In this document: positions 1 through 64,000 of the stretch, piece after piece | Numbering within the stretch: position 1 is the stretch's first letter | Layout: each line of letters opens with the position of its first letter | Assembly: GCF_026241205.1 (NCBI RefSeq) | Contig: NZ_JAPFQM010000001.1 | Span: 1,736,001-1,800,000 of the forward strand | Length of the DNA stretch: 64,000 bases | DNA from: Thermomicrobium sp. 4228-Ro | GTDB taxonomy: Bacteria; Chloroflexota; Chloroflexia; Thermomicrobiales; Thermomicrobiaceae | Direction: 5' to 3' | The notes under the pieces: generated by a model | Database searches by the model: none | Told to the model about the DNA's origin: nothing | Seen by the model: the letters and a program-made list of their open reading frames with translations, nothing else | Translations under genes and position numbers: made by a program

Positions 1-626
1 TGCGGGAGTGCCATGCCCGCCTTATCGACCATGTCGATCTGTTGGGACCGCTGTTGGGTCAGATCTCGCAAAAAGTGGGTGTGGAACCACTGCTCAGGCC
101 GGGTGCTGCGCGTGGTGTGGGGCCTGAGTACTTCCAGCGGATCGAGGCGATCCAATATACGGTGCGCCACGACGATGGCCAGGGACTCGAGACGCTCGGT
201 GAAGCTGATATCGTCCTCGTTGGGGTCTCCCGCACGTCCAAGACACCGTTGTCAGTGTACCTGTCGATGTCGGGTTGGAAGGTTGCGAACGTCCCGATCA
301 TCCTGAACGTTCCGCCACCACCGCAGCTCCGACAGATCGATCAGCGCAAGATCGTTGGCCTTACCATCGATAAGGACGAGCTCGTCCGTATCCGTCAGCA
401 CCGCTTGCAAGCACTCGGCGGTTCCTTACCCGGCGAATATGCCGACCCAGAGAAGATTGCTGAGGAGCTGATTTACTTCCGGCGAGTCGCGCGCAGCGGC
501 TATCCCTGGCCGCTCGTGAACATCACCGGGAAATCGATCGAAGAGATCGCTAAAGAAGTGGTGTCGATCATCCAGCGGCAGCGCTTGCGCGGGCTGATCG
601 GCGCCGGCGAGGGAAACGCTGACTGA
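1..626 (+). CDS. PEP synthase / pyruvate phosphate dikinase regulatory protein (DUF299), 5'-truncated
   Basis: The reading frame is open from base 3 through the TGA at 624-626, so the N-terminus lies left of the window and about 207 residues are visible. The protein contains GVSRTSKTP, the P-loop-like motif of the DUF299 family, followed by SVYLSMSGWKVANVPI and a C-terminal helix rich in basic residues. Members of this family are bifunctional ADP-dependent kinase/phosphorylases that switch PEP synthase or pyruvate phosphate dikinase off and on by phosphorylating and dephosphorylating a Thr near the catalytic His. Neither target enzyme is visible here. The next gene, sppA, begins 22 nt downstream on the same strand. 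Confidence 0.9.
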   Translation, partial: RECHARLIDHVDLLGPLLGQISQKVGVEPLLRPGAARGVGPEYFQRIEAIQYTVRHDDGQGLETLGEADIVLVGVSRTSKTPLSVYLSMSGWKVANVPIILNVPPPPQLRQIDQRKIVGLTIDKDELVRIRQHRLQALGGSLPGEYADPEKIAEELIYFRRVARSGYPWPLVNITGKSIEEIAKEVVSIIQRQRLRGLIGAGEGNAD

Positions 627-648
627 CACGGGAAAGGACGTTCGATCG

Positions 649-1599
649 GTGGGACGACGGACACGACGTGTCTGGTGGATCGTCGGGGTATCGCTGCTCC
701 TCGTGGTGAGCTGCGTGGCCACGACTGCGGGCTTCGCTTGGCTGGTTTCGGGAGGGGTGAACAGCTGGTTCGAGCAGCCGCACGTGGCGGAGATCCGTGT
801 GCGCGGCACGATCGTCTTACGCGGCAGTGGCGGCCTCCTGACCGGTGAGGCGGCGAGTGCCGAGCGGATCGTCGAGCAGCTCGACCGAGCCAGGGAGAAT
901 CCGAAGGCCAAAGTCATACTGCTCCGGGTCGATAGCCCGGGCGGTGGCGTGAATGCCGCCCGCGAGATCTGGGCGGCAGTCCGGCGGGTGCAGGATGCGG
1001 GGAAACCGGTCGTCGCGTTCTTCGAGGACACCGCAGCGTCCGGAGGCTACTATATCAGTGCCTCGGCTGACCGTATCGTGGCGATGCCCGACACCATAAC
1101 CGGCAGTATCGGTGTGATTGCAATCGTTCCGGATCTTTCCGGTCTGTACGAGAAGGTGGGGATCCGGTACCAGGTCGTCAAGAGTGGCGAATTCAAGGAT
1201 ATGCTCTCGAGCGATCGGCCGATGACTCCTGAAGAGCGAGCGATTCTCGAACGCCTCATCCAGGAAGCGTACGATGAGTTCGTGCGGGTTGTTGCCGAGG
1301 GACGAGGCCTCCCGGAGGAACAGGTGCGCGAGCTTGCCGACGGCCGGATCTATACGGGGCGCCAGGCAGCCGAGCTGGGTTTGGTCGACGAGCTGGGTGG
1401 CTACCGCGATGCGCGAGCAGTCGCTGGCCAACTCGCTGGCTTGGGGAGCGAGCCCCCTGTTCGGGTCTACAGTGCCCCGCCCAGTTTCTGGGAAACGTTG
1501 AGCGGGACGGCTGCGTCATTGCTCTTCGGCACCGAACAAGGGCCGGCCGTCGTCGTGCCGACCGGCCCCATCGACGTGCGGTACGAACTCGGCTGGTAG
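649..1599 (+). CDS. sppA: signal peptide peptidase SppA (S49 serine protease)
   Basis: This is a 316-residue protein with a GTG start preceded by GGAAAGGACG. Residues 8-33 form one N-terminal membrane anchor and the rest would face outside the membrane. The S49 fold is seen in RVDSPGGG (93-100), the nucleophile in AASGGYY (Ser131), and the general base in SGEFKD (Lys183). The 52-residue gap between Ser and Lys matches the short, single-domain Bacillus-type SppA. Family members degrade leftover signal peptides in the membrane. It may be co-transcribed with the upstream regulator gene; it converges on the slipin gene. Confidence 0.93.
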   Translation: MGRRTRRVWWIVGVSLLLVVSCVATTAGFAWLVSGGVNSWFEQPHVAEIRVRGTIVLRGSGGLLTGEAASAERIVEQLDRARENPKAKVILLRVDSPGGGVNAAREIWAAVRRVQDAGKPVVAFFEDTAASGGYYISASADRIVAMPDTITGSIGVIAIVPDLSGLYEKVGIRYQVVKSGEFKDMLSSDRPMTPEERAILERLIQEAYDEFVRVVAEGRGLPEEQVRELADGRIYTGRQAAELGLVDELGGYRDARAVAGQLAGLGSEPPVRVYSAPPSFWETLSGTAASLLFGTEQGPAVVVPTGPIDVRYELGW

Positions 1600-1611
1600 G
1601 GATACCTGCGG

Positions 1612-2409
1612 TCAATCGTCGGCACTCGGCTGAGCGACGGGTGCTACGCGTGCGCGCCGATCCTCCAGGAAGGGCGTGATCAGGTCGATCGGGACCGGGA
1701 AGATGATCGTGCTGTTCCGCTCGGTCGCGATCTCGGTCAGGGTCTGGAGGAAGCGCAGTTGGAGTGCTCCCGGTACGCTCAAGAGCGTCCGTGCGGCTTC
1801 GGCGAGCTGACCTGCCGCGGCGAGTTCGCCCTCGGCGTGAATGATCTTGGCGCGCTTTTCGCGTTCGGCTTCGGCCTGACGAGCCATCGCGCGCTGCATC
1901 GACTCGGGGAGTTCGACGTCCTTGATCTCGACGATGCTGACCTTGACGCCCCACGGCTCGGTTTGCTCGTCGATGATTTCCTGCAACTTCTGATTGATCT
2001 TCTCGCGCTCGGCCAGCAGCTCGTCGAGCTCGACTTGCCCGAGGACGCTCCGCAGGGTGGTCTGCGCGATTTGGGACGTCGCACGGATGAAGTCGGCGAC
2101 ATTGACGACGGCCGCGTTCGGATCGACGACGCGGAAATAGGCGACGGCATTCACCCGGACGGTGACGTTATCGCGCGTGATGACCTCCTGGACAGGGATG
2201 TCCATGGTCACGACGCGGAGGTCGACCTTGACCATGCGCTCGATGATCGGGATGAGCAGGATCAGCCCTGGCCCGCGGGGTCCGACGAGTCGCCCGAGCC
2301 GGAAAACGACGCCCCGCTCGTACTCCTGAACCACCTTGATCATCGAGCTCAGGAACATCAGGACGAGGACGACAACGACCGCGCCGGTAATCAGTGACGT
2401 GAGACCCAT
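1612..2409 (-). CDS. slipin, SPFH/band 7 membrane protein
   Basis: This 265-residue stomatin-like protein starts at ATG behind GAGGAGAACG. It has an N-terminal hydrophobic segment (about 4-27), then [24 protein letters not shown], the hallmark start of the SPFH domain, and a helical stretch around 175-205 ([21 protein letters not shown]) used for oligomerisation. Prokaryotic slipins form membrane-bound ring complexes and are commonly encoded next to an NfeD protease that cleaves them. That is the arrangement here: nfeD ends 33 nt upstream on the same strand. Confidence 0.93.
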
Positions 2410-2442
2410 CGGATCGTTCTCCTCTCGGGTTCCTGCACGACG

Positions 2443-3867
2443 CTACGTCCGCCGGAACAAGGCGGCGAGTGCTCCCCTTCGCCGCGCGGGCGCTGTCTTC
2501 GCCTGCGCCGGCTCCGTCGCTGCCTCTTCCGTCAGCGGTTCGACGAGCAGAACCAGCCCTTCGACTCCGACTACTCGAACGGCTTGGCCGGCCGGGATCG
2601 GTCCGGATAGGCTGCGGGCTCGCCAGAGTTCTCCCTCGACGAAGACCATGCCTTCCGGCTCGAGCGCACGCCGGGCCACGGCGCGAGCGCCGATCAGCGC
2701 TTCCTTGCCGGTCGCTGGCCGCCGGGCATGGGCACGGGCCACGAGGTAGACGAGAACGAGGAACACAGCAGCGACCGTTCCGGTGACCGCAATGACTACT
2801 GCACGGGAGAGCTGGAAGGCGGGGTTGGCTGGCGACTGCAAGAGCAAGAGCGACCCGAGCGCGAAGGAGACGATGCCGCCGAGCGTTAGGACACCATGTG
2901 TGGGTACATACAGGTCGATGAGGAAGAGAAGAAATGCAAAGGCCATGAGCAACACACCGGTCCAGTTCACGTCGAGGGTACCGAGCGCATAGAGTCCCAG
3001 AAGCAGGAGGATTCCTCCCAGAACGCCCGGCAGGATACTGCCGGGATTGGCGAGTTCGAAAAAGATGCCGAGCATACCGAGGCTTAGCAAGATGTAGGCG
3101 ATGTTCGGGTCGCTGAGTATCTGGAAGAAACGCTCCAGAACGGTCATGTCGACCGTGACGATTTCGGCGTCACGCGTACGGAGCGTCACGCTACCGGCGC
3201 TGGTGCTGACCGTACGACCGTCCACCGCGTCGAGCAGGGCATCGAGCGAGGGAGCGACGAGGTCGACGACTCCCAGCGCTGCTGCCTCGTCGGCCGTGAT
3301 GTTCACGGCCTCGCGGACCGCTTGCTCGGCCCAGTCGGCGTTCCGCCCGTGGCGCTCCGCCAGGCTGCGGATCTTGGCGACCGCGTCGTTCACCAGCTTG
3401 CGCTGCATGGTGTCATCGGTTTGGGTGGGCTGGCCGTCCTGACCGATCAGAACCGGGCTCGCCGATCCGATGTTCGTCGCCGGTGCCATGGCAGCGATGT
3501 GCGCGGCATAGGTGATGAAGACCCCAGCCGAAGCAGCCCGCGCCCCTTGCGGTGCAACATAGACGATAACGGGGATGGGACTTTGCAGAATATCCTGGAC
3601 GATATCGTCCATCGCGGAACTCAGACCGCCTGGTGTGTCCAGCCGGATGACCACTGCTTCCGCGCCGTTGGCTACCGCCGCGTCGATGCCGCGTGCGACA
3701 TAGTCGGCCATCACGGGTGTGATGGCCCCATCGACTTCGAGGAGGTAGACACGTTCTCCTGCAGCCGCTGTCTGCTGCGCCAGCAGGCTGAGCCCGAACA
3801 ACCATATTGCCAGTGCCACGATGCCCTGGCGCAGGTTCCGCACAGTGCCTACTCCAAAACGTCTCAC
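2443..3867 (-). CDS. nfeD: NfeD-family membrane serine protease (long form)
   Basis: The 474-residue protein has an N-terminal signal/anchor, a ClpP-class protease domain (about 38-220), a block of four to five membrane helices (about 250-375) and a C-terminal OB-fold NfeD domain (about 385-445). The Ser-Lys dyad is visible as RAASAGVF (Ser113) and MQRKLVND (Lys157), like the archaeal PH1510 protease that cuts the stomatin tail. The first GTG at 3867 has a poor ribosome site; an in-frame GTG at 3843 has GGAG eight bases ahead and may be the true start. Works with the slipin gene downstream. Confidence 0.92.
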   Translation of the reverse strand: MRRFGVGTVRNLRQGIVALAIWLFGLSLLAQQTAAAGERVYLLEVDGAITPVMADYVARGIDAAVANGAEAVVIRLDTPGGLSSAMDDIVQDILQSPIPVIVYVAPQGARAASAGVFITYAAHIAAMAPATNIGSASPVLIGQDGQPTQTDDTMQRKLVNDAVAKIRSLAERHGRNADWAEQAVREAVNITADEAAALGVVDLVAPSLDALLDAVDGRTVSTSAGSVTLRTRDAEIVTVDMTVLERFFQILSDPNIAYILLSLGMLGIFFELANPGSILPGVLGGILLLLGLYALGTLDVNWTGVLLMAFAFLLFLIDLYVPTHGVLTLGGIVSFALGSLLLLQSPANPAFQLSRAVVIAVTGTVAAVFLVLVYLVARAHARRPATGKEALIGARAVARRALEPEGMVFVEGELWRARSLSGPIPAGQAVRVVGVEGLVLLVEPLTEEAATEPAQAKTAPARRRGALAALFRRT

Positions 3868-3909
3868 GGCGCACCGACCGTCAGCGTGACATCGACGCTC
3901 GACACGTTC

Positions 3910-3915
3910 AGTATA
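3910..3915 (-). promoter_or_regulatory. candidate -10 element upstream of nfeD-slipin
   Basis: On the minus strand the 64-nt gap between sbcC and nfeD holds TATACT, the -10 hexamer seen repeatedly in this window. No good -35 hexamer sits 16-18 nt upstream. If used, transcription would begin near 3903, giving nfeD-slipin a start independent of sbcC. Confidence 0.35.
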
Positions 3916-3931
3916 GATGAGCGCAGGTCAT

Positions 3932-6900
3932 TCAGACGACCACGGTAACCTGCGATCCGCTCGGTGTCTTCGTGACTTCGATGCGTTGTGGGAACTGGTC
4001 TTTCAGCTCCTCGAGATGGGTGACCACGAGGATCAGCGCGAAGCGGTCACGCACAGCCTGTAGAGCCTGGACGAGCCCCTCACGGCCTTTCGTGTCTTGT
4101 GTCCCGAACCCTTCGTCGATCACCAGCGTTTCCAGGCGACGGCCGGCCCGTTGCGCGAGGAGCAAGCTCAACGCCACGCGCAGCGCGAAGTTGATACGGA
4201 ACGCTTCACCGCCGCTGTACAGCTCATATGGACGCTGACCGAACTCGTCGCTGATGAGGATGTCGAGCGTCTCGATCGCCCCATCGCCGCTGACGCGCTC
4301 GCGTTGTGTCGCGAAATCGAGCCGGAGCGTGTTCCCGGGAAGGCGATCGAGGATGTCATTGGCGGTCTCGGCGAGTTCGGGGAGCACGTTCTCGAGGATC
4401 AGCGTCTGGATCCCGTGTTTCCCGAAAGCATGTTCCAGTTCTTCCAGGACAGCCTGCTCGCGTGCGAGATGGTCGAGCCGCGCGGCTAGGGCCGCTGCCT
4501 CCTCAGCGGCACGTTCCGCGTCGCGCAGCTGTTGTCCCACCGCGCCGATCTCGGCTTGCGTCGCGTGGAGTGCCGTCTCAGCATCGGCGAGCGCGGCCCC
4601 GGCCTCCTCCAAATCCCGCGTCGCTGCAGCCAGTTCCTCCTCAGGAGGCTTCGTTCCGCTGAGCTCCTGCTCGAGTGCTGTCAGTTCATCGACGACCGCC
4701 TGGTAGCGTTGCTCGGACTGCTCGATCTGCTGCCGTACGAAGCGGAGGGCGACGCGGGCCTGATCGAGTGCCCGCATTTCCTCGTCGACCGCGGCGAGGG
4801 CTGCAACGCGTTGTTCGAGCTGGCGGTGGTGCGCTTCGTCGTAGGGCAGTGCAGCCAGCTGCTCCTTGAGCTCGCGGATCTGCTGCTCGAGCGCCGCCAG
4901 CTGGGGATCGGTGGAGTACGCGTCCCGCAGTTGCTGCAGTTCCTGCTCGACGCGCACCCGTTCACGCTCCAGCTGCGCGAAACGCTCGAGCTCGGCCGCG
5001 ATCCGACCGAGCTGTGCCTGTAGGGTACTTTCGCCAGAGAGCCGCTCGTTCAGTTCGTCGCGACGTTGCTGCAGGCTGGCGATCTGCTCTTGCACCTCGA
5101 GCGCTGCCTGGCGGTAGGCCGCGCAGCGTTCCGCGAGGGTTCCGATCGGTCGAGCCATGAACTCGCCGAGTCGATGCTCGAGGGTAAGGATGTCCCGTTC
5201 CAGTGCGAGTAACTGTGCATCGCTGCGCTCGGCTTGGCGGAGTTGTCGGATCTGCTGCTCGAGTACCTCGAGCTGCTGCGTTACCTGGCCGAGTCGATCC
5301 AGTTCAGCGTCGATGCGTCCGAGTCGAGCCTGAAGTGCCCCTTCCTCCTGCAAGCGCTGTGCGATCTCCTTCAGCTTGCGATCGAGAGCAGCAGAGTGTT
5401 CACGGATCGCCCGCACCTCCTGGTGGCGCGCCTCGAACTCTTCGCGCAGTGCCGTGAGCTTCGTTTGCCGTTCCGCGATCTGGCGCGCCCGTTCCTCCGG
5501 TGAGAGGGGCCGCAGGCACACCGGACAGATGGCATCGAGTCGCTCCAGTTGCTGGAGTTGTTCGTTGAGTTCGGCCATCTGTGCCCGCAGTTGCTTGCCG
5601 AGAGCCGTGAGTTCCGCGTCCTGGGTGCGCAGAGAGGCCAGCTCGCGTTCGATGGCCTCTCGCTCGACTCGGACGGTCGACAGGCGGGCGAGGTCGGTCT
5701 GGAGCTGCTGCCGCTCTTGTTCGAGTCGCCCCCGCTGCGCAACGTCCTTCGCCAGCTGTTGGCGCTGACTGTCCAGCGAGCGGAGTTCAGCGAGGATCTC
5801 GCGTTGACGAGCCTCGTAGGCAGCGTACGCCTGGAGAATGGCCTGGAGATCGGCAGTGCGCTCACGGAGAGTCTGAAGCTGCGTTTCGATACCGTCACGT
5901 TCAGTCCGTAGCTCTTCCAGGCGCACGAGTTCTGCCCGGAGTCGTCGCTGCTCGAGCTCTCGTTCCGCTCGGTGCGCGAGCTCGTTCGCATAGCGCGCGA
6001 GCTGCTCCTCGCGTGCCCGTATCTCCAGAAGGAGGTGCTGCTCGCGCGTTGCCCGTTCTGCTGCGAGTCGTCCGATCCGCTCGGTCAGCTGCTGACGCAC
6101 GCTGCTGATACGTATGACTTCTTGGAGTTCCTGCTGCAGTCGCTGCCGTTCCGCAGCCCGCTCTCGGATCTCCGCCTCGCGAGCGAGCAGCGCGGCGTGC
6201 TGGCGTTCGTCCGCAGCGAGTCGCTCGAGTTCGGCCAGAATCTGCTCTCGCTGGGATCGGAGCGTCTGGGCCCGACGCTGGCGCTCACGGTAGCGGTCGA
6301 TTTCGATCGTGAGCCGGTGCACGCGCTCCTGCCAGGCGGTAACGTGGTCGCGGAGGCGTCGGAGCTCGTCGTACTGAACCGAGGCGATTCGCTCGAGTGT
6401 GGTGAGTCGTTCACGGAGAGACGGGATTTCTGCTGTCCGGGCAGCGAGAATCTCGCGCTCGTGTTCGAGGCGGAGTCGTTCCTCGCGGAGGCGCCGCCCT
6501 TCCTCCCGGGCGAGTTCACGGTATCGTTCGTAACGGTCGAGTTCGAGGAGCTCGGCGAGGATGCGCTTGCGTTCGCTCGGTGTCCGGCGCGTGAATTCGT
6601 CGGCCTTGCCCTGCAGGAGAAAGACCGAGTTCACGAACGTCGTGTAACTGATCCCGAGCAGTCGATCGATCTCGCGCTGGACGGCGTGCTTGTTACCAGT
6701 CGCGACCGGCACCCAACCCTCTTCGGTGCGTACGTGGAGTTCGAGGAGCGAACGGGTGCGCCCGCTCGCGGTGTAACCTCGGGTGACGCGATATTCCCGC
6801 CCGTCGAGCAGAAAGGAGAATTCGACGCGTGTGTCGCTTTCACCGAGGCTGACCAGGTGCTGGTTGCCGGCGCGAGCCTGCTCCCAGAGTGCCCAGGTCA

Positions 6901-7033
6901 TCGCATCGAGGAGTGCCGACTTGCCAGCTCCGTTCTCGCCAGAAAGGCACGCGAGGTGCAAGCCACTGAAGTCGACCTCGACCGGATCGCGGTAACAGAG
7001 AAAGCGCTCCAGGAAGAGACGAGTCGGTATCAT
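3932..7033 (-). CDS. sbcC: SbcC/Rad50-type DNA repair ATPase with zinc hook
   Basis: This 1033-residue SMC-like ATPase has Walker [10 protein letters not shown] near residue 33 and a Q-loop region VFLLQGKAD. Two long coiled-coil arms flank a zinc hook CPVC at residues 503-506, almost exactly mid-protein. The C-terminus holds the ABC signature [12 protein letters not shown] and Walker [10 protein letters not shown]. Family members pair with the SbcD/Mre11 nuclease to open hairpins and DNA ends. In most bacteria sbcD lies directly upstream and overlaps; here the upstream neighbour is the divergent rpoD, so the partner must be elsewhere. The ATG start is only 216 nt from the rpoD start. Confidence 0.94.
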
Positions 7034-7049
7034 GCGAGACCTTTCACCG

Positions 7050-7076
7050 TTGCGTCGTGCCGAACCAGAGTATACT
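7050..7076 (+). promoter_or_regulatory. candidate rpoD promoter
   Basis: TTGCGT (7050-7055) and TATACT (7071-7076) are separated by 15 nt, slightly short for a sigma-70 promoter. The -10 lies inside GAGTATACTC, a perfect 10-bp palindrome, so the divergent sbcC side also reads TATACT at 7074-7069. Transcription from here would give rpoD a leader of about 165 nt. Confidence 0.35.
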
Positions 7077-7248
7077 CAGACCGTACGATGCGGCCGCTTT
7101 GCCCGCGACGTCGGTCTCGCATCGCCGGGTTGCGGATGTGAGGCGTTCGGCGTCGATGCGGAAGAGTCGAAGGTTCCCACGCCCGAGTTCGACGGGTTCG
7201 CTCGGTTGCCCAGCAGGGTGGTTTCGGGTACGGGGTGGAGGGGTAGGA

Positions 7249-8301
7249 ATGACTCCGAAACGTTCCGATCGTCAACCGGGAGGGAAGCGGAACGAGAAAC
7301 CGAGAAAGCAGGCAACGTTCGAGAGCGAGGCCACCGAGGAAGCGACCCCACCGACCGGAGAGGTGGTCGAGCCGGAGCGTGCGCTCGAGCCGGTCGAGGG
7401 TGAGGTGATCGAGGCGGAGCCGCTCCTCAGCGACGAGGAATTAGAGGATCTCTTCCGGAACGATCCGGCGCTGGCCAGCGATCCGCTCCGGCTCTACCTG
7501 CGCGAGATCGCCGAAGCACCGTTATTGACGCCGGAGGAGGAGGTGGAGCTGGCGAAGCGGATCAAGGAAGGCGATACCGAAGCGTTGCAGCGCTTCGTCC
7601 GCTCCAACCTGCGTCTGGTCGTGAGTATCGCCAAGCGGTACGTCGGGCGTGGGCTCTCGCTCCTGGACTTGATCCAGGAGGGGAACATCGGACTCATGCG
7701 TGCAGTCGAGAAATTCGACTGGCGGCGAGGTTACCGTTTCAGCACCTATGCGACCTGGTGGATCCGCCAGGCGATTACCCGGGCCATTGCTGACCAGGGG
7801 CGAACGATCCGGCTTCCGGTGCACATGACCGATTCGATCACCCGTTACCACCGTGCGATGACCCAACTCGCACAAGAGTTGGGCCGGCAGCCGACGCCGG
7901 AGGAAATCGCGGAAGCGATGAGTGTTCAGCCCGAGAAGATCGCCCAGATCGTTCGGGCTGCCCAACGTGCTGTCTCGTTAGATCAACCCCTGAGTGACGA
8001 GGACGAAACGAGTCTGGGTGATCTCATCGCTGACGAGCTGACGCAGTCCCCCGAAGAACTCGCCGAAGAGTCCCTGATGCGGCGCGATATCGCCGAAGTC
8101 CTCGAGATGCTTTCTCCGCGGGAACGGCTCGTCCTCCAGCTCCGCTACGGTCTCTCCGACGGTGAGCCTCGGACGTTGGCCGAGGTGGGTGACCTGCTCG
8201 GAATCAGTCGCGAGCGCGTGCGGCAAATCGAGAACGAAGCCTTGCGCAAGCTGCGTCGCATCGCCCGTGAGCGACTGGCCGAGTACTCCGCTGGTATCTG
8301 A
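7249..8301 (+). CDS. rpoD: RNA polymerase primary sigma factor (RpoD/SigA)
   Basis: The 350-residue protein starts at the ATG behind GGAGGGGTAGGA; the frame is open further upstream but has no comparable ribosome site and overlaps the candidate promoter. After a charged N-terminus of about 65 residues come region 1.2 ([10 protein letters not shown]), region 2 with the strongly conserved [14 protein letters not shown] and RTIRLPVHM, region 3, and region 4 with [18 protein letters not shown] for -35 recognition. Region 1.1 is short, as in many non-proteobacterial housekeeping sigma factors. The -10-like TATACT/TACAAT sites annotated elsewhere in this window are what this protein should recognise. 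Confidence 0.95.
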
Positions 8302-8323
8302 CCTGAAAAGGGAAATAGTGGGG

Positions 8324-8343
8324 CCCGCCCGTAGGTGGGCGGG
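8324..8343. terminator. hairpin between convergent rpoD and pyrB
   Basis: CCCGCCC and GGGCGGG form a 7-bp G+C stem around a 6-nt loop, 22 nt after the rpoD stop and 27 nt after the pyrB stop on the other strand. Neither side has a clean U-tract; the minus-strand side is followed by CCACTATTTCCCTTTT, which is the better fit for termination of pyrB. Confidence 0.5.
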
Positions 8344-8370
8344 ACAGCAGTTGGCCGACGAGGGTGCGGA

Positions 8371-9339
8371 TCAGGCGTGCCGGTGACCGTTCGTCGAGAG
8401 CATTCCGACCGGGTGTGGTGCGAGCACCCACTCGATCAGCGCCATGCGGAGCGGTACACCGTTCCGGGCCTGACGGAAGTAGGCAGCACGGGGATCCGAA
8501 TCGATCGCAGGATCGATCTCCCCGACACGGGGCAGCGGGTGCAGGACGATCGCGTGCCGAGCCAGTGCCTGCATGAGTCGCTCATCGATGACGAAACGGC
8601 CACACGCTGCAGCGTATTCTTCGGGATCGCTGAAGCGCTCGCGTTGGATGCGCGTTTGGTAGAGAACGTCGAGCTCTGGAGCGATCGCCTCGAGATCGCC
8701 CGTTTCCTCGACCTGGAGGCCAGCTGACCGCAATTCTTCAACTAGAAGCGCGTCCATCCGTGTCACTGGCGGAGCGACCAGATAGAGCTTCGTCCCGACT
8801 GTCTGGGTCAGGAGGCGGGCGAGCGAACGAGCAGCACGGCCGAAGCGCAAGTCACCGACGAGCGCGATCGTCAGCCCATCGATCCGGCCGCACTCGCGCC
8901 AGATGGTGTACAGGTCGATCAAGGCTTGCGTCGGATGCTCGTTCGCACCGTCACCAGCGTTGATGACGGGTATATCGACCACGGAGGCTGCCCGGGCAAC
9001 CGATCCCGCGACTGGGTGACGGATCACGACGAGATCGGCATAGCCAGCTACGACACGAGCCGTGTCTTCGATCGATTCACCCTTTGCGGCAGACGAGGTG
9101 GAAGCGGCGTATTCCGCTGAGATGACCGAGCCGCCCAGTCGGGTCATCGCCGCCTCGAAGCTGAGGCGCGTTCGGGTACTGGGCTCGTAGAAGAGCGTTG
9201 CCATGATCGCCCCGCGGGCGACCGGTGCGATTTCCCTCGGCGGGAGTGCGGCGAATTCATCAGCCCGGTCGAAGAGAGCGAGCAGGAACCGTCGATCGAA
9301 CTGGGCGACACTGAGGACATGCTTCGTCTCGAGTCTCAC
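8371..9339 (-). CDS. pyrB: aspartate carbamoyltransferase catalytic subunit
   Basis: This enzyme joins carbamoyl phosphate and aspartate in the committed step of pyrimidine synthesis. The start is the GTG at 9339, set by AAGGAGG just upstream, giving 322 residues. An upstream in-frame ATG at 9438 coincides with the predicted transcription start, so it is not used. Diagnostic motifs are YEPSTRTRLSFE (carbamoyl phosphate site), HPTQALIDLYT and HPLPRVGEI. The gene stands alone: no other pyr genes of the UMP branch are adjacent, although pyrG lies 25 kb away. See the leader structure at 9342-9420. Confidence 0.95.
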   Translation of the reverse strand: MRLETKHVLSVAQFDRRFLLALFDRADEFAALPPREIAPVARGAIMATLFYEPSTRTRLSFEAAMTRLGGSVISAEYAASTSSAAKGESIEDTARVVAGYADLVVIRHPVAGSVARAASVVDIPVINAGDGANEHPTQALIDLYTIWRECGRIDGLTIALVGDLRFGRAARSLARLLTQTVGTKLYLVAPPVTRMDALLVEELRSAGLQVEETGDLEAIAPELDVLYQTRIQRERFSDPEEYAAACGRFVIDERLMQALARHAIVLHPLPRVGEIDPAIDSDPRAAYFRQARNGVPLRMALIEWVLAPHPVGMLSTNGHRHA

Positions 9340-9341
9340 GC

Positions 9342-9420
9342 GCAACCTCCTTCTCGGCACACTGATAGGCGCGCACGCTCGACTGCGGCGCGAACGCCCT
9401 TCTTCTCGGGGGGAGGTTGC
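9342..9420 (-). promoter_or_regulatory. pyrB leader with an anti-Shine-Dalgarno segment
   Basis: In the minus-strand transcript, GCAACCTCC (9420-9412) is perfectly complementary over nine bases to GGAGGTTGC (9350-9342), which contains the ribosome binding site of pyrB. Base pairing would hide the site. The segment CCGAGAAG occurs next to both copies. The complementarity is seen directly; a regulatory role is inference. No PyrR-type attenuator with a U-run was recognised. Confidence 0.45.
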
Positions 9421-9443
9421 CTGTTCGGTGGAACCCATAGCCG

Positions 9444-9472
9444 ATGATACTCCACTGTCACTGCCCGTGCAA
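9444..9472 (-). promoter_or_regulatory. pyrB promoter
   Basis: On the minus strand TTGCAC (9472-9467) and TATCAT (9449-9444) are spaced by exactly 17 nt. Transcription would start near 9437 and leave an untranslated leader of about 98 nt before the GTG of pyrB. Confidence 0.65.
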
Positions 9473-9636
9473 GGAGTGTCCGGCGGGCACAGCGCATCCG
9501 TACGCGGTCCGTGAGAAGCTCAGGACGATGTCGCTCTGGCGCGTGGCGATCGTGACCGTTTCCCGGTACAATCGCGCGAAGAGCGACTGGGCTCCAGAGC
9601 AGCACCTATCGTACCGATACAACGAGTAGGACACCG

Positions 9637-10821
9637 ATGAGCGCGGGCGATTCGTACGACAGCTGGGGATCCGGGTTGAGTCGATCGGTACACATCGCGA
9701 CCGTCCGTGGTGTAGCTGTGCGGGTGCACCCGACATTGTTGTTGATCGTGCCGTGGGTGCTCTGGCACTGGGGCGATCGGAGCAGCGATCCGCTGCGTGG
9801 TGCGCTTTTCGGGGTCTTCGTTTTGGTCGCGGTCTTCGTGAGCGTCGCTGGCCACGAGTTGGCTCACGCCCTGGTCGCCCATCGATACGGTCTAGCTGTG
9901 TGCGACATTACCCTGTTGCCGATCGGCGGGCTGACCCGCATCGAGCAGGGGCCGCTCCCGCCGCGCCGAGAAGCAGCCATCGCCCTGGCTGGCCCGGTGC
10001 TCAATGGCCTCTTGGCACTGGGCTTGTTCCCGTTCGTCGCGAGTATGGTCATGCTGCGCGATCTCACCACTGTGGAGAAGATCGCCGGTCTGCTCTCCGA
10101 GACGAGTATGACGAGCCTCCTCGTCTTTACCATGATCAGTAACCTGTTGTTGGCGGTGCTGAATCTTCTGCCGGCTTTCCCGATGGATGGTGGACGAGTG
10201 CTGAGGGCATGGCTCTCCACCGTCTCCGAACGTTCACGTGCGACCCGTGTCTCCGTCGCGGCCGGTTATGTCGTCGCACTGGCCTCGCTGACACTCGGTG
10301 TGTGGTTCCGCGATCCGACACTGCCGGTGGCCGGGTTGTTTCTCGCGGTGGCGGCCTTCCTGGAGCAACGGACGCTCGACCTGGAGCAGGCGATGCAGCG
10401 CCTACCGGTCGGCCAGTTCGCTGTCTGGGACAGCGGTGGTGTCCTGCCAACGGAACCGCTCGCTCATGCGCTGCAAGGGGGCCCGCGCGATGTCGCGGTC
10501 GTCGAGGGAGGAGTGGTCGTTGGTATGCTCTGGCGCGAGACGGTCTTGCGCCATGCACATATCGCGCATCTCTTGCGAGTGAGTGACGTGATGGACCGGT
10601 CGTTCGTCACTGTGAGCCCGGAAACGTCCGTCTACGAAGCGCACCGGCGTATGCTCGCGAGCGGGCGTCCGGCGGTTCCTGTCGTCGATCCAGGGAACCG
10701 GTACCGAGGTATCTTCACGAGTGACCGGCTGGCGCACGTCTATCGCTACCTGCAAGCGCCGCGCCGGGCACTGACACCCTGGGTGCTGGTAGCCCGGGCA
10801 TTGGGTTTGCTCAGCCGGTAG
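9637..10821 (+). CDS. site-2 protease family metalloprotease with C-terminal CBS pair
   Basis: This is a 394-residue membrane protein of peptidase family M50. The zinc site is HELAH (73-77) in a membrane helix, with the third ligand in NLLPAFPMDGGR (Asp184). About six hydrophobic segments span residues 30-240, and the C-terminal 130 residues form a pair of CBS domains (VSDVMDRSFVTVSPE, YRGIFTSDRL). This layout matches the SpoIVFB-like CBS subclass, in which adenine nucleotides bound by the CBS pair control intramembrane cleavage. The substrate is unknown. A weak -10 (TACAAT, 9567-9572) lies upstream in the 297-nt gap shared with pyrB. Hsp20 follows after 3 nt, suggesting co-transcription and possibly envelope stress. 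Confidence 0.9.
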   Translation: MSAGDSYDSWGSGLSRSVHIATVRGVAVRVHPTLLLIVPWVLWHWGDRSSDPLRGALFGVFVLVAVFVSVAGHELAHALVAHRYGLAVCDITLLPIGGLTRIEQGPLPPRREAAIALAGPVLNGLLALGLFPFVASMVMLRDLTTVEKIAGLLSETSMTSLLVFTMISNLLLAVLNLLPAFPMDGGRVLRAWLSTVSERSRATRVSVAAGYVVALASLTLGVWFRDPTLPVAGLFLAVAAFLEQRTLDLEQAMQRLPVGQFAVWDSGGVLPTEPLAHALQGGPRDVAVVEGGVVVGMLWRETVLRHAHIAHLLRVSDVMDRSFVTVSPETSVYEAHRRMLASGRPAVPVVDPGNRYRGIFTSDRLAHVYRYLQAPRRALTPWVLVARALGLLSR

Positions 10822-10824
10822 GAA

Positions 10825-11280
10825 ATGGTGAGGACACGAGGTGCGGGAGTGAGCGGCGGGCGAACGTTCGATCCCTGGTTCGAAGGATCGCCGTGGCGTG
10901 AGTTCGTCGAGCAGTTCTTCGGTGTTCCGGCGCATCGGCCAGCACCGACGGTCAGCGGTATCGGCGTACCGGTCGATATCGCTGAACTCGGTGATGCGTA
11001 CGTCGTGTATGCTGTGATCCCCGGAATCGACCCGACCAGCGTGGATCTCCAGGTCGAAGACGACCGCCTCGTGTTGCGCGGCGAGATCGAGGAGCCCGAG
11101 ATCGAAGGCCAATGGGTCAGTCGAGAGCGACGGTATGGGCGATTCCAACGGACGGTCGTCCTCCCTGGCCCAGTCGATCCCGAGGGGGCTGAGGCCCGGT
11201 ACGAACGTGGTGTGCTCATCGTCCGTCTGCCGAAAGCGTCACGAGCGCGGGCCCGTCGGATACCAGTGCGTGGCGGCTAG
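10825..11280 (+). CDS. Hsp20 / alpha-crystallin family small heat-shock protein
   Basis: The 151-residue protein has a short aromatic N-terminus (FDPWFEGSPWREFVEQFFG), a central alpha-crystallin domain beginning GVPVDIAELGDAYVVYAVIPGI, and the family's YERGVLIVRLPK strand near the end. Such proteins hold unfolding polypeptides in ATP-independent oligomers. It sits 3 nt after the M50 protease gene. Its TAG stop shares the four bases CTAG with the TAG stop of accA on the other strand. No CIRCE or other heat-shock operator was recognised nearby. Confidence 0.93.
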   Translation: MVRTRGAGVSGGRTFDPWFEGSPWREFVEQFFGVPAHRPAPTVSGIGVPVDIAELGDAYVVYAVIPGIDPTSVDLQVEDDRLVLRGEIEEPEIEGQWVSRERRYGRFQRTVVLPGPVDPEGAEARYERGVLIVRLPKASRARARRIPVRGG

Positions 11281-12113
11281 CCGCTCGGCTCGCTGATCGC
11301 TTCTTCCGACCACACCCCAATCGCGCGATAGCGTGCCCATCGCAGGCGCCGCAGGTGCTCCGGACCGCGCTCTTGCCAGAGTCGCAGGAGTTCCGACAGG
11401 TGCCGCTCGAGCACCGATCCGACGCGCCGGATGACCCCCATCGCATCGAGGTGAGCTGGTACCGGCTCCGGTATGACCTCGTCGGCGATACCGAAGTGGT
11501 AGAGATCTTCCGCAGTGATCCGCATCGTTTCCGCAGCGTCGGGGGCGCGGGCTGCCTCGCGCCACAGGATGGCCGCACACGCCTCCGGAGAGGCGACTGC
11601 AAAGATTGCATTTTCCAGCATGAGCAACCGGTCACAGACCGCGAGCGCGAGTGCTCCACCGCTGCCCCCCTCGCCGATGACGATACCGAGCGTGGGAACT
11701 CGGAGACGGAGCAGCGTTTGCAAGCAGGAGCTGATCGCCCAGGCCTGACCGCGTTCCTCCGATTCGAGTCCGGGATCCGCTGCAGGAGTGTCGATGAACG
11801 TGATCACTGGTAGCTCGAACTTTTCTGCGAGTTGCAGGATACGGATCGCCTTGCGGTAGCCTTCCGGTTTCGGCATCCCGAAGTTCCGGGAAACGTTCTC
11901 AGCGGTGCTCGCCCCTTTCTGGTGACCGAGGACGACAACTGGTTCTGACGCAAAGCGTCCGATCGCAGCGACGATCGCTGGATCATCGCGGAAGAGCCGA
12001 TCGCCATGGAGTTCGCGCGGTTCGTCGAGCAGCTCCGCGATGTAATCGAGCGTGTGCGGGCGGGCGAGGTGGCGGGCGAGCTGCACGCGTTCCCAGGCGG
12101 TTCGCTTCGTCAT
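11277..12113 (-). CDS. accA: acetyl-CoA carboxylase carboxyltransferase, alpha subunit
   Basis: This subunit transfers the carboxyl group from biotin carrier protein to acetyl-CoA together with AccD, making malonyl-CoA for fatty acid synthesis. At 278 residues it is close to the core length of AccA. Recognisable segments are the N-terminal ELLDEPRELHGDRLFRDD, GHQKGASTAENVSRNFGMPKPEGYRKA, FIDTPAADPGLESEERGQ, and the oxyanion-hole stretch GEGGSGGALAL. The ATG overlaps the stop of accD by four bases (ATGA), so the two subunits are translationally coupled. Confidence 0.96.
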   Translation of the reverse strand: MTKRTAWERVQLARHLARPHTLDYIAELLDEPRELHGDRLFRDDPAIVAAIGRFASEPVVVLGHQKGASTAENVSRNFGMPKPEGYRKAIRILQLAEKFELPVITFIDTPAADPGLESEERGQAWAISSCLQTLLRLRVPTLGIVIGEGGSGGALALAVCDRLLMLENAIFAVASPEACAAILWREAARAPDAAETMRITAEDLYHFGIADEVIPEPVPAHLDAMGVIRRVGSVLERHLSELLRLWQERGPEHLRRLRWARYRAIGVWSEEAISEPSG

Positions 12114-13012
12114 CCAGCCAACTCCTGTCGCTTGACTGGCAGAGGCGAGGACTCACTACGGCGACCGGACAACAGCTCGACGAAGTAGGCAAGATCTTCG
12201 CGGAGGCGGTGGCGTGGGACGATCGCGTCGATCATGCCGTGTTCCAGGAGGAACTCCGCACTCTGGAATCCGGTCGGAAGCTTTTGCCTCGTCACCTGCT
12301 CGATGACCCGCGGGCCGGCAAAACCGATCATCGCGCCTGGTTCAGCCAGGATGAGATCAGCGATCGTGGCGAAGCTCGCTGTCACCCCGCCATAGCACGG
12401 ATCGACCAACACCGTGATGAAGGGAAGCTTCGCTTCGCCCAGCGCTTGCACGGCAACGATCGTCTTCGGCATTTGGAAGAGCGAAAAGACCCCCTCGTGC
12501 ATCCGGGCGCCACCGGAACTGGCGAAGACAATGAAGGCTCGTCCCTGCTCGGCTGCTCGCTCAGCAGCACGCGCGAACTTCTCGCCGAAGACTGAGCCCA
12601 TGCTGGCGCCCAAAAAGCCGAACTCGGCGACGGCCAGCGCGACCGGAACGCCGCAGATCGTCGCGGCACCGGTCACGAGTGCCTCGCGTTCTCCCGAGCG
12701 CTGGCGAGCCTCCCGGACCTTTTCCGGATACGGCTCGTCGAGGGCGACGAAGCCGAGCGGATCGGCTGTCACCAGGCTCGTGTCCCACTCGACGAAACTG
12801 CCGGGATCCGCGGTGAGCGCGATCCGTTGACGCGCGGAGAGTCGCGCGTGATAGTTGCAGCGTGGACAGACCGAGCGATTGCGTTCGAATTCGCGGGCAT
12901 AGATGAGTTCACGGCAACGTGGACACTTGATCCAAAGACCGTCAGGCACAGTCGGTCCGAAGTAGTCGCGCTCTTTGTTGGCCGTGTTCCGTCTGCGGAG
13001 GCGGGGCCGCAC
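12110..13012 (-). CDS. accD: acetyl-CoA carboxylase carboxyltransferase, beta subunit
   Basis: The 300-residue protein starts at GTG 13012 behind GAGAGGAGCG; the open frame extends further upstream but without a ribosome site. The N-terminus carries the four-Cys zinc ribbon (Cys30, Cys33, Cys49, Cys52; CPRC twice), followed by the crotonase-like carboxyltransferase fold with SSGGARMHEG and GFAGPRVIEQ. It forms the alpha2-beta2 carboxyltransferase with AccA, encoded immediately downstream. The biotin carboxylase and carrier protein (accC, accB) are not in this window. The gene is divergent from glgC across a 76-nt gap. Confidence 0.96.
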   Translation of the reverse strand: MRPRLRRRNTANKERDYFGPTVPDGLWIKCPRCRELIYAREFERNRSVCPRCNYHARLSARQRIALTADPGSFVEWDTSLVTADPLGFVALDEPYPEKVREARQRSGEREALVTGAATICGVPVALAVAEFGFLGASMGSVFGEKFARAAERAAEQGRAFIVFASSGGARMHEGVFSLFQMPKTIVAVQALGEAKLPFITVLVDPCYGGVTASFATIADLILAEPGAMIGFAGPRVIEQVTRQKLPTGFQSAEFLLEHGMIDAIVPRHRLREDLAYFVELLSGRRSESSPLPVKRQELAG

Positions 13013-13088
13013 GCTCGCTCCTCTCGGTAGGCCTGCCTGAGAGGCTATGATACACGGGGAAACGGTCAAGTACGGGCGGGGGAACACG

Positions 13089-14372
13089 ATGAGCGATGTC
13101 GCCGTCATGATCCTGGCTGGTGGTCAGGGCGAGCGGCTCTCGATCCTTTCGCGCCAACGTGCCAAGCCCGCGGTACCGTTCGCCGGGAAGTACCGGATCA
13201 TCGACTTCGCGCTGAGCAACTGTGTCAATTCCGGGCTCTACGATGTCGCGGTGTTGACACAGTACCGACCGCATTCGTTGAACGAGCACATCGGGCACGG
13301 TCGGCCTTGGGACCTCGATCGAGAGCGAGGCGGTGTCGTCATTCTGCAACCGTACCTCGGCCGCTCGACCTCGGGCTGGTACCGTGGAACAGCCGACGCG
13401 GTCTACCATAACCTCTTTTACATTACCCGCCGCCCATACCGTGACGTGCTGATCCTCGCCGGCGACCACGTGTACGCGATGGACTATCGGCCGATGATCG
13501 CGTGGCACCGCGAGCGGGGTGCAGCGGTGACGATCGCCGTGCAGCCGGTTCCGTGGAACGAGGCCTCGCGCTTCGGTGTCCTGGTGACGGACGAAGACGG
13601 CTGGGTCATCGACTTCGAGGAAAAACCGGAACGTCCACGGTCGAATCTCGCATCGATGGGAATCTACCTCTTCCGTCGCGATGTATTGCTGGATCTCTTT
13701 ACGCGCGAGCATCCGGACGCGCCGGAGTTCATCGACTTCGGACGCGACGTCATTCCGTATCTGATCCGGACGGACACAGTCGCGGCGTACCGCTTCGAGG
13801 GCTACTGGCAAGATGTCGGTACGATCCAGTCGTACTGGGAAGCGAACATGGCCTTACTCGATGATGAACCCAAGTTGAACCTCTACGACCCGAACTGGCG
13901 GATCCACACGCGCAGCGAGGAACGGCCGCCAGCGAAGATCCTCGAGGGCGCACAGATCGTCCGGAGTTTGGTCTCGCACGGCTGCATCATCCGTCAAGCG
14001 ACAGTGATTCGTTCTGTACTTTCACCAGGGGTGATCGTCGAGGATGGGGCGATCGTACGCGACTCGATCGTCATGACCGATTCCGTGATCGGTCGTGGTG
14101 CTATCGTGGATCGATGCATTATCGACAAGCACGTCCGGATCGGCGCGGACGCTTACCTGGGTTGGGGTGACGACAACACCCCGAATTGGTTAGAACCGAC
14201 GCGACTCAACACGGGGATCACGTTGGTCGGGCGAAACGCGGTCATTCCACCGGGTATTCGAATTGGCCGGAATGTCCTGATCGGACCAGACGTGAAGGAA
14301 AGCGACTTCGCGAGTCCCGTGGTCTCCAGTGGCGAAACGGTCAACCCGGTCGCGACCGTGGTATGGTCGTGA
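13089..14372 (+). CDS. glgC: glucose-1-phosphate adenylyltransferase (ADP-glucose pyrophosphorylase)
   Basis: The enzyme makes ADP-glucose from ATP and glucose-1-phosphate for glycogen synthesis. The 427-residue reading starts at ATG 13089 behind GGGGGAA; an earlier in-frame ATG at 13047 lies inside TATGAT (13046-13051), a likely -10. Motifs are the nucleotide-binding [55 protein letters not shown] and [18 protein letters not shown]. The C-terminal 120 residues are a left-handed beta-helix of hexapeptide repeats that normally mediates allostery. No other glycogen genes are adjacent. Confidence 0.95.
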
Positions 14373-14631
14373 GCGGTGAGCCGGGGGCAACCCTGGTCCA
14401 TGGGGCGTTACTCGTGTGCGTACCGTGCTGGAGAGCGAAAACGTCGTTCGCACCGGTCGTGAGTCGGTTCGCTCGCACGGGCAGCAACCTTTTCGTCCGT
14501 TTGAACGGAAGGTCAGCGTCTGGTTGACGCATGTCTCTCGTGTGCTCGCCCTGCATCGCCCGTTCCGGCTTGGACGGAGAGTGGCCGAAGGCGAGTGACG
14601 CGTATGGCGGAGCGGTAAGGAGGAGACCAGG

Positions 14632-15750
14632 ATGCCCTGTTCTTACGATGGTGTGCCGAGTAGCATCGAGCAACGGTCGATCGTCTGGCTTCCCGATGCT
14701 GTCGGTGCACTGGACCCAGAGACACAGCGTGCGTTCTTCGATCTATACGATCTGGATGTCACGGTGGGTGAACTCGTCTTGCCGAATCACATGCGGACGT
14801 GGGTCGAGCGTTACTTCGGTTCGACGGAAGCTGTCGTCCGCCAGCGGATCGTCAAGGTAACGAATCGCTGGACGCTCGATGCGACGCTGTTCAATGAGCT
14901 CAGAGCAAGGCGTCCGTTGGAGGCTCGCATACCGGCGGAACTCGCCGACGAGCTGGCACGGACGGCGCCCGATCCGTTCTGCGAGCCGGAGTACAACACG
15001 CCGGAGGATGTGTTCGGGCGTATTCGGGGTCATCATGTCATCACGGCGAGTAACATCGCCAAGTACGATGGTCTGCATGGGGTCATCGTCTTTCGCGAAC
15101 ACGATCCGCTCGCATTCGACAGCGAAGTCGTGAGCGAGATGGTGGCGGTCGCGCGGGAGTGGTTCGCGCGTGCGCACGCAGTCGACACGAACGCAGTCTA
15201 CCCGCTGTTCATGTGGAACTGTCTCTGGAAGAGCGGTGCATCGATTCCCCACGGGCACGCGCAGGTCAGCCTGACCCGGCGGATGCATTATGGGAAGGTC
15301 GAGCGCGAGCGTCGAGCCGCGGAGGCGTATCGGCAACAGACGGACCGGGGGTACTTCGACGATATCTTCCGTATCCACGAACGGCTCGGGCTCGGTCGGT
15401 GGGTCAACGGGGTGCGTGTCTACGCGAGCCTCACACCGCTCAAAGAGAAGGAAACCGTGCTCCTGGCTCCGGCCTTCGATGAGGAACTGGCTCAGGTGAT
15501 GGGCCAGGTGGTGCGCTGCCTGGTGGACGAATTGAACGTCACCTCGTTCAACCTGGTGGCTTGGCTGACGCCCCTGGCAGCGACACCGGAAGACTGGTCG
15601 GACATGCCAGTGGTCGTGCGGGTGGTCGATCGCGGCGATCCGCTGTCGCGCACCTCGGATTTCGGAGCGATGGAGCTGTATGCAGCGAGCGTCGTCGCGA
15701 GCGATCCGTTCCGAGTTGCCGAAGTGCTCTGGCGGTGTCTGGCACGGTGA
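14632..15750 (+). CDS. HIT-superfamily protein resembling galactose-1-phosphate uridylyltransferase
   Basis: This 372-residue protein starts at ATG behind AAGGAGGAGACC. The segment SGASIPHGHAQVSL (HGHAQ at 207-211) matches the HxHxQ catalytic motif of GalT-type nucleotidyltransferases, and MWNCLWKSGAS resembles the GalT segment that precedes it. N-terminal VTNRW and GRHHVITASNIAKYD-type motifs also resemble the family, but overall similarity is weak, so neither sugar nor nucleotide can be assigned. Its position 259 nt after glgC suggests sugar-nucleotide metabolism (inference). That upstream gap shows only a small TCCGTT/AACGGA inverted repeat and an isolated TTGACG without a partner -10. Confidence 0.55.
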   Translation: MPCSYDGVPSSIEQRSIVWLPDAVGALDPETQRAFFDLYDLDVTVGELVLPNHMRTWVERYFGSTEAVVRQRIVKVTNRWTLDATLFNELRARRPLEARIPAELADELARTAPDPFCEPEYNTPEDVFGRIRGHHVITASNIAKYDGLHGVIVFREHDPLAFDSEVVSEMVAVAREWFARAHAVDTNAVYPLFMWNCLWKSGASIPHGHAQVSLTRRMHYGKVERERRAAEAYRQQTDRGYFDDIFRIHERLGLGRWVNGVRVYASLTPLKEKETVLLAPAFDEELAQVMGQVVRCLVDELNVTSFNLVAWLTPLAATPEDWSDMPVVVRVVDRGDPLSRTSDFGAMELYAASVVASDPFRVAEVLWRCLAR

Positions 15751-15899
15751 GGCTGCGGGACGTACGGAACAGAATGTCGTTGTCTGGGCTCCGTGCTGCA
15801 GAGGAGGGCTGGAAGGTGCGGCGATACTGCTGGACGACCGGGAGTGTGGTGGGCGGCCACCACGTGTAACCTGGTGGATGCCTGAAAGCGGAGAAGGGA

Positions 15900-15927
15900 T
15901 TGACGACGACGGTCGACGCAGTACAAT
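15900..15927 (+). promoter_or_regulatory. promoter of the oligopeptide ABC importer operon
   Basis: TTGACG (15900-15905) and TACAAT (15922-15927) are separated by 16 nt, one of the best sigma-70 matches in the window; transcription should start near 15934, leaving a leader of about 140 nt. The rest of the 323-nt gap after the GalT-like gene holds a 7-bp hairpin at 15846-15863 (GTGGTGG/CCACCAC) without a U-tract, possibly a weak terminator, and nothing else I can recognise. Confidence 0.7.
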
Positions 15928-16073
15928 GGTGCCGTTCTCGGAGCGTCGGTCGAGTCGGAACAGCCAGATCGTGTCATCGTTCGGAGGAGGAACTGAGCGA
16001 GGGGGTGAGGCAAATGTTAGAGGAAGTGCGGAACAGTGCGGCGGTCGGTGCGACGAGTGAGGAGGGGACGGTC

Positions 16074-17951
16074 ATGGATGAGCTGCGACAGCTGGAACAG
16101 GCGGCTCGATCGGGGAAGCTCAATCGGCGCGAGGTGCTCAAACGGGCGGCAGCGCTCGGGCTGAGTGCGCCAGTGATTGCATCGCTTTTGGCAGCATGCG
16201 CCCGAGGCGAAGCGACGCCGACAACCGCTCCGGCTGCGCAGACGCCCGCGGCCCAGACACCGGCAGCTGGAGCCAGCCCGACACCTGCTGCCCAGGCATC
16301 ACCCACGCCTGCACCAGCTGCGCGCCGTGGTGAGGGTGGCCTCGTGAAGCTGCTCTGGTGGCAGGCACCGACGATTCTGAACCCGCACCTCGCGCAGGGT
16401 ACGAAGGACTTTGATGCGTCACGCGTTGTCCTGGAACCCTTGGCGGACGTGAACGACAAAGGTGAACTGGTGCCGATTCTGGCAGCGGAGATTCCATCGG
16501 TCGAGAACGGCGGTGTGAGCAAGGATGCCAAGACCGTTACCTGGAAGCTCAAGCAAGGCGTGAAATGGTCGGACGGTCAACCCTTCACGTCGAAGGACGT
16601 GAAGTTCACCTATGAGTACGTCATCAATGAAGCGACGACGGCCACCACGATTTCCAACTACACGGTTATCGAGTCAATCGAGACACCGGATGACTACACG
16701 GTCGTGATTCACTTCAAGAACCCGAACCCTGCCTGGATGAACGTCTTCGTCGGACCGTACGGCATGATCTTGCCGGAGCATGTGCTTCGCGACTACGTGG
16801 GCGAGAAGGCGCGGAACGCGCCGTTCAACCTGAACCCCGTCGGCACGGGGCCCTACAAGGTCAAGGAGTTCAAGCCGGGTGATGTCGTCGTTTACGAGAT
16901 GAACGAGAACTACCGTGAGCCGGACAAACCGTACTTCGCCCAGGTGGAGCTGAAGGGTGGCGGTGATGCCACGACTGCTGCCCGGGCCGTCCTGCAGACG
17001 GGCGAAGTGGACTACGCCTGGAACCTCCAGGTCGAGGCACAAGTACTGGACCAGCTGGAAAAGGCCGGCGTCGGTGTCGTCGAGGTCATCGAGGGGGTGA
17101 ACGTCGAGCGGATCCTCATCAACATGACCGATCCGCGGAAGGAGGTCGACGGCGAGCGCTCGAAGCTCGGGGTGCCGCATCCCTGGCAGTCGGATCTCCG
17201 CGTGCGCCAGGCCTATGCACTGGCCTGTCAGCGTGACGTGATCGCCAACACGTTGTACGGTCGGGCAGGCAAGGCGACCTCCAACATCCTCGTGGCTCCC
17301 GCGCGGTTCGTTTCCAAGAACACCTCGTGGAAGTTCGACCTCGACCAGGCCGCCAAGCTGCTCGACGAGGCTGGTTGGACGAAAGGGCCGGACGGTATTC
17401 GGCAGAAGGACGGCGTCCGGATGGAGATTCTGTATCAGACGTCCATCAATCCGGTGCGCCAGAAGACGCAGGAAATCATCAAGAATGCGTTCGAGCAGCT
17501 CGGCATCAAGGTCGAACTGAAGTCGATCGAAGCCTCAGTCTTCTTTTCTTCTGATCCGGGTAACCCGGATACCTATGCGCACTTCTATGCAGATATCGAG
17601 ATGTTCACGAACGGACCGTCTTCGACCTATCCGTTGGACTACATGGTTTCCTGGTATGGGAAGGAAGACAACATCGCGCAGAAGGCGAATAACTGGTCTG
17701 GGAACAATATCGAGCGTTGGCAGAACGAGGAGTACGATAAGGCCTACGAGCAAGCGCAGGTCGAGCTCGATCCCAAGAAGCAGGAAGAGTTGTTCATCAA
17801 GATGAACGATCTGGTCGTCAACAATGTCGTCGTGATTCCACTGGTGCACCGGAACAGTGTGAGCGGCCGAGCCAAGAACCTGACCGGGCTCGAGCTCTCG
17901 CGTTGGACAGACGAAACGTGGAACATTGCCAGCTGGAGACGCTCGAGCTAG
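16074..17951 (+). CDS. oligopeptide-type ABC transporter substrate-binding lipoprotein (SBP family 5)
   Basis: Start chosen at ATG 16074 behind GAGGAGGGGA; an in-frame ATG at 16014 is possible, while earlier codons overlap the promoter. The 625-residue protein has twin Arg18-Arg19 (NRREVLKRAA) ahead of a hydrophobic stretch and a lipobox LLAAC with Cys42, so it is a lipoprotein, perhaps Tat-exported. An Ala/Pro/Thr-rich linker (about 46-95) precedes the mature domain. KLKQGVKWSDGQPFTSKDVKFTYEY and VGTGPYKVKEFKPGDVVVYEMNENY are typical of DppA/OppA-like proteins. It captures peptides or related solutes for the two permeases encoded downstream. No ATPase gene is present. Confidence 0.92.
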   Translation: MDELRQLEQAARSGKLNRREVLKRAAALGLSAPVIASLLAACARGEATPTTAPAAQTPAAQTPAAGASPTPAAQASPTPAPAARRGEGGLVKLLWWQAPTILNPHLAQGTKDFDASRVVLEPLADVNDKGELVPILAAEIPSVENGGVSKDAKTVTWKLKQGVKWSDGQPFTSKDVKFTYEYVINEATTATTISNYTVIESIETPDDYTVVIHFKNPNPAWMNVFVGPYGMILPEHVLRDYVGEKARNAPFNLNPVGTGPYKVKEFKPGDVVVYEMNENYREPDKPYFAQVELKGGGDATTAARAVLQTGEVDYAWNLQVEAQVLDQLEKAGVGVVEVIEGVNVERILINMTDPRKEVDGERSKLGVPHPWQSDLRVRQAYALACQRDVIANTLYGRAGKATSNILVAPARFVSKNTSWKFDLDQAAKLLDEAGWTKGPDGIRQKDGVRMEILYQTSINPVRQKTQEIIKNAFEQLGIKVELKSIEASVFFSSDPGNPDTYAHFYADIEMFTNGPSSTYPLDYMVSWYGKEDNIAQKANNWSGNNIERWQNEEYDKAYEQAQVELDPKKQEELFIKMNDLVVNNVVVIPLVHRNSVSGRAKNLTGLELSRWTDETWNIASWRRSS

Positions 17952-17964
17952 TGGTACCGCGGCG

Positions 17965-17988
17965 GGGGCGGGGCAACTGCTCCGCCCC
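17965..17988 (+). promoter_or_regulatory. intercistronic hairpin between binding protein and permease genes
   Basis: A 10-bp stem (one G-U pair, GGGGCGGGGC with GCTCCGCCCC) closes on an AACT tetraloop 13 nt after the binding protein stop, with no U-tract. Such stems between a binding protein gene and its permeases usually protect the upstream message or damp read-through, giving more binding protein than permease. Role inferred; the stem is visible. Confidence 0.6.
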
Positions 17989-18022
17989 TGAACCATGTGG
18001 TATGGGGTGAGGAGCGCGGGGG

Positions 18023-18982
18023 ATGACACAATATCTGATCCGCCGGATTCTCATCTCGATTCCGACTCTGATCGCGATCAGCATCGTGATCTTCACGATT
18101 CTGGCGCTGGCGCCCGGTGATCCGTTGGCCGAGCTCGCGATGAACCCAGCTGTGCCACCGGAGGTACGCCAGCGCATCCGCCAGAGCATGGGCCTGGACG
18201 ACCCGATACCCGTCCGCTACGTGAAGTGGGCGTCGTCGATGTTGCGGGGTGACTTCGGTTATTCGTTCCGGTCCAAGTCGCCGGTCATCGATCTCATCCG
18301 CCAGCGACTGCCAACGACGCTCTACGTGATCGGGACCGCGTATGTTCTTTCGGTTCTGATCGCCATCCCGGTCGGCGTCCTCTCGGCGATCCGACAGTAT
18401 TCGATCTTCGACAATATCGCGACGACCCTGGCCTTCATTGGGTTCTCGTTGCCGACCTTCGTGACCGGTATTTTGTTCATCCTCGTTTTCAGTGTGAAGC
18501 TCGGCTGGCTGCCGATGATCTACCGCACGACGATCGAGACAGAGGGGCTCGCTGGCCTGTGGGAGAAGATCAAGCAAGCGCTCATGCCGATCATGGTCCT
18601 CGCCCTGTTCGAGACGGCGGCCCTGGCGCGGTACACGCGGGCCGCGATGTTGGAGACGATCCACCAGGATTACGTGCGGACGGCGCGGGCCAAGGGACTG
18701 AGCGAACGGGCGGTGATCTTGCGCCATGCCCTGCGCAACGCGCTCATCCCAGTCGTGACGATCGTCGCGCTGAGCATCCCGGGAATCTTCACAGGGGCAG
18801 TGATCACCGAGCAAATCTTCCGGGTGCCGGGCATGGGATCGCTGTTGATCAGCGCGATCCGCGATAACGACACACCGGTGATCATGGCGATCACCATTAT
18901 CTTTTCAGCACTCGTCGTTCTCTTCAATTTGATCGCGGATATCTTGTACGGTGTCCTCGATCCACGGATTAAGTACGAGTGA
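18023..18982 (+). CDS. ABC transporter permease, DppB/OppB type
   Basis: This is a 319-residue inner membrane permease with a first helix at residues 10-30, the large external loop typical of DppB, and five further membrane segments. The ATPase-docking EAA loop reads ARAKGLSERAVILRHALRNALIPV, and the C-terminus ends in LFNLIADILYGVLDPRIKYE, the standard end of this family. It starts at ATG behind GCGGGGG. It forms a heterodimer with the second permease encoded 27 nt downstream. Confidence 0.94.
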   Translation: MTQYLIRRILISIPTLIAISIVIFTILALAPGDPLAELAMNPAVPPEVRQRIRQSMGLDDPIPVRYVKWASSMLRGDFGYSFRSKSPVIDLIRQRLPTTLYVIGTAYVLSVLIAIPVGVLSAIRQYSIFDNIATTLAFIGFSLPTFVTGILFILVFSVKLGWLPMIYRTTIETEGLAGLWEKIKQALMPIMVLALFETAALARYTRAAMLETIHQDYVRTARAKGLSERAVILRHALRNALIPVVTIVALSIPGIFTGAVITEQIFRVPGMGSLLISAIRDNDTPVIMAITIIFSALVVLFNLIADILYGVLDPRIKYE

Positions 18983-19009
18983 GGGCCGACGACGCCTCAA
19001 CGGGGGTGG

Positions 19010-19978
19010 ATGATGTCGGAGATGACCGAGCAGCGCCGGACCATGGCTCCGGCAGAGGTTGCCGCACCAGGAGCGGTGCTGTTGCCGCAGCGCAAGCCAC
19101 GCTCACTGTGGAGCGATGCCTGGCGGCAGTTCCGCCACCACCGGCTGGCGGTAGCAGGCAGTTTCGTTCTGCTGTTCTTGGTGCTCGCGACGCTCATCGG
19201 GCCGTTCCTCTGGCCGATCCCCTGGAACCACTTCGACATGACCGAGGCGCTGCAGGGGCCCTCGCTCGCGCATCCGTTCGGAACGACCGATCTCGGACAT
19301 GACATCTTCGCACGCATCCTGTGGGGCGGTCGTATCTCGATCGCGGTCGGTGTGGTCGCGATGCTCGTCGCGGTGGTTCTCGGCACGCTGATCGGTGCGA
19401 TTGCTGGGTACTTCGGAGGGTTCCTGGACTCGCTTCTGATGCGCATTACCGATATGTTCATCTCGATTCCCAGCTTACCGCTCCTCTTGCTGATTACCTA
19501 TTTGTTTCAGGATCGGATGAAGGCGATTTTCGGGATCGAGCTCGGCATGTTCTTGCTCATCGTGCTCGTCATCGGTGGTCTCAATTGGATGCCGGTGGCT
19601 CGCCTGGTTCGGGCCTCTTTCCTGTCGCTGAAGCAAAAGGAATTCGTCGAAGCTGCACACTGCATCGGGGTCGGGACTGGCGGGATCATTTTTCGCCACA
19701 TTCTCCCGAACACGCTGAGCCCGGTGATCGTCGCCGCGACCTTGGGGGTCGCCCAAGCGATCATCACGGAATCGGCGCTCTCGTTCCTCGGTCTCGGGTT
19801 TCCGCCGGACATCCCGACGTGGGGGCGCATGCTGTACGATGGAATCAACTGGATCGAGTTCGCGCCGTGGATGGTGCTCTTTCCTGGCGGAGCGATCTTC
19901 CTGACCGTCTTGAGCATCAACTATGTGGGTGATGGCTTGCGGGACGCACTCGATCCGCGGCGAATGTATGCCGTCTGA
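19010..19978 (+). CDS. ABC transporter permease, DppC/OppC type
   Basis: The 322-residue partner permease has a cytoplasmic N-terminus of about 45 residues, then a first helix (VAGSFVLLFLVLATLIGPFL). It contains GTTDLGHDIFARILWGGRISI, characteristic of DppC, and the EAA loop EAAHCIGVGTGGIIFRHILPNTL. C-terminal NYVGDGLRDALDPR is also family-typical. The likely start is the ATG at 19010 with GGGGGTGG ahead; the next codon is also ATG. thrC begins 5 nt after the stop, so the importer and threonine genes are probably one transcript. Confidence 0.94.
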   Translation: MMSEMTEQRRTMAPAEVAAPGAVLLPQRKPRSLWSDAWRQFRHHRLAVAGSFVLLFLVLATLIGPFLWPIPWNHFDMTEALQGPSLAHPFGTTDLGHDIFARILWGGRISIAVGVVAMLVAVVLGTLIGAIAGYFGGFLDSLLMRITDMFISIPSLPLLLLITYLFQDRMKAIFGIELGMFLLIVLVIGGLNWMPVARLVRASFLSLKQKEFVEAAHCIGVGTGGIIFRHILPNTLSPVIVAATLGVAQAIITESALSFLGLGFPPDIPTWGRMLYDGINWIEFAPWMVLFPGGAIFLTVLSINYVGDGLRDALDPRRMYAV

Positions 19979-19983
19979 GGAGC

Positions 19984-21303
19984 GTGTCGGTGGCAGGTGA
20001 GGGAGACCGCGAGCGATCGTCGGCTCTGGTTGCGGGACTGGCTGGCATTTCGTTGCGTTGTGGTCGCTGCGGGACAGCGATTGCAGCAGACCGTTCACCG
20101 GGGCGCTGCGGCTGCGGAGGTCTGTACGAAGTCGTGTACACCCGAGCGCCGGCGATCGATCTGCGCGCGTTCGAGCGACGGCTCGGCAGCTGGGAAGCAC
20201 TCGATCGGAGCGGAGTCTGGCGGTACCGTGAGCTGTTGCCGCCCCTCCCGTCGGAGCGTATCGTCACGCGTCCTGAGGGGAATACGAATTTGTATTCCCA
20301 TCCTGCGCTGTCAGCATGGACAGGGTGTACGAACCTGATCGTGAAGCACGAGGGCGAGAATCCGACCGGTTCCTTCAAGGATCGCGGCATGACCGTCGCG
20401 ATCTCCCACGCCCGAGCAGTCGGCGCCCGGGCTGTCGCGTGTGCCTCGACCGGAAACACTTCGGCGTCGGTCGCAGCCTACGCAGCCCTGGCCGGGCTAC
20501 CCAGCGTGGTCTTTCTTCCTGCTGGAAAGATCGCTGCAGGCAAGCTCGGCCAGGCGATCGCGTACGGTGCGCGTATCGTCCAGGTCGAGGGCGATTTCGA
20601 TGCGGCGATGCAGCTCGTGGAGGCGGCCAGCAGCGAGCTCGATCTCTACCTCTTGAACTCGGTGAATCCGTTCCGCCTCGAGGGCCAAAAGACGATCGTG
20701 TTCGAGCTCCTGCACCAGCTCGCGTGGGAACCTCCCGATTGGATCGTGTTGCCCGGTGGGAATCTAGGAAATACTGCGGCGTTCGGTGCAGCGCTCGAGC
20801 AACTCGTCCGGTGGGGACTTGTCGCTCAGCTGCCGCGTCTCGCCGTGATCCAAGCCGAGGGCGCTGCACCGTTTTACGCGGCGTATCGAAGCGGCTTCGT
20901 GGAACTTCGTCCAGTGCGCGCCGAAACGGTCGCCACGGCGATTCGTATCGGCAATCCGGTCAGCTACGAGCGGGCCAGGCGGGCGATCGAGTTCACGCGT
21001 GGCGTGGTGGAGATCGTTTCGGATGAGGAGATTCTGGATGCCAAGGCGGTCGTCGATCGAGCCGGCATCGGCTGTGAGCCGGCCTCGGCGGCATCAGTGG
21101 CAGGCGTTCGCAAACTCGTCGCCCAGGGTGTGATTCGTCCTGGTGATCGAGTGGTCGCCGTTCTGACTGGTCACGTGCTAAAAGATCCGGATGCGATCAT
21201 CGCCTATCATTTGGCTGGCGAGCGGCGTCCGCTCGCGAATCGCCCGGTGACGATTCCTCCCTCGCTGGCAGCGCTGCGAGAGGTGCTGGACGATGCAGGT
21301 TGA
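19984..21303 (+). CDS. thrC: threonine synthase
   Basis: This PLP enzyme converts O-phosphohomoserine to threonine. The 439-residue reading has a GTG start directly after the permease stop; GTG 19990 is an alternative. The N-terminus has a Cys-rich ribbon (LRCGRCGTA...CGCGGLYEV) seen in one class of threonine synthases. The PLP lysine is in NPTGSFKDRGM (Lys132), and the phosphate-binding stretch GGNLGNTAA follows. It overlaps thrB by 11 nt. Joint expression with a peptide importer would link amino-acid supply and synthesis (inference). Confidence 0.94.
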   Translation: MSVAGEGDRERSSALVAGLAGISLRCGRCGTAIAADRSPGRCGCGGLYEVVYTRAPAIDLRAFERRLGSWEALDRSGVWRYRELLPPLPSERIVTRPEGNTNLYSHPALSAWTGCTNLIVKHEGENPTGSFKDRGMTVAISHARAVGARAVACASTGNTSASVAAYAALAGLPSVVFLPAGKIAAGKLGQAIAYGARIVQVEGDFDAAMQLVEAASSELDLYLLNSVNPFRLEGQKTIVFELLHQLAWEPPDWIVLPGGNLGNTAAFGAALEQLVRWGLVAQLPRLAVIQAEGAAPFYAAYRSGFVELRPVRAETVATAIRIGNPVSYERARRAIEFTRGVVEIVSDEEILDAKAVVDRAGIGCEPASAASVAGVRKLVAQGVIRPGDRVVAVLTGHVLKDPDAIIAYHLAGERRPLANRPVTIPPSLAALREVLDDAG

Positions 21304-22234
21304 GGTGCGGGTGCCAGCATCGAGTGCGAATCTCGGCCCGGGTTTCGACGTCCTGGCGATCGCGCTCCGTTGGTACCTGCGCGTCCGGTACTCGCCGTCC
21401 GGTGGAAACGAGCTCGAGGTCGTAGCGGAGCCGGATCTTCGGGGCGGCCCCAATTTGGTTCTCGAAGCCATGCGGGTCTACGAGCAGGAATGCGGAGTGC
21501 GGCTTCCTGGTGGCGTCCTGCGTATCGATTCGGAGATCCCGGTCGCGCGGGGGCTCGGGAGCTCAGCGGCTGCGGTCGTCGCGGGGCTGGTGCTCGCCAA
21601 CGAGCTTTGTGGACAACCAGTCGCACGTGGTGAACTTTTTCGCCTGGCTTGTGCGATCGAAGGACATGGTGACAACGTAGGCGCGGCGCTCTACGGGGGT
21701 GCCGTTTTGGCTGTCGATGGTCCAGACGGGCCGGTCGTAGCCTCGATACCGATCCGAGCACGGTTGGCTGCGGTGCTCCTGGTTCCAGACTCACTCGGTT
21801 ACACCAGCGATGCGCGTTCGGTGCTTCCGCGCCGGATCCGGCGCGTGACGGCGGTGCGGACTGCTGCCCGGACGGCGCTGCTCGTCCTCGCCCTCACGAC
21901 CGGACAGCCGGACCTGCTCGCGACCGCGATGGAGGACGAGTTCCACCAGCCGTACCGCGCTGTTCTCTATCCGCATCTCGAGGAAGCGATTGCAGTCGCT
22001 CGCGACGCTGGGGCATACGGTGCGGCATTGAGCGGAGCTGGCCCAGCCGTCATCGCGCTCGTCCACCCGGCACGGGTGGAGGACGTCCGCCGTGCGTTTG
22101 CCGCGTTGATCGCACGGCGCGGTTATGCCGCCCAGGCCGTCGTATTACCGATCGACGAAGAGGGGGCGCGAGTTATGCAGTCACCAGTCGAATCGATCGG
22201 TTCGCGGCCCGAAAGGGCGAGCGCACCGGAGTGA
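21293..22234 (+). CDS. thrB: homoserine kinase (GHMP family)
   Basis: The 313-residue enzyme phosphorylates homoserine, supplying the substrate for ThrC encoded immediately upstream; the genes overlap by 11 nt. The N-terminus VRVPASSANLGPGFDVLAIAL and the ATP loop PVARGLGSSAAAVVAG are diagnostic, and GAYGAALSGAGPAVIAL near residue 240 is the third GHMP motif. The last 30 residues extend beyond the usual core. The following 275 nt contain no recognisable terminator, only a TACAAT box for the next gene. Confidence 0.95.
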   Translation: MQVEVRVPASSANLGPGFDVLAIALRWYLRVRYSPSGGNELEVVAEPDLRGGPNLVLEAMRVYEQECGVRLPGGVLRIDSEIPVARGLGSSAAAVVAGLVLANELCGQPVARGELFRLACAIEGHGDNVGAALYGGAVLAVDGPDGPVVASIPIRARLAAVLLVPDSLGYTSDARSVLPRRIRRVTAVRTAARTALLVLALTTGQPDLLATAMEDEFHQPYRAVLYPHLEEAIAVARDAGAYGAALSGAGPAVIALVHPARVEDVRRAFAALIARRGYAAQAVVLPIDEEGARVMQSPVESIGSRPERASAPE

Positions 22235-22436
22235 CGCTGTTGACCGAGCCAACGCACTCTCCACGCTGCCTCTCCCATTGAGCCCCGCGAAAAGAGAGCT
22301 ACTCACTGTCTTGCGAGAGAGCGAGAGGAGCACAGCTGTCGTCGACCGGCGGCGCTGTGACTCGATGTCATCGGCCGAGGTTCCTTCCCTGGGGTGACGC
22401 AGTAGGGGCGTTGGCTACGCTGGGCGAACCGAGCTG

Positions 22437-22442
22437 TACAAT
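22437..22442 (+). promoter_or_regulatory. candidate -10 for the small membrane protein gene
   Basis: TACAAT sits 68 nt before the ATG at 22510 in a locally A+T-rich patch. A TTGGCT (22411-22416) lies 20 nt upstream, longer than usual spacing, so the -35 is uncertain. Confidence 0.35.
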
Positions 22443-22509
22443 AATTACCGGGGTTGTTCAAACAGATCGCCACGGGGCCCGTCGAGGGAGGTGGAAACGG
22501 AGGTGCGCC

Positions 22510-22797
22510 ATGGAGTTCGGGACGTTCCTCCTGATGCTCGCGTTGAGTTACGGTTTCGGGGTGCTCTGGTACGATCTGCTTCCAGGGCGTCTTCCCGAGA
22601 AGGTCTGGCGGGTGGCGGCTTACCCGTTTCTCGGTATCTGGATCGCTGAGCAGCTGCCCGCCTTCGGACCCTCGTTTGGCGGACTCCATCTGGTCCATAC
22701 CGTCATCGGCTCGTTGGTTGCGGTTATCGTCGACTGGGTCATCAACCAGGCACGGCGACCAGCAGTGGTGCAGCAGTTCGAAGCACGAACCGCCTGA
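22510..22797 (+). CDS. small membrane protein of unknown function
   Basis: This is a 95-residue protein with ATG behind ACGGAGGTG. Hydrophobic segments at about 5-20, 33-50 and 60-78 suggest two or three membrane passes, with aromatic and Pro/Gly residues between (GVLWYDLLPGRLP, EQLPAFGPSFGGLH) and a short basic/polar C-terminus. I do not recognise a family. It looks monocistronic: a -10-like TACAAT lies upstream and a strong hairpin terminator at 22832-22863 follows 35 nt after the stop. Confidence 0.75.
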   Translation: MEFGTFLLMLALSYGFGVLWYDLLPGRLPEKVWRVAAYPFLGIWIAEQLPAFGPSFGGLHLVHTVIGSLVAVIVDWVINQARRPAVVQQFEARTA

Positions 22798-22831
22798 TGT
22801 CTCGCTGACCGCGACGGGCCTCGTCGGCGAG

Positions 22832-22863
22832 CGAGCCCCAGAACAGCTTTCTGGGGCTCGTTT
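22832..22863 (+). terminator. intrinsic terminator before the rpsF operon
   Basis: CGAGCCCCAGA and TCTGGGGCTCG form a perfect 11-bp stem around ACAGCTT, followed by TTT. It ends the small membrane protein transcript. The -10 of the rpsF promoter begins three bases after the stem, so terminator and promoter overlap. Confidence 0.78.
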
Positions 22864-22871
22864 GGTATACT
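22864..22871 (+). promoter_or_regulatory. extended -10 promoter for rpsF-ssb-rpsR
   Basis: TATACT at 22866-22871 is preceded by TG one base upstream (TTTGGTATACT), the extended -10 form that can work without a good -35. The expected -35 position lies inside the preceding terminator hairpin. The same 11 bases occur before moxR on the minus strand. The leader to the rpsF start would be about 110 nt. Confidence 0.5.
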
Positions 22872-22930
22872 GGCCACGCTCGCGGCGATAGGGCCGCGTA
22901 GTGTGTCGTTCCTTTCCGCGCTGTCGCCGA

Positions 22931-22955
22931 CCGGGTGAGGCAACGGCCCGGCTTT
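22931..22955 (+). promoter_or_regulatory. hairpin plus U-tract in the rpsF leader
   Basis: CCGGG (22931-22935) pairs with CCCGG (22947-22951) around an 11-nt loop and is followed by CTTTT, resembling a small attenuator 37 nt before the rpsF start. rpsF leaders in many bacteria bind the S6:S18 complex for autoregulation; whether this stem is that element is not shown by the sequence alone. Confidence 0.35.
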
Positions 22956-22991
22956 TGAGTACAGCGCGAACCCATGGGAAGGAGGTTTCCG

Positions 22992-23309
22992 TTGCCGCGT
23001 TACGAGCCAGAGCCGCGGAAATACGAACTCATGGTTTTGTTGCGTCCGGATCTCACGGATGAGCGACTGGAAGCGGCTATCGAGCGGATTCGGACGATGA
23101 TCGCCGACCAGGGTGGAACGGTGTCGTTCGAGAAGCGCGATACCCCGTGGGGTCGGCGTCGCCTGGCTTACCCGATCATGAAGTTCCAGGAAGCCTTTTA
23201 CGTGCTCTTCCAACTCGTTTGCCCGCCGTCGAAGGCGCGCGAGATCGAACGCGAACTCCGACTCAACGAACAAGTGCTGCGACATCTCATGGTACGCCTT
23301 GACACGTGA
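22992..23309 (+). CDS. rpsF: 30S ribosomal protein S6
   Basis: The start is the TTG at 22992, five bases after a perfect AAGGAGGT; an upstream in-frame ATG at 22974 would put that ribosome site inside the gene. The 105-residue protein begins PRYEPEPRKYELMVLLRPDL and contains TPWGRRRLAYPIMKFQEAFYVLFQ, the S6 core. S6 binds 16S rRNA as a heterodimer with S18, encoded two genes downstream; ssb lies between, the usual bacterial arrangement. Confidence 0.94.
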   Translation: MPRYEPEPRKYELMVLLRPDLTDERLEAAIERIRTMIADQGGTVSFEKRDTPWGRRRLAYPIMKFQEAFYVLFQLVCPPSKAREIERELRLNEQVLRHLMVRLDT

Positions 23310-23346
23310 GATACGCCGGAAACGAACCGGAGGCCCGGGGGGTACG

Positions 23347-23802
23347 ATGTCACGCGGACTGAATCGCATCGAGCTCATCGGTAACGTGGGCCGCGACCCC
23401 GAAATGCGCTATACGCCGTCCGGGGCTCCGGTCACACAGTTTCGCCTCGCGGTGAATTCGTTCCGCCGCAGCGGTGATACTGGGCAAGCTATCGAGGAGA
23501 CCGATTGGTTTACCGTGGTGTGCTGGAACCGGCTGGCTGAGTTCGCCGACCAGTACATCCGGAAAGGCACGAAGGTCTACGTGGCGGGGCGGTTGCGGAT
23601 CCGGCGCTTCACGGGAAACGACGGTATGGAGCGCACCGCCGTCGAGGTGGTCGCCCGGGAAGTGCTGTTGCTCAGTCCGCGACCGGCCGATGTGCCGGCT
23701 CCGACAGGGTTGCCGACCGAGGAAGAGGTTCCGGCACCGGATCTGCCGCCCGATTTGTCGTTCGACGACGAGGATCCATGGAACGATCAGGTACCATTCT
23801 GA
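23347..23802 (+). CDS. ssb: single-stranded DNA-binding protein
   Basis: The 151-residue protein starts at ATG 23347. The OB-fold spans about residues 1-108: LNRIELIGNVGRDPEMRYTPSGAPVTQFRLAV, then TDWFTVVCWNRLAEFADQYIRKGTKVYVAGRLR. A Pro/Glu/Asp-rich linker leads to the acidic tip DDEDPWNDQVPF, which docks SSB partner proteins. It coats exposed single strands in replication, repair and recombination. Located between rpsF and rpsR. Confidence 0.96.
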   Translation: MSRGLNRIELIGNVGRDPEMRYTPSGAPVTQFRLAVNSFRRSGDTGQAIEETDWFTVVCWNRLAEFADQYIRKGTKVYVAGRLRIRRFTGNDGMERTAVEVVAREVLLLSPRPADVPAPTGLPTEEEVPAPDLPPDLSFDDEDPWNDQVPF

Positions 23803-23826
23803 TCCACGGTGAGGGGTGAGGAAGCG

Positions 23827-24156
23827 ATGACCGAGGAACTGCAGCCGACAGGTGTTGCGGACAATGGCGCAACGGAGGTGCCCGAGGCGCAACAGGAGCA
23901 GGCTGCCGAAGCGTCTCGACCCAGTCGAGCGGCGACACGGTATTATCCGCGCAAGAAGGTCTGCGCCTTCTGTATGGATGGCATCAAGCAAATCGACTAC
24001 AAAGACTTCGGACGGCTCCGTCGGTACCTGTCGCCGCAGGCGAAGATCGAGCCACGCCGTTCGACCGGCACCTGCGCCAAGCACCAGCGGCAGTTGGCAC
24101 GGGCGATCAAGCGCGCGCGTCACCTCGCTCTGCTGCCGTTCGTACCGGAGCGATGA
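23827..24156 (+). CDS. rpsR: 30S ribosomal protein S18, zinc-binding form with N-terminal extension
   Basis: This 109-residue protein starts at ATG behind GGGGTGAGGAAG. The first 40 residues are an acidic, Ala/Gln/Glu-rich extension not found in typical 75-80-residue S18. The core follows: [31 protein letters not shown] ... [27 protein letters not shown]. Cys46, Cys49, Cys83 and His86 form a possible zinc site, so this is the C+ type S18. Partner of S6. Confidence 0.94.
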
Positions 24157-24217
24157 GCGGTACCTGCTCGGTTTCCCCTGGGCAGGATCGTTCGGCCGCT
24201 GAGGAGCGAGGTGGCGC

Positions 24218-25600
24218 ATGCAGGAGCGCATCAGGCGATGGCTGCCTGGTCAGCGCGCAGCAGGGCAACGCGGCGCGCGCTCACGACGGTTGCCCCGGCG
24301 TGAGCGCGAGCGTCTTCATGAACGAGCTGCCTTGATCGGCGTGGCGTCGGTGATCGCCGTCGTCGCGCTCTTGTTGGGCGGCGGCGCGGTGTATCAATAC
24401 TGGTATCTTCCTCGCCAGGTTATCGTCGAAGTCAATGGGGAGCGCGTAACGCGGGGCGACTACTGGAAGATGCGCAAGCTCGAACTGCTCAACCAGATCA
24501 GTCAATACCAGCAGCTCGCGAACTTGACCACAGGGCAGCAGAGTACCCAATACCAGCAGCTCGCAGACCAAGCGCGTCAACAACTCGAGACGGTCGAAAA
24601 GGATCCGATCAACCAGCCGACGGTGGAACAGATGGTCGACGATCTGATCGTCGTACAGCGCATGGGTCAGCTCGGCGTCTCGATCGATCCGAAGGAGCTC
24701 GAGGAATACACGCTCAGCTTGTTCAGCAGCGTTCCACTATTGACCCCGACCCCGACACTCGGTGTCGATCCGACTGCTGCCGCTTGGGCAACGGCGACCG
24801 CAGCCGTAACGCCGACTCCGACGCCGACACCGACGCCAGAACCGGGAGTGACGCCGACACCGAGTCCCACCCCGACCCCGACGCCGTCAGTGTCACCAAC
24901 GGCGACACCCACCGTGCCGCCGGAAGAGGCGCGGGCCACGGCAACTGCCGTGATGGCTGAGTATCGCGACACTGTCCTCGATCAAGCTGGTCTGTCGTTC
25001 GACGACTTCAAACGATTCGTCGTGCGACCACTGCTGGCACGCGAGAAGGTCCAACGAGCCTTGGAGGAACAGATTCCGTTGCGTGGCGAGCAGGTGCACG
25101 CACGACATATTTTGCTGACCACACGAGAGGCTGCCGAACAGGCGCTCGCGGACATCCAAGGTGGTGCAGACTTCGTGACTGTCGCGAGGGAGCGGTCGAT
25201 CGATAGCGATACGGCACCGAACGGCGGCGATCTCGGCTGGCTGCCGCGCGGCTACATGCCTCCGGAGTTCGATGATGTGGCGTTCAGCCTTTCGCCTGGC
25301 GAGGTCGGGGGTCCGGTGCAGACGATCTACGGGTGGCACGTCATCCAGGTGTTGGAGCGCGATCCGGATCGGCCGATCAGCTTGCGCATGCTGGAAACGT
25401 TGCGCTCACGCGCTTTCCAGCGCTGGCTTGATGAGCAACGCCGGACGTCGACGATCGAATGGCATTTGGGGCTGACTCCGGTTCCGACACCGGCGACGCA
25501 GCCGTTCGTTGCCCCACCGGACGCACCACCAACGCCGACGCCGACCCCGACTCCGACACCGGCGGCCGGAGAGACACCAGCTGCGACGCCGACACCCTGA
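24218..25600 (+). CDS. membrane-anchored peptidylprolyl isomerase (SurA/PpiC type) with Thr-Pro tracts
   Basis: The 460-residue protein has a basic N-terminus, one membrane anchor (about 38-60), a SurA-type chaperone segment (about 65-170 and 240-285), and a parvulin domain (about 293-382: HARHILLTTREAAEQALADIQGGADF ... NGGDLGWLPRG ... YGWHVIQVLE). Thr-Pro-rich repeats interrupt the chaperone part (about 176-235) and form the C-terminal tail (about 437-460); at DNA level these are imperfect repeats of ACGCCGACC. It should fold exported proteins outside the membrane. The tracts may be flexible, surface-exposed linkers. Confidence 0.88.
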   Translation: MQERIRRWLPGQRAAGQRGARSRRLPRRERERLHERAALIGVASVIAVVALLLGGGAVYQYWYLPRQVIVEVNGERVTRGDYWKMRKLELLNQISQYQQLANLTTGQQSTQYQQLADQARQQLETVEKDPINQPTVEQMVDDLIVVQRMGQLGVSIDPKELEEYTLSLFSSVPLLTPTPTLGVDPTAAAWATATAAVTPTPTPTPTPEPGVTPTPSPTPTPTPSVSPTATPTVPPEEARATATAVMAEYRDTVLDQAGLSFDDFKRFVVRPLLAREKVQRALEEQIPLRGEQVHARHILLTTREAAEQALADIQGGADFVTVARERSIDSDTAPNGGDLGWLPRGYMPPEFDDVAFSLSPGEVGGPVQTIYGWHVIQVLERDPDRPISLRMLETLRSRAFQRWLDEQRRTSTIEWHLGLTPVPTPATQPFVAPPDAPPTPTPTPTPTPAAGETPAATPTP

Positions 25601-25637
25601 TGGGGGCCAGGCCAGCAGGCACGGGAGGCAAGCAGGG

Positions 25638-26639
25638 ATGCGCGCACCACCGATGATCCATTTCCGCGCGCGAGCTGCCCCATCAGCCGGTGGGCTTATC
25701 GGCCTGGGACTCTTCCTCGCGCTCGGGGCGACAGCGGTGCTCGCTGGTCTCGGGCTGGTCGGGTTAACCCGTTCGAGTTTGCCACCTCTCGCCCTCTGGC
25801 TGGTGTTCCTGGTGTGCGGTGGCGCGACAGCGCTCGTCGGCTATCTCCTCTTCGCGTACTTCTCCATCGGTTACGATATCACCGATGATTCGATCCGGAT
25901 CCGCTGGGCGAACCGCATCGAAGAGATACCCGTGGATCGGCTGAGTTATGCCGGGCCGGCAGCTCCGTTACTCGGGTCGGTGCGGCACGCCTGGCAGCCC
26001 TTTTGGCCCGGCTACTACGTTGGCTGGATCCGCGCTCCCTTCGGTCGGGTGCGGGTGGTCGCGACGCAACCGACGAGTCGCCAGCTCCTTCTTTCCACGG
26101 ATACACGTCACTGGGCGATTTCCCCGGCACAACCCGTTCTCTTTTTGGAACATATCGCGACGGTACGGCGACGACAGGCGCGTGGCACGGCACAGCCGGA
26201 AATCGCTGGCAGGGAACAGCTCGCCGCCGCGGGCTGGACAGCCGCGTTCCCGACGGTCGGGGACGTCGCGTCGGCGGGAATGGTGCGCGAACGCCCACGC
26301 GTGCTTCGCCCAGCGTTCCTGCGGGATCGGGTTGCGGTCGGTCTGCTCGTCGTCTCCGGAGCGCTGCTCCTCGGACTTGTCGGGTATCTCATCGTACGGT
26401 ACGAGACACTACCCGAGACGCTCGTTCTCCATTGGAACGCCTCGGGACTTCCGGATCGAATCGGGACACGACGTGATCTCTGGTTGTTGCCGTTCGTTGC
26501 CCTCATCGTCACGGTCGCGAATGTCGCGCTCGCCTTGTTGGCCGAGCAGCTCGAAGCGTTCGCGGCACGCCTCATTCTCGGTGGGACGGTCATCGTTCTC
26601 ATCCTGACGTGGGTCGCACTCCTGACGATCACGCTCTGA
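25638..26639 (+). CDS. membrane protein with PH-like and DUF1648 domains
   Basis: This 333-residue protein (ATG 25638; ATG 25653 is an alternative) has two N-terminal helices (about 15-36 and 46-70). A PH-like segment follows (YFSIGYDITDDSIRIRWANRIEEIPVDRLSYA ... RVRVVATQPTSRQLLLST), then two to three C-terminal helices. LPETLVLHWNASGLPDRIGTRRDLWLLP is the DUF1648 signature. Function unknown; such proteins often sit in membrane-stress or lipid operons. The CDP-alcohol phosphatidyltransferase gene starts 20 nt downstream. Confidence 0.75.
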   Translation: MRAPPMIHFRARAAPSAGGLIGLGLFLALGATAVLAGLGLVGLTRSSLPPLALWLVFLVCGGATALVGYLLFAYFSIGYDITDDSIRIRWANRIEEIPVDRLSYAGPAAPLLGSVRHAWQPFWPGYYVGWIRAPFGRVRVVATQPTSRQLLLSTDTRHWAISPAQPVLFLEHIATVRRRQARGTAQPEIAGREQLAAAGWTAAFPTVGDVASAGMVRERPRVLRPAFLRDRVAVGLLVVSGALLLGLVGYLIVRYETLPETLVLHWNASGLPDRIGTRRDLWLLPFVALIVTVANVALALLAEQLEAFAARLILGGTVIVLILTWVALLTITL

Positions 26640-26659
26640 CTCCATGCGAGGGGGCAGCC

Positions 26660-27322
26660 GTGGCGAATGCGATTACCGTAGGGCGTGTGGTGCTTCTGTT
26701 CATAGGAATCGCGCTTCTGTACACCGACCAACGGTGGTCGCTCGTCTTGGCCTGGGTACTCCTGCTCGTGGTCTTCGCTGGTGATGCGCTGGATGGAATC
26801 GTGGCGCGCCGACGCGGCACGACGACCGTGTTCGGGGCAGTCTTCGACATCGCCGGTGACCGAGTGGTCGAGAATGCGCTGTGGATCGTGTTCGCTGATC
26901 TCGGCCTGATCGGTGTCTGGGCACCGCTGCTGGTGATGACCCGAGGCTTTCTGGTCGATGGGTTGCGTAGCGTCGCGCTCCAAGCGGGACGAACACCGTT
27001 CGGCGAGCGGACGATGGCGCGGACGCGCCTGACGCGGTTCTTGACTGCCTCACGCACGATGCGCGCAGCGTATGGCGTAGCCAAGCTGGTGGCTTTCTTG
27101 TTCTTGGCTGGCGTCGTTGTGGAGCGACGCACGGGGTTTCCGCTGCTCGGTGCGCTGTTCCGTTCTCCTGCGCTCGTTGGTATCGGCTGGCTGGCTGTCT
27201 ATGTCACGCTGCTCCTCACGGTCGCGCGCGGTGTTCCAGTCCTCGTCGATGCCTGGCCGTATCTCCGCTGGAATCCGGAGCGCGTTGGAGACAGCGGCGT
27301 TCCCGATCCGTCGGCAGGATGA
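26660..27322 (+). CDS. CDP-alcohol phosphatidyltransferase (PgsA/PI-synthase family)
   Basis: The 220-residue integral membrane enzyme starts at GTG behind GAGGGGG. The full catalytic motif D-x2-D-G-x2-A-R-x8-G-x3-D-x3-D is present (Asp42, Asp45, Asp63, Asp67 in GDALDGIVARRRGTTTVFGAVFDIAGD). The family transfers a CDP-activated lipid onto an alcohol such as glycerol-phosphate or inositol-phosphate; the acceptor cannot be read from sequence. The stop overlaps the ATG of an acyltransferase gene by four bases, the pairing found for phosphatidylinositol/PIM genes in actinobacteria. Confidence 0.88.
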   Translation: MANAITVGRVVLLFIGIALLYTDQRWSLVLAWVLLLVVFAGDALDGIVARRRGTTTVFGAVFDIAGDRVVENALWIVFADLGLIGVWAPLLVMTRGFLVDGLRSVALQAGRTPFGERTMARTRLTRFLTASRTMRAAYGVAKLVAFLFLAGVVVERRTGFPLLGALFRSPALVGIGWLAVYVTLLLTVARGVPVLVDAWPYLRWNPERVGDSGVPDPSAG

Positions 27323-28173
27323 CGAATGGTGATCGGTTCCACGCTGTCGCTCGCACCACACTCGTCCGGTGTGGTCAGGTGCTAGCTGACTTCGCCGGCT
27401 CGGTCGCGTTCTGGCTCTGTCCACGCTATCGACATGCTGCGGCATGCAATCTGGCCCAGGTGCTAGGGGAGCCCCCCTACTCACCGGTGGTGCGTCGGGC
27501 CGTGCAGGGTGCCTTCCGGGCGAGCGCGCGCAACTTCTTGGCACTCCTCACCTTGCGGCTCGCCAGCGGTTTTTGGTCTCCATCTGTGGAACTCGAGTGG
27601 AGCGATGGAGTGCCGCGCGTGGGTGAAGGTCCGATTGTCTTCGTTTCCGCACATCTTGGCCCGTTCGACGTTGTTGCAGCGCTTCTGTCCAAGCGCGGCT
27701 ACACGTTCCTCGTCCTGGCAGAGCCGATGCGTCCGGTGTGGCTCGATCGCTGCGTCCGCTGGTTGCGCGGACATCGGGGCGTGACCCTGGTGTCGCCGTC
27801 GCCTGCTGGCTTCCGAGCGGTGATCCGTGCCCTACGCTCAGGAATTCCGGTTGTCTTTCTGATCGACCGGGCGAGTGAGCGCGCTGGCCGGTCGATTCGC
27901 TTTTTCGGAAGGGCAGCGTGGTTCTCGGACGTTCCGATTCGGCTGGCGCGGCGTTTCGGCTGCCCCGTCGTTCCTGTCTTCGCGCAACGAACCGGGTACG
28001 GCTATCGCGTCAGTGTGGCGCCTGCGATCGACCTGGCAGCCAGGGATGAGGCGCACGTGACGGAACTCGGGGCGCTCGAACAGGTGGTTGCCCAGCTCGA
28101 ACAGGCGATCCGCGCGGCTCCCGATCAGTGGCTGGTCTTTCGTCCGGTCTGGTCGGTCGAGTCGGTTCTCTGA
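27319..28173 (+). CDS. lysophospholipid acyltransferase family protein (LpxL/PatA-like)
   Basis: This 284-residue peripheral membrane acyltransferase contains FVSAHLGPFDVVAALL, the HxxxxD catalytic motif, and VVFLIDRASERAGRSIRFFGRAAWFSDVPIRLARRFGCPVVPVFAQR, the second conserved block of the LpxL/PatA branch. It is translationally coupled (ATGA) to the CDP-alcohol phosphatidyltransferase. PatA acylates phosphatidylinositol mannosides in actinobacteria; here the acceptor may be a glycolipid or diol lipid (inference). Its 3' end overlaps the convergent rimO gene by 49 nt. Confidence 0.85.
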   Translation: MTNGDRFHAVARTTLVRCGQVLADFAGSVAFWLCPRYRHAAACNLAQVLGEPPYSPVVRRAVQGAFRASARNFLALLTLRLASGFWSPSVELEWSDGVPRVGEGPIVFVSAHLGPFDVVAALLSKRGYTFLVLAEPMRPVWLDRCVRWLRGHRGVTLVSPSPAGFRAVIRALRSGIPVVFLIDRASERAGRSIRFFGRAAWFSDVPIRLARRFGCPVVPVFAQRTGYGYRVSVAPAIDLAARDEAHVTELGALEQVVAQLEQAIRAAPDQWLVFRPVWSVESVL

Positions 28174-29537
28174 GAGTTTCGCCTGGGCGCGGTGCGGAGG
28201 GGAGCGACCGGCTCGGCCCAAAGATCGTACGGCTCGGCGTGGGTAATACGGACCGGCACGATCTGGCCGATAGGTAGCCGGCCGGGGACGAAGACGAGGC
28301 CGTCGACCTCAGGAGCATGGCGTGGAGCTCGGCCAGCAGCGATCGGTCGGCGACGGCCACGTTCGTCTTCGAGTTCACCCTGGCCTTCGATGAGAACTGG
28401 GAGTACTTGCCCGATGAGCGCTCGGTTCTTCTCGAGAGAGATGCGCTGCTGCAAGGCCATGAGTCTGGCACGTCGCTCCTCGGCGATGTCGAGGGATACC
28501 GGCGCACCGAGTCTGACGCTCGGTGTCGGCGATTCCGGCGAGTAGACGAAGACACCGACGTGGTCGAATTGCATTTCGGCAACGAATTCGTAGAGGCGAT
28601 GGAAGTGCTCTTCTGTTTCTCCTGGGAAACCGACGATGAAGGTCGTGCGAAGCGTGACGTTCGGAAGACGCTCACGGGCATACGCGATGAGCCGGCGATA
28701 GAACTGTGGATCGCTCGGTCGCGCCATCGCGCGGAGGATGGTCGGGTCGGCGTGCTGGAGCGGGATATCGAGGTAGGGGACGCACTGCGGGAGTTCAGCC
28801 ATCGTGTCGATGAGTCGGAACAGCAATGGCGTCGGATAGAGGTACAACAGGCGAAGCCATGGTAGTTCAGGCACCTGTTCAGCGATCAGGCGGAGGAGGC
28901 CGGGGAGACCATCGCGAATCCCGAGGTCAGCACCGTATCGAATAGTGTCCTGGGCGACCAGGACGACTTCCTTGCTGCCGGTATCGACGAGTTCCCGGAT
29001 CTCGCGGACGACGTCCGATGGTCGCTTGCTGACCTGGTTGCCCTTGATGAGAGGGATCGCACAAAAGGAGCAACGATGGTCGCAGCCGTCCGCGATCTTC
29101 ACATAGGCGCTCGGTCGGGCTGTCGGCAATCGATGGAAACTCGGAAAGACGGCCTCGTCGGCGCGCACACTCGCAATGGGGAGACCGAGCAGTTCAGCGA
29201 CCACAGCATCGATACGTGTCCACTCGCGGGTGGAGAGCAGCGCGTCGACTCCTTCCGGAACCTCCCGCCGGTGTTCGTCGAGACTGACCATACAACCAGC
29301 GGCGATGACGATCTGGTCGGGTCTCCGTTTGGCCAGCAGACGCTCGATCGCGGCGCGTGACTCCGCGCGTGCGGCAGCCAGGAACCCGCAGGTGTTGACG
29401 ATCAGGACTCGTGCCTTCCGTGGGTCGTCGGTCGGCTCGAGTCCCTGGGCGATCAGGCGCTGGGCCATACCCTCAGAGTCGACCTGATTCTTCGAACACC
29501 CGAGTGTCACGATATGGAAGCGGATCGGTGGCGTCAT
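28125..29537 (-). CDS. rimO: ribosomal protein S12 methylthiotransferase RimO
   Basis: This radical SAM enzyme adds a methylthio group to the conserved Asp of ribosomal protein S12. The 470-residue protein starts at ATG 29537 behind GGGGAGTAACG. The N-terminal UPF0004 domain has three Cys (TLGCSKNQVDSEG, NTCGF, AAGCM), and the radical SAM cluster is CDHRCSFCAIP with the RimO-type continuation LIKGNQVSKRPSDVV. A TRAM domain follows (about 375-440). A basic tail of some 30 residues extends past the usual end and overlaps the opposite acyltransferase gene. Confidence 0.93.
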   Translation of the reverse strand: MTPPIRFHIVTLGCSKNQVDSEGMAQRLIAQGLEPTDDPRKARVLIVNTCGFLAAARAESRAAIERLLAKRRPDQIVIAAGCMVSLDEHRREVPEGVDALLSTREWTRIDAVVAELLGLPIASVRADEAVFPSFHRLPTARPSAYVKIADGCDHRCSFCAIPLIKGNQVSKRPSDVVREIRELVDTGSKEVVLVAQDTIRYGADLGIRDGLPGLLRLIAEQVPELPWLRLLYLYPTPLLFRLIDTMAELPQCVPYLDIPLQHADPTILRAMARPSDPQFYRRLIAYARERLPNVTLRTTFIVGFPGETEEHFHRLYEFVAEMQFDHVGVFVYSPESPTPSVRLGAPVSLDIAEERRARLMALQQRISLEKNRALIGQVLPVLIEGQGELEDERGRRRPIAAGRAPRHAPEVDGLVFVPGRLPIGQIVPVRITHAEPYDLWAEPVAPLRTAPRRNSQRTDSTDQTGRKTSH

Positions 29538-29705
29538 CGTTACTCCCCATGCGTCTCCTTCGCTCGTCCGAGCAAGTATGCCCAGACATGGCCGGTACTC
29601 CCAGTCGTGAAACGCGAGATGGCAAGGCGTGCTCATCGTGTAGATCACTGACGAGTCATGATCGGGTCGGGAAGCGCATGGTGCCCGGTTGCAGCAGTGC
29701 AGTCG

Positions 29706-29735
29706 TTGTCCGAGTCGTGGGGAGTATGCTAGACT
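29706..29735 (+). promoter_or_regulatory. candidate promoter for tRNA-Ala (and possibly leuS)
   Basis: TTGTCC (29706-29711) and TAGACT (29730-29735) are spaced by 18 nt; an overlapping TATGCT (29725-29730) is an alternative -10. Transcription would begin about 18 nt before the tRNA. No separate promoter for leuS was found between the tRNA and the T-box leader. The remainder of the 223-nt gap to rimO shows nothing else. Confidence 0.45.
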
Positions 29736-29760
29736 AGTGGTTGCGCCAGGGAGTCGGCGC

Positions 29761-29832
29761 GGGGCTGTAGCTCAGTGGGAGAGCACAACGCTGGCAGCGT
29801 TGGGGTCAGGGGTTCGAGTCCCCTCAGCTCCA
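29761..29832 (+). tRNA. tRNA-Ala (anticodon GGC)
   Basis: All four arms fold: acceptor GGGGCTG/CAGCTCC with one G-U pair, D arm GCTC/GAGC, anticodon stem CAACG/CGTTG with loop CTGGCAG giving anticodon GGC, and T arm AGGGG/CCCCT with TTCGAGT loop. The discriminator is A at 29832. The next bases are CC followed by G, so the full CCA is not encoded and must be added. Confidence 0.97.
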
Positions 29833-29884
29833 CCGAGGAGCATCACCGTTCCACCGAAGGGTGCGACCGGTTGTCGTCATGTGA

Positions 29885-30117
29885 CGGGGAAGAGCGGCGA
29901 AGGGGAGCAGTAGCGGGCCGCAGCCGTTCAGCGAGCCGGTGGTCGGTGCGAGCCCGGTCGGCTCGAGGCCGTGAACTCGCCCCGGAGCTGCGCGAGCGAA
30001 AGCGCGAGTAGCTCGCGCCGGATCGTGCCCGTTACCGCACGGTGGAGGTGGGTGTCGCGCTGTCGACGCCAAGGAGGGTGGTACCGCGGGTCGGCCCGTC
30101 CCTTCGTGGGCGGGCCG
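29885..30117 (+). promoter_or_regulatory. T-box leader (leucine-type) of leuS
   Basis: The conserved T-box AGGGTGGTACCGCG is at 30075-30088. Upstream, AGTA (29909-29912) and GAA (29973-29975) fit the two halves of the specifier-loop S-turn, and the triplet after GAA is CTC (29976-29978), a Leu codon followed by a purine. A hairpin at 30092-30117 (CGGCCCG-T-CCC with GGGCGGGCCG) follows, but it lacks a U-tract. The element should sense uncharged tRNA-Leu and raise leuS expression. Stem boundaries are approximate. Confidence 0.88.
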
Positions 30118-30155
30118 TCGTGCGTTGGAGCCAGGAGCTGCAGGAGGGCACAGCG

Positions 30156-32645
30156 ATGACGACCACACAGCAGGAGCGCCGAACCGAGCGCTACGAGCCG
30201 CAGGTCATCGAGCCCAAGTGGCAAAAGATTTGGGAAGAGACCGGTATCTACCTGAATGTCCAGGAGGATCCGGCGAAGCCGAAGTGGTATCACCTCGTCA
30301 TGTTCCCGTATCCCTCGGGAAACCTCCATATCGGACACTGGTTCTCGTACGCGCCGGCTGACGCGGCTGCCCGTTACAAGCGGATGCGTGGGTACAACGT
30401 GCTCTTCCCGTTCGGGTTCGATGCCTTTGGACTGCCGGCAGAAAATGCGGCTATCAGGCACGGGATCCATCCACGGGTCTGGACCATGCAGAACATCGCT
30501 CACATGAAGAAGCAGCTTCGCTCGATGGGAGCGATGTTCGACTGGTCGAAGGAAGTCATCACCTGCCTCCCGGAGTATTACCGCTGGAATCAGTGGTTCT
30601 TCCTGCAGTTCTACAAGCGAGGGCTTGCCTACCGGGCGAAAGCACCGGTGTGGTGGTGCCCGACCTGTCAGACCGTTCTCGCGAACGAACAGGTGATCGA
30701 TGGGCGCTGCGAGCGGTGCGGTACCGAGGTGTACCGGCGCGATCTCGAGCAGTGGTTCCTGCGCATTACGGCCTACGCGGAGGAGTTGCTCCGTTTCGAC
30801 GGTATCGACTGGCCAGAGCGCGTCATCACGATGCAGCGCAACTGGATCGGCCGGTCGGAGGGTGCCCGCATCGTCTTCCACAGCGAGCAGGGCGATCCGA
30901 TCGAGGTGTTCACGACACGGCCGGACACCTTGTGGGGCGCGACGTTCATGGTTCTGGCGCCCGAGCACCCGCTGGTCCAAAAGTTGACGACACCGGATCG
31001 GAGAGCCGAAGTCGAGGCGTACATTGACCAGGCCCGCCGGCGAAGCGATATCGAGCGCACGTCGACCGAGCGTGAGAAGACGGGTGTCTTCATCGGCGCG
31101 TACGCGATCAATCCGGTCAATGGGCAACGTATCCCGATTTGGATCGCGGACTATGTCCTGATGCACTACGGCACAGGCGCGATCATGGCCGTACCAGCGC
31201 ACGATCAGCGCGACTTCGAGTTCGCGCGCCAGTTCGGCCTTCCGATCGTGGTCGTCATCCAGCCGCCCGACCGTACGCTTGACCCGGCCACGATGGAGGA
31301 GGCGTACGACGGTGATGGTGTCATGGTCAACTCCGGGCCGTTCGATGGTACGCCGACGGCGGGTGGCGAGGCGATCCGCAAGGTGATCGACTGGCTCGAG
31401 CAACAGGGGATCGGTCGTCGCGAGGTGACCTACCGGTTACGCGACTGGCTGATCTCGCGCCAACGCTATTGGGGCACACCGATCCCGATCGTGTACTGTG
31501 ATCGCTGCGGGATGGTTCCCGTTCCGGAGGATCAGTTGCCGGTGCTGCTCCCCGAGGATGCCGAGTTCATGCCGACTGGACAATCGCCGCTCGTCACGCA
31601 CGAGGACTTCGTCAACACGTCCTGCCCGCAGTGCGGCGGAACGGCACGGCGCGAGACCGATACGATGGATACCTTCGTCGACTCGTCTTGGTACTGGTAT
31701 CGGTACCTGAGTCCACATGACAGCGAGCGTCCGTTCGACCCGGACAAAGTCACGTACTGGACGCCGGTCGATCAGTACACCGGTGGGATCGAACACGCCA
31801 TCCTGCACCTCCTCTACAGCCGGTTCTGGACGAAGGTGCTGGCTGATCTGGGACTGGTGAACCACCGGGAGCCGTTCCTGCGCCTGTTCAATCACGGGGT
31901 GATCCTGGGCGAGGACGGCGAGAAAATGTCGAAGAGCCGCGGGAACGTCGTCGATCCGGACGACCTGGTTGCGCGACTCGGGGCAGATACGGTGCGCTTG
32001 TACTTGATGTTCATCGGCCCGTGGAGTCAAGGTGGGCCGTGGAGCTCGCGCGGCGTGGCCGGTGTGCAGCGTTTCCTGCAGCGTGTCTGGGCCCTGGTGA
32101 ACGAGACGCTCGACATATCGGTCGATACGGAAGACGACGACCAGGCACGCGCGTTGCGTCGTCTCGTGCATCGCACCATCAAGCAGGTCACTGACGATTT
32201 CGAGACCTTCAGTTTCAACACCGCGATCGCGCGCCTCATGGAGCTCGTGAACGAACTTTCACGATTGCGCGAGACTCCGGTTGTCCGGATGCCGGTGTGG
32301 CGGGAAGCGCTCGAGACGCTGGTGCTCCTGTTGGCGCCAGGCGCACCGCACATCGCGGAAGAACTGTGGGAACGTCTCGGGAAGCCGTACAGCGTGCATC
32401 TGCAGGCCTGGCCGAGCTACGATCCCGAACTCGCTGCTGAGGGGACGGTCGAGCTGGTGGTGCAGGTCAATGGGCGAGTTCGCGATCGTCTGGTGGTTCC
32501 GGTCGATATCAGCGAGGACGAAGCGGTCGCTCGGGCCCGCGCGACGGAACGCGTCCAGAGCTACCTTGCTGGGAAGCGGATCGAGCGCGTGATCTACGTA
32601 CCAGGACGGCTCGTCAACTTCGTCGTCAGCGAAGCAGCCGACTGA
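30156..32645 (+). CDS. leuS: leucyl-tRNA synthetase
   Basis: This 829-residue class I synthetase charges tRNA-Leu. ATG 30156 is set by AGGAGGG; the open frame upstream runs through the T-box. Motifs are HIGH as SGNLHIGHW, the zinc-like [13 protein letters not shown]...CERCG insertion, the CP1 editing domain with [12 protein letters not shown] and [27 protein letters not shown], and KMSKS in [12 protein letters not shown]. The anticodon-binding and C-terminal domains complete the bacterial form. Controlled by the T-box leader directly upstream. Confidence 0.97.
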
Positions 32646-32663
32646 GTCGAGCTGCGTCGTACG

Positions 32664-33296
32664 TCAGCGGCGACCGATCAGGTAGGCGAGCGTCGCGAAC
32701 GCCTCGCGGACGATGTACCAGCGTTCGAGCGGGGAGCCTGGGCGGATCGGGCTGTTCACTGCCGGTGAGCCGAGCGCGACGAAGCCGAGGTCGCGGGCCA
32801 TGAGCTTGCTGCGGAACAAATGGAACCCGTCGCTGACGAGTAACAGGCGCTGCACGCCACGAGCGTGCAGCGTGGTAGCAGCGGCCTCCAGACTCTGCCA
32901 GGTATTGCGCCCGACAGGAACCACCACGAGGGCCTCTGGCGGGATTCCGAGTTGCTGGAGGTAGCGAGCGCCGACCTCTGCTTCGGTGAGGTCATCGGGG
33001 GCAACGCTGCCACCCACCAAGACCACGGTCGAGGCATAGCCCTGGCGGTAGAGGGCGGCGGCATGATCGAGTCTGGCGCGGAAGGCACGAGTCGGTCGGC
33101 CGTTGTACTGAGCCGCACCGAGTACCACGATGGCGTCGGCGGGTGCCCGTTCGTCGTTCCGGGCCTGTGCTTCGATAGCCAGGGCGAGTACGAAGAGCGT
33201 CGTACCGGTGGCGAGTACGCTGAGACCGAGAAGGCCGAAGGCCATCCAGTGCAAGGAGTGTTGTCTGCTCCGAGTCGGGGCTGCCACCTGGGTCAT
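32664..33296 (-). CDS. YdcF family (DUF218) membrane protein
   Basis: This 210-residue protein has one N-terminal membrane segment (about 18-42) and a DUF218 domain: ADAIVVLGAAQYNGRPTRAFRARLDHAAALYRQG, VLVGGSVAPDDLTEAEVGARYL, VVPVGRNTWQSLEAA and LLVSDGFHLFRSKLMARDLG. Relatives such as SanA and ElyC affect envelope integrity and lipid-carrier use; the reaction is not established. ATG start behind GGAGGGAACG. It is divergent from recX across 58 nt and converges on leuS. Confidence 0.88.
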   Translation of the reverse strand: MTQVAAPTRSRQHSLHWMAFGLLGLSVLATGTTLFVLALAIEAQARNDERAPADAIVVLGAAQYNGRPTRAFRARLDHAAALYRQGYASTVVLVGGSVAPDDLTEAEVGARYLQQLGIPPEALVVVPVGRNTWQSLEAAATTLHARGVQRLLLVSDGFHLFRSKLMARDLGFVALGSPAVNSPIRPGSPLERWYIVREAFATLAYLIGRR

Positions 33297-33354
33297 CGTT
33301 CCCTCCTAGGTTAACTGTGCCAGATACGCTGACTGGATTCTCCGGAGGTGTTCG

Positions 33355-34002
33355 GTGGCGGAAGTCGAGCAACGCATAACCCGCCTGGCCCCGCACCCAC
33401 GACGGGCGGACCGATTCGTGGTGGAGCGGGACGGCGAACCCTGGCTCCTGCTCTCGGCAGCACGCGTTGCTGAGCTGGGGATCGTTGTCGGAGAGCGGTT
33501 GACGAGCGAGCGCGTCGCTGCGATCGAACGTGCAGGTGCAGTGGACGCTGCGATGGACATCGCCCTGCGTGCACTGGCAAGTCGACCACGCAGCGAGGCG
33601 GAACTCGCGCAACGACTGCGACAGGAGGGAACTGCCGAGGACATCGTCGCAGAGGTTCTCTCGCGGCTTCGGCATCTCGGCTATCTCGACGATCGTGCTT
33701 TCGCTGAGGCGTGGGTTACCCAGCGGCGTCGCTTCAGTCCTCGTGGGGCGGCTGCGTTGCGGCGTGAGCTCCGGGTCAGGGGCGTTGCGCCCGAGATCAT
33801 CGATGCCGTGGTCGGGAATGACTCGGTTGACGATTTGGAAGCGGCACGCGCGGTCGCACAGAAGCACTGGCATCGACTCCAGCGATTGGATCGGGCGGTG
33901 GCCGAGCGTCGATTGATCGGGGTTCTCCAGCGTCGGGGATTCTCCTGGTCGGTTATCCATCGCGTCGTCAAGAGCCTTCTCGAAGCCGAAGGCGAGGAGT
34001 AA
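33355..34002 (+). CDS. recX: regulatory protein RecX
   Basis: The 215-residue protein starts at GTG behind GGAGGTG. After about 65 residues of variable N-terminus, the three-helix RecX repeats follow: ALRALASRPRSEAELAQRLRQEG, VLSRLRHLGYLDDRAFAEAWVTQRRR, and RRELRVRGVAPEIIDAVV. RecX binds RecA filaments and limits their growth. recA, its usual neighbour, is not in this window. Confidence 0.9.
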   Translation: MAEVEQRITRLAPHPRRADRFVVERDGEPWLLLSAARVAELGIVVGERLTSERVAAIERAGAVDAAMDIALRALASRPRSEAELAQRLRQEGTAEDIVAEVLSRLRHLGYLDDRAFAEAWVTQRRRFSPRGAAALRRELRVRGVAPEIIDAVVGNDSVDDLEAARAVAQKHWHRLQRLDRAVAERRLIGVLQRRGFSWSVIHRVVKSLLEAEGEE

Positions 34003-34133
34003 TCTCGCCTGCCGCAGTACGTCGCCGCTGTGGCTCCGGCAGCCGCTTCGTTCCCCCATGTCCGAGCGTCGAGAGACAACCGTACGGGTCGCAAGAGAAG
34101 CGGACGTGGAGCGAACGGGATGCCGAATCCTGG

Positions 34134-34163
34134 TTGCTGGGGTGAACGGACACCGGGTATACT
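34134..34163 (+). promoter_or_regulatory. promoter for the MBL hydrolase-pyrG genes
   Basis: TTGCTG (34134-34139) and TATACT (34158-34163) are separated by 18 nt in the 240-nt gap after recX. Transcription would start near 34170, about 73 nt before the ATG at 34243. Confidence 0.55.
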
Positions 34164-34242
34164 GAGGTCCCGATGTGAACCGAAGAACCCTCGTCGTGCG
34201 TTCCGTCCTGTATCGGAACGAGAGCGAACGGACGGCTGGTCG

Positions 34243-36572
<2,330 letters not shown>

Positions 36573-36577
36573 GCGAG

Positions 36578-36607
36578 TTGCGGCGATCGGACAGTTTGTG
36601 ATAGGAT
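36578..36607 (+). promoter_or_regulatory. candidate ATP synthase operon promoter
   Basis: TTGCGG (36578-36583) and TAGGAT (36602-36607) are spaced by 18 nt, and the -10 is preceded by TG plus one base (TGATAGGAT), an extended -10. Transcription would start near 36614, about 30 nt before the first gene. It overlaps the end region of pyrG by none; pyrG stops at 36572. Confidence 0.5.
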
Positions 36608-36642
36608 GCGCAAGCGTGAGCGGGCCGGAGGACCGCCCGCCG

Positions 36643-36870
36643 ATGGTGAGGGGCTGGCAGACGATCGGTGTCGCCCTGAGTCTCGGCTTCACGGTCGTGT
36701 CGAGTCTCGTTTTGTGTATCGGCGGCGGCGTTCTCCTGGATAGGTGGCTCGGGACGGCGCCTGTCTTGACGCTTGTTGGTGTGGTGCTCGGGCTGGTAAC
36801 AGCCGGATACTCGTTCTACCAGCTGGCGGTGCTGGCGGGGAGTCGTCGAAATCAGCGCGGCGGGAGGTAG
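36643..36870 (+). CDS. AtpZ/AtpI-type ATP synthase accessory membrane protein
   Basis: This 75-residue protein (ATG 36643; a GTG at 36616 would be almost leaderless) has two membrane helices: VALSLGFTVVSSLVLCIGGGVLLDRWL and VLTLVGVVLGLVTAGYSFYQL. The GGGVLLDRWLGTAPVLTLVGVVLG pattern fits the AtpZ/AtpI group encoded at the head of many atp operons, which help assemble the c ring or carry ions. Followed 7 nt later by atpB. Confidence 0.82.
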   Translation: MVRGWQTIGVALSLGFTVVSSLVLCIGGGVLLDRWLGTAPVLTLVGVVLGLVTAGYSFYQLAVLAGSRRNQRGGR

Positions 36871-36877
36871 GGAGAGC

Positions 36878-37774
36878 GTGGAACTCCATATCTCGGTCAA
36901 GCCCGAGACCTTGTGGACTGTTTCGATACCCGGTACCAGTTTCGATCTCCGTATCACGAATTCGTTCCTCACGATGCTTCTCGTAATGCTTTTCCTCATC
37001 GTCGTCGGTGGGATCATCGCGCGACGGGCTCAGTTGGTGCCGGGTCGTTTCCAGTCGGTGTTCGAAATGGTTGTCGAATTCTTACTGGGACTGGTCGAGG
37101 GAACGGCGGGTAAGCAGCTCGGTCGGCGGATCTTTCCCCTCATCGGTGGACTGTTCATTTTCATTATCGTTGCGAACTACACCGGCCTGCTGCCGGGTAT
37201 CGGGACGATCGGTTTGCTGCACGAGACGACCGGTCATGCGCTCGTTGCGGCCACCGATGCTGCGGCCGAGGCTCAGCACGGGAAGGTGGCGCTCGTGCCG
37301 CTGTTCCGGCCACCGAGTGCCGATCTCAATATGACGCTCGCGATGGCGTTTATCAGTTACGTGGCATTCCAGATCGCTGGTCTGTCGGCACACGGGGTGT
37401 GGGGGCGGATCAAGCACATGGCGAATCCGCCTTTCCTGTTGCCGATCGAGATCATCAGTGAGCTCTCGCGGATCGTGTCCCTGTCGTTCCGTCTCTTCGG
37501 GAACATTTTCGCGGGCGAGACGTTGCTGACCGTCATGTACGGGATCGCGAACGCGATCAAGATCAGTGTCATCGGGCTCGTCATTCCGGTCATTTTCCTC
37601 TACCTCGAGGTTCTGTTCGGGTTCATCCAGGCGCTCATCTTCGCGGTGCTGACGTTGATTTACATTGCGCTGGCATCAGCCGACGGGCACGGGCACGAGG
37701 AACATGATGAGTCGGCTCATGCACGCAGCGCAACGGAGGAGATGCGCCAGGCGCGTCCGGTTGGTGCCGATTAG
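36878..37774 (+). CDS. atpB: ATP synthase F0 subunit a
   Basis: The 298-residue protein with GTG start has five or more membrane helices. The conserved half-channel helix reads ELSRIVSLSFRLFGNIFAGETLL with the essential Arg in SLSFRLFGN. FLYLEVLFGFIQALIFAVLTLIYIALA is the last helix. It is longer than the E. coli protein, with a periplasmic-side insertion rich in Ala/His (TGHALVAATDAAAEAQHGK) and a His/Glu-rich tail. It conducts protons past the c ring. Confidence 0.94.
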   Translation: MELHISVKPETLWTVSIPGTSFDLRITNSFLTMLLVMLFLIVVGGIIARRAQLVPGRFQSVFEMVVEFLLGLVEGTAGKQLGRRIFPLIGGLFIFIIVANYTGLLPGIGTIGLLHETTGHALVAATDAAAEAQHGKVALVPLFRPPSADLNMTLAMAFISYVAFQIAGLSAHGVWGRIKHMANPPFLLPIEIISELSRIVSLSFRLFGNIFAGETLLTVMYGIANAIKISVIGLVIPVIFLYLEVLFGFIQALIFAVLTLIYIALASADGHGHEEHDESAHARSATEEMRQARPVGAD

Positions 37775-37847
37775 GCGTGGGTACGAGGCGAGTCGAGAAG
37801 GGTTTTTCGGAGTCGTCGGGTCGGTTGGATGAAGGGAGGAAGGACGC

Positions 37848-38093
37848 GTGTTCGCCAATGTGACCGAACCGGGTGTCGTCGTACCGATGGCGGCGGCGCT
37901 GGCGATCGGGCTCGGTGCGCTGGGCCCGGGAATCGGCATCGGGCTCGCTGTCAAGGGGGCGATGGAAGCGATCGGCCGCAATCCGGAGGCCGAGGGGGCT
38001 GTGCGCCTCACGATGATCATCGGTGCGGCGCTCGCAGAGGCGGTCGCGATCTACGCGTTCGTGGTTGCCGTCATCATCGCGTTCGTGCTCTAA
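37848..38093 (+). CDS. atpE: ATP synthase F0 subunit c
   Basis: The 81-residue proteolipid starts at GTG behind GGGAGGAAGG. Helix 1 has the GALGPGIGIG glycine motif, the polar loop is GRNPEAEG, and helix 2 carries the ion-binding carboxylate Glu64 in ALAEAVAIYAF. The residue after Glu64 is Ala and no Na+-type Ser/Thr follows, so the ring is predicted to be proton-coupled. A strong hairpin lies between this gene and atpF. Confidence 0.96.
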   Translation: MFANVTEPGVVVPMAAALAIGLGALGPGIGIGLAVKGAMEAIGRNPEAEGAVRLTMIIGAALAEAVAIYAFVVAVIIAFVL

Positions 38094-38117
38094 GACCCGC
38101 AACGGATCGATGGGGGA

Positions 38118-38149
38118 GCGCCAGCAGTCAGCGTCGTGACTGCTGGCGC
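38118..38149 (+). promoter_or_regulatory. intercistronic hairpin between atpE and atpF
   Basis: GCGCCAGCAGTCA pairs perfectly over 13 bp with TGACTGCTGGCGC around a GCGTCG loop, 25 nt after the atpE stop and 54 nt before atpF. There is no U-tract, so it is unlikely to be a full terminator. It could protect the atpE message or act as a partial barrier, matching the need for many c subunits per complex (inference). Confidence 0.62.
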
Positions 38150-38203
38150 CTGATCCCGCCCGAAGAGCGGTAAGACGGAGTCGAGGAGGGGCTGGGCAAG
38201 ACG

Positions 38204-38701
38204 ATGGATCAGCTGGGAATCTCCGGCGAAAACTTACTCGTCCAGCTCATCGCATTCCTGCTCTTTCTCGCGGTATTCTGGCGCTTCGCGCTCGGGCCGA
38301 TTACGCGCATGATCGACCAGCGACAGGAGCGGATCCGCGAGGGGTTGGAGGCGGCCGAGCGGATGAAGCGCGAACTCGCCGAGACCCAAGCCCGGAACGA
38401 GGAGATTTTGGCCGAAGCCCGGCGCGAAGCACAGCGTATCGTGGCGAGTGCGCGGGAAAGTGCCGAGCAGTTGATCGCCAAGGCGCGTGAAGAAGCTCAG
38501 CAACAGGCGCAGCAGTTGATCCAGCAAGCGCACGAAACGATCGAGGCGGAGCGACAGCGAGTCTGGGCCGAACTCCGCCGCGAGGTCGCTGACCTCGCGA
38601 TTCTCACAGCGACGCGGATTCTCCGCCAGGAGCTGGATCGCGAGCGGCATATGGCGCTGATCGAACAGGCGCTCGCCGAGCTGGACGGGGTGCGCCGGTA
38701 G
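38204..38701 (+). CDS. atpF: ATP synthase F0 subunit b
   Basis: The 165-residue protein has one N-terminal membrane helix (about 10-30, LLVQLIAFLLFLAVFWRFAL) followed by RMIDQRQERIREGLEAAERMKRELAETQARNEEILAEARREA and a long charged helix, the stator stalk. It dimerises and connects subunit a to delta and F1. ATG start; atpH begins 15 nt after the stop. Confidence 0.93.
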   Translation: MDQLGISGENLLVQLIAFLLFLAVFWRFALGPITRMIDQRQERIREGLEAAERMKRELAETQARNEEILAEARREAQRIVASARESAEQLIAKAREEAQQQAQQLIQQAHETIEAERQRVWAELRREVADLAILTATRILRQELDRERHMALIEQALAELDGVRR

Positions 38702-38716
38702 AGCGGGAGGGAGAGC

Positions 38717-39259
38717 GTGGCGGTCGCGGGAGTCGCCAAGCGATACGCCCAGGCTGCATTCGCGGTCGCGAAGGAGCACAATCAACTGGAGCACTGGGAA
38801 CAGCGGTTGCCGGCTCTGGAGGCACTCGCTTCCGAGGCGGAGGTGGAGGAGTTCATCCAGAATCCAGCGATTCCGCTCGAGGCGAAGGTGCAGCTGGTCG
38901 AGCGGCTCTTCCCCTCCGAGGAAGACCGGTTCGTCCGCAATCTCCTGATCCTGCTGCTGGAACGGGGTCGTTGGCACCAGTTGCGCGATGTCGTGGAAGC
39001 GTTTCGTCAGTTGTTGCGGGAAGCCCGTGGCGTTCTCGAAGTCGAACTGGTCACGGCGGTGCCACTGGAAGCGGCAGACGTCGATCGTCTCCGTCAGGAG
39101 CTGGAGCGACGGCTCCAGCGCCCGGTGCAGCTCCACGTCCATGTCGATCCAGAGCTGCTCGGCGGCGCTGTGCTGCGAATCGGCGATGAAGTCTTCGATG
39201 CGAGCGTGCGGACACAGCTGACAGCGTTGCGGCGGCAGTTGATCGGTGCAGCAGCCTGA
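38717..39259 (+). CDS. atpH: ATP synthase F1 subunit delta
   Basis: The 180-residue protein has a GTG start behind [42 protein letters not shown] and [32 protein letters not shown] are OSCP/delta family segments, and the C-terminus [27 protein letters not shown] is conserved. It caps F1 and links it to the b stalk. Confidence 0.93.
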
Positions 39260-39278
39260 GCGCGGCGAGGGAGGCAAC

Positions 39279-40814
39279 ATGTCGTCGGTGCGTCCTACCG
39301 AAATCACGGAGATCCTGAAACAGCAAATCGAGCAGTACGGCAGCCGGATGGTGGTGACCAACGTCGGCTACGTCGTGCAGGTCGGCGATGGGATCGCCAC
39401 TGTCCATGGCTTACGCGACGTGATGGCCAGCGAGCTCGTCGAGTTCGAGAACGGCGTGCTCGGGATGGCGTTCAACCTGCAGGAAGACTCGGTCGGCGTG
39501 ATCATTCTCGGTGACTATACGGGAATCGAGGAGGGTGACGAGGTCCGGGCGACGGGTCGGATCGCCTCGGTACCGGTTGGACCGGAGCTGGTCGGGCGTG
39601 TCGTCAATGCGCTCGGTGAGCCGATCGACGGAAAGGGACCGATCAAGACCGAAAAGTTCCGACCGATCGAGCGGATCGCGCCGGGCGTGGTGATGCGTCA
39701 GGACGTCGATACCGCCCTGCAGACCGGTATCAAGGCGATCGACGCGATGATCCCGATCGGTCGTGGACAGCGCGAATTGATCATCGGTGACCGCCAGACC
39801 GGGAAGACAGCGATCGCGATCGATACCATCATCAACCAGAAGGGGAAGGGCGTCATCTGCATCTATGTCGCGATCGGGCAGAAGCGTGCGCAGGTTGCGC
39901 AGACGGTCGCGACGCTGGAGCGCTACGGTGCAATGGAGCACACGATCGTCGTGGCAGCGACCGCGTCCGACCCTGCAGCGCTCCAGTACATCGCGCCCTA
40001 TGCCGGGTGCGCGATGGGTGAGGAGATCATGGAGAGCGGTGGGCATGCGCTCATCGTGTACGACGACCTCTCGAAGCACGCCTGGGCGTACCGCCAGGTC
40101 TCCCTCCTCATGCGCCGCCCGCCCGGACGCGAGGCATACCCAGGTGACATCTTTTACCTGCATTCCCGGTTGCTCGAGCGCGCTGCACGCCTGCGCGACG
40201 ACCTCGGTGGCGGGACCCTGACGGCCTTGCCGATCGTCGAGACACAGGCGAACGACGTGTCGGCGTACATTCCGACGAACGTGATTTCGATCACGGACGG
40301 TCAGATCTACCTGGAGCCGGATCTCTTCTACGCTGGTATCCGACCAGCGATCAACGTCGGTCTCTCGGTGTCGCGAGTCGGCGGTGCGGCACAGATTCGC
40401 GCCATGCGGCAAGTTGCTGGTCGGCTGCGGCTCGAACTGGCGCAGTTCCGTGAGCTGGCTGCGTTCGCGCAGTTCGCGGCCGAACTCGATCCGGCGACGA
40501 AGCGACAGATCGACCGGGGCTTGCGGTTGACCGAGGTGCTCAAGCAGCCGCAGTACCAGCCGATGCCGGTCGAGGAACAGGTTGCCATCATTTGGGTGGC
40601 GACGAACGGGTATCTGGACGACGTGCTGGTCGAGCACGTGCGCGAGTTCGAGAAGCAGTACTTGGAATACCTGCGGACGAGTCACCCCGAGATCTTGCAG
40701 CGTATCGCGACCGAGAAGGAACTCAAGGACGATCTCATCCAGCAACTCCATGAGGTGGTTCGTGCCTTCAAGTCGAGCATCTGGGCCCCGCCGCAGGAGC
40801 GGGTGATCGTCTAG
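39279..40814 (+). CDS. atpA: ATP synthase F1 subunit alpha
   Basis: The 511-residue non-catalytic nucleotide-binding subunit starts at ATG behind CGAGGGAGG. The P-loop is GDRQTGKTA, preceded by [60 protein letters not shown] is diagnostic. The C-terminal helical domain is standard length. It forms the alpha3beta3 hexamer with AtpD. Confidence 0.97.
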
Positions 40815-40838
40815 CGCCTCGAAAGGGGGCTCGCAACT

Positions 40839-43173
<2,335 letters not shown>

Positions 43174-43187
43174 GCGAGGGGTAGAGG

Positions 43188-43643
43188 ATGGCGGGGAAGC
43201 TCCACGTGGAAGTCGTGACCGCCGAACGGCTCGTGTACGCCGTTGACGATGCCGACATGGTGATCGCACCGGGAGCCGAAGGGGTGTTGGGAATCCTGCC
43301 ACGGCATGCCCCGCTCATTTCGCTCCTCGGGATGGGCGAGATGCGGGTGAAGCGAGGGCGCGAGGAGGACGTGTTGACGATCTTCGGCGGCTTCATCGAG
43401 GTCGCTAACAACGTCGTCCGTGTCCTCGCTGACGTATCGGAGCGTGCCGAGGAGATCGACCTCGCACGGGCGGAGGAGGCGAGACAGCGTGCGCTCGCGC
43501 GACTGCGCGAGCGGCGGGCGGATATCGACCGGCAACGTGCGGAAATGGCGCTCCGGCGCTCGACGGTACGGATCGCCGTCGCACGGAAGCGACGGGCACG
43601 GCCGGCGCCAGGTGGGCCGCCGCTTGCGGAAGCTGAGGTGTAA
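43188..43643 (+). CDS. atpC: ATP synthase F1 subunit epsilon
   Basis: The 151-residue protein has the N-terminal beta-sandwich (GKLHVEVVTAERLVYAVDDADMVIAPGAEGVLGILPRHAPLISLLGMGEMRV) and a C-terminal helical hairpin (RAEEIDLARAEEARQRALARLRERRADIDRQRAEMALRRSTVRIAVARKRRA) that can insert into the hexamer to inhibit hydrolysis. The basic tail is a little longer than usual. It ends the atp set 10 nt before murA. Confidence 0.94.
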   Translation: MAGKLHVEVVTAERLVYAVDDADMVIAPGAEGVLGILPRHAPLISLLGMGEMRVKRGREEDVLTIFGGFIEVANNVVRVLADVSERAEEIDLARAEEARQRALARLRERRADIDRQRAEMALRRSTVRIAVARKRRARPAPGGPPLAEAEV

Positions 43644-43653
43644 CGGGGGGACT

Positions 43654-44928
43654 ATGGCGGTCATCGCCGCGACTGAGCGCATCGTCACACGAGGGGGGCG
43701 ATCGCTCTACGGACGCGTCGCTATCGGCGGTGCCAAGAACGCAGCCTTGCCGGCGATGGCCGCTGCGCTCCTCACCGAAGAGGAATGTGTCCTGGAGAAC
43801 GTCCCGCTCCTCGAGGACGTCTTCGTGATGGCCGAACTCCTTCGGGCGCTCGGCGCCGAGGTCGATCTCGACGCCGAGCGCCATCGCGTTCGAATCCGAG
43901 CTGCCGAGATCCACTCCTACGAGCCGCCGCCGGAACTCGTCGCGCGGATGCGTGCGTCCTTTCTCGTCACGGGACCGTTGCTGGCTCGCTTCGGTCAGGC
44001 GCGTTCCGTGCCACCTGGTGGCTGCCAACTCGGAACGCGGCCGGTCGACGTCGACCTGCGGGGATTCCGGAAACTGGGCGCCCAGGTGGCGGTCGTCGAC
44101 GATGCGTTCGTGCTGACGGCAGGGCGTCTGCGTGGGTGCGATATCTACATGGACTATCCGAGCCACACCGGTACGGAAAACCTGCTGATGGCCGCGACGC
44201 TCGCCCAAGGGAGAACGACGATCATCAATGCCTCAGCTGAACCGGAAATCGTCAATCTCGGCGAGATCCTGATGGATATGGGAGCCCGTATCAGTGGGCT
44301 CGGTACCTCGCGCATCGTCATCCAGGGGGTCGACCGCTTGCGTGGGTACCGGGCATCGGTGCTCCCTGACCGGCTGGAAGCAGGTACGCTGGCCATCGCG
44401 GCAGCGATCACACATGGTGAAGTGATTCTCGATCATGTCCGGGAGCCTGATATGGCTCCGCTGACGCACAAATTGCGCGAAGCTGGGGCCGAGGTGTGGT
44501 GGAGCGAGACGTCGATGCTCGTGCGTGCGCCTGGCCCGCTGCAGGCAACGGAGATCCAGGCACTTCCCTTCCCGGGGTTCCCCACCGATCTCCAGGCTGC
44601 GTTCGCGGTGTTGATGACGCAGGCGCACGGGCGCAGCCGTATCTTCGAGCGTGTTTTCAATGACCGCCTGCGCTATACGAGCGAGTTGCAGAAGATGGGT
44701 GCAGCGATCGAGTTGGTCGACCGTCAGCAGGCGCTGATCGATGGCCCGACGCCGCTACGAGGAGCACAGGTTCGCGCGCTCGACATTCGCAGCGGTGCGT
44801 GTCTCGTTCTGGCCGGACTCGTCGCGGAAGGTGAGACGGTCATCATCGATGCGCACCACTTACGGCGCGGCTACGAAGACCTCGTCGGTAAGCTGGCTCA
44901 CCTCGGTGCTGACATCCAGTACGCCTGA
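43654..44928 (+). CDS. murA: UDP-N-acetylglucosamine 1-carboxyvinyltransferase (MurA)
   Basis: This enzyme transfers enolpyruvate from PEP to UDP-GlcNAc, the first committed step of peptidoglycan synthesis. The 424-residue protein starts at ATG 43654. GGAKNAALP holds Lys28 and Asn29 of the active site, and the PEP-binding loop reads VPPGGCQLGTRPVD with catalytic Cys124, so fosfomycin sensitivity is expected from family knowledge. FPTDLQAAFAVLMTQAHG is the third signature. Placement directly after atpC, with a 10-nt gap, suggests read-through from the atp operon. Confidence 0.96.
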   Translation: MAVIAATERIVTRGGRSLYGRVAIGGAKNAALPAMAAALLTEEECVLENVPLLEDVFVMAELLRALGAEVDLDAERHRVRIRAAEIHSYEPPPELVARMRASFLVTGPLLARFGQARSVPPGGCQLGTRPVDVDLRGFRKLGAQVAVVDDAFVLTAGRLRGCDIYMDYPSHTGTENLLMAATLAQGRTTIINASAEPEIVNLGEILMDMGARISGLGTSRIVIQGVDRLRGYRASVLPDRLEAGTLAIAAAITHGEVILDHVREPDMAPLTHKLREAGAEVWWSETSMLVRAPGPLQATEIQALPFPGFPTDLQAAFAVLMTQAHGRSRIFERVFNDRLRYTSELQKMGAAIELVDRQQALIDGPTPLRGAQVRALDIRSGACLVLAGLVAEGETVIIDAHHLRRGYEDLVGKLAHLGADIQYA

Positions 44929-44967
44929 GACGGCGCTGTTACCGAGCGCGATCGAGGAGTAGCCACG

Positions 44968-45579
44968 ATGACGACCCCATCGTCCTCAGTTTGGCGTGCC
45001 CGCCTTCCGGCCTTGATCGTCGCGATTCTCGTCTTCGGCTTTCTCGGACTGGTCGCTTATGCGACCCAAAGCTCGCGCGGCTCGAGCGAGCTTGGGATCG
45101 GTGGACGCATCAACACGAGCGGTGCGTTGGTCCGCTTCTCCGACCGTATGGCTCCGGATTTCTCCTTACCATCGCTACGCGATGACACCACGGTTCGTCT
45201 TGCTGCCTTTCGTGGTAAGGTCGTCATCCTGAATTTCTGGGGCTCCTGGTGTCCTCCCTGCCGAGACGAAGCACCGATTCTCCGTGCGTTCGCGCAGGAA
45301 TACGCGGCAAGCGATGTGGTTCTCCTCGGGGTCGACGTATGGGAACAAGACTGGAATGACGGGCGGGCCTTCTTAGATCAGTTCGGCATCGACTATCCGA
45401 ACGTCTATGATGCGCGAGGAACGGTGACCATCGACTACGGCGTATCGGGCGTGCCGGAGACCTTCGTGATCGATCGCCAAGGTCGGCTCTTGGGGAAGTA
45501 CACCGGGCCGGTCAAGTCGGTAGAACACCTGGCGCAGCTCGTCACCGAACTCGGGGCTGCGTCGTTGACCACGCCATAG
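44968..45579 (+). CDS. TlpA/ResA-type membrane-anchored thiol-disulfide oxidoreductase
   Basis: The 203-residue protein has an N-terminal anchor (about 13-33) and a thioredoxin fold outside the membrane: APDFSLPSLRDDTTVRLAAFRGKVVILNFWGSWCPPCRDEAP with redox Cys95 and Cys98, and GVSGVPETFVID with the cis-Pro. It heads the ccm cluster, so the likely task is to reduce apocytochrome CXXCH thiols before heme attachment, the ResA/CcmG role. Confidence 0.9.
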   Translation: MTTPSSSVWRARLPALIVAILVFGFLGLVAYATQSSRGSSELGIGGRINTSGALVRFSDRMAPDFSLPSLRDDTTVRLAAFRGKVVILNFWGSWCPPCRDEAPILRAFAQEYAASDVVLLGVDVWEQDWNDGRAFLDQFGIDYPNVYDARGTVTIDYGVSGVPETFVIDRQGRLLGKYTGPVKSVEHLAQLVTELGAASLTTP

Positions 45580-45588
45580 GGAATTCGG

Positions 45589-46068
45589 GTGGAAGCGATC
45601 GACGTCGGTGCAGTCATTCGCATTCTCTTGCGCCTCATCCACGCCGTCTCAGCTGCTGTCTGGCTCGGTGCGGGGGCGTATCTCGTTTTTGCACTGCTGC
45701 CGCTCCGCCGGAACTCCTCGGCACTCGGAGATATCCTGCGCGCGAGCCAACGACAGTTCCGTCGCTGGTGGGTCGCCTCGAGTGCGCTTCTCCTCGGATC
45801 GGGAGTCGCATTGATGTTCGACCGGCTGGCTGACGGCCGGGGTACGGCTGTGTATGTCGGCTTGCTCATCGTCAAAGTGGGAGCCGGCCTCGTGGCGCTC
45901 GCGGCGAGCGGAGGGCTCCTCCCGCGGCCTGCAGTTGGTCGGAGCGACCTACCGTCTGGATTTCGACTTTCTGGCCGCGTAGTTCTGGTCCTCGGGGCCG
46001 TGGCTTACCTTCTCGGTGTACTCTTATCGGTGATCTACCCGCCGGACCCGACGGCGGGCTGGCGGTAA
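45589..46068 (+). CDS. four-helix membrane protein of the ccm cluster, CopD-like
   Basis: The 159-residue protein with GTG start has four membrane segments (about 9-30, 55-75, 85-108, 128-150). RLIHAVSAAVWLGAGAYLVF places a His in the first helix, as in CopD-type or heme-binding small membrane proteins. I do not recognise a precise family. It lies 9 nt after the thioredoxin-like gene and 29 nt before ccmE, so a role in heme or redox handling is likely but unproven. Confidence 0.65.
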   Translation: MEAIDVGAVIRILLRLIHAVSAAVWLGAGAYLVFALLPLRRNSSALGDILRASQRQFRRWWVASSALLLGSGVALMFDRLADGRGTAVYVGLLIVKVGAGLVALAASGGLLPRPAVGRSDLPSGFRLSGRVVLVLGAVAYLLGVLLSVIYPPDPTAGWR

Positions 46069-46097
46069 CGTGCGGGACACAGGGATTGGAGGCGCTC

Positions 46098-46544
46098 ATG
46101 TCCAGCACAGTCGCGGCGACGCAGGCGGTGCGCCGAGTACGAATGGATGTGCGTGTACTCGGTATCGCGCTCGTGATTGCGGCAGCGGTCGGTTACCTCG
46201 TGTACACGGGCCTCCAGGGAACCGCAGCATCGTATTTCGTCACCGTGAGCGAGCTCCAGGCGCGGGCAGCCGATGTGAACGGTCAGCGCGTCCGAGTCGG
46301 TGGCGAGGTGGTACCAGGAAGCATCACGCAGGGTGGGCCTGGTGAGCCGATCCATTTCCGTATTTCGGACGGGACGACCGAGCTGGAAGTGACCTACGCG
46401 GGAGTGCTGCCCGACATCTTCACCGACGGCCGCTACGTGATCGTCGAGGGTCTCTTCCGGGCTGGCCAGCCCATGCAAGCTGACAGCGTCATGACGCAAT
46501 GTCCGTCGCGCTTCGAGGCGACCCCCCAGGCAGCCGCGGGTTGA
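46098..46544 (+). CDS. ccmE: cytochrome c maturation heme chaperone CcmE, Cys-type
   Basis: The 148-residue protein starts at ATG behind GATTGGAGG. One membrane anchor (about 20-38) is followed by an OB-fold: YFVTVSELQARAADVNGQRVRVGGEVVPGSI ... IHFRISDGTTELEVTYAGVLPDIF ... VIVEGLF. The heme-binding segment, HxxxY in E. coli, reads CPSRF (Cys135, Phe139). Cys-type CcmE proteins with CxxxY are known from archaea and Desulfovibrio; here the Tyr position is Phe. It accepts heme from the CcmABCD complex and passes it to CcmF/H. Confidence 0.9.
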   Translation: MSSTVAATQAVRRVRMDVRVLGIALVIAAAVGYLVYTGLQGTAASYFVTVSELQARAADVNGQRVRVGGEVVPGSITQGGPGEPIHFRISDGTTELEVTYAGVLPDIFTDGRYVIVEGLFRAGQPMQADSVMTQCPSRFEATPQAAAG

Positions 46545-46560
46545 GCCGGGTAGGTGAGCG

Positions 46561-48546
46561 ATGGCGCAGCTCGGTTCCGGAGCGCTGATTCTCGCTTTGA
46601 TCCTTTCGCTCTACGGCATCGTGGCCAGCCTGCTGGGTGCACGGCGGCGTTTTTCGGAATTGCTCGAGAGCGGGTTCCGGGCGACCTACGGGGTCGCTGC
46701 TCTCGTCACGCTGGCCGTCTTCGCGCTCGTCATGTCGTTCGTGCGCCATGATTTCCGTCTCGCCTACGTGGCTGCACGCTCGAGCCGCGACATGCCGCTC
46801 CATTACGTGATCGCCGCCTTCTACGGTGGACAAGAGGGAAGTCTCCTCTACTGGACGATGATCGCGAGCGTCCTGGGAGCACTCGCCCTATACCTGCATC
46901 GTCATTCAGATCGGCAGCTGGTGCCGTACATGAATGCCACCTTGCTCTCGATTCTCACGTTCCTTCTGCTTGTGCTGACCGTGGTAGCGAGTCCGTTTCG
47001 GTTGCTACCGGTTACTCCTCCTGATGGAGCAGGACTCAACCCGCTCCTGCGCGATCCGGGCATGGTGGCGCACCCGCCGTTTCTGCTCGCTGGATACGCC
47101 AGTTTCAGCGTGCCGTTCGCGTTCGGCATGGCGGCTCTGCTGACCGGGCGGCTGGGGTCTGACTGGCTTCGTGCGATCCGGCGCTGGACGCTGCTCTCCT
47201 GGGCCATTTTGGGTATGGGGCTCCTGATCGGAGCGTGGTGGGCCTACCATGTGCTCGGATGGGGTGGCTACTGGGGTTGGGATCCGGTCGAGAATCTCGC
47301 ATTGCTGCCCTGGCTGACCGGTACAGCGTTCCTCCACTCGATCATCGTGCAGGAACGGCGCGGCATGCTGAAAGTTTGGAACCTGGCCTTGCTCCTGGCA
47401 ACATTCGCGCTGAGCGTGTACGGCACGTTCATCGTCCGGAGCGGTATCTTGTCCTCCGTCCACTCGTTCGCGACCTCGGATATCGGTCATTGGTTTCTCG
47501 TGTATCTCGCGCTGGTGCTCGTCTTCGGGGTCGGTCTCCTCCTCTACCGGCTGCCCGGGCTGCAGAGCGAGCGGCGAATCGAGTCGATCTCGTCTCGGGA
47601 GGCCGGGTTCCTGTTCAACAACCTGCTCCTCACCGCGATCGCGTTCGCCGTCTTCTGGGGGACGAACTTCGTGCTCTTCAGTGAACTCTTCTGGGAAACG
47701 CGCATTTCGGTCGGGCCTCCGTTCTACAACCGAGTCGTCGGCCCACTGTTGCTCGTTCTGCTCGTGCTTATGGCAGTCGGCCCGGTGCTTTCCTGGCGAC
47801 GCACGGAGCTTCCGCTCTTCATTCGCAACGTCCGCTGGCCGCTCGCTGGTGCGATCGTCGTGACGATCGTCGGGCTCATCGTCTGGGAGCGGGCATGGGC
47901 TGCGTTCGCGTTCGGTGTCGTCACTGCAGCGACGCTGGTCACGCTCCAGGAGTTCTGGCGAGGGATCGCAGCGCGTCGCAGAATGACGCGAGAACATGCC
48001 GTGCTCGCTGCCTGGCGCTTGATCCAACGGAACAACCGTCGCTACGGCGGCTATGTCGTGCATCTCGCGGTACTCTTGATCGCCGTCGGTGTGATCGCAT
48101 CCAACGCATTCCAGGTCGAGCGACAGTTCGTTCTCCGCCCCGGCGAGCAGGGACAGATCGGCCCGTATACGGTCGTCTACCGTGGGCTGGATGACCGTCG
48201 TACGGCTGATGCGGAGATCGTTTCTGCGATCGTCGATGTCTATCGTGGCGATCGCTTCGCCGGAACAGTGGAATCGCACCGGTACTTCTACCGCAACTAC
48301 GAGAATCAGCCGACCGCCCGCATGGGGATCATGCTCGTGGGTAAGGACGACATCTATGTGGTGCTCGATCGGTGGGAGGACGACGGCACCGCGAGCCTGC
48401 GGGTCTATATCAATCCGCTCGTGATCTGGATCTGGATCGGGGCCGCGATTTTCCTGCTCGGCACGTTGACACTCTTCTGGCCGCAACCGGTTCCGGCGAC
48501 GGTGCGCGTGCCGCAGACCGTACCGGGAGTCGTGAGCGAGGCGTGA
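46561..48546 (+). CDS. ccmF: cytochrome c heme lyase subunit CcmF
   Basis: The 661-residue polytopic protein is of CcmF length with 13-15 membrane segments. It contains the tryptophan-rich WWD motif GWGGYWGWDPVENLALLPWL, the conserved GSLLYWTM and HPPFLLAGY segments, and a large soluble loop near the C-terminus (about 500-625) before the last helix. It transfers heme from CcmE to reduced apocytochrome together with CcmH. 16 nt after ccmE. Confidence 0.95.
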   Translation: MAQLGSGALILALILSLYGIVASLLGARRRFSELLESGFRATYGVAALVTLAVFALVMSFVRHDFRLAYVAARSSRDMPLHYVIAAFYGGQEGSLLYWTMIASVLGALALYLHRHSDRQLVPYMNATLLSILTFLLLVLTVVASPFRLLPVTPPDGAGLNPLLRDPGMVAHPPFLLAGYASFSVPFAFGMAALLTGRLGSDWLRAIRRWTLLSWAILGMGLLIGAWWAYHVLGWGGYWGWDPVENLALLPWLTGTAFLHSIIVQERRGMLKVWNLALLLATFALSVYGTFIVRSGILSSVHSFATSDIGHWFLVYLALVLVFGVGLLLYRLPGLQSERRIESISSREAGFLFNNLLLTAIAFAVFWGTNFVLFSELFWETRISVGPPFYNRVVGPLLLVLLVLMAVGPVLSWRRTELPLFIRNVRWPLAGAIVVTIVGLIVWERAWAAFAFGVVTAATLVTLQEFWRGIAARRRMTREHAVLAAWRLIQRNNRRYGGYVVHLAVLLIAVGVIASNAFQVERQFVLRPGEQGQIGPYTVVYRGLDDRRTADAEIVSAIVDVYRGDRFAGTVESHRYFYRNYENQPTARMGIMLVGKDDIYVVLDRWEDDGTASLRVYINPLVIWIWIGAAIFLLGTLTLFWPQPVPATVRVPQTVPGVVSEA

Positions 48547-48549
48547 GCG

Positions 48550-49065
48550 ATGGCTCGTCGGAGTTCGAGACTGGACATGCCTCAGAGCTCGTTGATCCGG
48601 ACGATACGGGTCGTCTTGACCGTATTGGTGCTCGGCGCGCTGCTCGTCCTACCGATTCGACACGTGACAGCCGAAGAGGCACTTTCACCCGAAGCGTTGG
48701 AGATCGCGAATCAACTCAATTGTCCGGTGTGTCAGGGGCAGAGCGTGCGGGACTCCAACTCCGAGCTGGCTCGTCAGATGCGTCAGCTCATCCAACAGAA
48801 GCTCGATCAGGGTGAGTCGCGCGAGCAAATCCTGCAGTACTTCGTCGATCGATACGGCGTCGGGATCTTGCGGGAACCACCGCACGAAGGTTTCTTGTGG
48901 CTCCTCTGGTGGGGACCAGTTGTCGGGCTCGCTGTCGGCATCATCATCGTCGTCCTCTATCTTCGCCATCGTGGTGCGAGTGCCGACACACTGGTCGACG
49001 AGGTATCGCCTGAGACGCTCGCCCAGATCGAGCACTGGCTCGGTGCAGAAGGGGAGGCACGTTGA
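48550..49065 (+). CDS. ccmH: cytochrome c maturation protein CcmH
   Basis: The 171-residue protein has a signal/anchor (about 20-40), the redox motif LNCPVCQGQSVRDS (Cys58, Cys61), the three-helix domain NSELARQMRQLIQQKLDQGESREQILQYFVDRYGVGIL, and a C-terminal membrane helix (about 117-140). It reduces or holds the CXXCH thiols of apocytochrome c in the heme lyase. The stop overlaps the next start by one base. Confidence 0.95.
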   Translation: MARRSSRLDMPQSSLIRTIRVVLTVLVLGALLVLPIRHVTAEEALSPEALEIANQLNCPVCQGQSVRDSNSELARQMRQLIQQKLDQGESREQILQYFVDRYGVGILREPPHEGFLWLLWWGPVVGLAVGIIIVVLYLRHRGASADTLVDEVSPETLAQIEHWLGAEGEAR

Positions 49066-49448
49066 TGCTCTGGGGCACGCTCGTCCTGCTCGTGGTCGCG
49101 GTCGCCATCGTCGCGTTCGTCCTGCAACCGTTGTGGATCGCGCACCGAAGACCCTCCGCGATCGCTCCTTGGCCTGCTGTCCTGTTGGATCTCTTTGCCG
49201 AACGCGACGTGATTCTCGCGGCGCTCCGGGATCTCCAACTGGACTACGAGACTGGTAAGGTGTCCGGTGACGAGTACCGGAAGATGCGCGCCTCGCTGCT
49301 GGCTGAAGCTGCACGAGTCTTGCGCGCCATCGAGGACGTGAATCGTGAGGTCGAGGCCAGTATCGAGGTTGAGATCGCGCATCTTCGCGAACTCGCCAGG
49401 CAGGTCGATTCGACGACATCGACATCAGCTGCTGGTGCACTCTCATGA
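49065..49448 (+). CDS. CcmI-like c-type cytochrome biogenesis protein (short)
   Basis: The 127-residue protein starts at the ATG overlapping the ccmH stop (TGATG). One N-terminal helix (about 2-22) is followed by a cytoplasmic coiled region containing LRDLQLDYETGKVSGDEYRKMRASLLAEA, the segment shared by CcmI N-terminal domains. The TPR apocytochrome-binding half of proteobacterial CcmI is absent. Likely a scaffold of the heme lyase. Confidence 0.75.
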   Translation: MLWGTLVLLVVAVAIVAFVLQPLWIAHRRPSAIAPWPAVLLDLFAERDVILAALRDLQLDYETGKVSGDEYRKMRASLLAEAARVLRAIEDVNREVEASIEVEIAHLRELARQVDSTTSTSAAGALS

Positions 49449-50182
49449 CGCATCCGACTGCGCTCATCGGGCGTGACGAACCGGTTCTCGCCGTGGAAGG
49501 ACTGACGAAGCGGTACGGCTGGAAAACGGCACTGACTGGAGTAGGTTTTTCGGTCTTTCCCGGCGAGTGCCTGTTGATCGTCGGCCCGAATGGCGCTGGG
49601 AAGACGACGCTCCTCCGGATTCTGGCTGGACTCACGCGCCCCACCAGTGGTGCGATCTCGTGGTTCGGTCAGCAGCACTCCAGCGTACCGCTCGCAGTCC
49701 GAGCGCGCCTCGGTGTGGTCATGCACCGGACGATGCTCGATCCCGATCTGACGGTCGCGGAGAATCTCCGGTACTACGCTCGGCTGTATCGGGTGGCGGA
49801 TGTCGATACTCGGATCCGCGAGGTCGCTGAGCTGGTGGGCGTCGCGGAACGACTGCAGGAGCGGGTGCGTCAGCTCTCGCGCGGGTTCCAGCAGCGAGTC
49901 GCGCTGGCGCGGGCGGTGTTGCACAAGCCTGCCGTCCTGCTGCTCGATGAACCGGATACTGGACTCGATCGTGCGAGTCGTGCACGTCTCCGGACACTGC
50001 TCAGCCAGCATCGGCAGACGGGTGGAGCGGTGCTGCTGACGACGCACGCGCACGAGTTCGGCATGGAGGTCGCAACGCGAGCGCTTTATTTGGATCGTGG
50101 TCAGGTTGTCTGGGAGGCGACGGGGGTCGAGCAGGTACGCGAGAAGCTGGCAGGGACGGTCGTTCCTCTGATGTCGGTTTAG
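49445..50182 (+). CDS. ccmA: heme exporter ATP-binding protein CcmA
   Basis: The 245-residue ABC ATPase has Walker A GPNGAGKTT, signature LSRGFQQRVALARA and Walker B VLLLDEPDTGLD. The ATG overlaps the preceding stop by four bases. With CcmB and CcmC it drives release of holo-CcmE from the membrane complex. Confidence 0.94.
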   Translation: MTHPTALIGRDEPVLAVEGLTKRYGWKTALTGVGFSVFPGECLLIVGPNGAGKTTLLRILAGLTRPTSGAISWFGQQHSSVPLAVRARLGVVMHRTMLDPDLTVAENLRYYARLYRVADVDTRIREVAELVGVAERLQERVRQLSRGFQQRVALARAVLHKPAVLLLDEPDTGLDRASRARLRTLLSQHRQTGGAVLLTTHAHEFGMEVATRALYLDRGQVVWEATGVEQVREKLAGTVVPLMSV

Positions 50183-50184
50183 CG

Positions 50185-50847
50185 ATGTGGGGACAGCTCC
50201 TGGCCATACTCTACCGCGATCTCCTGTCCGAATGGCGGGAGCGCGAGGTCGTGGTCGGCATGCTCGTCATGGCGTTGCTGACACTCCTGATCTTCAATTT
50301 CGCTTTCGACCTTACCGGGGCGCAGCGAGCCGCCAGTGGGTCCGGAGCCTTCTGGGTCGCGGTCGTCTTCGCGACACTGCTGGGGCTCGGGCGGGCGGCA
50401 GCGCTGGAGCGTCAGGATGGCGCATGGGAAGGGCTTGTGCTCGCGCCGGTGGAGCGTCCGGTCATCTATGTCGCCAAGTTGTCGAGCATGTTGCTTTTCG
50501 TCGCTCTCGTGGAGGTGGTTGCGCTGGTCGTCATGGCTGCATTGTTCGGCTTGCCAGTTTTCCGTCCGGGTGTGCTTGTGGTTCTCGTGCTCGGGACGGT
50601 CGGTCTCTGCGCGCTCGGAACGCTGTTCAGCGTCATGACCGCTCAGGCCAAGGCACGAGAGGTACTGCTTCCGGCACTCCTCTTTCCCCTGGCGATCCCA
50701 GTAGTGATCGGTGGCGTGCGCGCGATGATGCTGGAACTGAGCGGGCTCGGTAGCGAGGCAGCGCCCTGGAAGAGCCTGCTCGCCGGGTTCGCCGGACTGT
50801 TCCTGTCGCTGAGCATGCTGACCTTCGGAGTCGTGACCGAGGAGTGA
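50185..50847 (+). CDS. ccmB: heme exporter permease CcmB
   Basis: The 220-residue membrane protein begins LLAILYRDLLSEWREREVVVGMLVMALLTLLIFNFAF, typical of CcmB, with six hydrophobic segments and LERQDGAWEGLVLAPVERPVIYVAKLSSMLLF in the middle. It starts 2 nt after the ccmA stop. It forms the membrane part of CcmABCD. Confidence 0.94.
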   Translation: MWGQLLAILYRDLLSEWREREVVVGMLVMALLTLLIFNFAFDLTGAQRAASGSGAFWVAVVFATLLGLGRAAALERQDGAWEGLVLAPVERPVIYVAKLSSMLLFVALVEVVALVVMAALFGLPVFRPGVLVVLVLGTVGLCALGTLFSVMTAQAKAREVLLPALLFPLAIPVVIGGVRAMMLELSGLGSEAAPWKSLLAGFAGLFLSLSMLTFGVVTEE

Positions 50848-50882
50848 CGTCACCGCTGTCGTAGTCGAGAGGAGGACTTTCG

Positions 50883-51578
50883 ATGAGTGAGCAACCCCGC
50901 GCCTCGCTATGGCTCACGATACTGGGTACGGCTTCGTTTGCCCTGATTGCGCTTTCGGTCGCAATGATCTTCCTGTATGCACCGGCAGATGCGACCCAGG
51001 GTGGCGTGCAACGACTGTTCTACCTCCACCTTCCTGCAGCATGGCTCGCATATGTCTCCTTCTTCATCATTTTCGTCAGTAGTATCGCGTTCCTGCTCCG
51101 CGGAACCGTCGGGTGGGACCGCCTGGCACGGTCCGCTGCCGAACTCGGCTTCATCTTCACCACGCTGGTACTCCTGACCGGATCGATCTGGGGCCGACCG
51201 ATTTGGGGAACGTGGTGGACGTGGGATGCGCGTCTGACGACGACACTGATTCTCTGGTTCATCTACCTGGGCTATTTCTTGCTGCGAGCCTACATCGCTG
51301 ATCCGGAGCGCGGCGCACGTTACGCTGCAGTTCTCGGTATCGTCGGGTTCGTCGATATCCCGATCATCCATATGTCGGTGCGCTGGTGGCGGACGCTCCA
51401 CCCGCAACCGATCGTGGTGCGGAGCGAGGGACCAGCGATGCCCACCGAGATGCTGCTGACGATGCTCGTCACACTGGTCGCGTTCTGTGTCCTGTATGCG
51501 TTTTTGCTGATCGTGAAGTACCGGATCGAGACAGTGCGTGACGAACTCTTGGCCCTGCGAGCAGCAACCATGAACTAG
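50883..51578 (+). CDS. ccmC: heme-handling membrane protein CcmC
   Basis: The 231-residue protein has six membrane helices, a periplasmic WWD motif GRPIWGTWWTWDARLTTTLILWFIYLGY, and conserved His in LFYLHLPAAWLAYVSFF and PIIHMSVRWWRTLHPQP. It presents heme to CcmE. ATG behind GAGAGGAGG. Confidence 0.95.
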   Translation: MSEQPRASLWLTILGTASFALIALSVAMIFLYAPADATQGGVQRLFYLHLPAAWLAYVSFFIIFVSSIAFLLRGTVGWDRLARSAAELGFIFTTLVLLTGSIWGRPIWGTWWTWDARLTTTLILWFIYLGYFLLRAYIADPERGARYAAVLGIVGFVDIPIIHMSVRWWRTLHPQPIVVRSEGPAMPTEMLLTMLVTLVAFCVLYAFLLIVKYRIETVRDELLALRAATMN

Positions 51579-51602
51579 AGTGCGGAAGGCAGGTGGCGAC
51601 CG

Positions 51603-51788
51603 ATGGACGCCTTGTGGTATCTCTTCGCCGGCTTCTTCGTGACCTGGCTCATCCTGGGTCTCTACCTCTTCTCGCTGCGGCGTCAGATCGAAGTGCTGCG
51701 GAACGAACTCACTGCGTTGCGCGGTGAGCGGGCGGCAGATACTCAGGCCGGAGAAACGCAGGCCGTACGAGATTCCCAGGTCCCCTAA
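51603..51788 (+). CDS. ccmD: CcmD-family small membrane protein
   Basis: This 61-residue protein has one helix, MDALWYLFAGFFVTWLILGLYLFSLRRQIEVLRNELTAL, followed by a charged polar tail. Size, topology and position after ccmC fit CcmD, which stabilises the CcmC-CcmE complex and allows holo-CcmE release. Sequence conservation in this family is low. Confidence 0.82.
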   Translation: MDALWYLFAGFFVTWLILGLYLFSLRRQIEVLRNELTALRGERAADTQAGETQAVRDSQVP

Positions 51789-51823
51789 GCCAGGAGTGGG
51801 AACGTCCACTGCTCAACGACCGC

Positions 51824-51863
51824 AGCGGCCAGCGAATGAGCCATGGCTCATTCGCTGGCCGCT
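51824..51863. terminator. 40-nt perfect palindrome ending the ccm operon
   Basis: The 40 bases are an exact inverted repeat (20-bp arms, first arm begins AGCGGCCAGC, centre CCATGG) followed by TTTG on the plus strand. It lies 35 nt after the ccmD stop and 18 nt before the end of the convergent CoxL-like gene, so it can act as a terminator for both. Confidence 0.75.
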
Positions 51864-51881
51864 TTGAGCGTCGTGCGTTTC

Positions 51882-54185
51882 TCACGAATTCCGTGCTGAG
51901 CGAATAGCCTGCCAGATCCGCTCGGGAGTCAGCGGCATGTCGAGGTGCTCGATCCCGAGCGGTCGAAGGGCATCCAGCACGGCATTGACGAGTGCCGGTG
52001 GTGCGGCGGTCGTCCCCGCTTCGCCGATTCCCTTGGCGCCCAGAGGATTGATCGGACTTGGTGTCTCGCAGTGCGCCGTCTCGATCGACGGGACCTGCGT
52101 GGCCCGGGGAACGACATAATCGAGAAAGCTCTGTGTGAGCGGTTGGCCGCTTTCGGAATAGAGAATCGCCTCGAAGAGCGCCTGGCCGAGTCCTTGAGCG
52201 ACACTGCCGTGAATCTGCCCCTCGGCCAAGAGCGGATTCACGATCCGCCCGCTGTCGTCGACCGCAAGATAGCGGAGCACTCGAACTTCACCGGTTTCCG
52301 GATCGATTTCGACCATGGCGATATGCACACCGAACGGAATGTTCCGTCGACCAGGGTTGAAGAAGCGTGTCGCCTCGAGGCCGGGCTCGACACCGCCCGG
52401 TGGGCCTTCCATCACGTAGGCGAGCCGCGTGACCCGGTCCCATGCGATCGAGCGGTCGGGAACGCCGCGCACGGTGAAGACTCCATCGCGGTAGTCGAGA
52501 TCCGCGGGATCGACTTCGAGCGCATGGGCAGCGATGAAGCGCGCCTTCTCCAGGACCTCCTGCGCAGCCAAGTAGGCCGCGGACCCACCCAGCGCCGTGC
52601 TCCGACTGCCGAACGTGCCGATACCTTGCTGAATAGCAGCAGTATCACCGGTTACGGCACGGATACGCTCGAGCGGCAGCTCGAGGATCTCGCCGACGAC
52701 TTGCGCGAGCATGGTGGCGTGCCCTTGCCCACTGGGAGCGATCCCGCAGAGCACGGTCACCGATCCGTCCGGATGAGCACGGACCGTCGCTGATTCCCAC
52801 CCCGGCCCGGAGAGTTCGCAAAAACTCGCGATCCCGATGCCGACCAGGCGTCCCTGGGCGCGCAGTGTCGCTTGCTGACGGCGTGCTGCCGCGTAGTCGA
52901 AGCACCGGAGCGCTTCGGCCAGAACGGCGGGGTAATTGCCGCTGTCGTACGGCACACCGGTGGGTGACGTGTAGGGGAAGTCCTCCGGTCGCAAGAGGTT
53001 CTTCTGACGGATGGTGACGGGATCAAGGCCCAGGCGGCTCGCAGCCGCGTCCATGAGACGCTCGAGCAGGTAACTTGCCTCCGGTCGACCAGCGCCACGA
53101 TAGGCGGACTGCGGTGTCGTGTTCGTCACGACGCATCGGATGCGCAAGCGGATCGTGGGTACGCGATAGGGTCCAGCGAGCGCGAAGCCGGTCAGGACGG
53201 CAGTCGGACGCGTCGGTGAAGCGTTCCAGGCACCGAGATTGCTCACGATGTCCGCATCGAGCCCCAGGAGCGTCCCATCTCGCCGAAATGCCGCTCGGAC
53301 GCGTTGTCGCTGATCACGCCCGTGGTTCGTGGCGACGAAGCTCTCCGAGCGCGTCTCGACCCACTTGATCGGCTGCTGGAGTTTCCAGGCCAAGGCCGCA
53401 ACCAGCACGTATTCCGGGTACAGACCTCCCTTCGCACCGAACGCTCCCCCGACGTCGGGTGCGATGACTCGAATCTGATGCTCGGGAAGACCGAGTACAG
53501 TGGCAATGCCGGCGCGCAACGTATGCGGGGTTTGCGTCGAGGCCCACACGGTCAGTTGACGGCTTTGCGCATCATAGGTCGCTGCTGCAGCGCGTGGCTC
53601 CATGAACGCGGCATGGACACGCTGATTGACGAGTTCGAGCTCGACGACCACGTCAGCGTCGCGGAAGACTGCCTCGATGTCACCGTGCTGGTGGTCCCAC
53701 GCGAACGCGATGTTGTCCGGCCATTCGGGATGGACGCGTGGTGCCTCCGAGAGGAGCGCTGTTTCAGGATCCACGACCGCGGGAAGCTCGTCGTACTCGA
53801 CCATGATCTCCGCAGCTGCGTCGATCGCGGCCGCACGCGTTTCAGCTAGGACAGCAACGACACCTTCGCCGACGTACCGGACCCGATCGATCGCCAGGGG
53901 ATACCGCTGTTGCGGCCGCGCAGCGGCTGACTGCGGTGGTGTGGGGAACGGTGCGATCCAACTCGCGAGGTCGGTGCCACGGAACGCGGCGACGAATCCC
54001 CGGACGCGTGCTGCCCCGCTCCAATCGATACGGGCAATCGTCGCGTGCGGATACGGGCTGCGGACGATCACGAGGGAGAGTGCTCGCTCGAGCCGTATGT
54101 CATCGGTGAAGTTCGACAGGCCGCGGAGGAAGCGCTCGTCCTCCAGGCGCCGGATACTTCGACCGAGATAACGACCTTCCGTCAC
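51882..54185 (-). CDS. orphan molybdenum hydroxylase large subunit (CoxL/XdhB-like, AYRGAGR type)
   Basis: This 767-residue protein starts at GTG 54185 behind GAGAGGGGG. The aldehyde-oxidase hammerhead domain (about 1-130) is followed by the molybdopterin-binding domain with GGAFGAKGGLYPEY, the active-site loop AYRGAGR (361-367), GQGHATMLAQV, and the catalytic Glu722 in AKGIGEAG. The loop is not the AYxCSFR of form I CO dehydrogenase. No FeS or FAD subunit is encoded beside it; it ends the accessory operon, 103 nt after the Nudix gene. It may use CoxS/CoxM from the upstream operon. Substrate unknown. Confidence 0.88.
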   Translation of the reverse strand: MTEGRYLGRSIRRLEDERFLRGLSNFTDDIRLERALSLVIVRSPYPHATIARIDWSGAARVRGFVAAFRGTDLASWIAPFPTPPQSAAARPQQRYPLAIDRVRYVGEGVVAVLAETRAAAIDAAAEIMVEYDELPAVVDPETALLSEAPRVHPEWPDNIAFAWDHQHGDIEAVFRDADVVVELELVNQRVHAAFMEPRAAAATYDAQSRQLTVWASTQTPHTLRAGIATVLGLPEHQIRVIAPDVGGAFGAKGGLYPEYVLVAALAWKLQQPIKWVETRSESFVATNHGRDQRQRVRAAFRRDGTLLGLDADIVSNLGAWNASPTRPTAVLTGFALAGPYRVPTIRLRIRCVVTNTTPQSAYRGAGRPEASYLLERLMDAAASRLGLDPVTIRQKNLLRPEDFPYTSPTGVPYDSGNYPAVLAEALRCFDYAAARRQQATLRAQGRLVGIGIASFCELSGPGWESATVRAHPDGSVTVLCGIAPSGQGHATMLAQVVGEILELPLERIRAVTGDTAAIQQGIGTFGSRSTALGGSAAYLAAQEVLEKARFIAAHALEVDPADLDYRDGVFTVRGVPDRSIAWDRVTRLAYVMEGPPGGVEPGLEATRFFNPGRRNIPFGVHIAMVEIDPETGEVRVLRYLAVDDSGRIVNPLLAEGQIHGSVAQGLGQALFEAILYSESGQPLTQSFLDYVVPRATQVPSIETAHCETPSPINPLGAKGIGEAGTTAAPPALVNAVLDALRPLGIEHLDMPLTPERIWQAIRSARNS

Positions 54186-54288
54186 GCTTTTCCCCCTCTC
54201 TGCGAACCGACCCAAGAAGTAGTCTAGTGAGCGAGTAGGGCGTTCGGAAGCGGGCTGTCCAGGATAAAGGAAAGGAACCGCGCCTTTT

Positions 54289-54798
54289 TCACGTTCTGGA
54301 ACGACCGGTGCGCCAATCGGCGAGGATCCGCTCGTCATGGAGAAAGGCGAGAGGCGGCAATGCATCGAGGATGAACCACTGGACAGCGTGGCTCTCCTCG
54401 CTCGGACGGATGTCACCGCCGACCGGATGTCCTTCGTAGACGACGAGCACGACCGGATGGCCGCGGTGCGAGTACACCCCGACGAGCCGGTCGAGCTCGA
54501 CCGCAACGCCGGTTTCCTCGAAGACTTCTCTCTTCGCGGCATCCTCGAGTCGCTCACCGCGCTCGACGAATCCCGACGGGAAACTCCAGAGTCCGAGGCC
54601 CGGTTCGATCGCACGCTGTTGCAAGAGGATGCGGTCATCGCACACCACGATAACCGCCACGGCCACCTTCGGGTCACTGAAAAACGGCCGATCGCACCGT
54701 GGGCAGTAGGGTCGGAGGCGACCGGCGACCAGCCGAGGCTCGAGATCAGCTCGACAATAGGGACAGTGGCGGATATCCTCGTCGAAGTTCGGTGTCAT
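54289..54798 (-). CDS. Nudix hydrolase with N-terminal zinc ribbon
   Basis: The 169-residue protein has a four-Cys ribbon (Cys12, Cys15, Cys32, Cys35) and a complete Nudix box G76-x5-E-x7-REVFEETGV. Ribbon-plus-Nudix resembles NADH pyrophosphatase-like and related enzymes that split X-P-P-Y diphosphates using Mg2+. It overlaps the MocA-like gene by four bases, so it is translationally coupled to cofactor-modifying genes. Its substrate is not apparent; a dinucleotide cofactor is one possibility (inference). Confidence 0.9.
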   Translation of the reverse strand: MTPNFDEDIRHCPYCRADLEPRLVAGRLRPYCPRCDRPFFSDPKVAVAVIVVCDDRILLQQRAIEPGLGLWSFPSGFVERGERLEDAAKREVFEETGVAVELDRLVGVYSHRGHPVVLVVYEGHPVGGDIRPSEESHAVQWFILDALPPLAFLHDERILADWRTGRSRT

Positions 54799-55439
54799 CG
54801 CTCGCGTCGCCCTTCCGTGCAGAGATGCTGTGCCCGCTCGATGTCCTCGGGGGTGTCCAGGTCGAGCGGCATCGGTCGATGGCGAGCATCGTACTCGACG
54901 ATCGCCTCAGCATACCTCGCCAGGACAGGGCGGGCACCAGTGTCGCCCACAAGTTCGGCCAGTTCGTCGAAAAGACGACGACTGATGAGCACAGGATTCC
55001 CCGGCCCGTCGGCGTAGCGCGGGCGAACGACGAGTGCGCCAGTTGTCGAAAAGAGCTCGATCAGACCATCGATCGTTGCTGGCTCGATGAAGGGCTGATC
55101 GCCGAGAATGAACACGGCCGCATCGCACTCCGGTGGAACAGCGGCGAGACCGACCCGGACCGACGAGCTCTGTCCCTCCTCCGGGTGTTCGTTGAGCACG
55201 GTCGTACAGCCGTGCGTGTCGAGTAACGCCAGGTGCTCGGCGACGGTCGGATTGATGACCAGGATAACCGGTGAGAGACGCGTTCGCCGAACTGCATCGA
55301 TGACATGTTGGAGCGCAGGCTTCCCGCAGAGTTCGACCAGCTGTTTCGGCCGGCCTAAGCGCGTCGACAGTCCTGCTGCCAGTATGACGCCGGCGACGCG
55401 TGGCACGCTCCGATCTCTTTCCGCTGGCCGCAGACTCAC
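54795..55439 (-). CDS. mocA: MocA-like molybdenum cofactor cytidylyltransferase
   Basis: The 214-residue nucleotidyltransferase begins VAGVILAAGLSTRLGRPKQLVELCGKPALQHVIDAV, the MobA/MocA signature, with GDQPFIEP for metal binding and YADGPGNPVLISRRLFDEL. MocA attaches CMP from CTP to molybdopterin, giving the MCD cofactor used by xanthine dehydrogenase-family enzymes. Context among cox/xdh accessory genes supports this. Overlaps both neighbours by four bases. Confidence 0.87.
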   Translation of the reverse strand: MSLRPAERDRSVPRVAGVILAAGLSTRLGRPKQLVELCGKPALQHVIDAVRRTRLSPVILVINPTVAEHLALLDTHGCTTVLNEHPEEGQSSSVRVGLAAVPPECDAAVFILGDQPFIEPATIDGLIELFSTTGALVVRPRYADGPGNPVLISRRLFDELAELVGDTGARPVLARYAEAIVEYDARHRPMPLDLDTPEDIERAQHLCTEGRRER

Positions 55440-56221
55440 TCGCCCGGGACTGGTGCTGGTTCTGACTTCGCCGGACGGAGCGGTTGGCCATAGCGACCGC
55501 GGCGAACCGCGATGATCTCGGCGAGTATACTCACCGCGATTTCGGCCGGTGTTTTCGCACCGATATCGATCCCGATCGGTGCGTGGATACGGGCGAGGTC
55601 TTGGTCGCTGAAACCGGCGCGGCGGAGGCGTTCCAGGCGCTGCTGACTGGTCTTCCGGCTGCCGATGGCGCCGATGTAGCCCGCCCGCGAGCGCAGCGCG
55701 ACCTGGAGAGCCGGGTCTTCGAACTTCTCGTCGTGTGCCAGAACGACGATATCGGTCTGTGGCGTGATCTTGATCTGCGCGAGAGCCTCGTCGGGCCAGG
55801 CGACGATCAGCTGATCGGCATGCGGGAACCGCTCACGTGTGGCGAAGAACTCCCGTGCGTCGATCACGGTCGTTCGATAGCCGAGTTCCTTCGCCATCGC
55901 GACGAGCGGGATAGCGATATGGACAGCGCCGATCACGACGAGATGCCGTGGTGGTAAATGCGCCTCCAGGAACACCTCGACTTGACGGCCATCGGAGAGC
56001 GAATACGTCCGGATTCCAGCCTCACCGCTCTCGAACAATGCCTCGGCATCCGCTCGCACTGCTGCTTCGAGCTCTGCCGAGCCGAGCGTGCCGACCGTGC
56101 GACCGTCCTCGTAGATCAGAAGCTTTGCGCCGAGTGGCTCACCGCTGACGACCGTTGCGGTGACGACCGCCTCCTCCTCAGCGAGTGCATACCGGAGTGC
56201 TTCGAAGACCTCACCAGTCAT
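55436..56221 (-). CDS. XdhC family protein, Rossmann-domain half
   Basis: The 261-residue protein has a degenerate N-terminal XdhC domain (about 1-80) and the C-terminal XdhC Rossmann domain: HLVVIGAVHIAIPLVAMAKELGYRTTVIDAREFFATRERFPHAD, VLAHDEKFEDPALQVALRSRAGYIGAIGSRKTSQQRLERL, and IHAPIGIDIGAKTPAEIAVSILAEI. XdhC/CoxF proteins bind molybdenum cofactor and install the terminal sulfur before insertion into the apoenzyme. The N-terminal half lacks the GGC motif carried by the separate small protein encoded upstream. Confidence 0.88.
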   Translation of the reverse strand: MTGEVFEALRYALAEEEAVVTATVVSGEPLGAKLLIYEDGRTVGTLGSAELEAAVRADAEALFESGEAGIRTYSLSDGRQVEVFLEAHLPPRHLVVIGAVHIAIPLVAMAKELGYRTTVIDAREFFATRERFPHADQLIVAWPDEALAQIKITPQTDIVVLAHDEKFEDPALQVALRSRAGYIGAIGSRKTSQQRLERLRRAGFSDQDLARIHAPIGIDIGAKTPAEIAVSILAEIIAVRRGRYGQPLRPAKSEPAPVPGE

Positions 56222-56538
56222 GGCTTTCTCACCAACGGTTCCACGAAGACATCGATCGTCCCACCACAGCTGAGACCGACATCCCAGGCCTGTTCATCGG
56301 AGATGCCGTAGCGCACGAGACGCGGCTGCCCCGTCTCGAGCACTTCGAGAGCGACCTCGAAGACCGCGCCTTCGACGCAGCCGCCGCTGACCGATCCAGC
56401 CAGACGCCCGGAACGGGTGACTGCCATCTTGGCACCGACTGGGCGTGGCGACGAGCCGATCGCCCGGACGACCGTCGCCAGAGCGATCTCCTCACCTTCG
56501 TTCATCCACCGTTCGATTTCGGGCAGAATATCGCGCAT
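56218..56538 (-). CDS. XdhC/CoxI N-terminal domain protein
   Basis: This 106-residue protein corresponds only to the first XdhC/CoxI domain: EIERWMNEGEEIALATVVRAIGSSPRPVGAKMAVTRSGRLAGSVSGGCVEGAVFEVA, and LSCGGTIDVFVEPL. The two conserved Cys (SGGC, SCGG) are present here and absent from the larger partner, whose ATG overlaps this stop by four bases. Together they make a two-chain XdhC. Confidence 0.88.
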   Translation of the reverse strand: MRDILPEIERWMNEGEEIALATVVRAIGSSPRPVGAKMAVTRSGRLAGSVSGGCVEGAVFEVALEVLETGQPRLVRYGISDEQAWDVGLSCGGTIDVFVEPLVRKP

Positions 56539-56551
56539 CGTCGACCTCCAT

Positions 56552-57805
56552 TCAGGCGGCTGAAGCCTCCGGAAGCACCGCGTGCTGGCGGCGGACAGGC
56601 CGCTTCTGGTCGATCCGACTCAAGTGTTTGGCGAGTGCTTCCAGGCTCGCAAAGTTGTGGATGGGCATGAAGTCATCGATGTACGGCAAGGCTGCCTGCA
56701 TACCGCGCGTCAACGGCTCGTAGCGCGGCGAGCCGAGCAGCGGGTTGAGCCAGATCAAGCGGTAGCACGACCGTTGCAGGCGCGCCATTTCCCGCGCGAG
56801 GACATCCGGGTCGCCGCGGTCCCAGCCGTCGCTGATGATGAGGACGACAGCTCCGTTGCGGAGCACGCGTCGTGCCCACTCCTGGTTGAAGGTCTGGAGG
56901 GACTGACCGATACGCGTCCCACCGGACCAGTCTTGGACCTCCCGCGCCACGCGCCGCATCGCCTCGTCGATATCCTGATGCTTGAGCAGGCGAGTGACAC
57001 GGGTGAGGCGCGTTCCGAAGACGAACGCTTCCACCTTGGCCATGCCGTTCTCGATGGCGTAGATGAACTGCAAGAGGATGCGGCTATACCGGTCCATCGA
57101 GCCGCTGACGTCGCAAATCACGACCAACTGGCGCGGCTTCGTCTTCGTCTCGCGCCGCGCGATCGTCAAGGGGACGCCGCCAGTCTGGAGCGAGCGCCGC
57201 ATGGTTCGTCGCGGATCGATGAAGCGACCCTTAGGAGACGCGACCTTGCGGCGCGAGCGACGCCGGCCAATCTCCCACGTCAGCTGCTGCATGAAGCGGC
57301 GGATCTGCGCGAGCTCCTCCTCGGTGAAGTCCGCAAAATCCTTCTCGCGCAAGACTTCAGCCGGGCTGTAGCTGAAGGCATCGGTCAGCGACTCTTCGTC
57401 GCTCGCTTCACCTTCCTCTGCTTCCTCGATCGCTTCGACCGCTTCGAGCCGCCGGCCGCGTGCACCTTCGATCGTCTTCCCTTCAGTCTCCTCCGCCTCC
57501 TCGCCCTCTTCGGGAGCCAGCTCGATCAGATCATCGGGCTCGGCCTGCTGGAGAAGCCCGTCGTGCAACTCGGGCTTGGCTCGCCAGTACAGGTCGAACA
57601 GTCGGTCGAAGACTGGCATGTCGTCCTTGTGCGTGACGAGACACGCCCGCGCCGCTTCGCGGAACTCCTCGCGCCGGCTGATATCGATGTGCTCGATCGC
57701 GCGCACGAAGTCCATCGCCTGACCGGTCGTCGTCTTCACTCCGGCACGGCGCAGTAACCGCGCGAAGGCGAGTGCGCGCTGGGCGAAATTCATCGTCGCC
57801 GTCAT
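56552..57805 (-). CDS. coxE: VWA-domain protein of the cox cluster (CoxE)
   Basis: The 417-residue protein starts at ATG 57805 behind AGAGGTTGGG. The N-terminal helical part is followed by an acidic Glu-rich segment (about 110-150), and then a C-terminal VWA domain with the MIDAS motif CDVSGSMDRYS and TRIGQSLQTFNQEW. CoxE-type proteins act with the CoxD AAA+ ATPase, encoded just upstream, to mature the bimetallic or molybdenum active site. 13 nt separate it from the small XdhC gene. Confidence 0.9.
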   Translation of the reverse strand: MTATMNFAQRALAFARLLRRAGVKTTTGQAMDFVRAIEHIDISRREEFREAARACLVTHKDDMPVFDRLFDLYWRAKPELHDGLLQQAEPDDLIELAPEEGEEAEETEGKTIEGARGRRLEAVEAIEEAEEGEASDEESLTDAFSYSPAEVLREKDFADFTEEELAQIRRFMQQLTWEIGRRRSRRKVASPKGRFIDPRRTMRRSLQTGGVPLTIARRETKTKPRQLVVICDVSGSMDRYSRILLQFIYAIENGMAKVEAFVFGTRLTRVTRLLKHQDIDEAMRRVAREVQDWSGGTRIGQSLQTFNQEWARRVLRNGAVVLIISDGWDRGDPDVLAREMARLQRSCYRLIWLNPLLGSPRYEPLTRGMQAALPYIDDFMPIHNFASLEALAKHLSRIDQKRPVRRQHAVLPEASAA

Positions 57806-57844
57806 CGTTCCCAACCTCTGTGAAGCCCGAATGGGCCGAGTGGT

Positions 57845-58741
57845 TCACTCCTGAGTCGCCGTAGCGACGAGTTCCTCGAGCCGCTTCTTGCGGATATGCT
57901 GGAGATCCTCCTGATGCTTGAGAATGGCGCCGAGTGTCGCTGACGCGATCTCGACGCTGAGCTGGCTCTGGTTGAGCGCCAGCAAGGCCGCGGCCCAGTC
58001 GAGCGTCTCGGCGACTCCAGGGAGCTTGTACAGGTCCTCGCGCCGCAGCGCCTGGATGAAACGGGCGACCTGCAGTGCCAGGCGTTCCGGAATCCCCGGA
58101 AGCTTGACGCGCAGGATCTCGAACTCCTTCTCCAAGGTCGGATAGTCGATCCAATGGTAGAGACAGCGTCGCTTCAGCGCGTCGTGGAGCTCTCGCGTCC
58201 GATTCGAGGTGATGATGACGTACGGTGGGTGCTCGGCACGGATCGTTCCGATCTCCGGGATCGTGATCTGGAAGTCCGAGAGGAGCTCCAGCAGGAAGGC
58301 CTCGAACTCCTCGTCGGCGCGGTCGATCTCGTCGATCAAGAGCACTGGTGGCTTGCCGCGATGCCGGATGGCCTTGAGGAGCGGCCGCTCGATCAGGAAC
58401 TCCTCGCTGAAGATTTCGTGCATCGCGGTATCCCAGCCGACCTGCTGGTCCTCCAGCAACCGGATCGCCAGCATCTGGCGTGGATAGTTCCACTCGTAGA
58501 CCGCATGGTTCACATCGAGGCCCTCGTAGCACTGGAGACGAATGAGGTCGGTGTCGAGCACCTGCGCTAGTACTTTGGCGACCTCCGTCTTGCCGACGCC
58601 TGCCTCCCCTTCCAGGAGCAACGGCTTCGGCAACCTCAGCGCCAGATAGATCGCGGTCGCCAGGCTGGTATCACACACGTATCGATGGGCAGCAAGAGCT
58701 CGCTGGACCGCCTCGACTGATGTCAGTTCGGTAATCGTCAC
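57845..58741 (-). CDS. coxD: MoxR-type AAA+ ATPase (CoxD)
   Basis: The 298-residue ATPase (GTG start) has Walker A EGEAGVGKTE (about 44-53), Walker B PVLLIDEIDRAD, sensor 1 VIITSNRTREL and Arg finger region LKRRCLYHWIDYP. MoxR proteins are chaperone-like partners of VWA proteins; in CO-oxidising bacteria CoxD is needed for insertion of sulfur and copper into CoxL. First gene of the accessory operon, with its own promoter at 58777-58785. Confidence 0.92.
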   Translation of the reverse strand: MTITELTSVEAVQRALAAHRYVCDTSLATAIYLALRLPKPLLLEGEAGVGKTEVAKVLAQVLDTDLIRLQCYEGLDVNHAVYEWNYPRQMLAIRLLEDQQVGWDTAMHEIFSEEFLIERPLLKAIRHRGKPPVLLIDEIDRADEEFEAFLLELLSDFQITIPEIGTIRAEHPPYVIITSNRTRELHDALKRRCLYHWIDYPTLEKEFEILRVKLPGIPERLALQVARFIQALRREDLYKLPGVAETLDWAAALLALNQSQLSVEIASATLGAILKHQEDLQHIRKKRLEELVATATQE

Positions 58742-58776
58742 GGTTCACCTCGACCCTTCTGACGTGCCGTTCAAGT

Positions 58777-58785
58777 AGTATACCA
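58777..58785 (-). promoter_or_regulatory. extended -10 promoter of the cox accessory operon
   Basis: The minus strand reads TTTGGTATACT with TATACT at 58782-58777 and the TGn extension before it, but no convincing -35. The same 11 bases precede rpsF. Transcription would start about 30 nt before the coxD GTG. Confidence 0.5.
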
Positions 58786-58807
58786 AAGTACTTCGTAACC
58801 GAAGTGG

Positions 58808-58836
58808 GGCGCGCCCGGGGATTTCCCGGGCGCGCC
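58808..58836 (-). terminator. hairpin after coxM
   Basis: GGCGCGCCCGGG and CCCGGGCGCGCC form a perfect 12-bp stem with a 5-nt loop, 24 nt past the coxM stop. The minus-strand flank CCCCACTTCGG lacks a long U-tract, so termination may be incomplete, allowing some read-through into coxD. Confidence 0.6.
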
Positions 58837-58860
58837 AGTGTTCCGGTAGTCGTGCACGAT

Positions 58861-59727
58861 TCAGCCGTGGGCGCGCTGGACCGCCTGGGTGAGGGCCCGC
58901 TTGACGAAGACGCGTGTCAGGTGCGCCCGGTACTCCTCGCTGGCGAAGATGTCGCTGTTGAAAGACATACCGTCGCTTGCCAGCTGGCTGGCAGCCTCGA
59001 TCGCTTCTGCCGTCGGTTCCTTCCCGACCAGCGCCTCTTCGACGTTCTGCCGTCGCACGGCGTACGGCCCGGCACCGGTCACGCCGACGCGTACTGCGCT
59101 CACCTTACCGTCTTCACCCAGTGTCACCACGGCGGCTACGCCGACGACCGCATAACCCGAGGCCGGGTTGGCGAATTTCTGGTACGACATCCCGGTGCGG
59201 GCCGGCGGCTTCGGAATCGCGATTTCAGTCAGGATCTCGTTCGGCTGCAGTGCGGTCGTAAAGAGATCGACGAAGAACTGATCGGCCGGGATCGTCCGCT
59301 CACCATTCGGGCCGACGGCCTTGATCTCGGCACCGAGTGCGAGTACCACCGCCGGGAGATCCGCAGCCGGGTCGGCGTGTGCCAGCGAACCACCGATCGT
59401 GCCCATGTTGCGGACCTGAAGGTCACCGATCACGTCGATCGCCTCCGGGAGGATCGGTAGCACGCGCTGCACGAGGTCCGATCGCTGGATATCGTCGTAC
59501 CGGGTCATCGCACCGATCACGACTCGGTCACCGGCGTCCCGGATGCCAGTAAGTTCCGGAATGCGCGAAATGTCGATCAGAGCCGACGGCGTGGCCAGCC
59601 GGAGCTTCATGGCTGGAATCAAGCTGTGTCCGCCGGCCAGAAGCTTCGCATCAGGATTCTCGACCAGGAGCTTCAGTGCTTCCTGGACGGAGCCAGCTCG
59701 GTAATAGGTAAAGGTGCTCGGGTACAT
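58861..59727 (-). CDS. coxM: molybdenum hydroxylase FAD-binding (medium) subunit, CoxM-like
   Basis: The 288-residue protein starts at ATG 59727 behind GGAAGGGGAGC. It has the FAD-binding motifs AGGHSLIPAMKLRLATPSALIDI and TIGGSLAHADPAADLPAVVLAL of the CoxM family, and a C-terminal CO dehydrogenase flavoprotein domain. It carries electrons from the FeS subunit to the quinone pool or another acceptor. Last gene of the coxG-S-L-M operon. Confidence 0.93.
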   Translation of the reverse strand: MYPSTFTYYRAGSVQEALKLLVENPDAKLLAGGHSLIPAMKLRLATPSALIDISRIPELTGIRDAGDRVVIGAMTRYDDIQRSDLVQRVLPILPEAIDVIGDLQVRNMGTIGGSLAHADPAADLPAVVLALGAEIKAVGPNGERTIPADQFFVDLFTTALQPNEILTEIAIPKPPARTGMSYQKFANPASGYAVVGVAAVVTLGEDGKVSAVRVGVTGAGPYAVRRQNVEEALVGKEPTAEAIEAASQLASDGMSFNSDIFASEEYRAHLTRVFVKRALTQAVQRAHG

Positions 59728-59789
59728 CGTCCGCTCCCCTTCCGTTCTCCTCAACGAGACTGGAGCGTTCCAGCCTCCGATCACTCTCG

Positions 59790-62141
59790 TCAACGCGACC
59801 GCTCGCGGATCGCTCGCCAGATCCGCTCCGGCGTCAAGGGCATGTCGATGTGGTCGATGCCGAAGGGCGCGAGCGCATCGATGACTGCATTGACGACGGC
59901 AGGCGTCGAGGCGATCGTGCCGGTTTCGCCAGCGCCCTTGATGCCCATCGGGTTGACCGGTGTCGGTGTGACCGTGCGATCGACCGTGAACGATGGCAGC
60001 ATGCTCGCCTTAGGAATCGCGTAGTCCATCAAGGAGGCGCTCAATAGCTGCCCGTTCTCGTCGTAGGCAGCGAACTCGTACACGGCCTGTGCAAGTCCCT
60101 GCGCGATACCACCGTGCACCTGCCCATCGACGATCATGGGGTTGATCACATTCCCCACATCGTCGACGGCCACGTACTTCAGGAATTGGACTTTCCCGGT
60201 CTCGGGGTCGACCTCGACCACACAGATGTGACAACCGAACGGGAAGGTGTTGTTGATCGGATCGAAGAAATGCGTGGCTTCGAGTCCCGGCTCGATCTCG
60301 CGCGGTAGCTTCCAGGCGAGATACGCCTGCAGGGCGACCTCCTGGAACGTCATACCCCGATCCGGCGCACCCTTGACGAAGAACCGGCCGTTCTCGAAGG
60401 CCAGATCCTCGGGCGATACCTCAAGGAGATGGGCTGCGATCCGCTGCGCCTTCTCTTTGACCTTCCGGCACGCGTGAACGAGAGCAGCGCCACCGACTGC
60501 TGTGCTGCGGCTTCCGTAGGTGCCCATCCCGAACGGCACCATTTCAGTGTCGCCGTGCACGATCTCGACGTCCTCGAACGGGACACCCAGTTCGTCGGCG
60601 ACCAGCTGCGCGAAAGTCGTTTCCTCGCCTTGCCCGTGCGGGTTGGAGCCGGTGAAGACGGTCACCTTGCCGGTCGGATGCACGCGCACCGTCGCGCTCT
60701 CCCAGAGCCCGCCCTGGAAGCCCATCGCACCTGCAGCCTGGGAGGGAGCCAGGCCGCACACTTCCACGTATGTCGAGAAGCCGATCCCGATGTACCGCCC
60801 TTGCTGGCGCAGCTCGGCTTGCTGCCGCCGGAGGTTCTGATAATCGACCAGCTCGAGCGCCTTGTCGAGCGTCGCTTCGTAATCGCCGCTGTCGTACTGG
60901 AGCCCGGTCGGGGTCGTATAGGGGAACTTGTCCTTCGGAATGAAGTTCTTGCGGCGAATCTCCGCCGGATCCATGCCGAGTTCACGGGCGAGGAGATCGA
61001 TCATCCGCTCGAGCAGGTAGGTCGCTTCTGGTCGCCCAGCACCTCGATAGGCATCGGTCGGCGTGGTGTTCGTCAGCACGCCGTAGACGTCGCAGTGGAC
61101 GACCGGGATGGCATACGCTCCTTGCAGCATCAAGCCGAACAGCCAGGTCGGAACACCGGGTGCTGCAGTGGAGAGGTACGCCCCCATGTTGGCGTAGGCA
61201 CGGACTCGTACACCGGTGATCGTTCCATCGCGCTTGGCGGCGATATCGACGTACTGGATATGGTCACGCCCGTGAATCGTCGCGACGTAGTTCTCCTGAC
61301 GGGTTTCGATCCACTTGATAGGTCGGCCGAGGTCCTTGCTGATCGCTGCCGCGATCATCTCACCGGCGTACATCGGGATCTTGCTGCCGAAGCCGCCACC
61401 CACATCGGTCGCGATGACGCGGATCTGCGTCTCCGGTAGGCCCGTAACCGCAGAGAGCAGCAACCGGTGCACGTGCGGGTTCTGGCTCGTGCACCAGATC
61501 GTCAGTTCACCGGTGCCGGGGTTGTAGGCTGCCAGGGCGCCTCGCGGCTCCATCGCGGTCGGGATCAGCCGGTGGTTGATCAAGCGGCGCGACACACGCA
61601 CTTCGGCCGCGTTCCAGGCCGCCTCGAAGTCGCCAGCGTGCAACTTCCAGTGGAAGGCGAGGTTGTTGGGAACGTCATCGTAGAGTTGCGGAGCACCCGG
61701 CTCCAGGGCCTTCTCTTGGTCGACGACAGCTGGGAGCGGCTCGTACTCGACCTCGATCGCCTCGACTGCGTCCTGGGCGATGTACCGGTTTTCGGCGACA
61801 ACGACTGCCACGGCATCGCCGACGTAGCGCACCTTGTCGACGGCGACAGCGCGATACGGCGGCACCTTGAGGTCGCTATCCGGAATCAGCCAGGCACACG
61901 GTACCGGGGCCAGCTTATCGACGAGATCCTGCCCGGTGTACACCGCGACCACTCCAGGCATCGCCCGTGCCTTGCTCGTATCGATCCGGACGATGCGAGC
62001 GTGGGCATGCGGACTTCGCTTGATCGCCATGACGAGCGTGCCAGGGAGCCGGATGTGATCCGTGAAATTCCCGCGACCGGTGATGAGTCGCGGATCCTCG
62101 CGTCGCTTGACTGCTGCGCCGAACAGTTTGGTGACAGCCAT
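59790..62141 (-). CDS. coxL: molybdenum hydroxylase large subunit, form II CoxL-like
   Basis: The 783-residue catalytic subunit begins FGAAVKRREDPRLITGRGNFTDHI, as in CoxL. The active-site loop is AYRGAGR (364-370), the form II / generic signature, and not the Cys-containing AYxCSFR of form I CO dehydrogenase. GGGFGSKIPMYAGE, GQGEETTFAQLV and Glu739 in KGAGETG complete the molybdopterin site. CO oxidation by form II enzymes is unproven, so substrate remains open (CO, aldehyde or N-heterocycle). Encoded between coxS and coxM, as in G-S-L-M operons. Confidence 0.92.
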   Translation of the reverse strand: MAVTKLFGAAVKRREDPRLITGRGNFTDHIRLPGTLVMAIKRSPHAHARIVRIDTSKARAMPGVVAVYTGQDLVDKLAPVPCAWLIPDSDLKVPPYRAVAVDKVRYVGDAVAVVVAENRYIAQDAVEAIEVEYEPLPAVVDQEKALEPGAPQLYDDVPNNLAFHWKLHAGDFEAAWNAAEVRVSRRLINHRLIPTAMEPRGALAAYNPGTGELTIWCTSQNPHVHRLLLSAVTGLPETQIRVIATDVGGGFGSKIPMYAGEMIAAAISKDLGRPIKWIETRQENYVATIHGRDHIQYVDIAAKRDGTITGVRVRAYANMGAYLSTAAPGVPTWLFGLMLQGAYAIPVVHCDVYGVLTNTTPTDAYRGAGRPEATYLLERMIDLLARELGMDPAEIRRKNFIPKDKFPYTTPTGLQYDSGDYEATLDKALELVDYQNLRRQQAELRQQGRYIGIGFSTYVEVCGLAPSQAAGAMGFQGGLWESATVRVHPTGKVTVFTGSNPHGQGEETTFAQLVADELGVPFEDVEIVHGDTEMVPFGMGTYGSRSTAVGGAALVHACRKVKEKAQRIAAHLLEVSPEDLAFENGRFFVKGAPDRGMTFQEVALQAYLAWKLPREIEPGLEATHFFDPINNTFPFGCHICVVEVDPETGKVQFLKYVAVDDVGNVINPMIVDGQVHGGIAQGLAQAVYEFAAYDENGQLLSASLMDYAIPKASMLPSFTVDRTVTPTPVNPMGIKGAGETGTIASTPAVVNAVIDALAPFGIDHIDMPLTPERIWRAIRERSR

Positions 62142-62194
62142 GGCTCCCTCCTTCGCTGCGAGGTGCCCGGAAGCCAGCCGCTCGACCCTTCGGT

Positions 62195-62665
62195 TCAGCT
62201 CCCGCTGCGCATCTTCTCAGCCGCGTATTGGATCGCTCGCACGATGTTCTGGTAACCGGTGCAGCGGCACAGGTTCCCCTCGATCGCGTGGCGGATTTCC
62301 TCTTCCGTCGGATTCGGGTTGCGCTGGAGGAAGTCGACTGCGGTCATGATCATGCCGGGCGTGCAGTACCCGCACTGCAGGCCGTGCTTTTCCCAGAACC
62401 CTTCCTGAACCGGGTGCAGCTGCCCGTCGCGGGCCAGCCCCTCGATCGTGGTGATTTCGGCCCCGTCGGCCTGCACCGCGAAGATCGTGCAGGACTTGAC
62501 TGCCTTGCCGTTCATCAGGATGGTGCAAGCACCGCACTGGCTGGTGTCGCACCCGATATGCGTCCCAGTGAGGTTGAGTACGTCGCGGAGATAATGGACG
62601 AGCAAGAGTCGCGGTTCGACGTCGTGCGTGTAGGTCACGCCGTTGACGGTAACGGTGATCTGCAT
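62195..62665 (-). CDS. coxS: molybdenum hydroxylase [2Fe-2S] (small) subunit, CoxS-like
   Basis: The 156-residue protein binds two [2Fe-2S] clusters: a plant ferredoxin type (Cys39, Cys44, Cys47, Cys59) in the N-terminal half and the helical type (Cys98, Cys101, Cys133, Cys135; [21 protein letters not shown]) in the C-terminal half. It passes electrons from the molybdenum site in CoxL to FAD in CoxM. Confidence 0.95.
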
Positions 62666-62716
62666 GCCCTCACTCCTTTCCGCTCACCTCGTGCGCATCC
62701 CACTCGCGAACGATCG

Positions 62717-63163
62717 CTACTGGCTCGCTCCCATATTGCGCTCGATACAGGAGAAAAACTGCTCGATCATCCGTTTGGCGACACCTCCCAGCATCCGCTG
62801 CGCAACACCGGCGAAGGGGCCACCCAGCTCGACATCACCTTCGTAGACGATTTCGGTCGTCTGCTCGTCGACAGCTCTCAGCTGGACCGAACCGTTCCCG
62901 CGGGCAAAGCCGGGCTTCCCCTGTCCCTCGATCGCCATCCGGTATGACTCGGGTGGATTGATATCGGAGAGCTGAACTTTCCCGGTGAAGGTACCCTTGA
63001 CTGGACCGATCGCCACCGTCATCGCCATTTCGTACTGGTCCGGCGCGACCCGGTTGAGTTGCTCGACACCGGGTAGACAATTGGCGATAGCCTGTGGATC
63101 GGTCAGCTGGGAAAAGACCGCTTCGCGCGGCGCTCGAATCGTGTACGAACCTGAGATTTTCAC
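62717..63163 (-). CDS. coxG: CoxG-type SRPBCC protein
   Basis: The 148-residue protein starts at GTG 63163 behind GGAAGGGAGCG. It reads VKISGSYTIRAPREAVFSQLTDPQAIANCLPGVEQL and YEGDVELGGPFAGVAQRMLGGVAKRMIEQFF, typical of CoxG (carbon monoxide dehydrogenase subunit G). CoxG proteins bind a hydrophobic partner and have been linked to membrane attachment or quinone delivery. First gene of the operon, downstream of a strong promoter. Confidence 0.92.
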   Translation of the reverse strand: MKISGSYTIRAPREAVFSQLTDPQAIANCLPGVEQLNRVAPDQYEMAMTVAIGPVKGTFTGKVQLSDINPPESYRMAIEGQGKPGFARGNGSVQLRAVDEQTTEIVYEGDVELGGPFAGVAQRMLGGVAKRMIEQFFSCIERNMGASQ

Positions 63164-63304
63164 CCTCGCTCCCTTCCCCTGTTCGGCCTCGCACGCACTA
63201 CCCGCCACCTGTTCCGTCTTCGGTCCTATCAACCTCACGGACGAGTCATCGCTCCGGCATTGGCTTGATCGCAACGACTCGGCGGGTTCGTGGCATCCAA
63301 CCTC

Positions 63305-63333
63305 ATCATACGGCCGATCTTGAGCATGGTCAA
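63305..63333 (-). promoter_or_regulatory. promoter of coxG-S-L-M
   Basis: TTGACC (63333-63328) and TATGAT (63310-63305) are spaced by exactly 17 nt on the minus strand, the best -35/-10 pair in the window. Transcription would start near 63297, leaving a leader of about 134 nt before coxG. No operator was recognised. Confidence 0.75.
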
Positions 63334-63368
63334 GAGGTGTGTGGAGCGAGAGGAGGCGTGTTCCTGAA

Positions 63369-63383
63369 ACCACCGGCAGTGGT
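63369..63383 (-). terminator. weak hairpin after the SCO1664-like gene
   Basis: On the minus strand ACCAC and GTGGT pair around a 5-nt loop and are followed by TTTC, 20 nt past the stop. The stem is only 5 bp, so this is a weak candidate separating this gene from the cox promoter. Confidence 0.3.
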
Positions 63384-63403
63384 GGGGGCATGCACAGAGT
63401 GGC

Positions 63404-64000
63404 TCACCAACCGAATGGGATATTGCGTCGCGGGCTGAGTGGCGGGTAGACCGGGTGTGTGAGGAAGTAGGAACAACGGTGCCAGAAGGCCTGCACCTCT
63501 TCGGGAACGAGGAAGCGGGTGAGGATAGCCCCGATGCGGGCACGATGGCGCAGCAGCCGCTCCAGGTCCCAAAGCAGATGGTGGGGAATCGGCTCGCCGC
63601 AGAAATCCCAGATCACTGTTCGGAGCTTGGGGTCGACATGGAACGTCAATCCGTGATCGATGCCCCAGATACGGCAATCGTAGCGGCCCTGGAACAGGTG
63701 ACTGCCCTTGCGGTCGGCGTTATTGGTCACGAGATCGAACAGGGCGATGCGCTGAAGCTGATCGCGGAGCGCCCGGCCGCGCAGCGGCCGATCGTCCGGC
63801 TCGACATAGAGCTGCATGGTTCCGATGCCGTACGGTCCGTCGCGGATGACCGTGGGAGGGATGAATGCCCAGCCCAGTAGCCGGCTCAAGAGATAACTCG
63901 CGTATTCGCGCCGGTAGAGAGTGCCCGCGGGGAAGTCCCACAGTGGCGTTTCTCCCCGGGCTGGTTTGTAGATGCCGATGAGGTTCGGAACGAGGTCCTG
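63404..64000 (-). CDS. SCO1664-type protein with PI3/PI4-kinase-like fold, 5'-truncated
   Basis: The frame stays open to the right edge, giving at least 198 residues; the first residues visible are QDLVPNLIGIYKPARGETPLWDFP, so the N-terminus lies outside. IYKP supplies the likely ATP-binding Lys, LVTNNADRKGSHLF resembles the catalytic loop, and WGIDHGLTFH the metal-binding DxG-like segment. YASYLLSRLLGWAFIPPTVIRDGPYGIGTMQLYVE is the family core. Actinobacterial and Chloroflexi members are often near a DUF3090 gene and a phosphomutase-like gene; function is unknown. Confidence 0.85.
   Translation of the reverse strand, partial: QDLVPNLIGIYKPARGETPLWDFPAGTLYRREYASYLLSRLLGWAFIPPTVIRDGPYGIGTMQLYVEPDDRPLRGRALRDQLQRIALFDLVTNNADRKGSHLFQGRYDCRIWGIDHGLTFHVDPKLRTVIWDFCGEPIPHHLLWDLERLLRHRARIGAILTRFLVPEEVQAFWHRCSYFLTHPVYPPLSPRRNIPFGW

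Follow-up and report, generated by a model that had tools for sequence, protein, structure and literature searches.

We find that the molybdenum hydroxylase large subunit (L2) encoded at the end of an 11-gene cox operon in the window, the whole 64,000-nucleotide stretch of Thermomicrobium sp. 4228-Ro DNA analyzed here, probably uses the CoxS and CoxM subunits of its own operon, such that L2 and the upstream large subunit, L1, would be alternative catalytic subunits, with L2 acting on a different, non-CO substrate. As part of this explanation, L2 is read from its sequence as a likely active large subunit of the aldehyde-oxidoreductase or "form II CoxL" type. The operon has the order coxG-S-L1-M-D-E-F, xdhC, mocA, NUDIX, L2, and its features, in window coordinates, are as follows.

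51882..54185, minus strand: L2, molybdenum hydroxylase large subunit, 767 aa (domains, active-site loop, catalytic Glu, predicted fold)
54289..54798, minus strand: NUDIX hydrolase, 169 aa (domain search); its gene immediately precedes L2 in nearly all orthologous loci
54795..55439, minus strand: MocA-type molybdenum cofactor NTP (cytidylyl) transferase, 214 aa (domain/model search)
55436..56221, minus strand: XdhC family maturation factor, 261 aa (domain/model search)
56218..56538, minus strand: CoxF/XdhC_CoxI domain protein, 106 aa (domain/model search)
56552..57814, minus strand: CoxE, VWA domain protein, 420 aa (domain search)
57845..58741, minus strand: CoxD, AAA+ ATPase, 298 aa (domain/model search)
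58861..59793, minus strand: CoxM, FAD subunit, which L1 and L2 are proposed to share (domain/model search)
59790..62141, minus strand: L1, CoxL-type large subunit, 783 aa, with an AYRGAGR loop, form II type (domain/model search)
62195..62665, minus strand: CoxS, [2Fe-2S] subunit, which L1 and L2 are proposed to share (domain/model search)
62717..63163, minus strand: CoxG; the listed frame opens at 63391, but a GTG start at 63163 agrees with the COXG domain and with the orthologues
63305..63333, minus strand: candidate sigma-70-like promoter preceding coxG, TTGACC-N17-TATGAT, proposed from consensus match alone

Operon neighbors are spaced by -4 to ~+120 nt on a single strand, with overlaps of 4 nt or gaps of 13-119 nt, and G-S-L-M and the "maturation" genes therefore look like one operon. 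The first-pass annotation had described L2 as standing without FeS or FAD partners, in an operon that otherwise makes only maturation factors; the first statement is correct for the immediate neighbors of L2 but not for the operon, which contains both S and M, and the second fails for the same reason and because the NUDIX protein is, to our knowledge, not among known maturation factors. Convergent with the end of L2 on the plus strand (46086-51578) are genes of cytochrome c maturation, namely ccmE, ccmF, ccmH, an ABC transporter gene, ccmB and a ccmC-like gene.

The L2 frame runs on the minus strand from a GTG start at 54185, preceded by GAGAGGGGG, to a stop at 51882. A profile search recovers, complete, the three domains that define the large subunit of the xanthine oxidase/molybdenum hydroxylase family (Ald_Xan_dh_C, 4e-19; MoCoBD_1, 3e-86; MoCoBD_2, 7e-84), and an AlphaFold model (pLDDT 90.5, pTM 0.90) has as its closest PDB fold the CoxL of 8uem (TM 0.93), with a TM of 0.93 to 4ZOH when normalised to 4ZOH. 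Frame, domains and predicted fold thus agree with the earlier claim of a complete 767-residue large subunit, and the coordinates, length and gene order first assigned are borne out by the frame and domain searches. The AYRGAGR loop lies at residues 361-367 and the catalytic Glu is E722 in a GxGE motif, present in 17/17 L2 rows that cover the position; the GQG motif, the active-site loop and the catalytic Glu are all kept across the L2 clade. Since orthologues occupy the same place in ~20 genomes (83-49% identity) and evolve with a dN/dS of ~0.03-0.07, L2 is not a chance open frame.

These orthologues follow XdhC-MocA-NUDIX in genomes of the order that include the Sphaerobacter-like G026, many with G-S-L-M upstream on the same contig, and the arrangement in which D-E-F-XdhC-MocA-NUDIX-L2 follows G-S-L-M is maintained up to the rank of order. 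In G055 the operon is interrupted by a 7.5 kb insert with gene order kept, and the L2 of G051 lies alone among unrelated genes, away from any cox operon. L2 is dispensable, since G015 has lost it and the rest of the operon stays; at this locus (L135, 1345-3990) a molybdopterin oxidoreductase of another superfamily (PF00384) follows NUDIX in place of L2. Within the genus L2 is 80-83% identical, versus 95-96% for L1, and L2 evolves faster than the S, L1 and M of the operon. Scanning a genome collection with L2 returns mostly proteobacterial relatives with best segments 34-47% identical, a result uninformative for the operon, and no L2 orthologue is found in the plasmid collection, which supplied reference large subunits.

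Both L1 and L2 carry the AYRGAGR loop, the defining feature of form II CoxL (PMC7248562), and both lack the AYxCSFR loop of form I with its Cu-binding Cys; among the large subunits compared, the form I loop, as AYRCSFR, is found only in a protein on contig C6. The form I model TIGR02416, with a curated cut-off of 991 bits, scores the C6 protein at 1268.9, L1 at 822 and L2 at 605 bits. The top-scoring NCBIfam model for L2 is NF041018 (glyceraldehyde dehydrogenase alpha), at 740.7 bits, below the curated cut-off of 790 bits. The coxS-L-M gene order of form II is that of L1; L2 itself sits 4.7 kb downstream of coxM. Loop and model score rule out L2 as a form I CO dehydrogenase, and, judged by these sequence features, the window operon is on the form II or glyceraldehyde-oxidoreductase-like side, not that of form I CO dehydrogenase, a point that the first-pass annotation did not make.

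The source genome (3.07 Mb, including contigs of 2.05 Mb and 0.91 Mb) encodes nine large subunits (PF20256), five S (PF01799) and five M (PF00941), and each of the five S/M pairs has its own large subunit at its locus. The four large subunits with no S/M at their locus are L2, a tandem pair that we designate L3, and an XdhA-like protein on C6. Searches with PF01799 and PF00941, combined with locus inspection, reveal no unpaired spare S/M pair for L2 in the source genome; a dedicated pair elsewhere, which the first-pass annotation had named as evidence against sharing, is thus absent from it. L2 is therefore an extra large subunit without a private S/M pair in a genome where L outnumbers S and M, the pattern expected of shared-scaffold isozymes like GAOR2/3. 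The same excess is seen in 12/12 family genomes at least 95% complete, where S and M are equal in number and L outnumbers them, with L/S/M counts, in which some large-subunit matches are fragments (G033, G035), of 9/5/5 in G000, G007, G011 and G026, 10/6/6 in G023 and G031, 8/5/5 in G075, 7/5/5 in G015, 7/3/3 in G041 and 4/1/1 in G029. In the less complete drafts G049, G073, G105, G107, G124 and G134, the S and M counts are one or two apart; beyond the family, a single S was counted in each of G051, G053, G055 and G087. The sole S/M pair of G029, G047 and G033 is that of the L2 operon.

Several other large-subunit loci were recorded. The L3 tandem genes (G000:C1:1047681-1052490; locus L082, 7672-12499) are 76% identical mutually, with no S/M nearby; the L3 clade occurs across the class and adjoins coxE/coxD in G003. 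The gene on C6 (G000:C6:744982-745740; locus L083, 9784-12054), XdhA- or 4-hydroxybenzoyl-CoA-reductase-like and without S/M neighbors, scores below all model cut-offs. A frameshift, from either gene decay to a pseudogene or a sequencing error, interrupts the large-subunit gene of a chromosomal M-S-L set (G000:C1 ~410.7-410.9 kb; locus L086, 9146-11492); the corresponding gene appears as a single open frame in G007. The form I CO dehydrogenase region on the 0.91 Mb contig is 80% identical to the megaplasmid of T. roseum DSM 5159, which suggests a Thermomicrobium-like species distinct from T. roseum. That megaplasmid encodes a further large subunit without S/M neighbors, TRD_RS10720 (locus L140, 11998-14361), whose surrounding catabolic cluster includes a ring-hydroxylating dioxygenase. 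On a Halococcus dombrowskii plasmid (locus L142, 7971-10310), no S/M gene is annotated within ~8 kb of an archaeal large subunit, a hint that solitary large subunits may be widespread. The literature searched contained nothing relevant on orphan molybdenum hydroxylase large subunits.

Natural deletions of L1 bear on which large subunit S and M serve. In the draft genomes G029 and G047, L1 is cut to approximately its last 48 codons, flanked by S and M genes that are both intact; the breakpoint is common to both genomes and they carry many synonymous differences, which speaks against one assembly error as the cause. No relocated L1 is found elsewhere in either genome, and other members of the genus carry L1 at 68-72% identity. 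Each of the two genomes encodes a single S and a single M, both within the L2 operon, where L2 is the only large subunit remaining. Between G029 and G047, S differs by 12 synonymous and 0 nonsynonymous changes and M by 23 and 3 (dN/dS 0.04), indicating that both are constrained without L1; L2 differs by 153 and 15 (dN/dS 0.027), and all three genes are thus under strong purifying selection. Other large-subunit genes persist in G029, one of L3 type on C152 and two that are XdhA-like; the L3-type gene of G047 is partial, and XdhA-like genes are also present there. These large subunits could also be users for which S and M were kept.

To compare active sites, the pocket residues of the Sulfolobus tokodaii glyceraldehyde oxidoreductase GAOR2 (PMC4726530) were mapped by alignment onto L1, L2, L3 and form I. 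The equivalents of Arg336 and Gly483 are kept in L2, as is the catalytic Glu. The position of Ile219 is Gly in L2 (G253; 19/19 rows), Ile in 17/18 L1 rows and Ile in 14/14 L3 rows, and that of Phe417, in a column beside a one-residue gap, is Pro in L2 (P461; 19/19), Leu in L1 (18/18) and Phe in L3 (14/14). An Ile219-to-Val change is linked to a wider pocket in GAOR1 (PMC4726530), so that the Gly of L2 suggests, in this single alignment, a still wider one. L2 probably has a wider pocket than L1, and the substrate of L2 is most likely not CO, and would be an aldehyde or N-heterocycle bulkier than the substrate of L1.

The relationship between the two large subunits was assessed by phylogeny. All L2 rows of a 72-row tree fall in one clade (SH-aLRT 100) whose branching broadly tracks species, with the L3 clade as its weakly supported (83) nearest relative; a reduced 32-row tree agrees, and a grouping of L1 with L2 is rejected there (p-AU 0.0004; LG+G4, quick search). 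With its own clade and the union with L1 rejected, L2 is an old, separate paralogue and no recent copy of L1. That L2 might be a decaying tandem duplicate of L1, as their common operon and ~50% identity could suggest, is barely credible given intact L2 frames, a dN/dS of 0.03-0.07 and the old separate clade; a phylogeny showing a decayed duplicate had been named at the outset as evidence that would refute the proposal, and the dN/dS and AU test together rule such a duplicate out.

The other alternatives differ in where the electrons of L2 would go, or in whether there are any. L2 could be a separate enzyme that borrows another S/M pair, e.g., the form I pair on C6, or several pairs promiscuously, as the five S/M pairs of the source genome, the faster evolution of L2 relative to the S, L1 and M of its operon, and the position of the G051 gene away from a cox operon would allow; we consider this unlikely, since three genomes (G029, G047 and G033) have only the S/M pair of this operon and the L2 gene remains in the operon across the order. 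That L2 works by itself, as a molybdenum protein donating its electrons to some carrier other than S and M, is less likely again: at least one S is present in every genome with L2, and the characterised members of this large-subunit fold that we know of all operate together with domains or subunits that carry FeS and FAD, against which can be set the lack of S/M genes adjacent to L2, its solitary copy in G051, and how common large subunits without adjacent partners are. Least likely of these three, and very improbable, is a non-catalytic or maturation-related paralogue, e.g., an assembly platform or a decoy that loads cofactor for L1. Such a role fits the location of L2, which comes directly after MocA and NUDIX and completes the maturation half of the operon, but the catalytic Glu, active-site loop and GQG motif are retained in the L2 clade, L2 is under strong selection after L1 loss in G029 and G047, and G015 retains L1 without L2.

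We thus favor use of the operon's own CoxS and CoxM. L2, without private FeS or FAD subunits, would draw on these two proteins, with L1 and L2 alternating on one S/M electron-transfer scaffold and the D-E-F-XdhC-MocA set, co-expressed by the operon, maturing both. Substrate would be oxidized at the molybdenum site of L2, from which S would take up the electrons in its two [2Fe-2S] clusters; M would then relay them through its FAD to an acceptor that is probably respiratory. The earlier suggestion that the orphan may swap into the upstream complex and change its substrate finds indirect support in the lack of a spare S/M pair, the retention of S, M and L2 after L1 loss, the clade-fixed pocket residues and the S. 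tokodaii precedent described below. A more tentative extension, possible but short of probable, is that the operon S/M is a common scaffold for the whole set (L1, L2, the tandem L3 and perhaps more), a plug-in dehydrogenase whose catalytic subunits are gained and lost; the one S, one M and approximately four large subunits of G029 and G033, some of these matches being fragments, fit this reading. If sharing is true, large subunits annotated as orphans are functional modules, and counting S-L-M sets underestimates the molybdenum hydroxylases that a bacterium can build. The operon and the natural L1 deletions in G029 and G047 make subunit sharing in bacteria directly testable.

A published T. 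roseum locus probably corresponds to this operon. The structural genes trd_1206-1208 and seven maturation genes, trd_1209-1215, have been called a type I CO dehydrogenase, are up two-fold on average in stationary phase, and T. roseum CO dehydrogenase genes show high expression in both phases (PMC6776052); the form I genes of T. roseum are on the megaplasmid, trd_A0564-6 (PMC2615216; locus L143). Because the coxGSLM order and the seven genes match D, E, F, XdhC, MocA, NUDIX and L2, trd_1206-1215 is probably the form II operon including L2, and from gene order and count the equivalent of L2 would be trd_1215. If this match is true, the published type I assignment of trd_1206-1215 may need a second look.

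Among known systems, the putative form II CO dehydrogenase coxSLM clusters (PMC7248562) resemble the window operon in S-L-M order, the presence of CoxG and the AYRGAGR loop, which L2 shares, but the window operon ends in a second large subunit, an arrangement that does not occur in the literature searched. Form I Mo/Cu CO dehydrogenase (CoxMSL) is like L2 in overall fold, as the match to 8uem shows, and differs from the window operon in M-S-L rather than S-L-M order and in the AYxCSFR loop, which the latter lacks. The large subunit of quinoline 2-oxidoreductase (1t3q), a dedicated three-subunit enzyme, has the same fold with 36% identity to L2 in the structural match and, by alignment, Ala, likewise a small residue, at the position of GAOR2 Ile219 that is Gly in L2; by sequence score it belongs to a branch separate from L2. 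The closest functional parallel to the proposed sharing is S. tokodaii GAOR2/GAOR3 (PMC4726530; PDB 4ZOH), where purification showed two large subunits on one M/S, with M/S as the constant part and L as the exchangeable part that sets substrate specificity. These proteins and L2 have in common the YRGAGR loop and the GIGEAG catalytic motif, and differ in that Ile219 and Phe417 of GAOR2 are replaced in L2, which also falls under the NF041018 cut-off. In the archaeon S. tokodaii neither L gene is near those for M/S; here both L genes, S, M and the maturation genes lie in one conserved bacterial operon.
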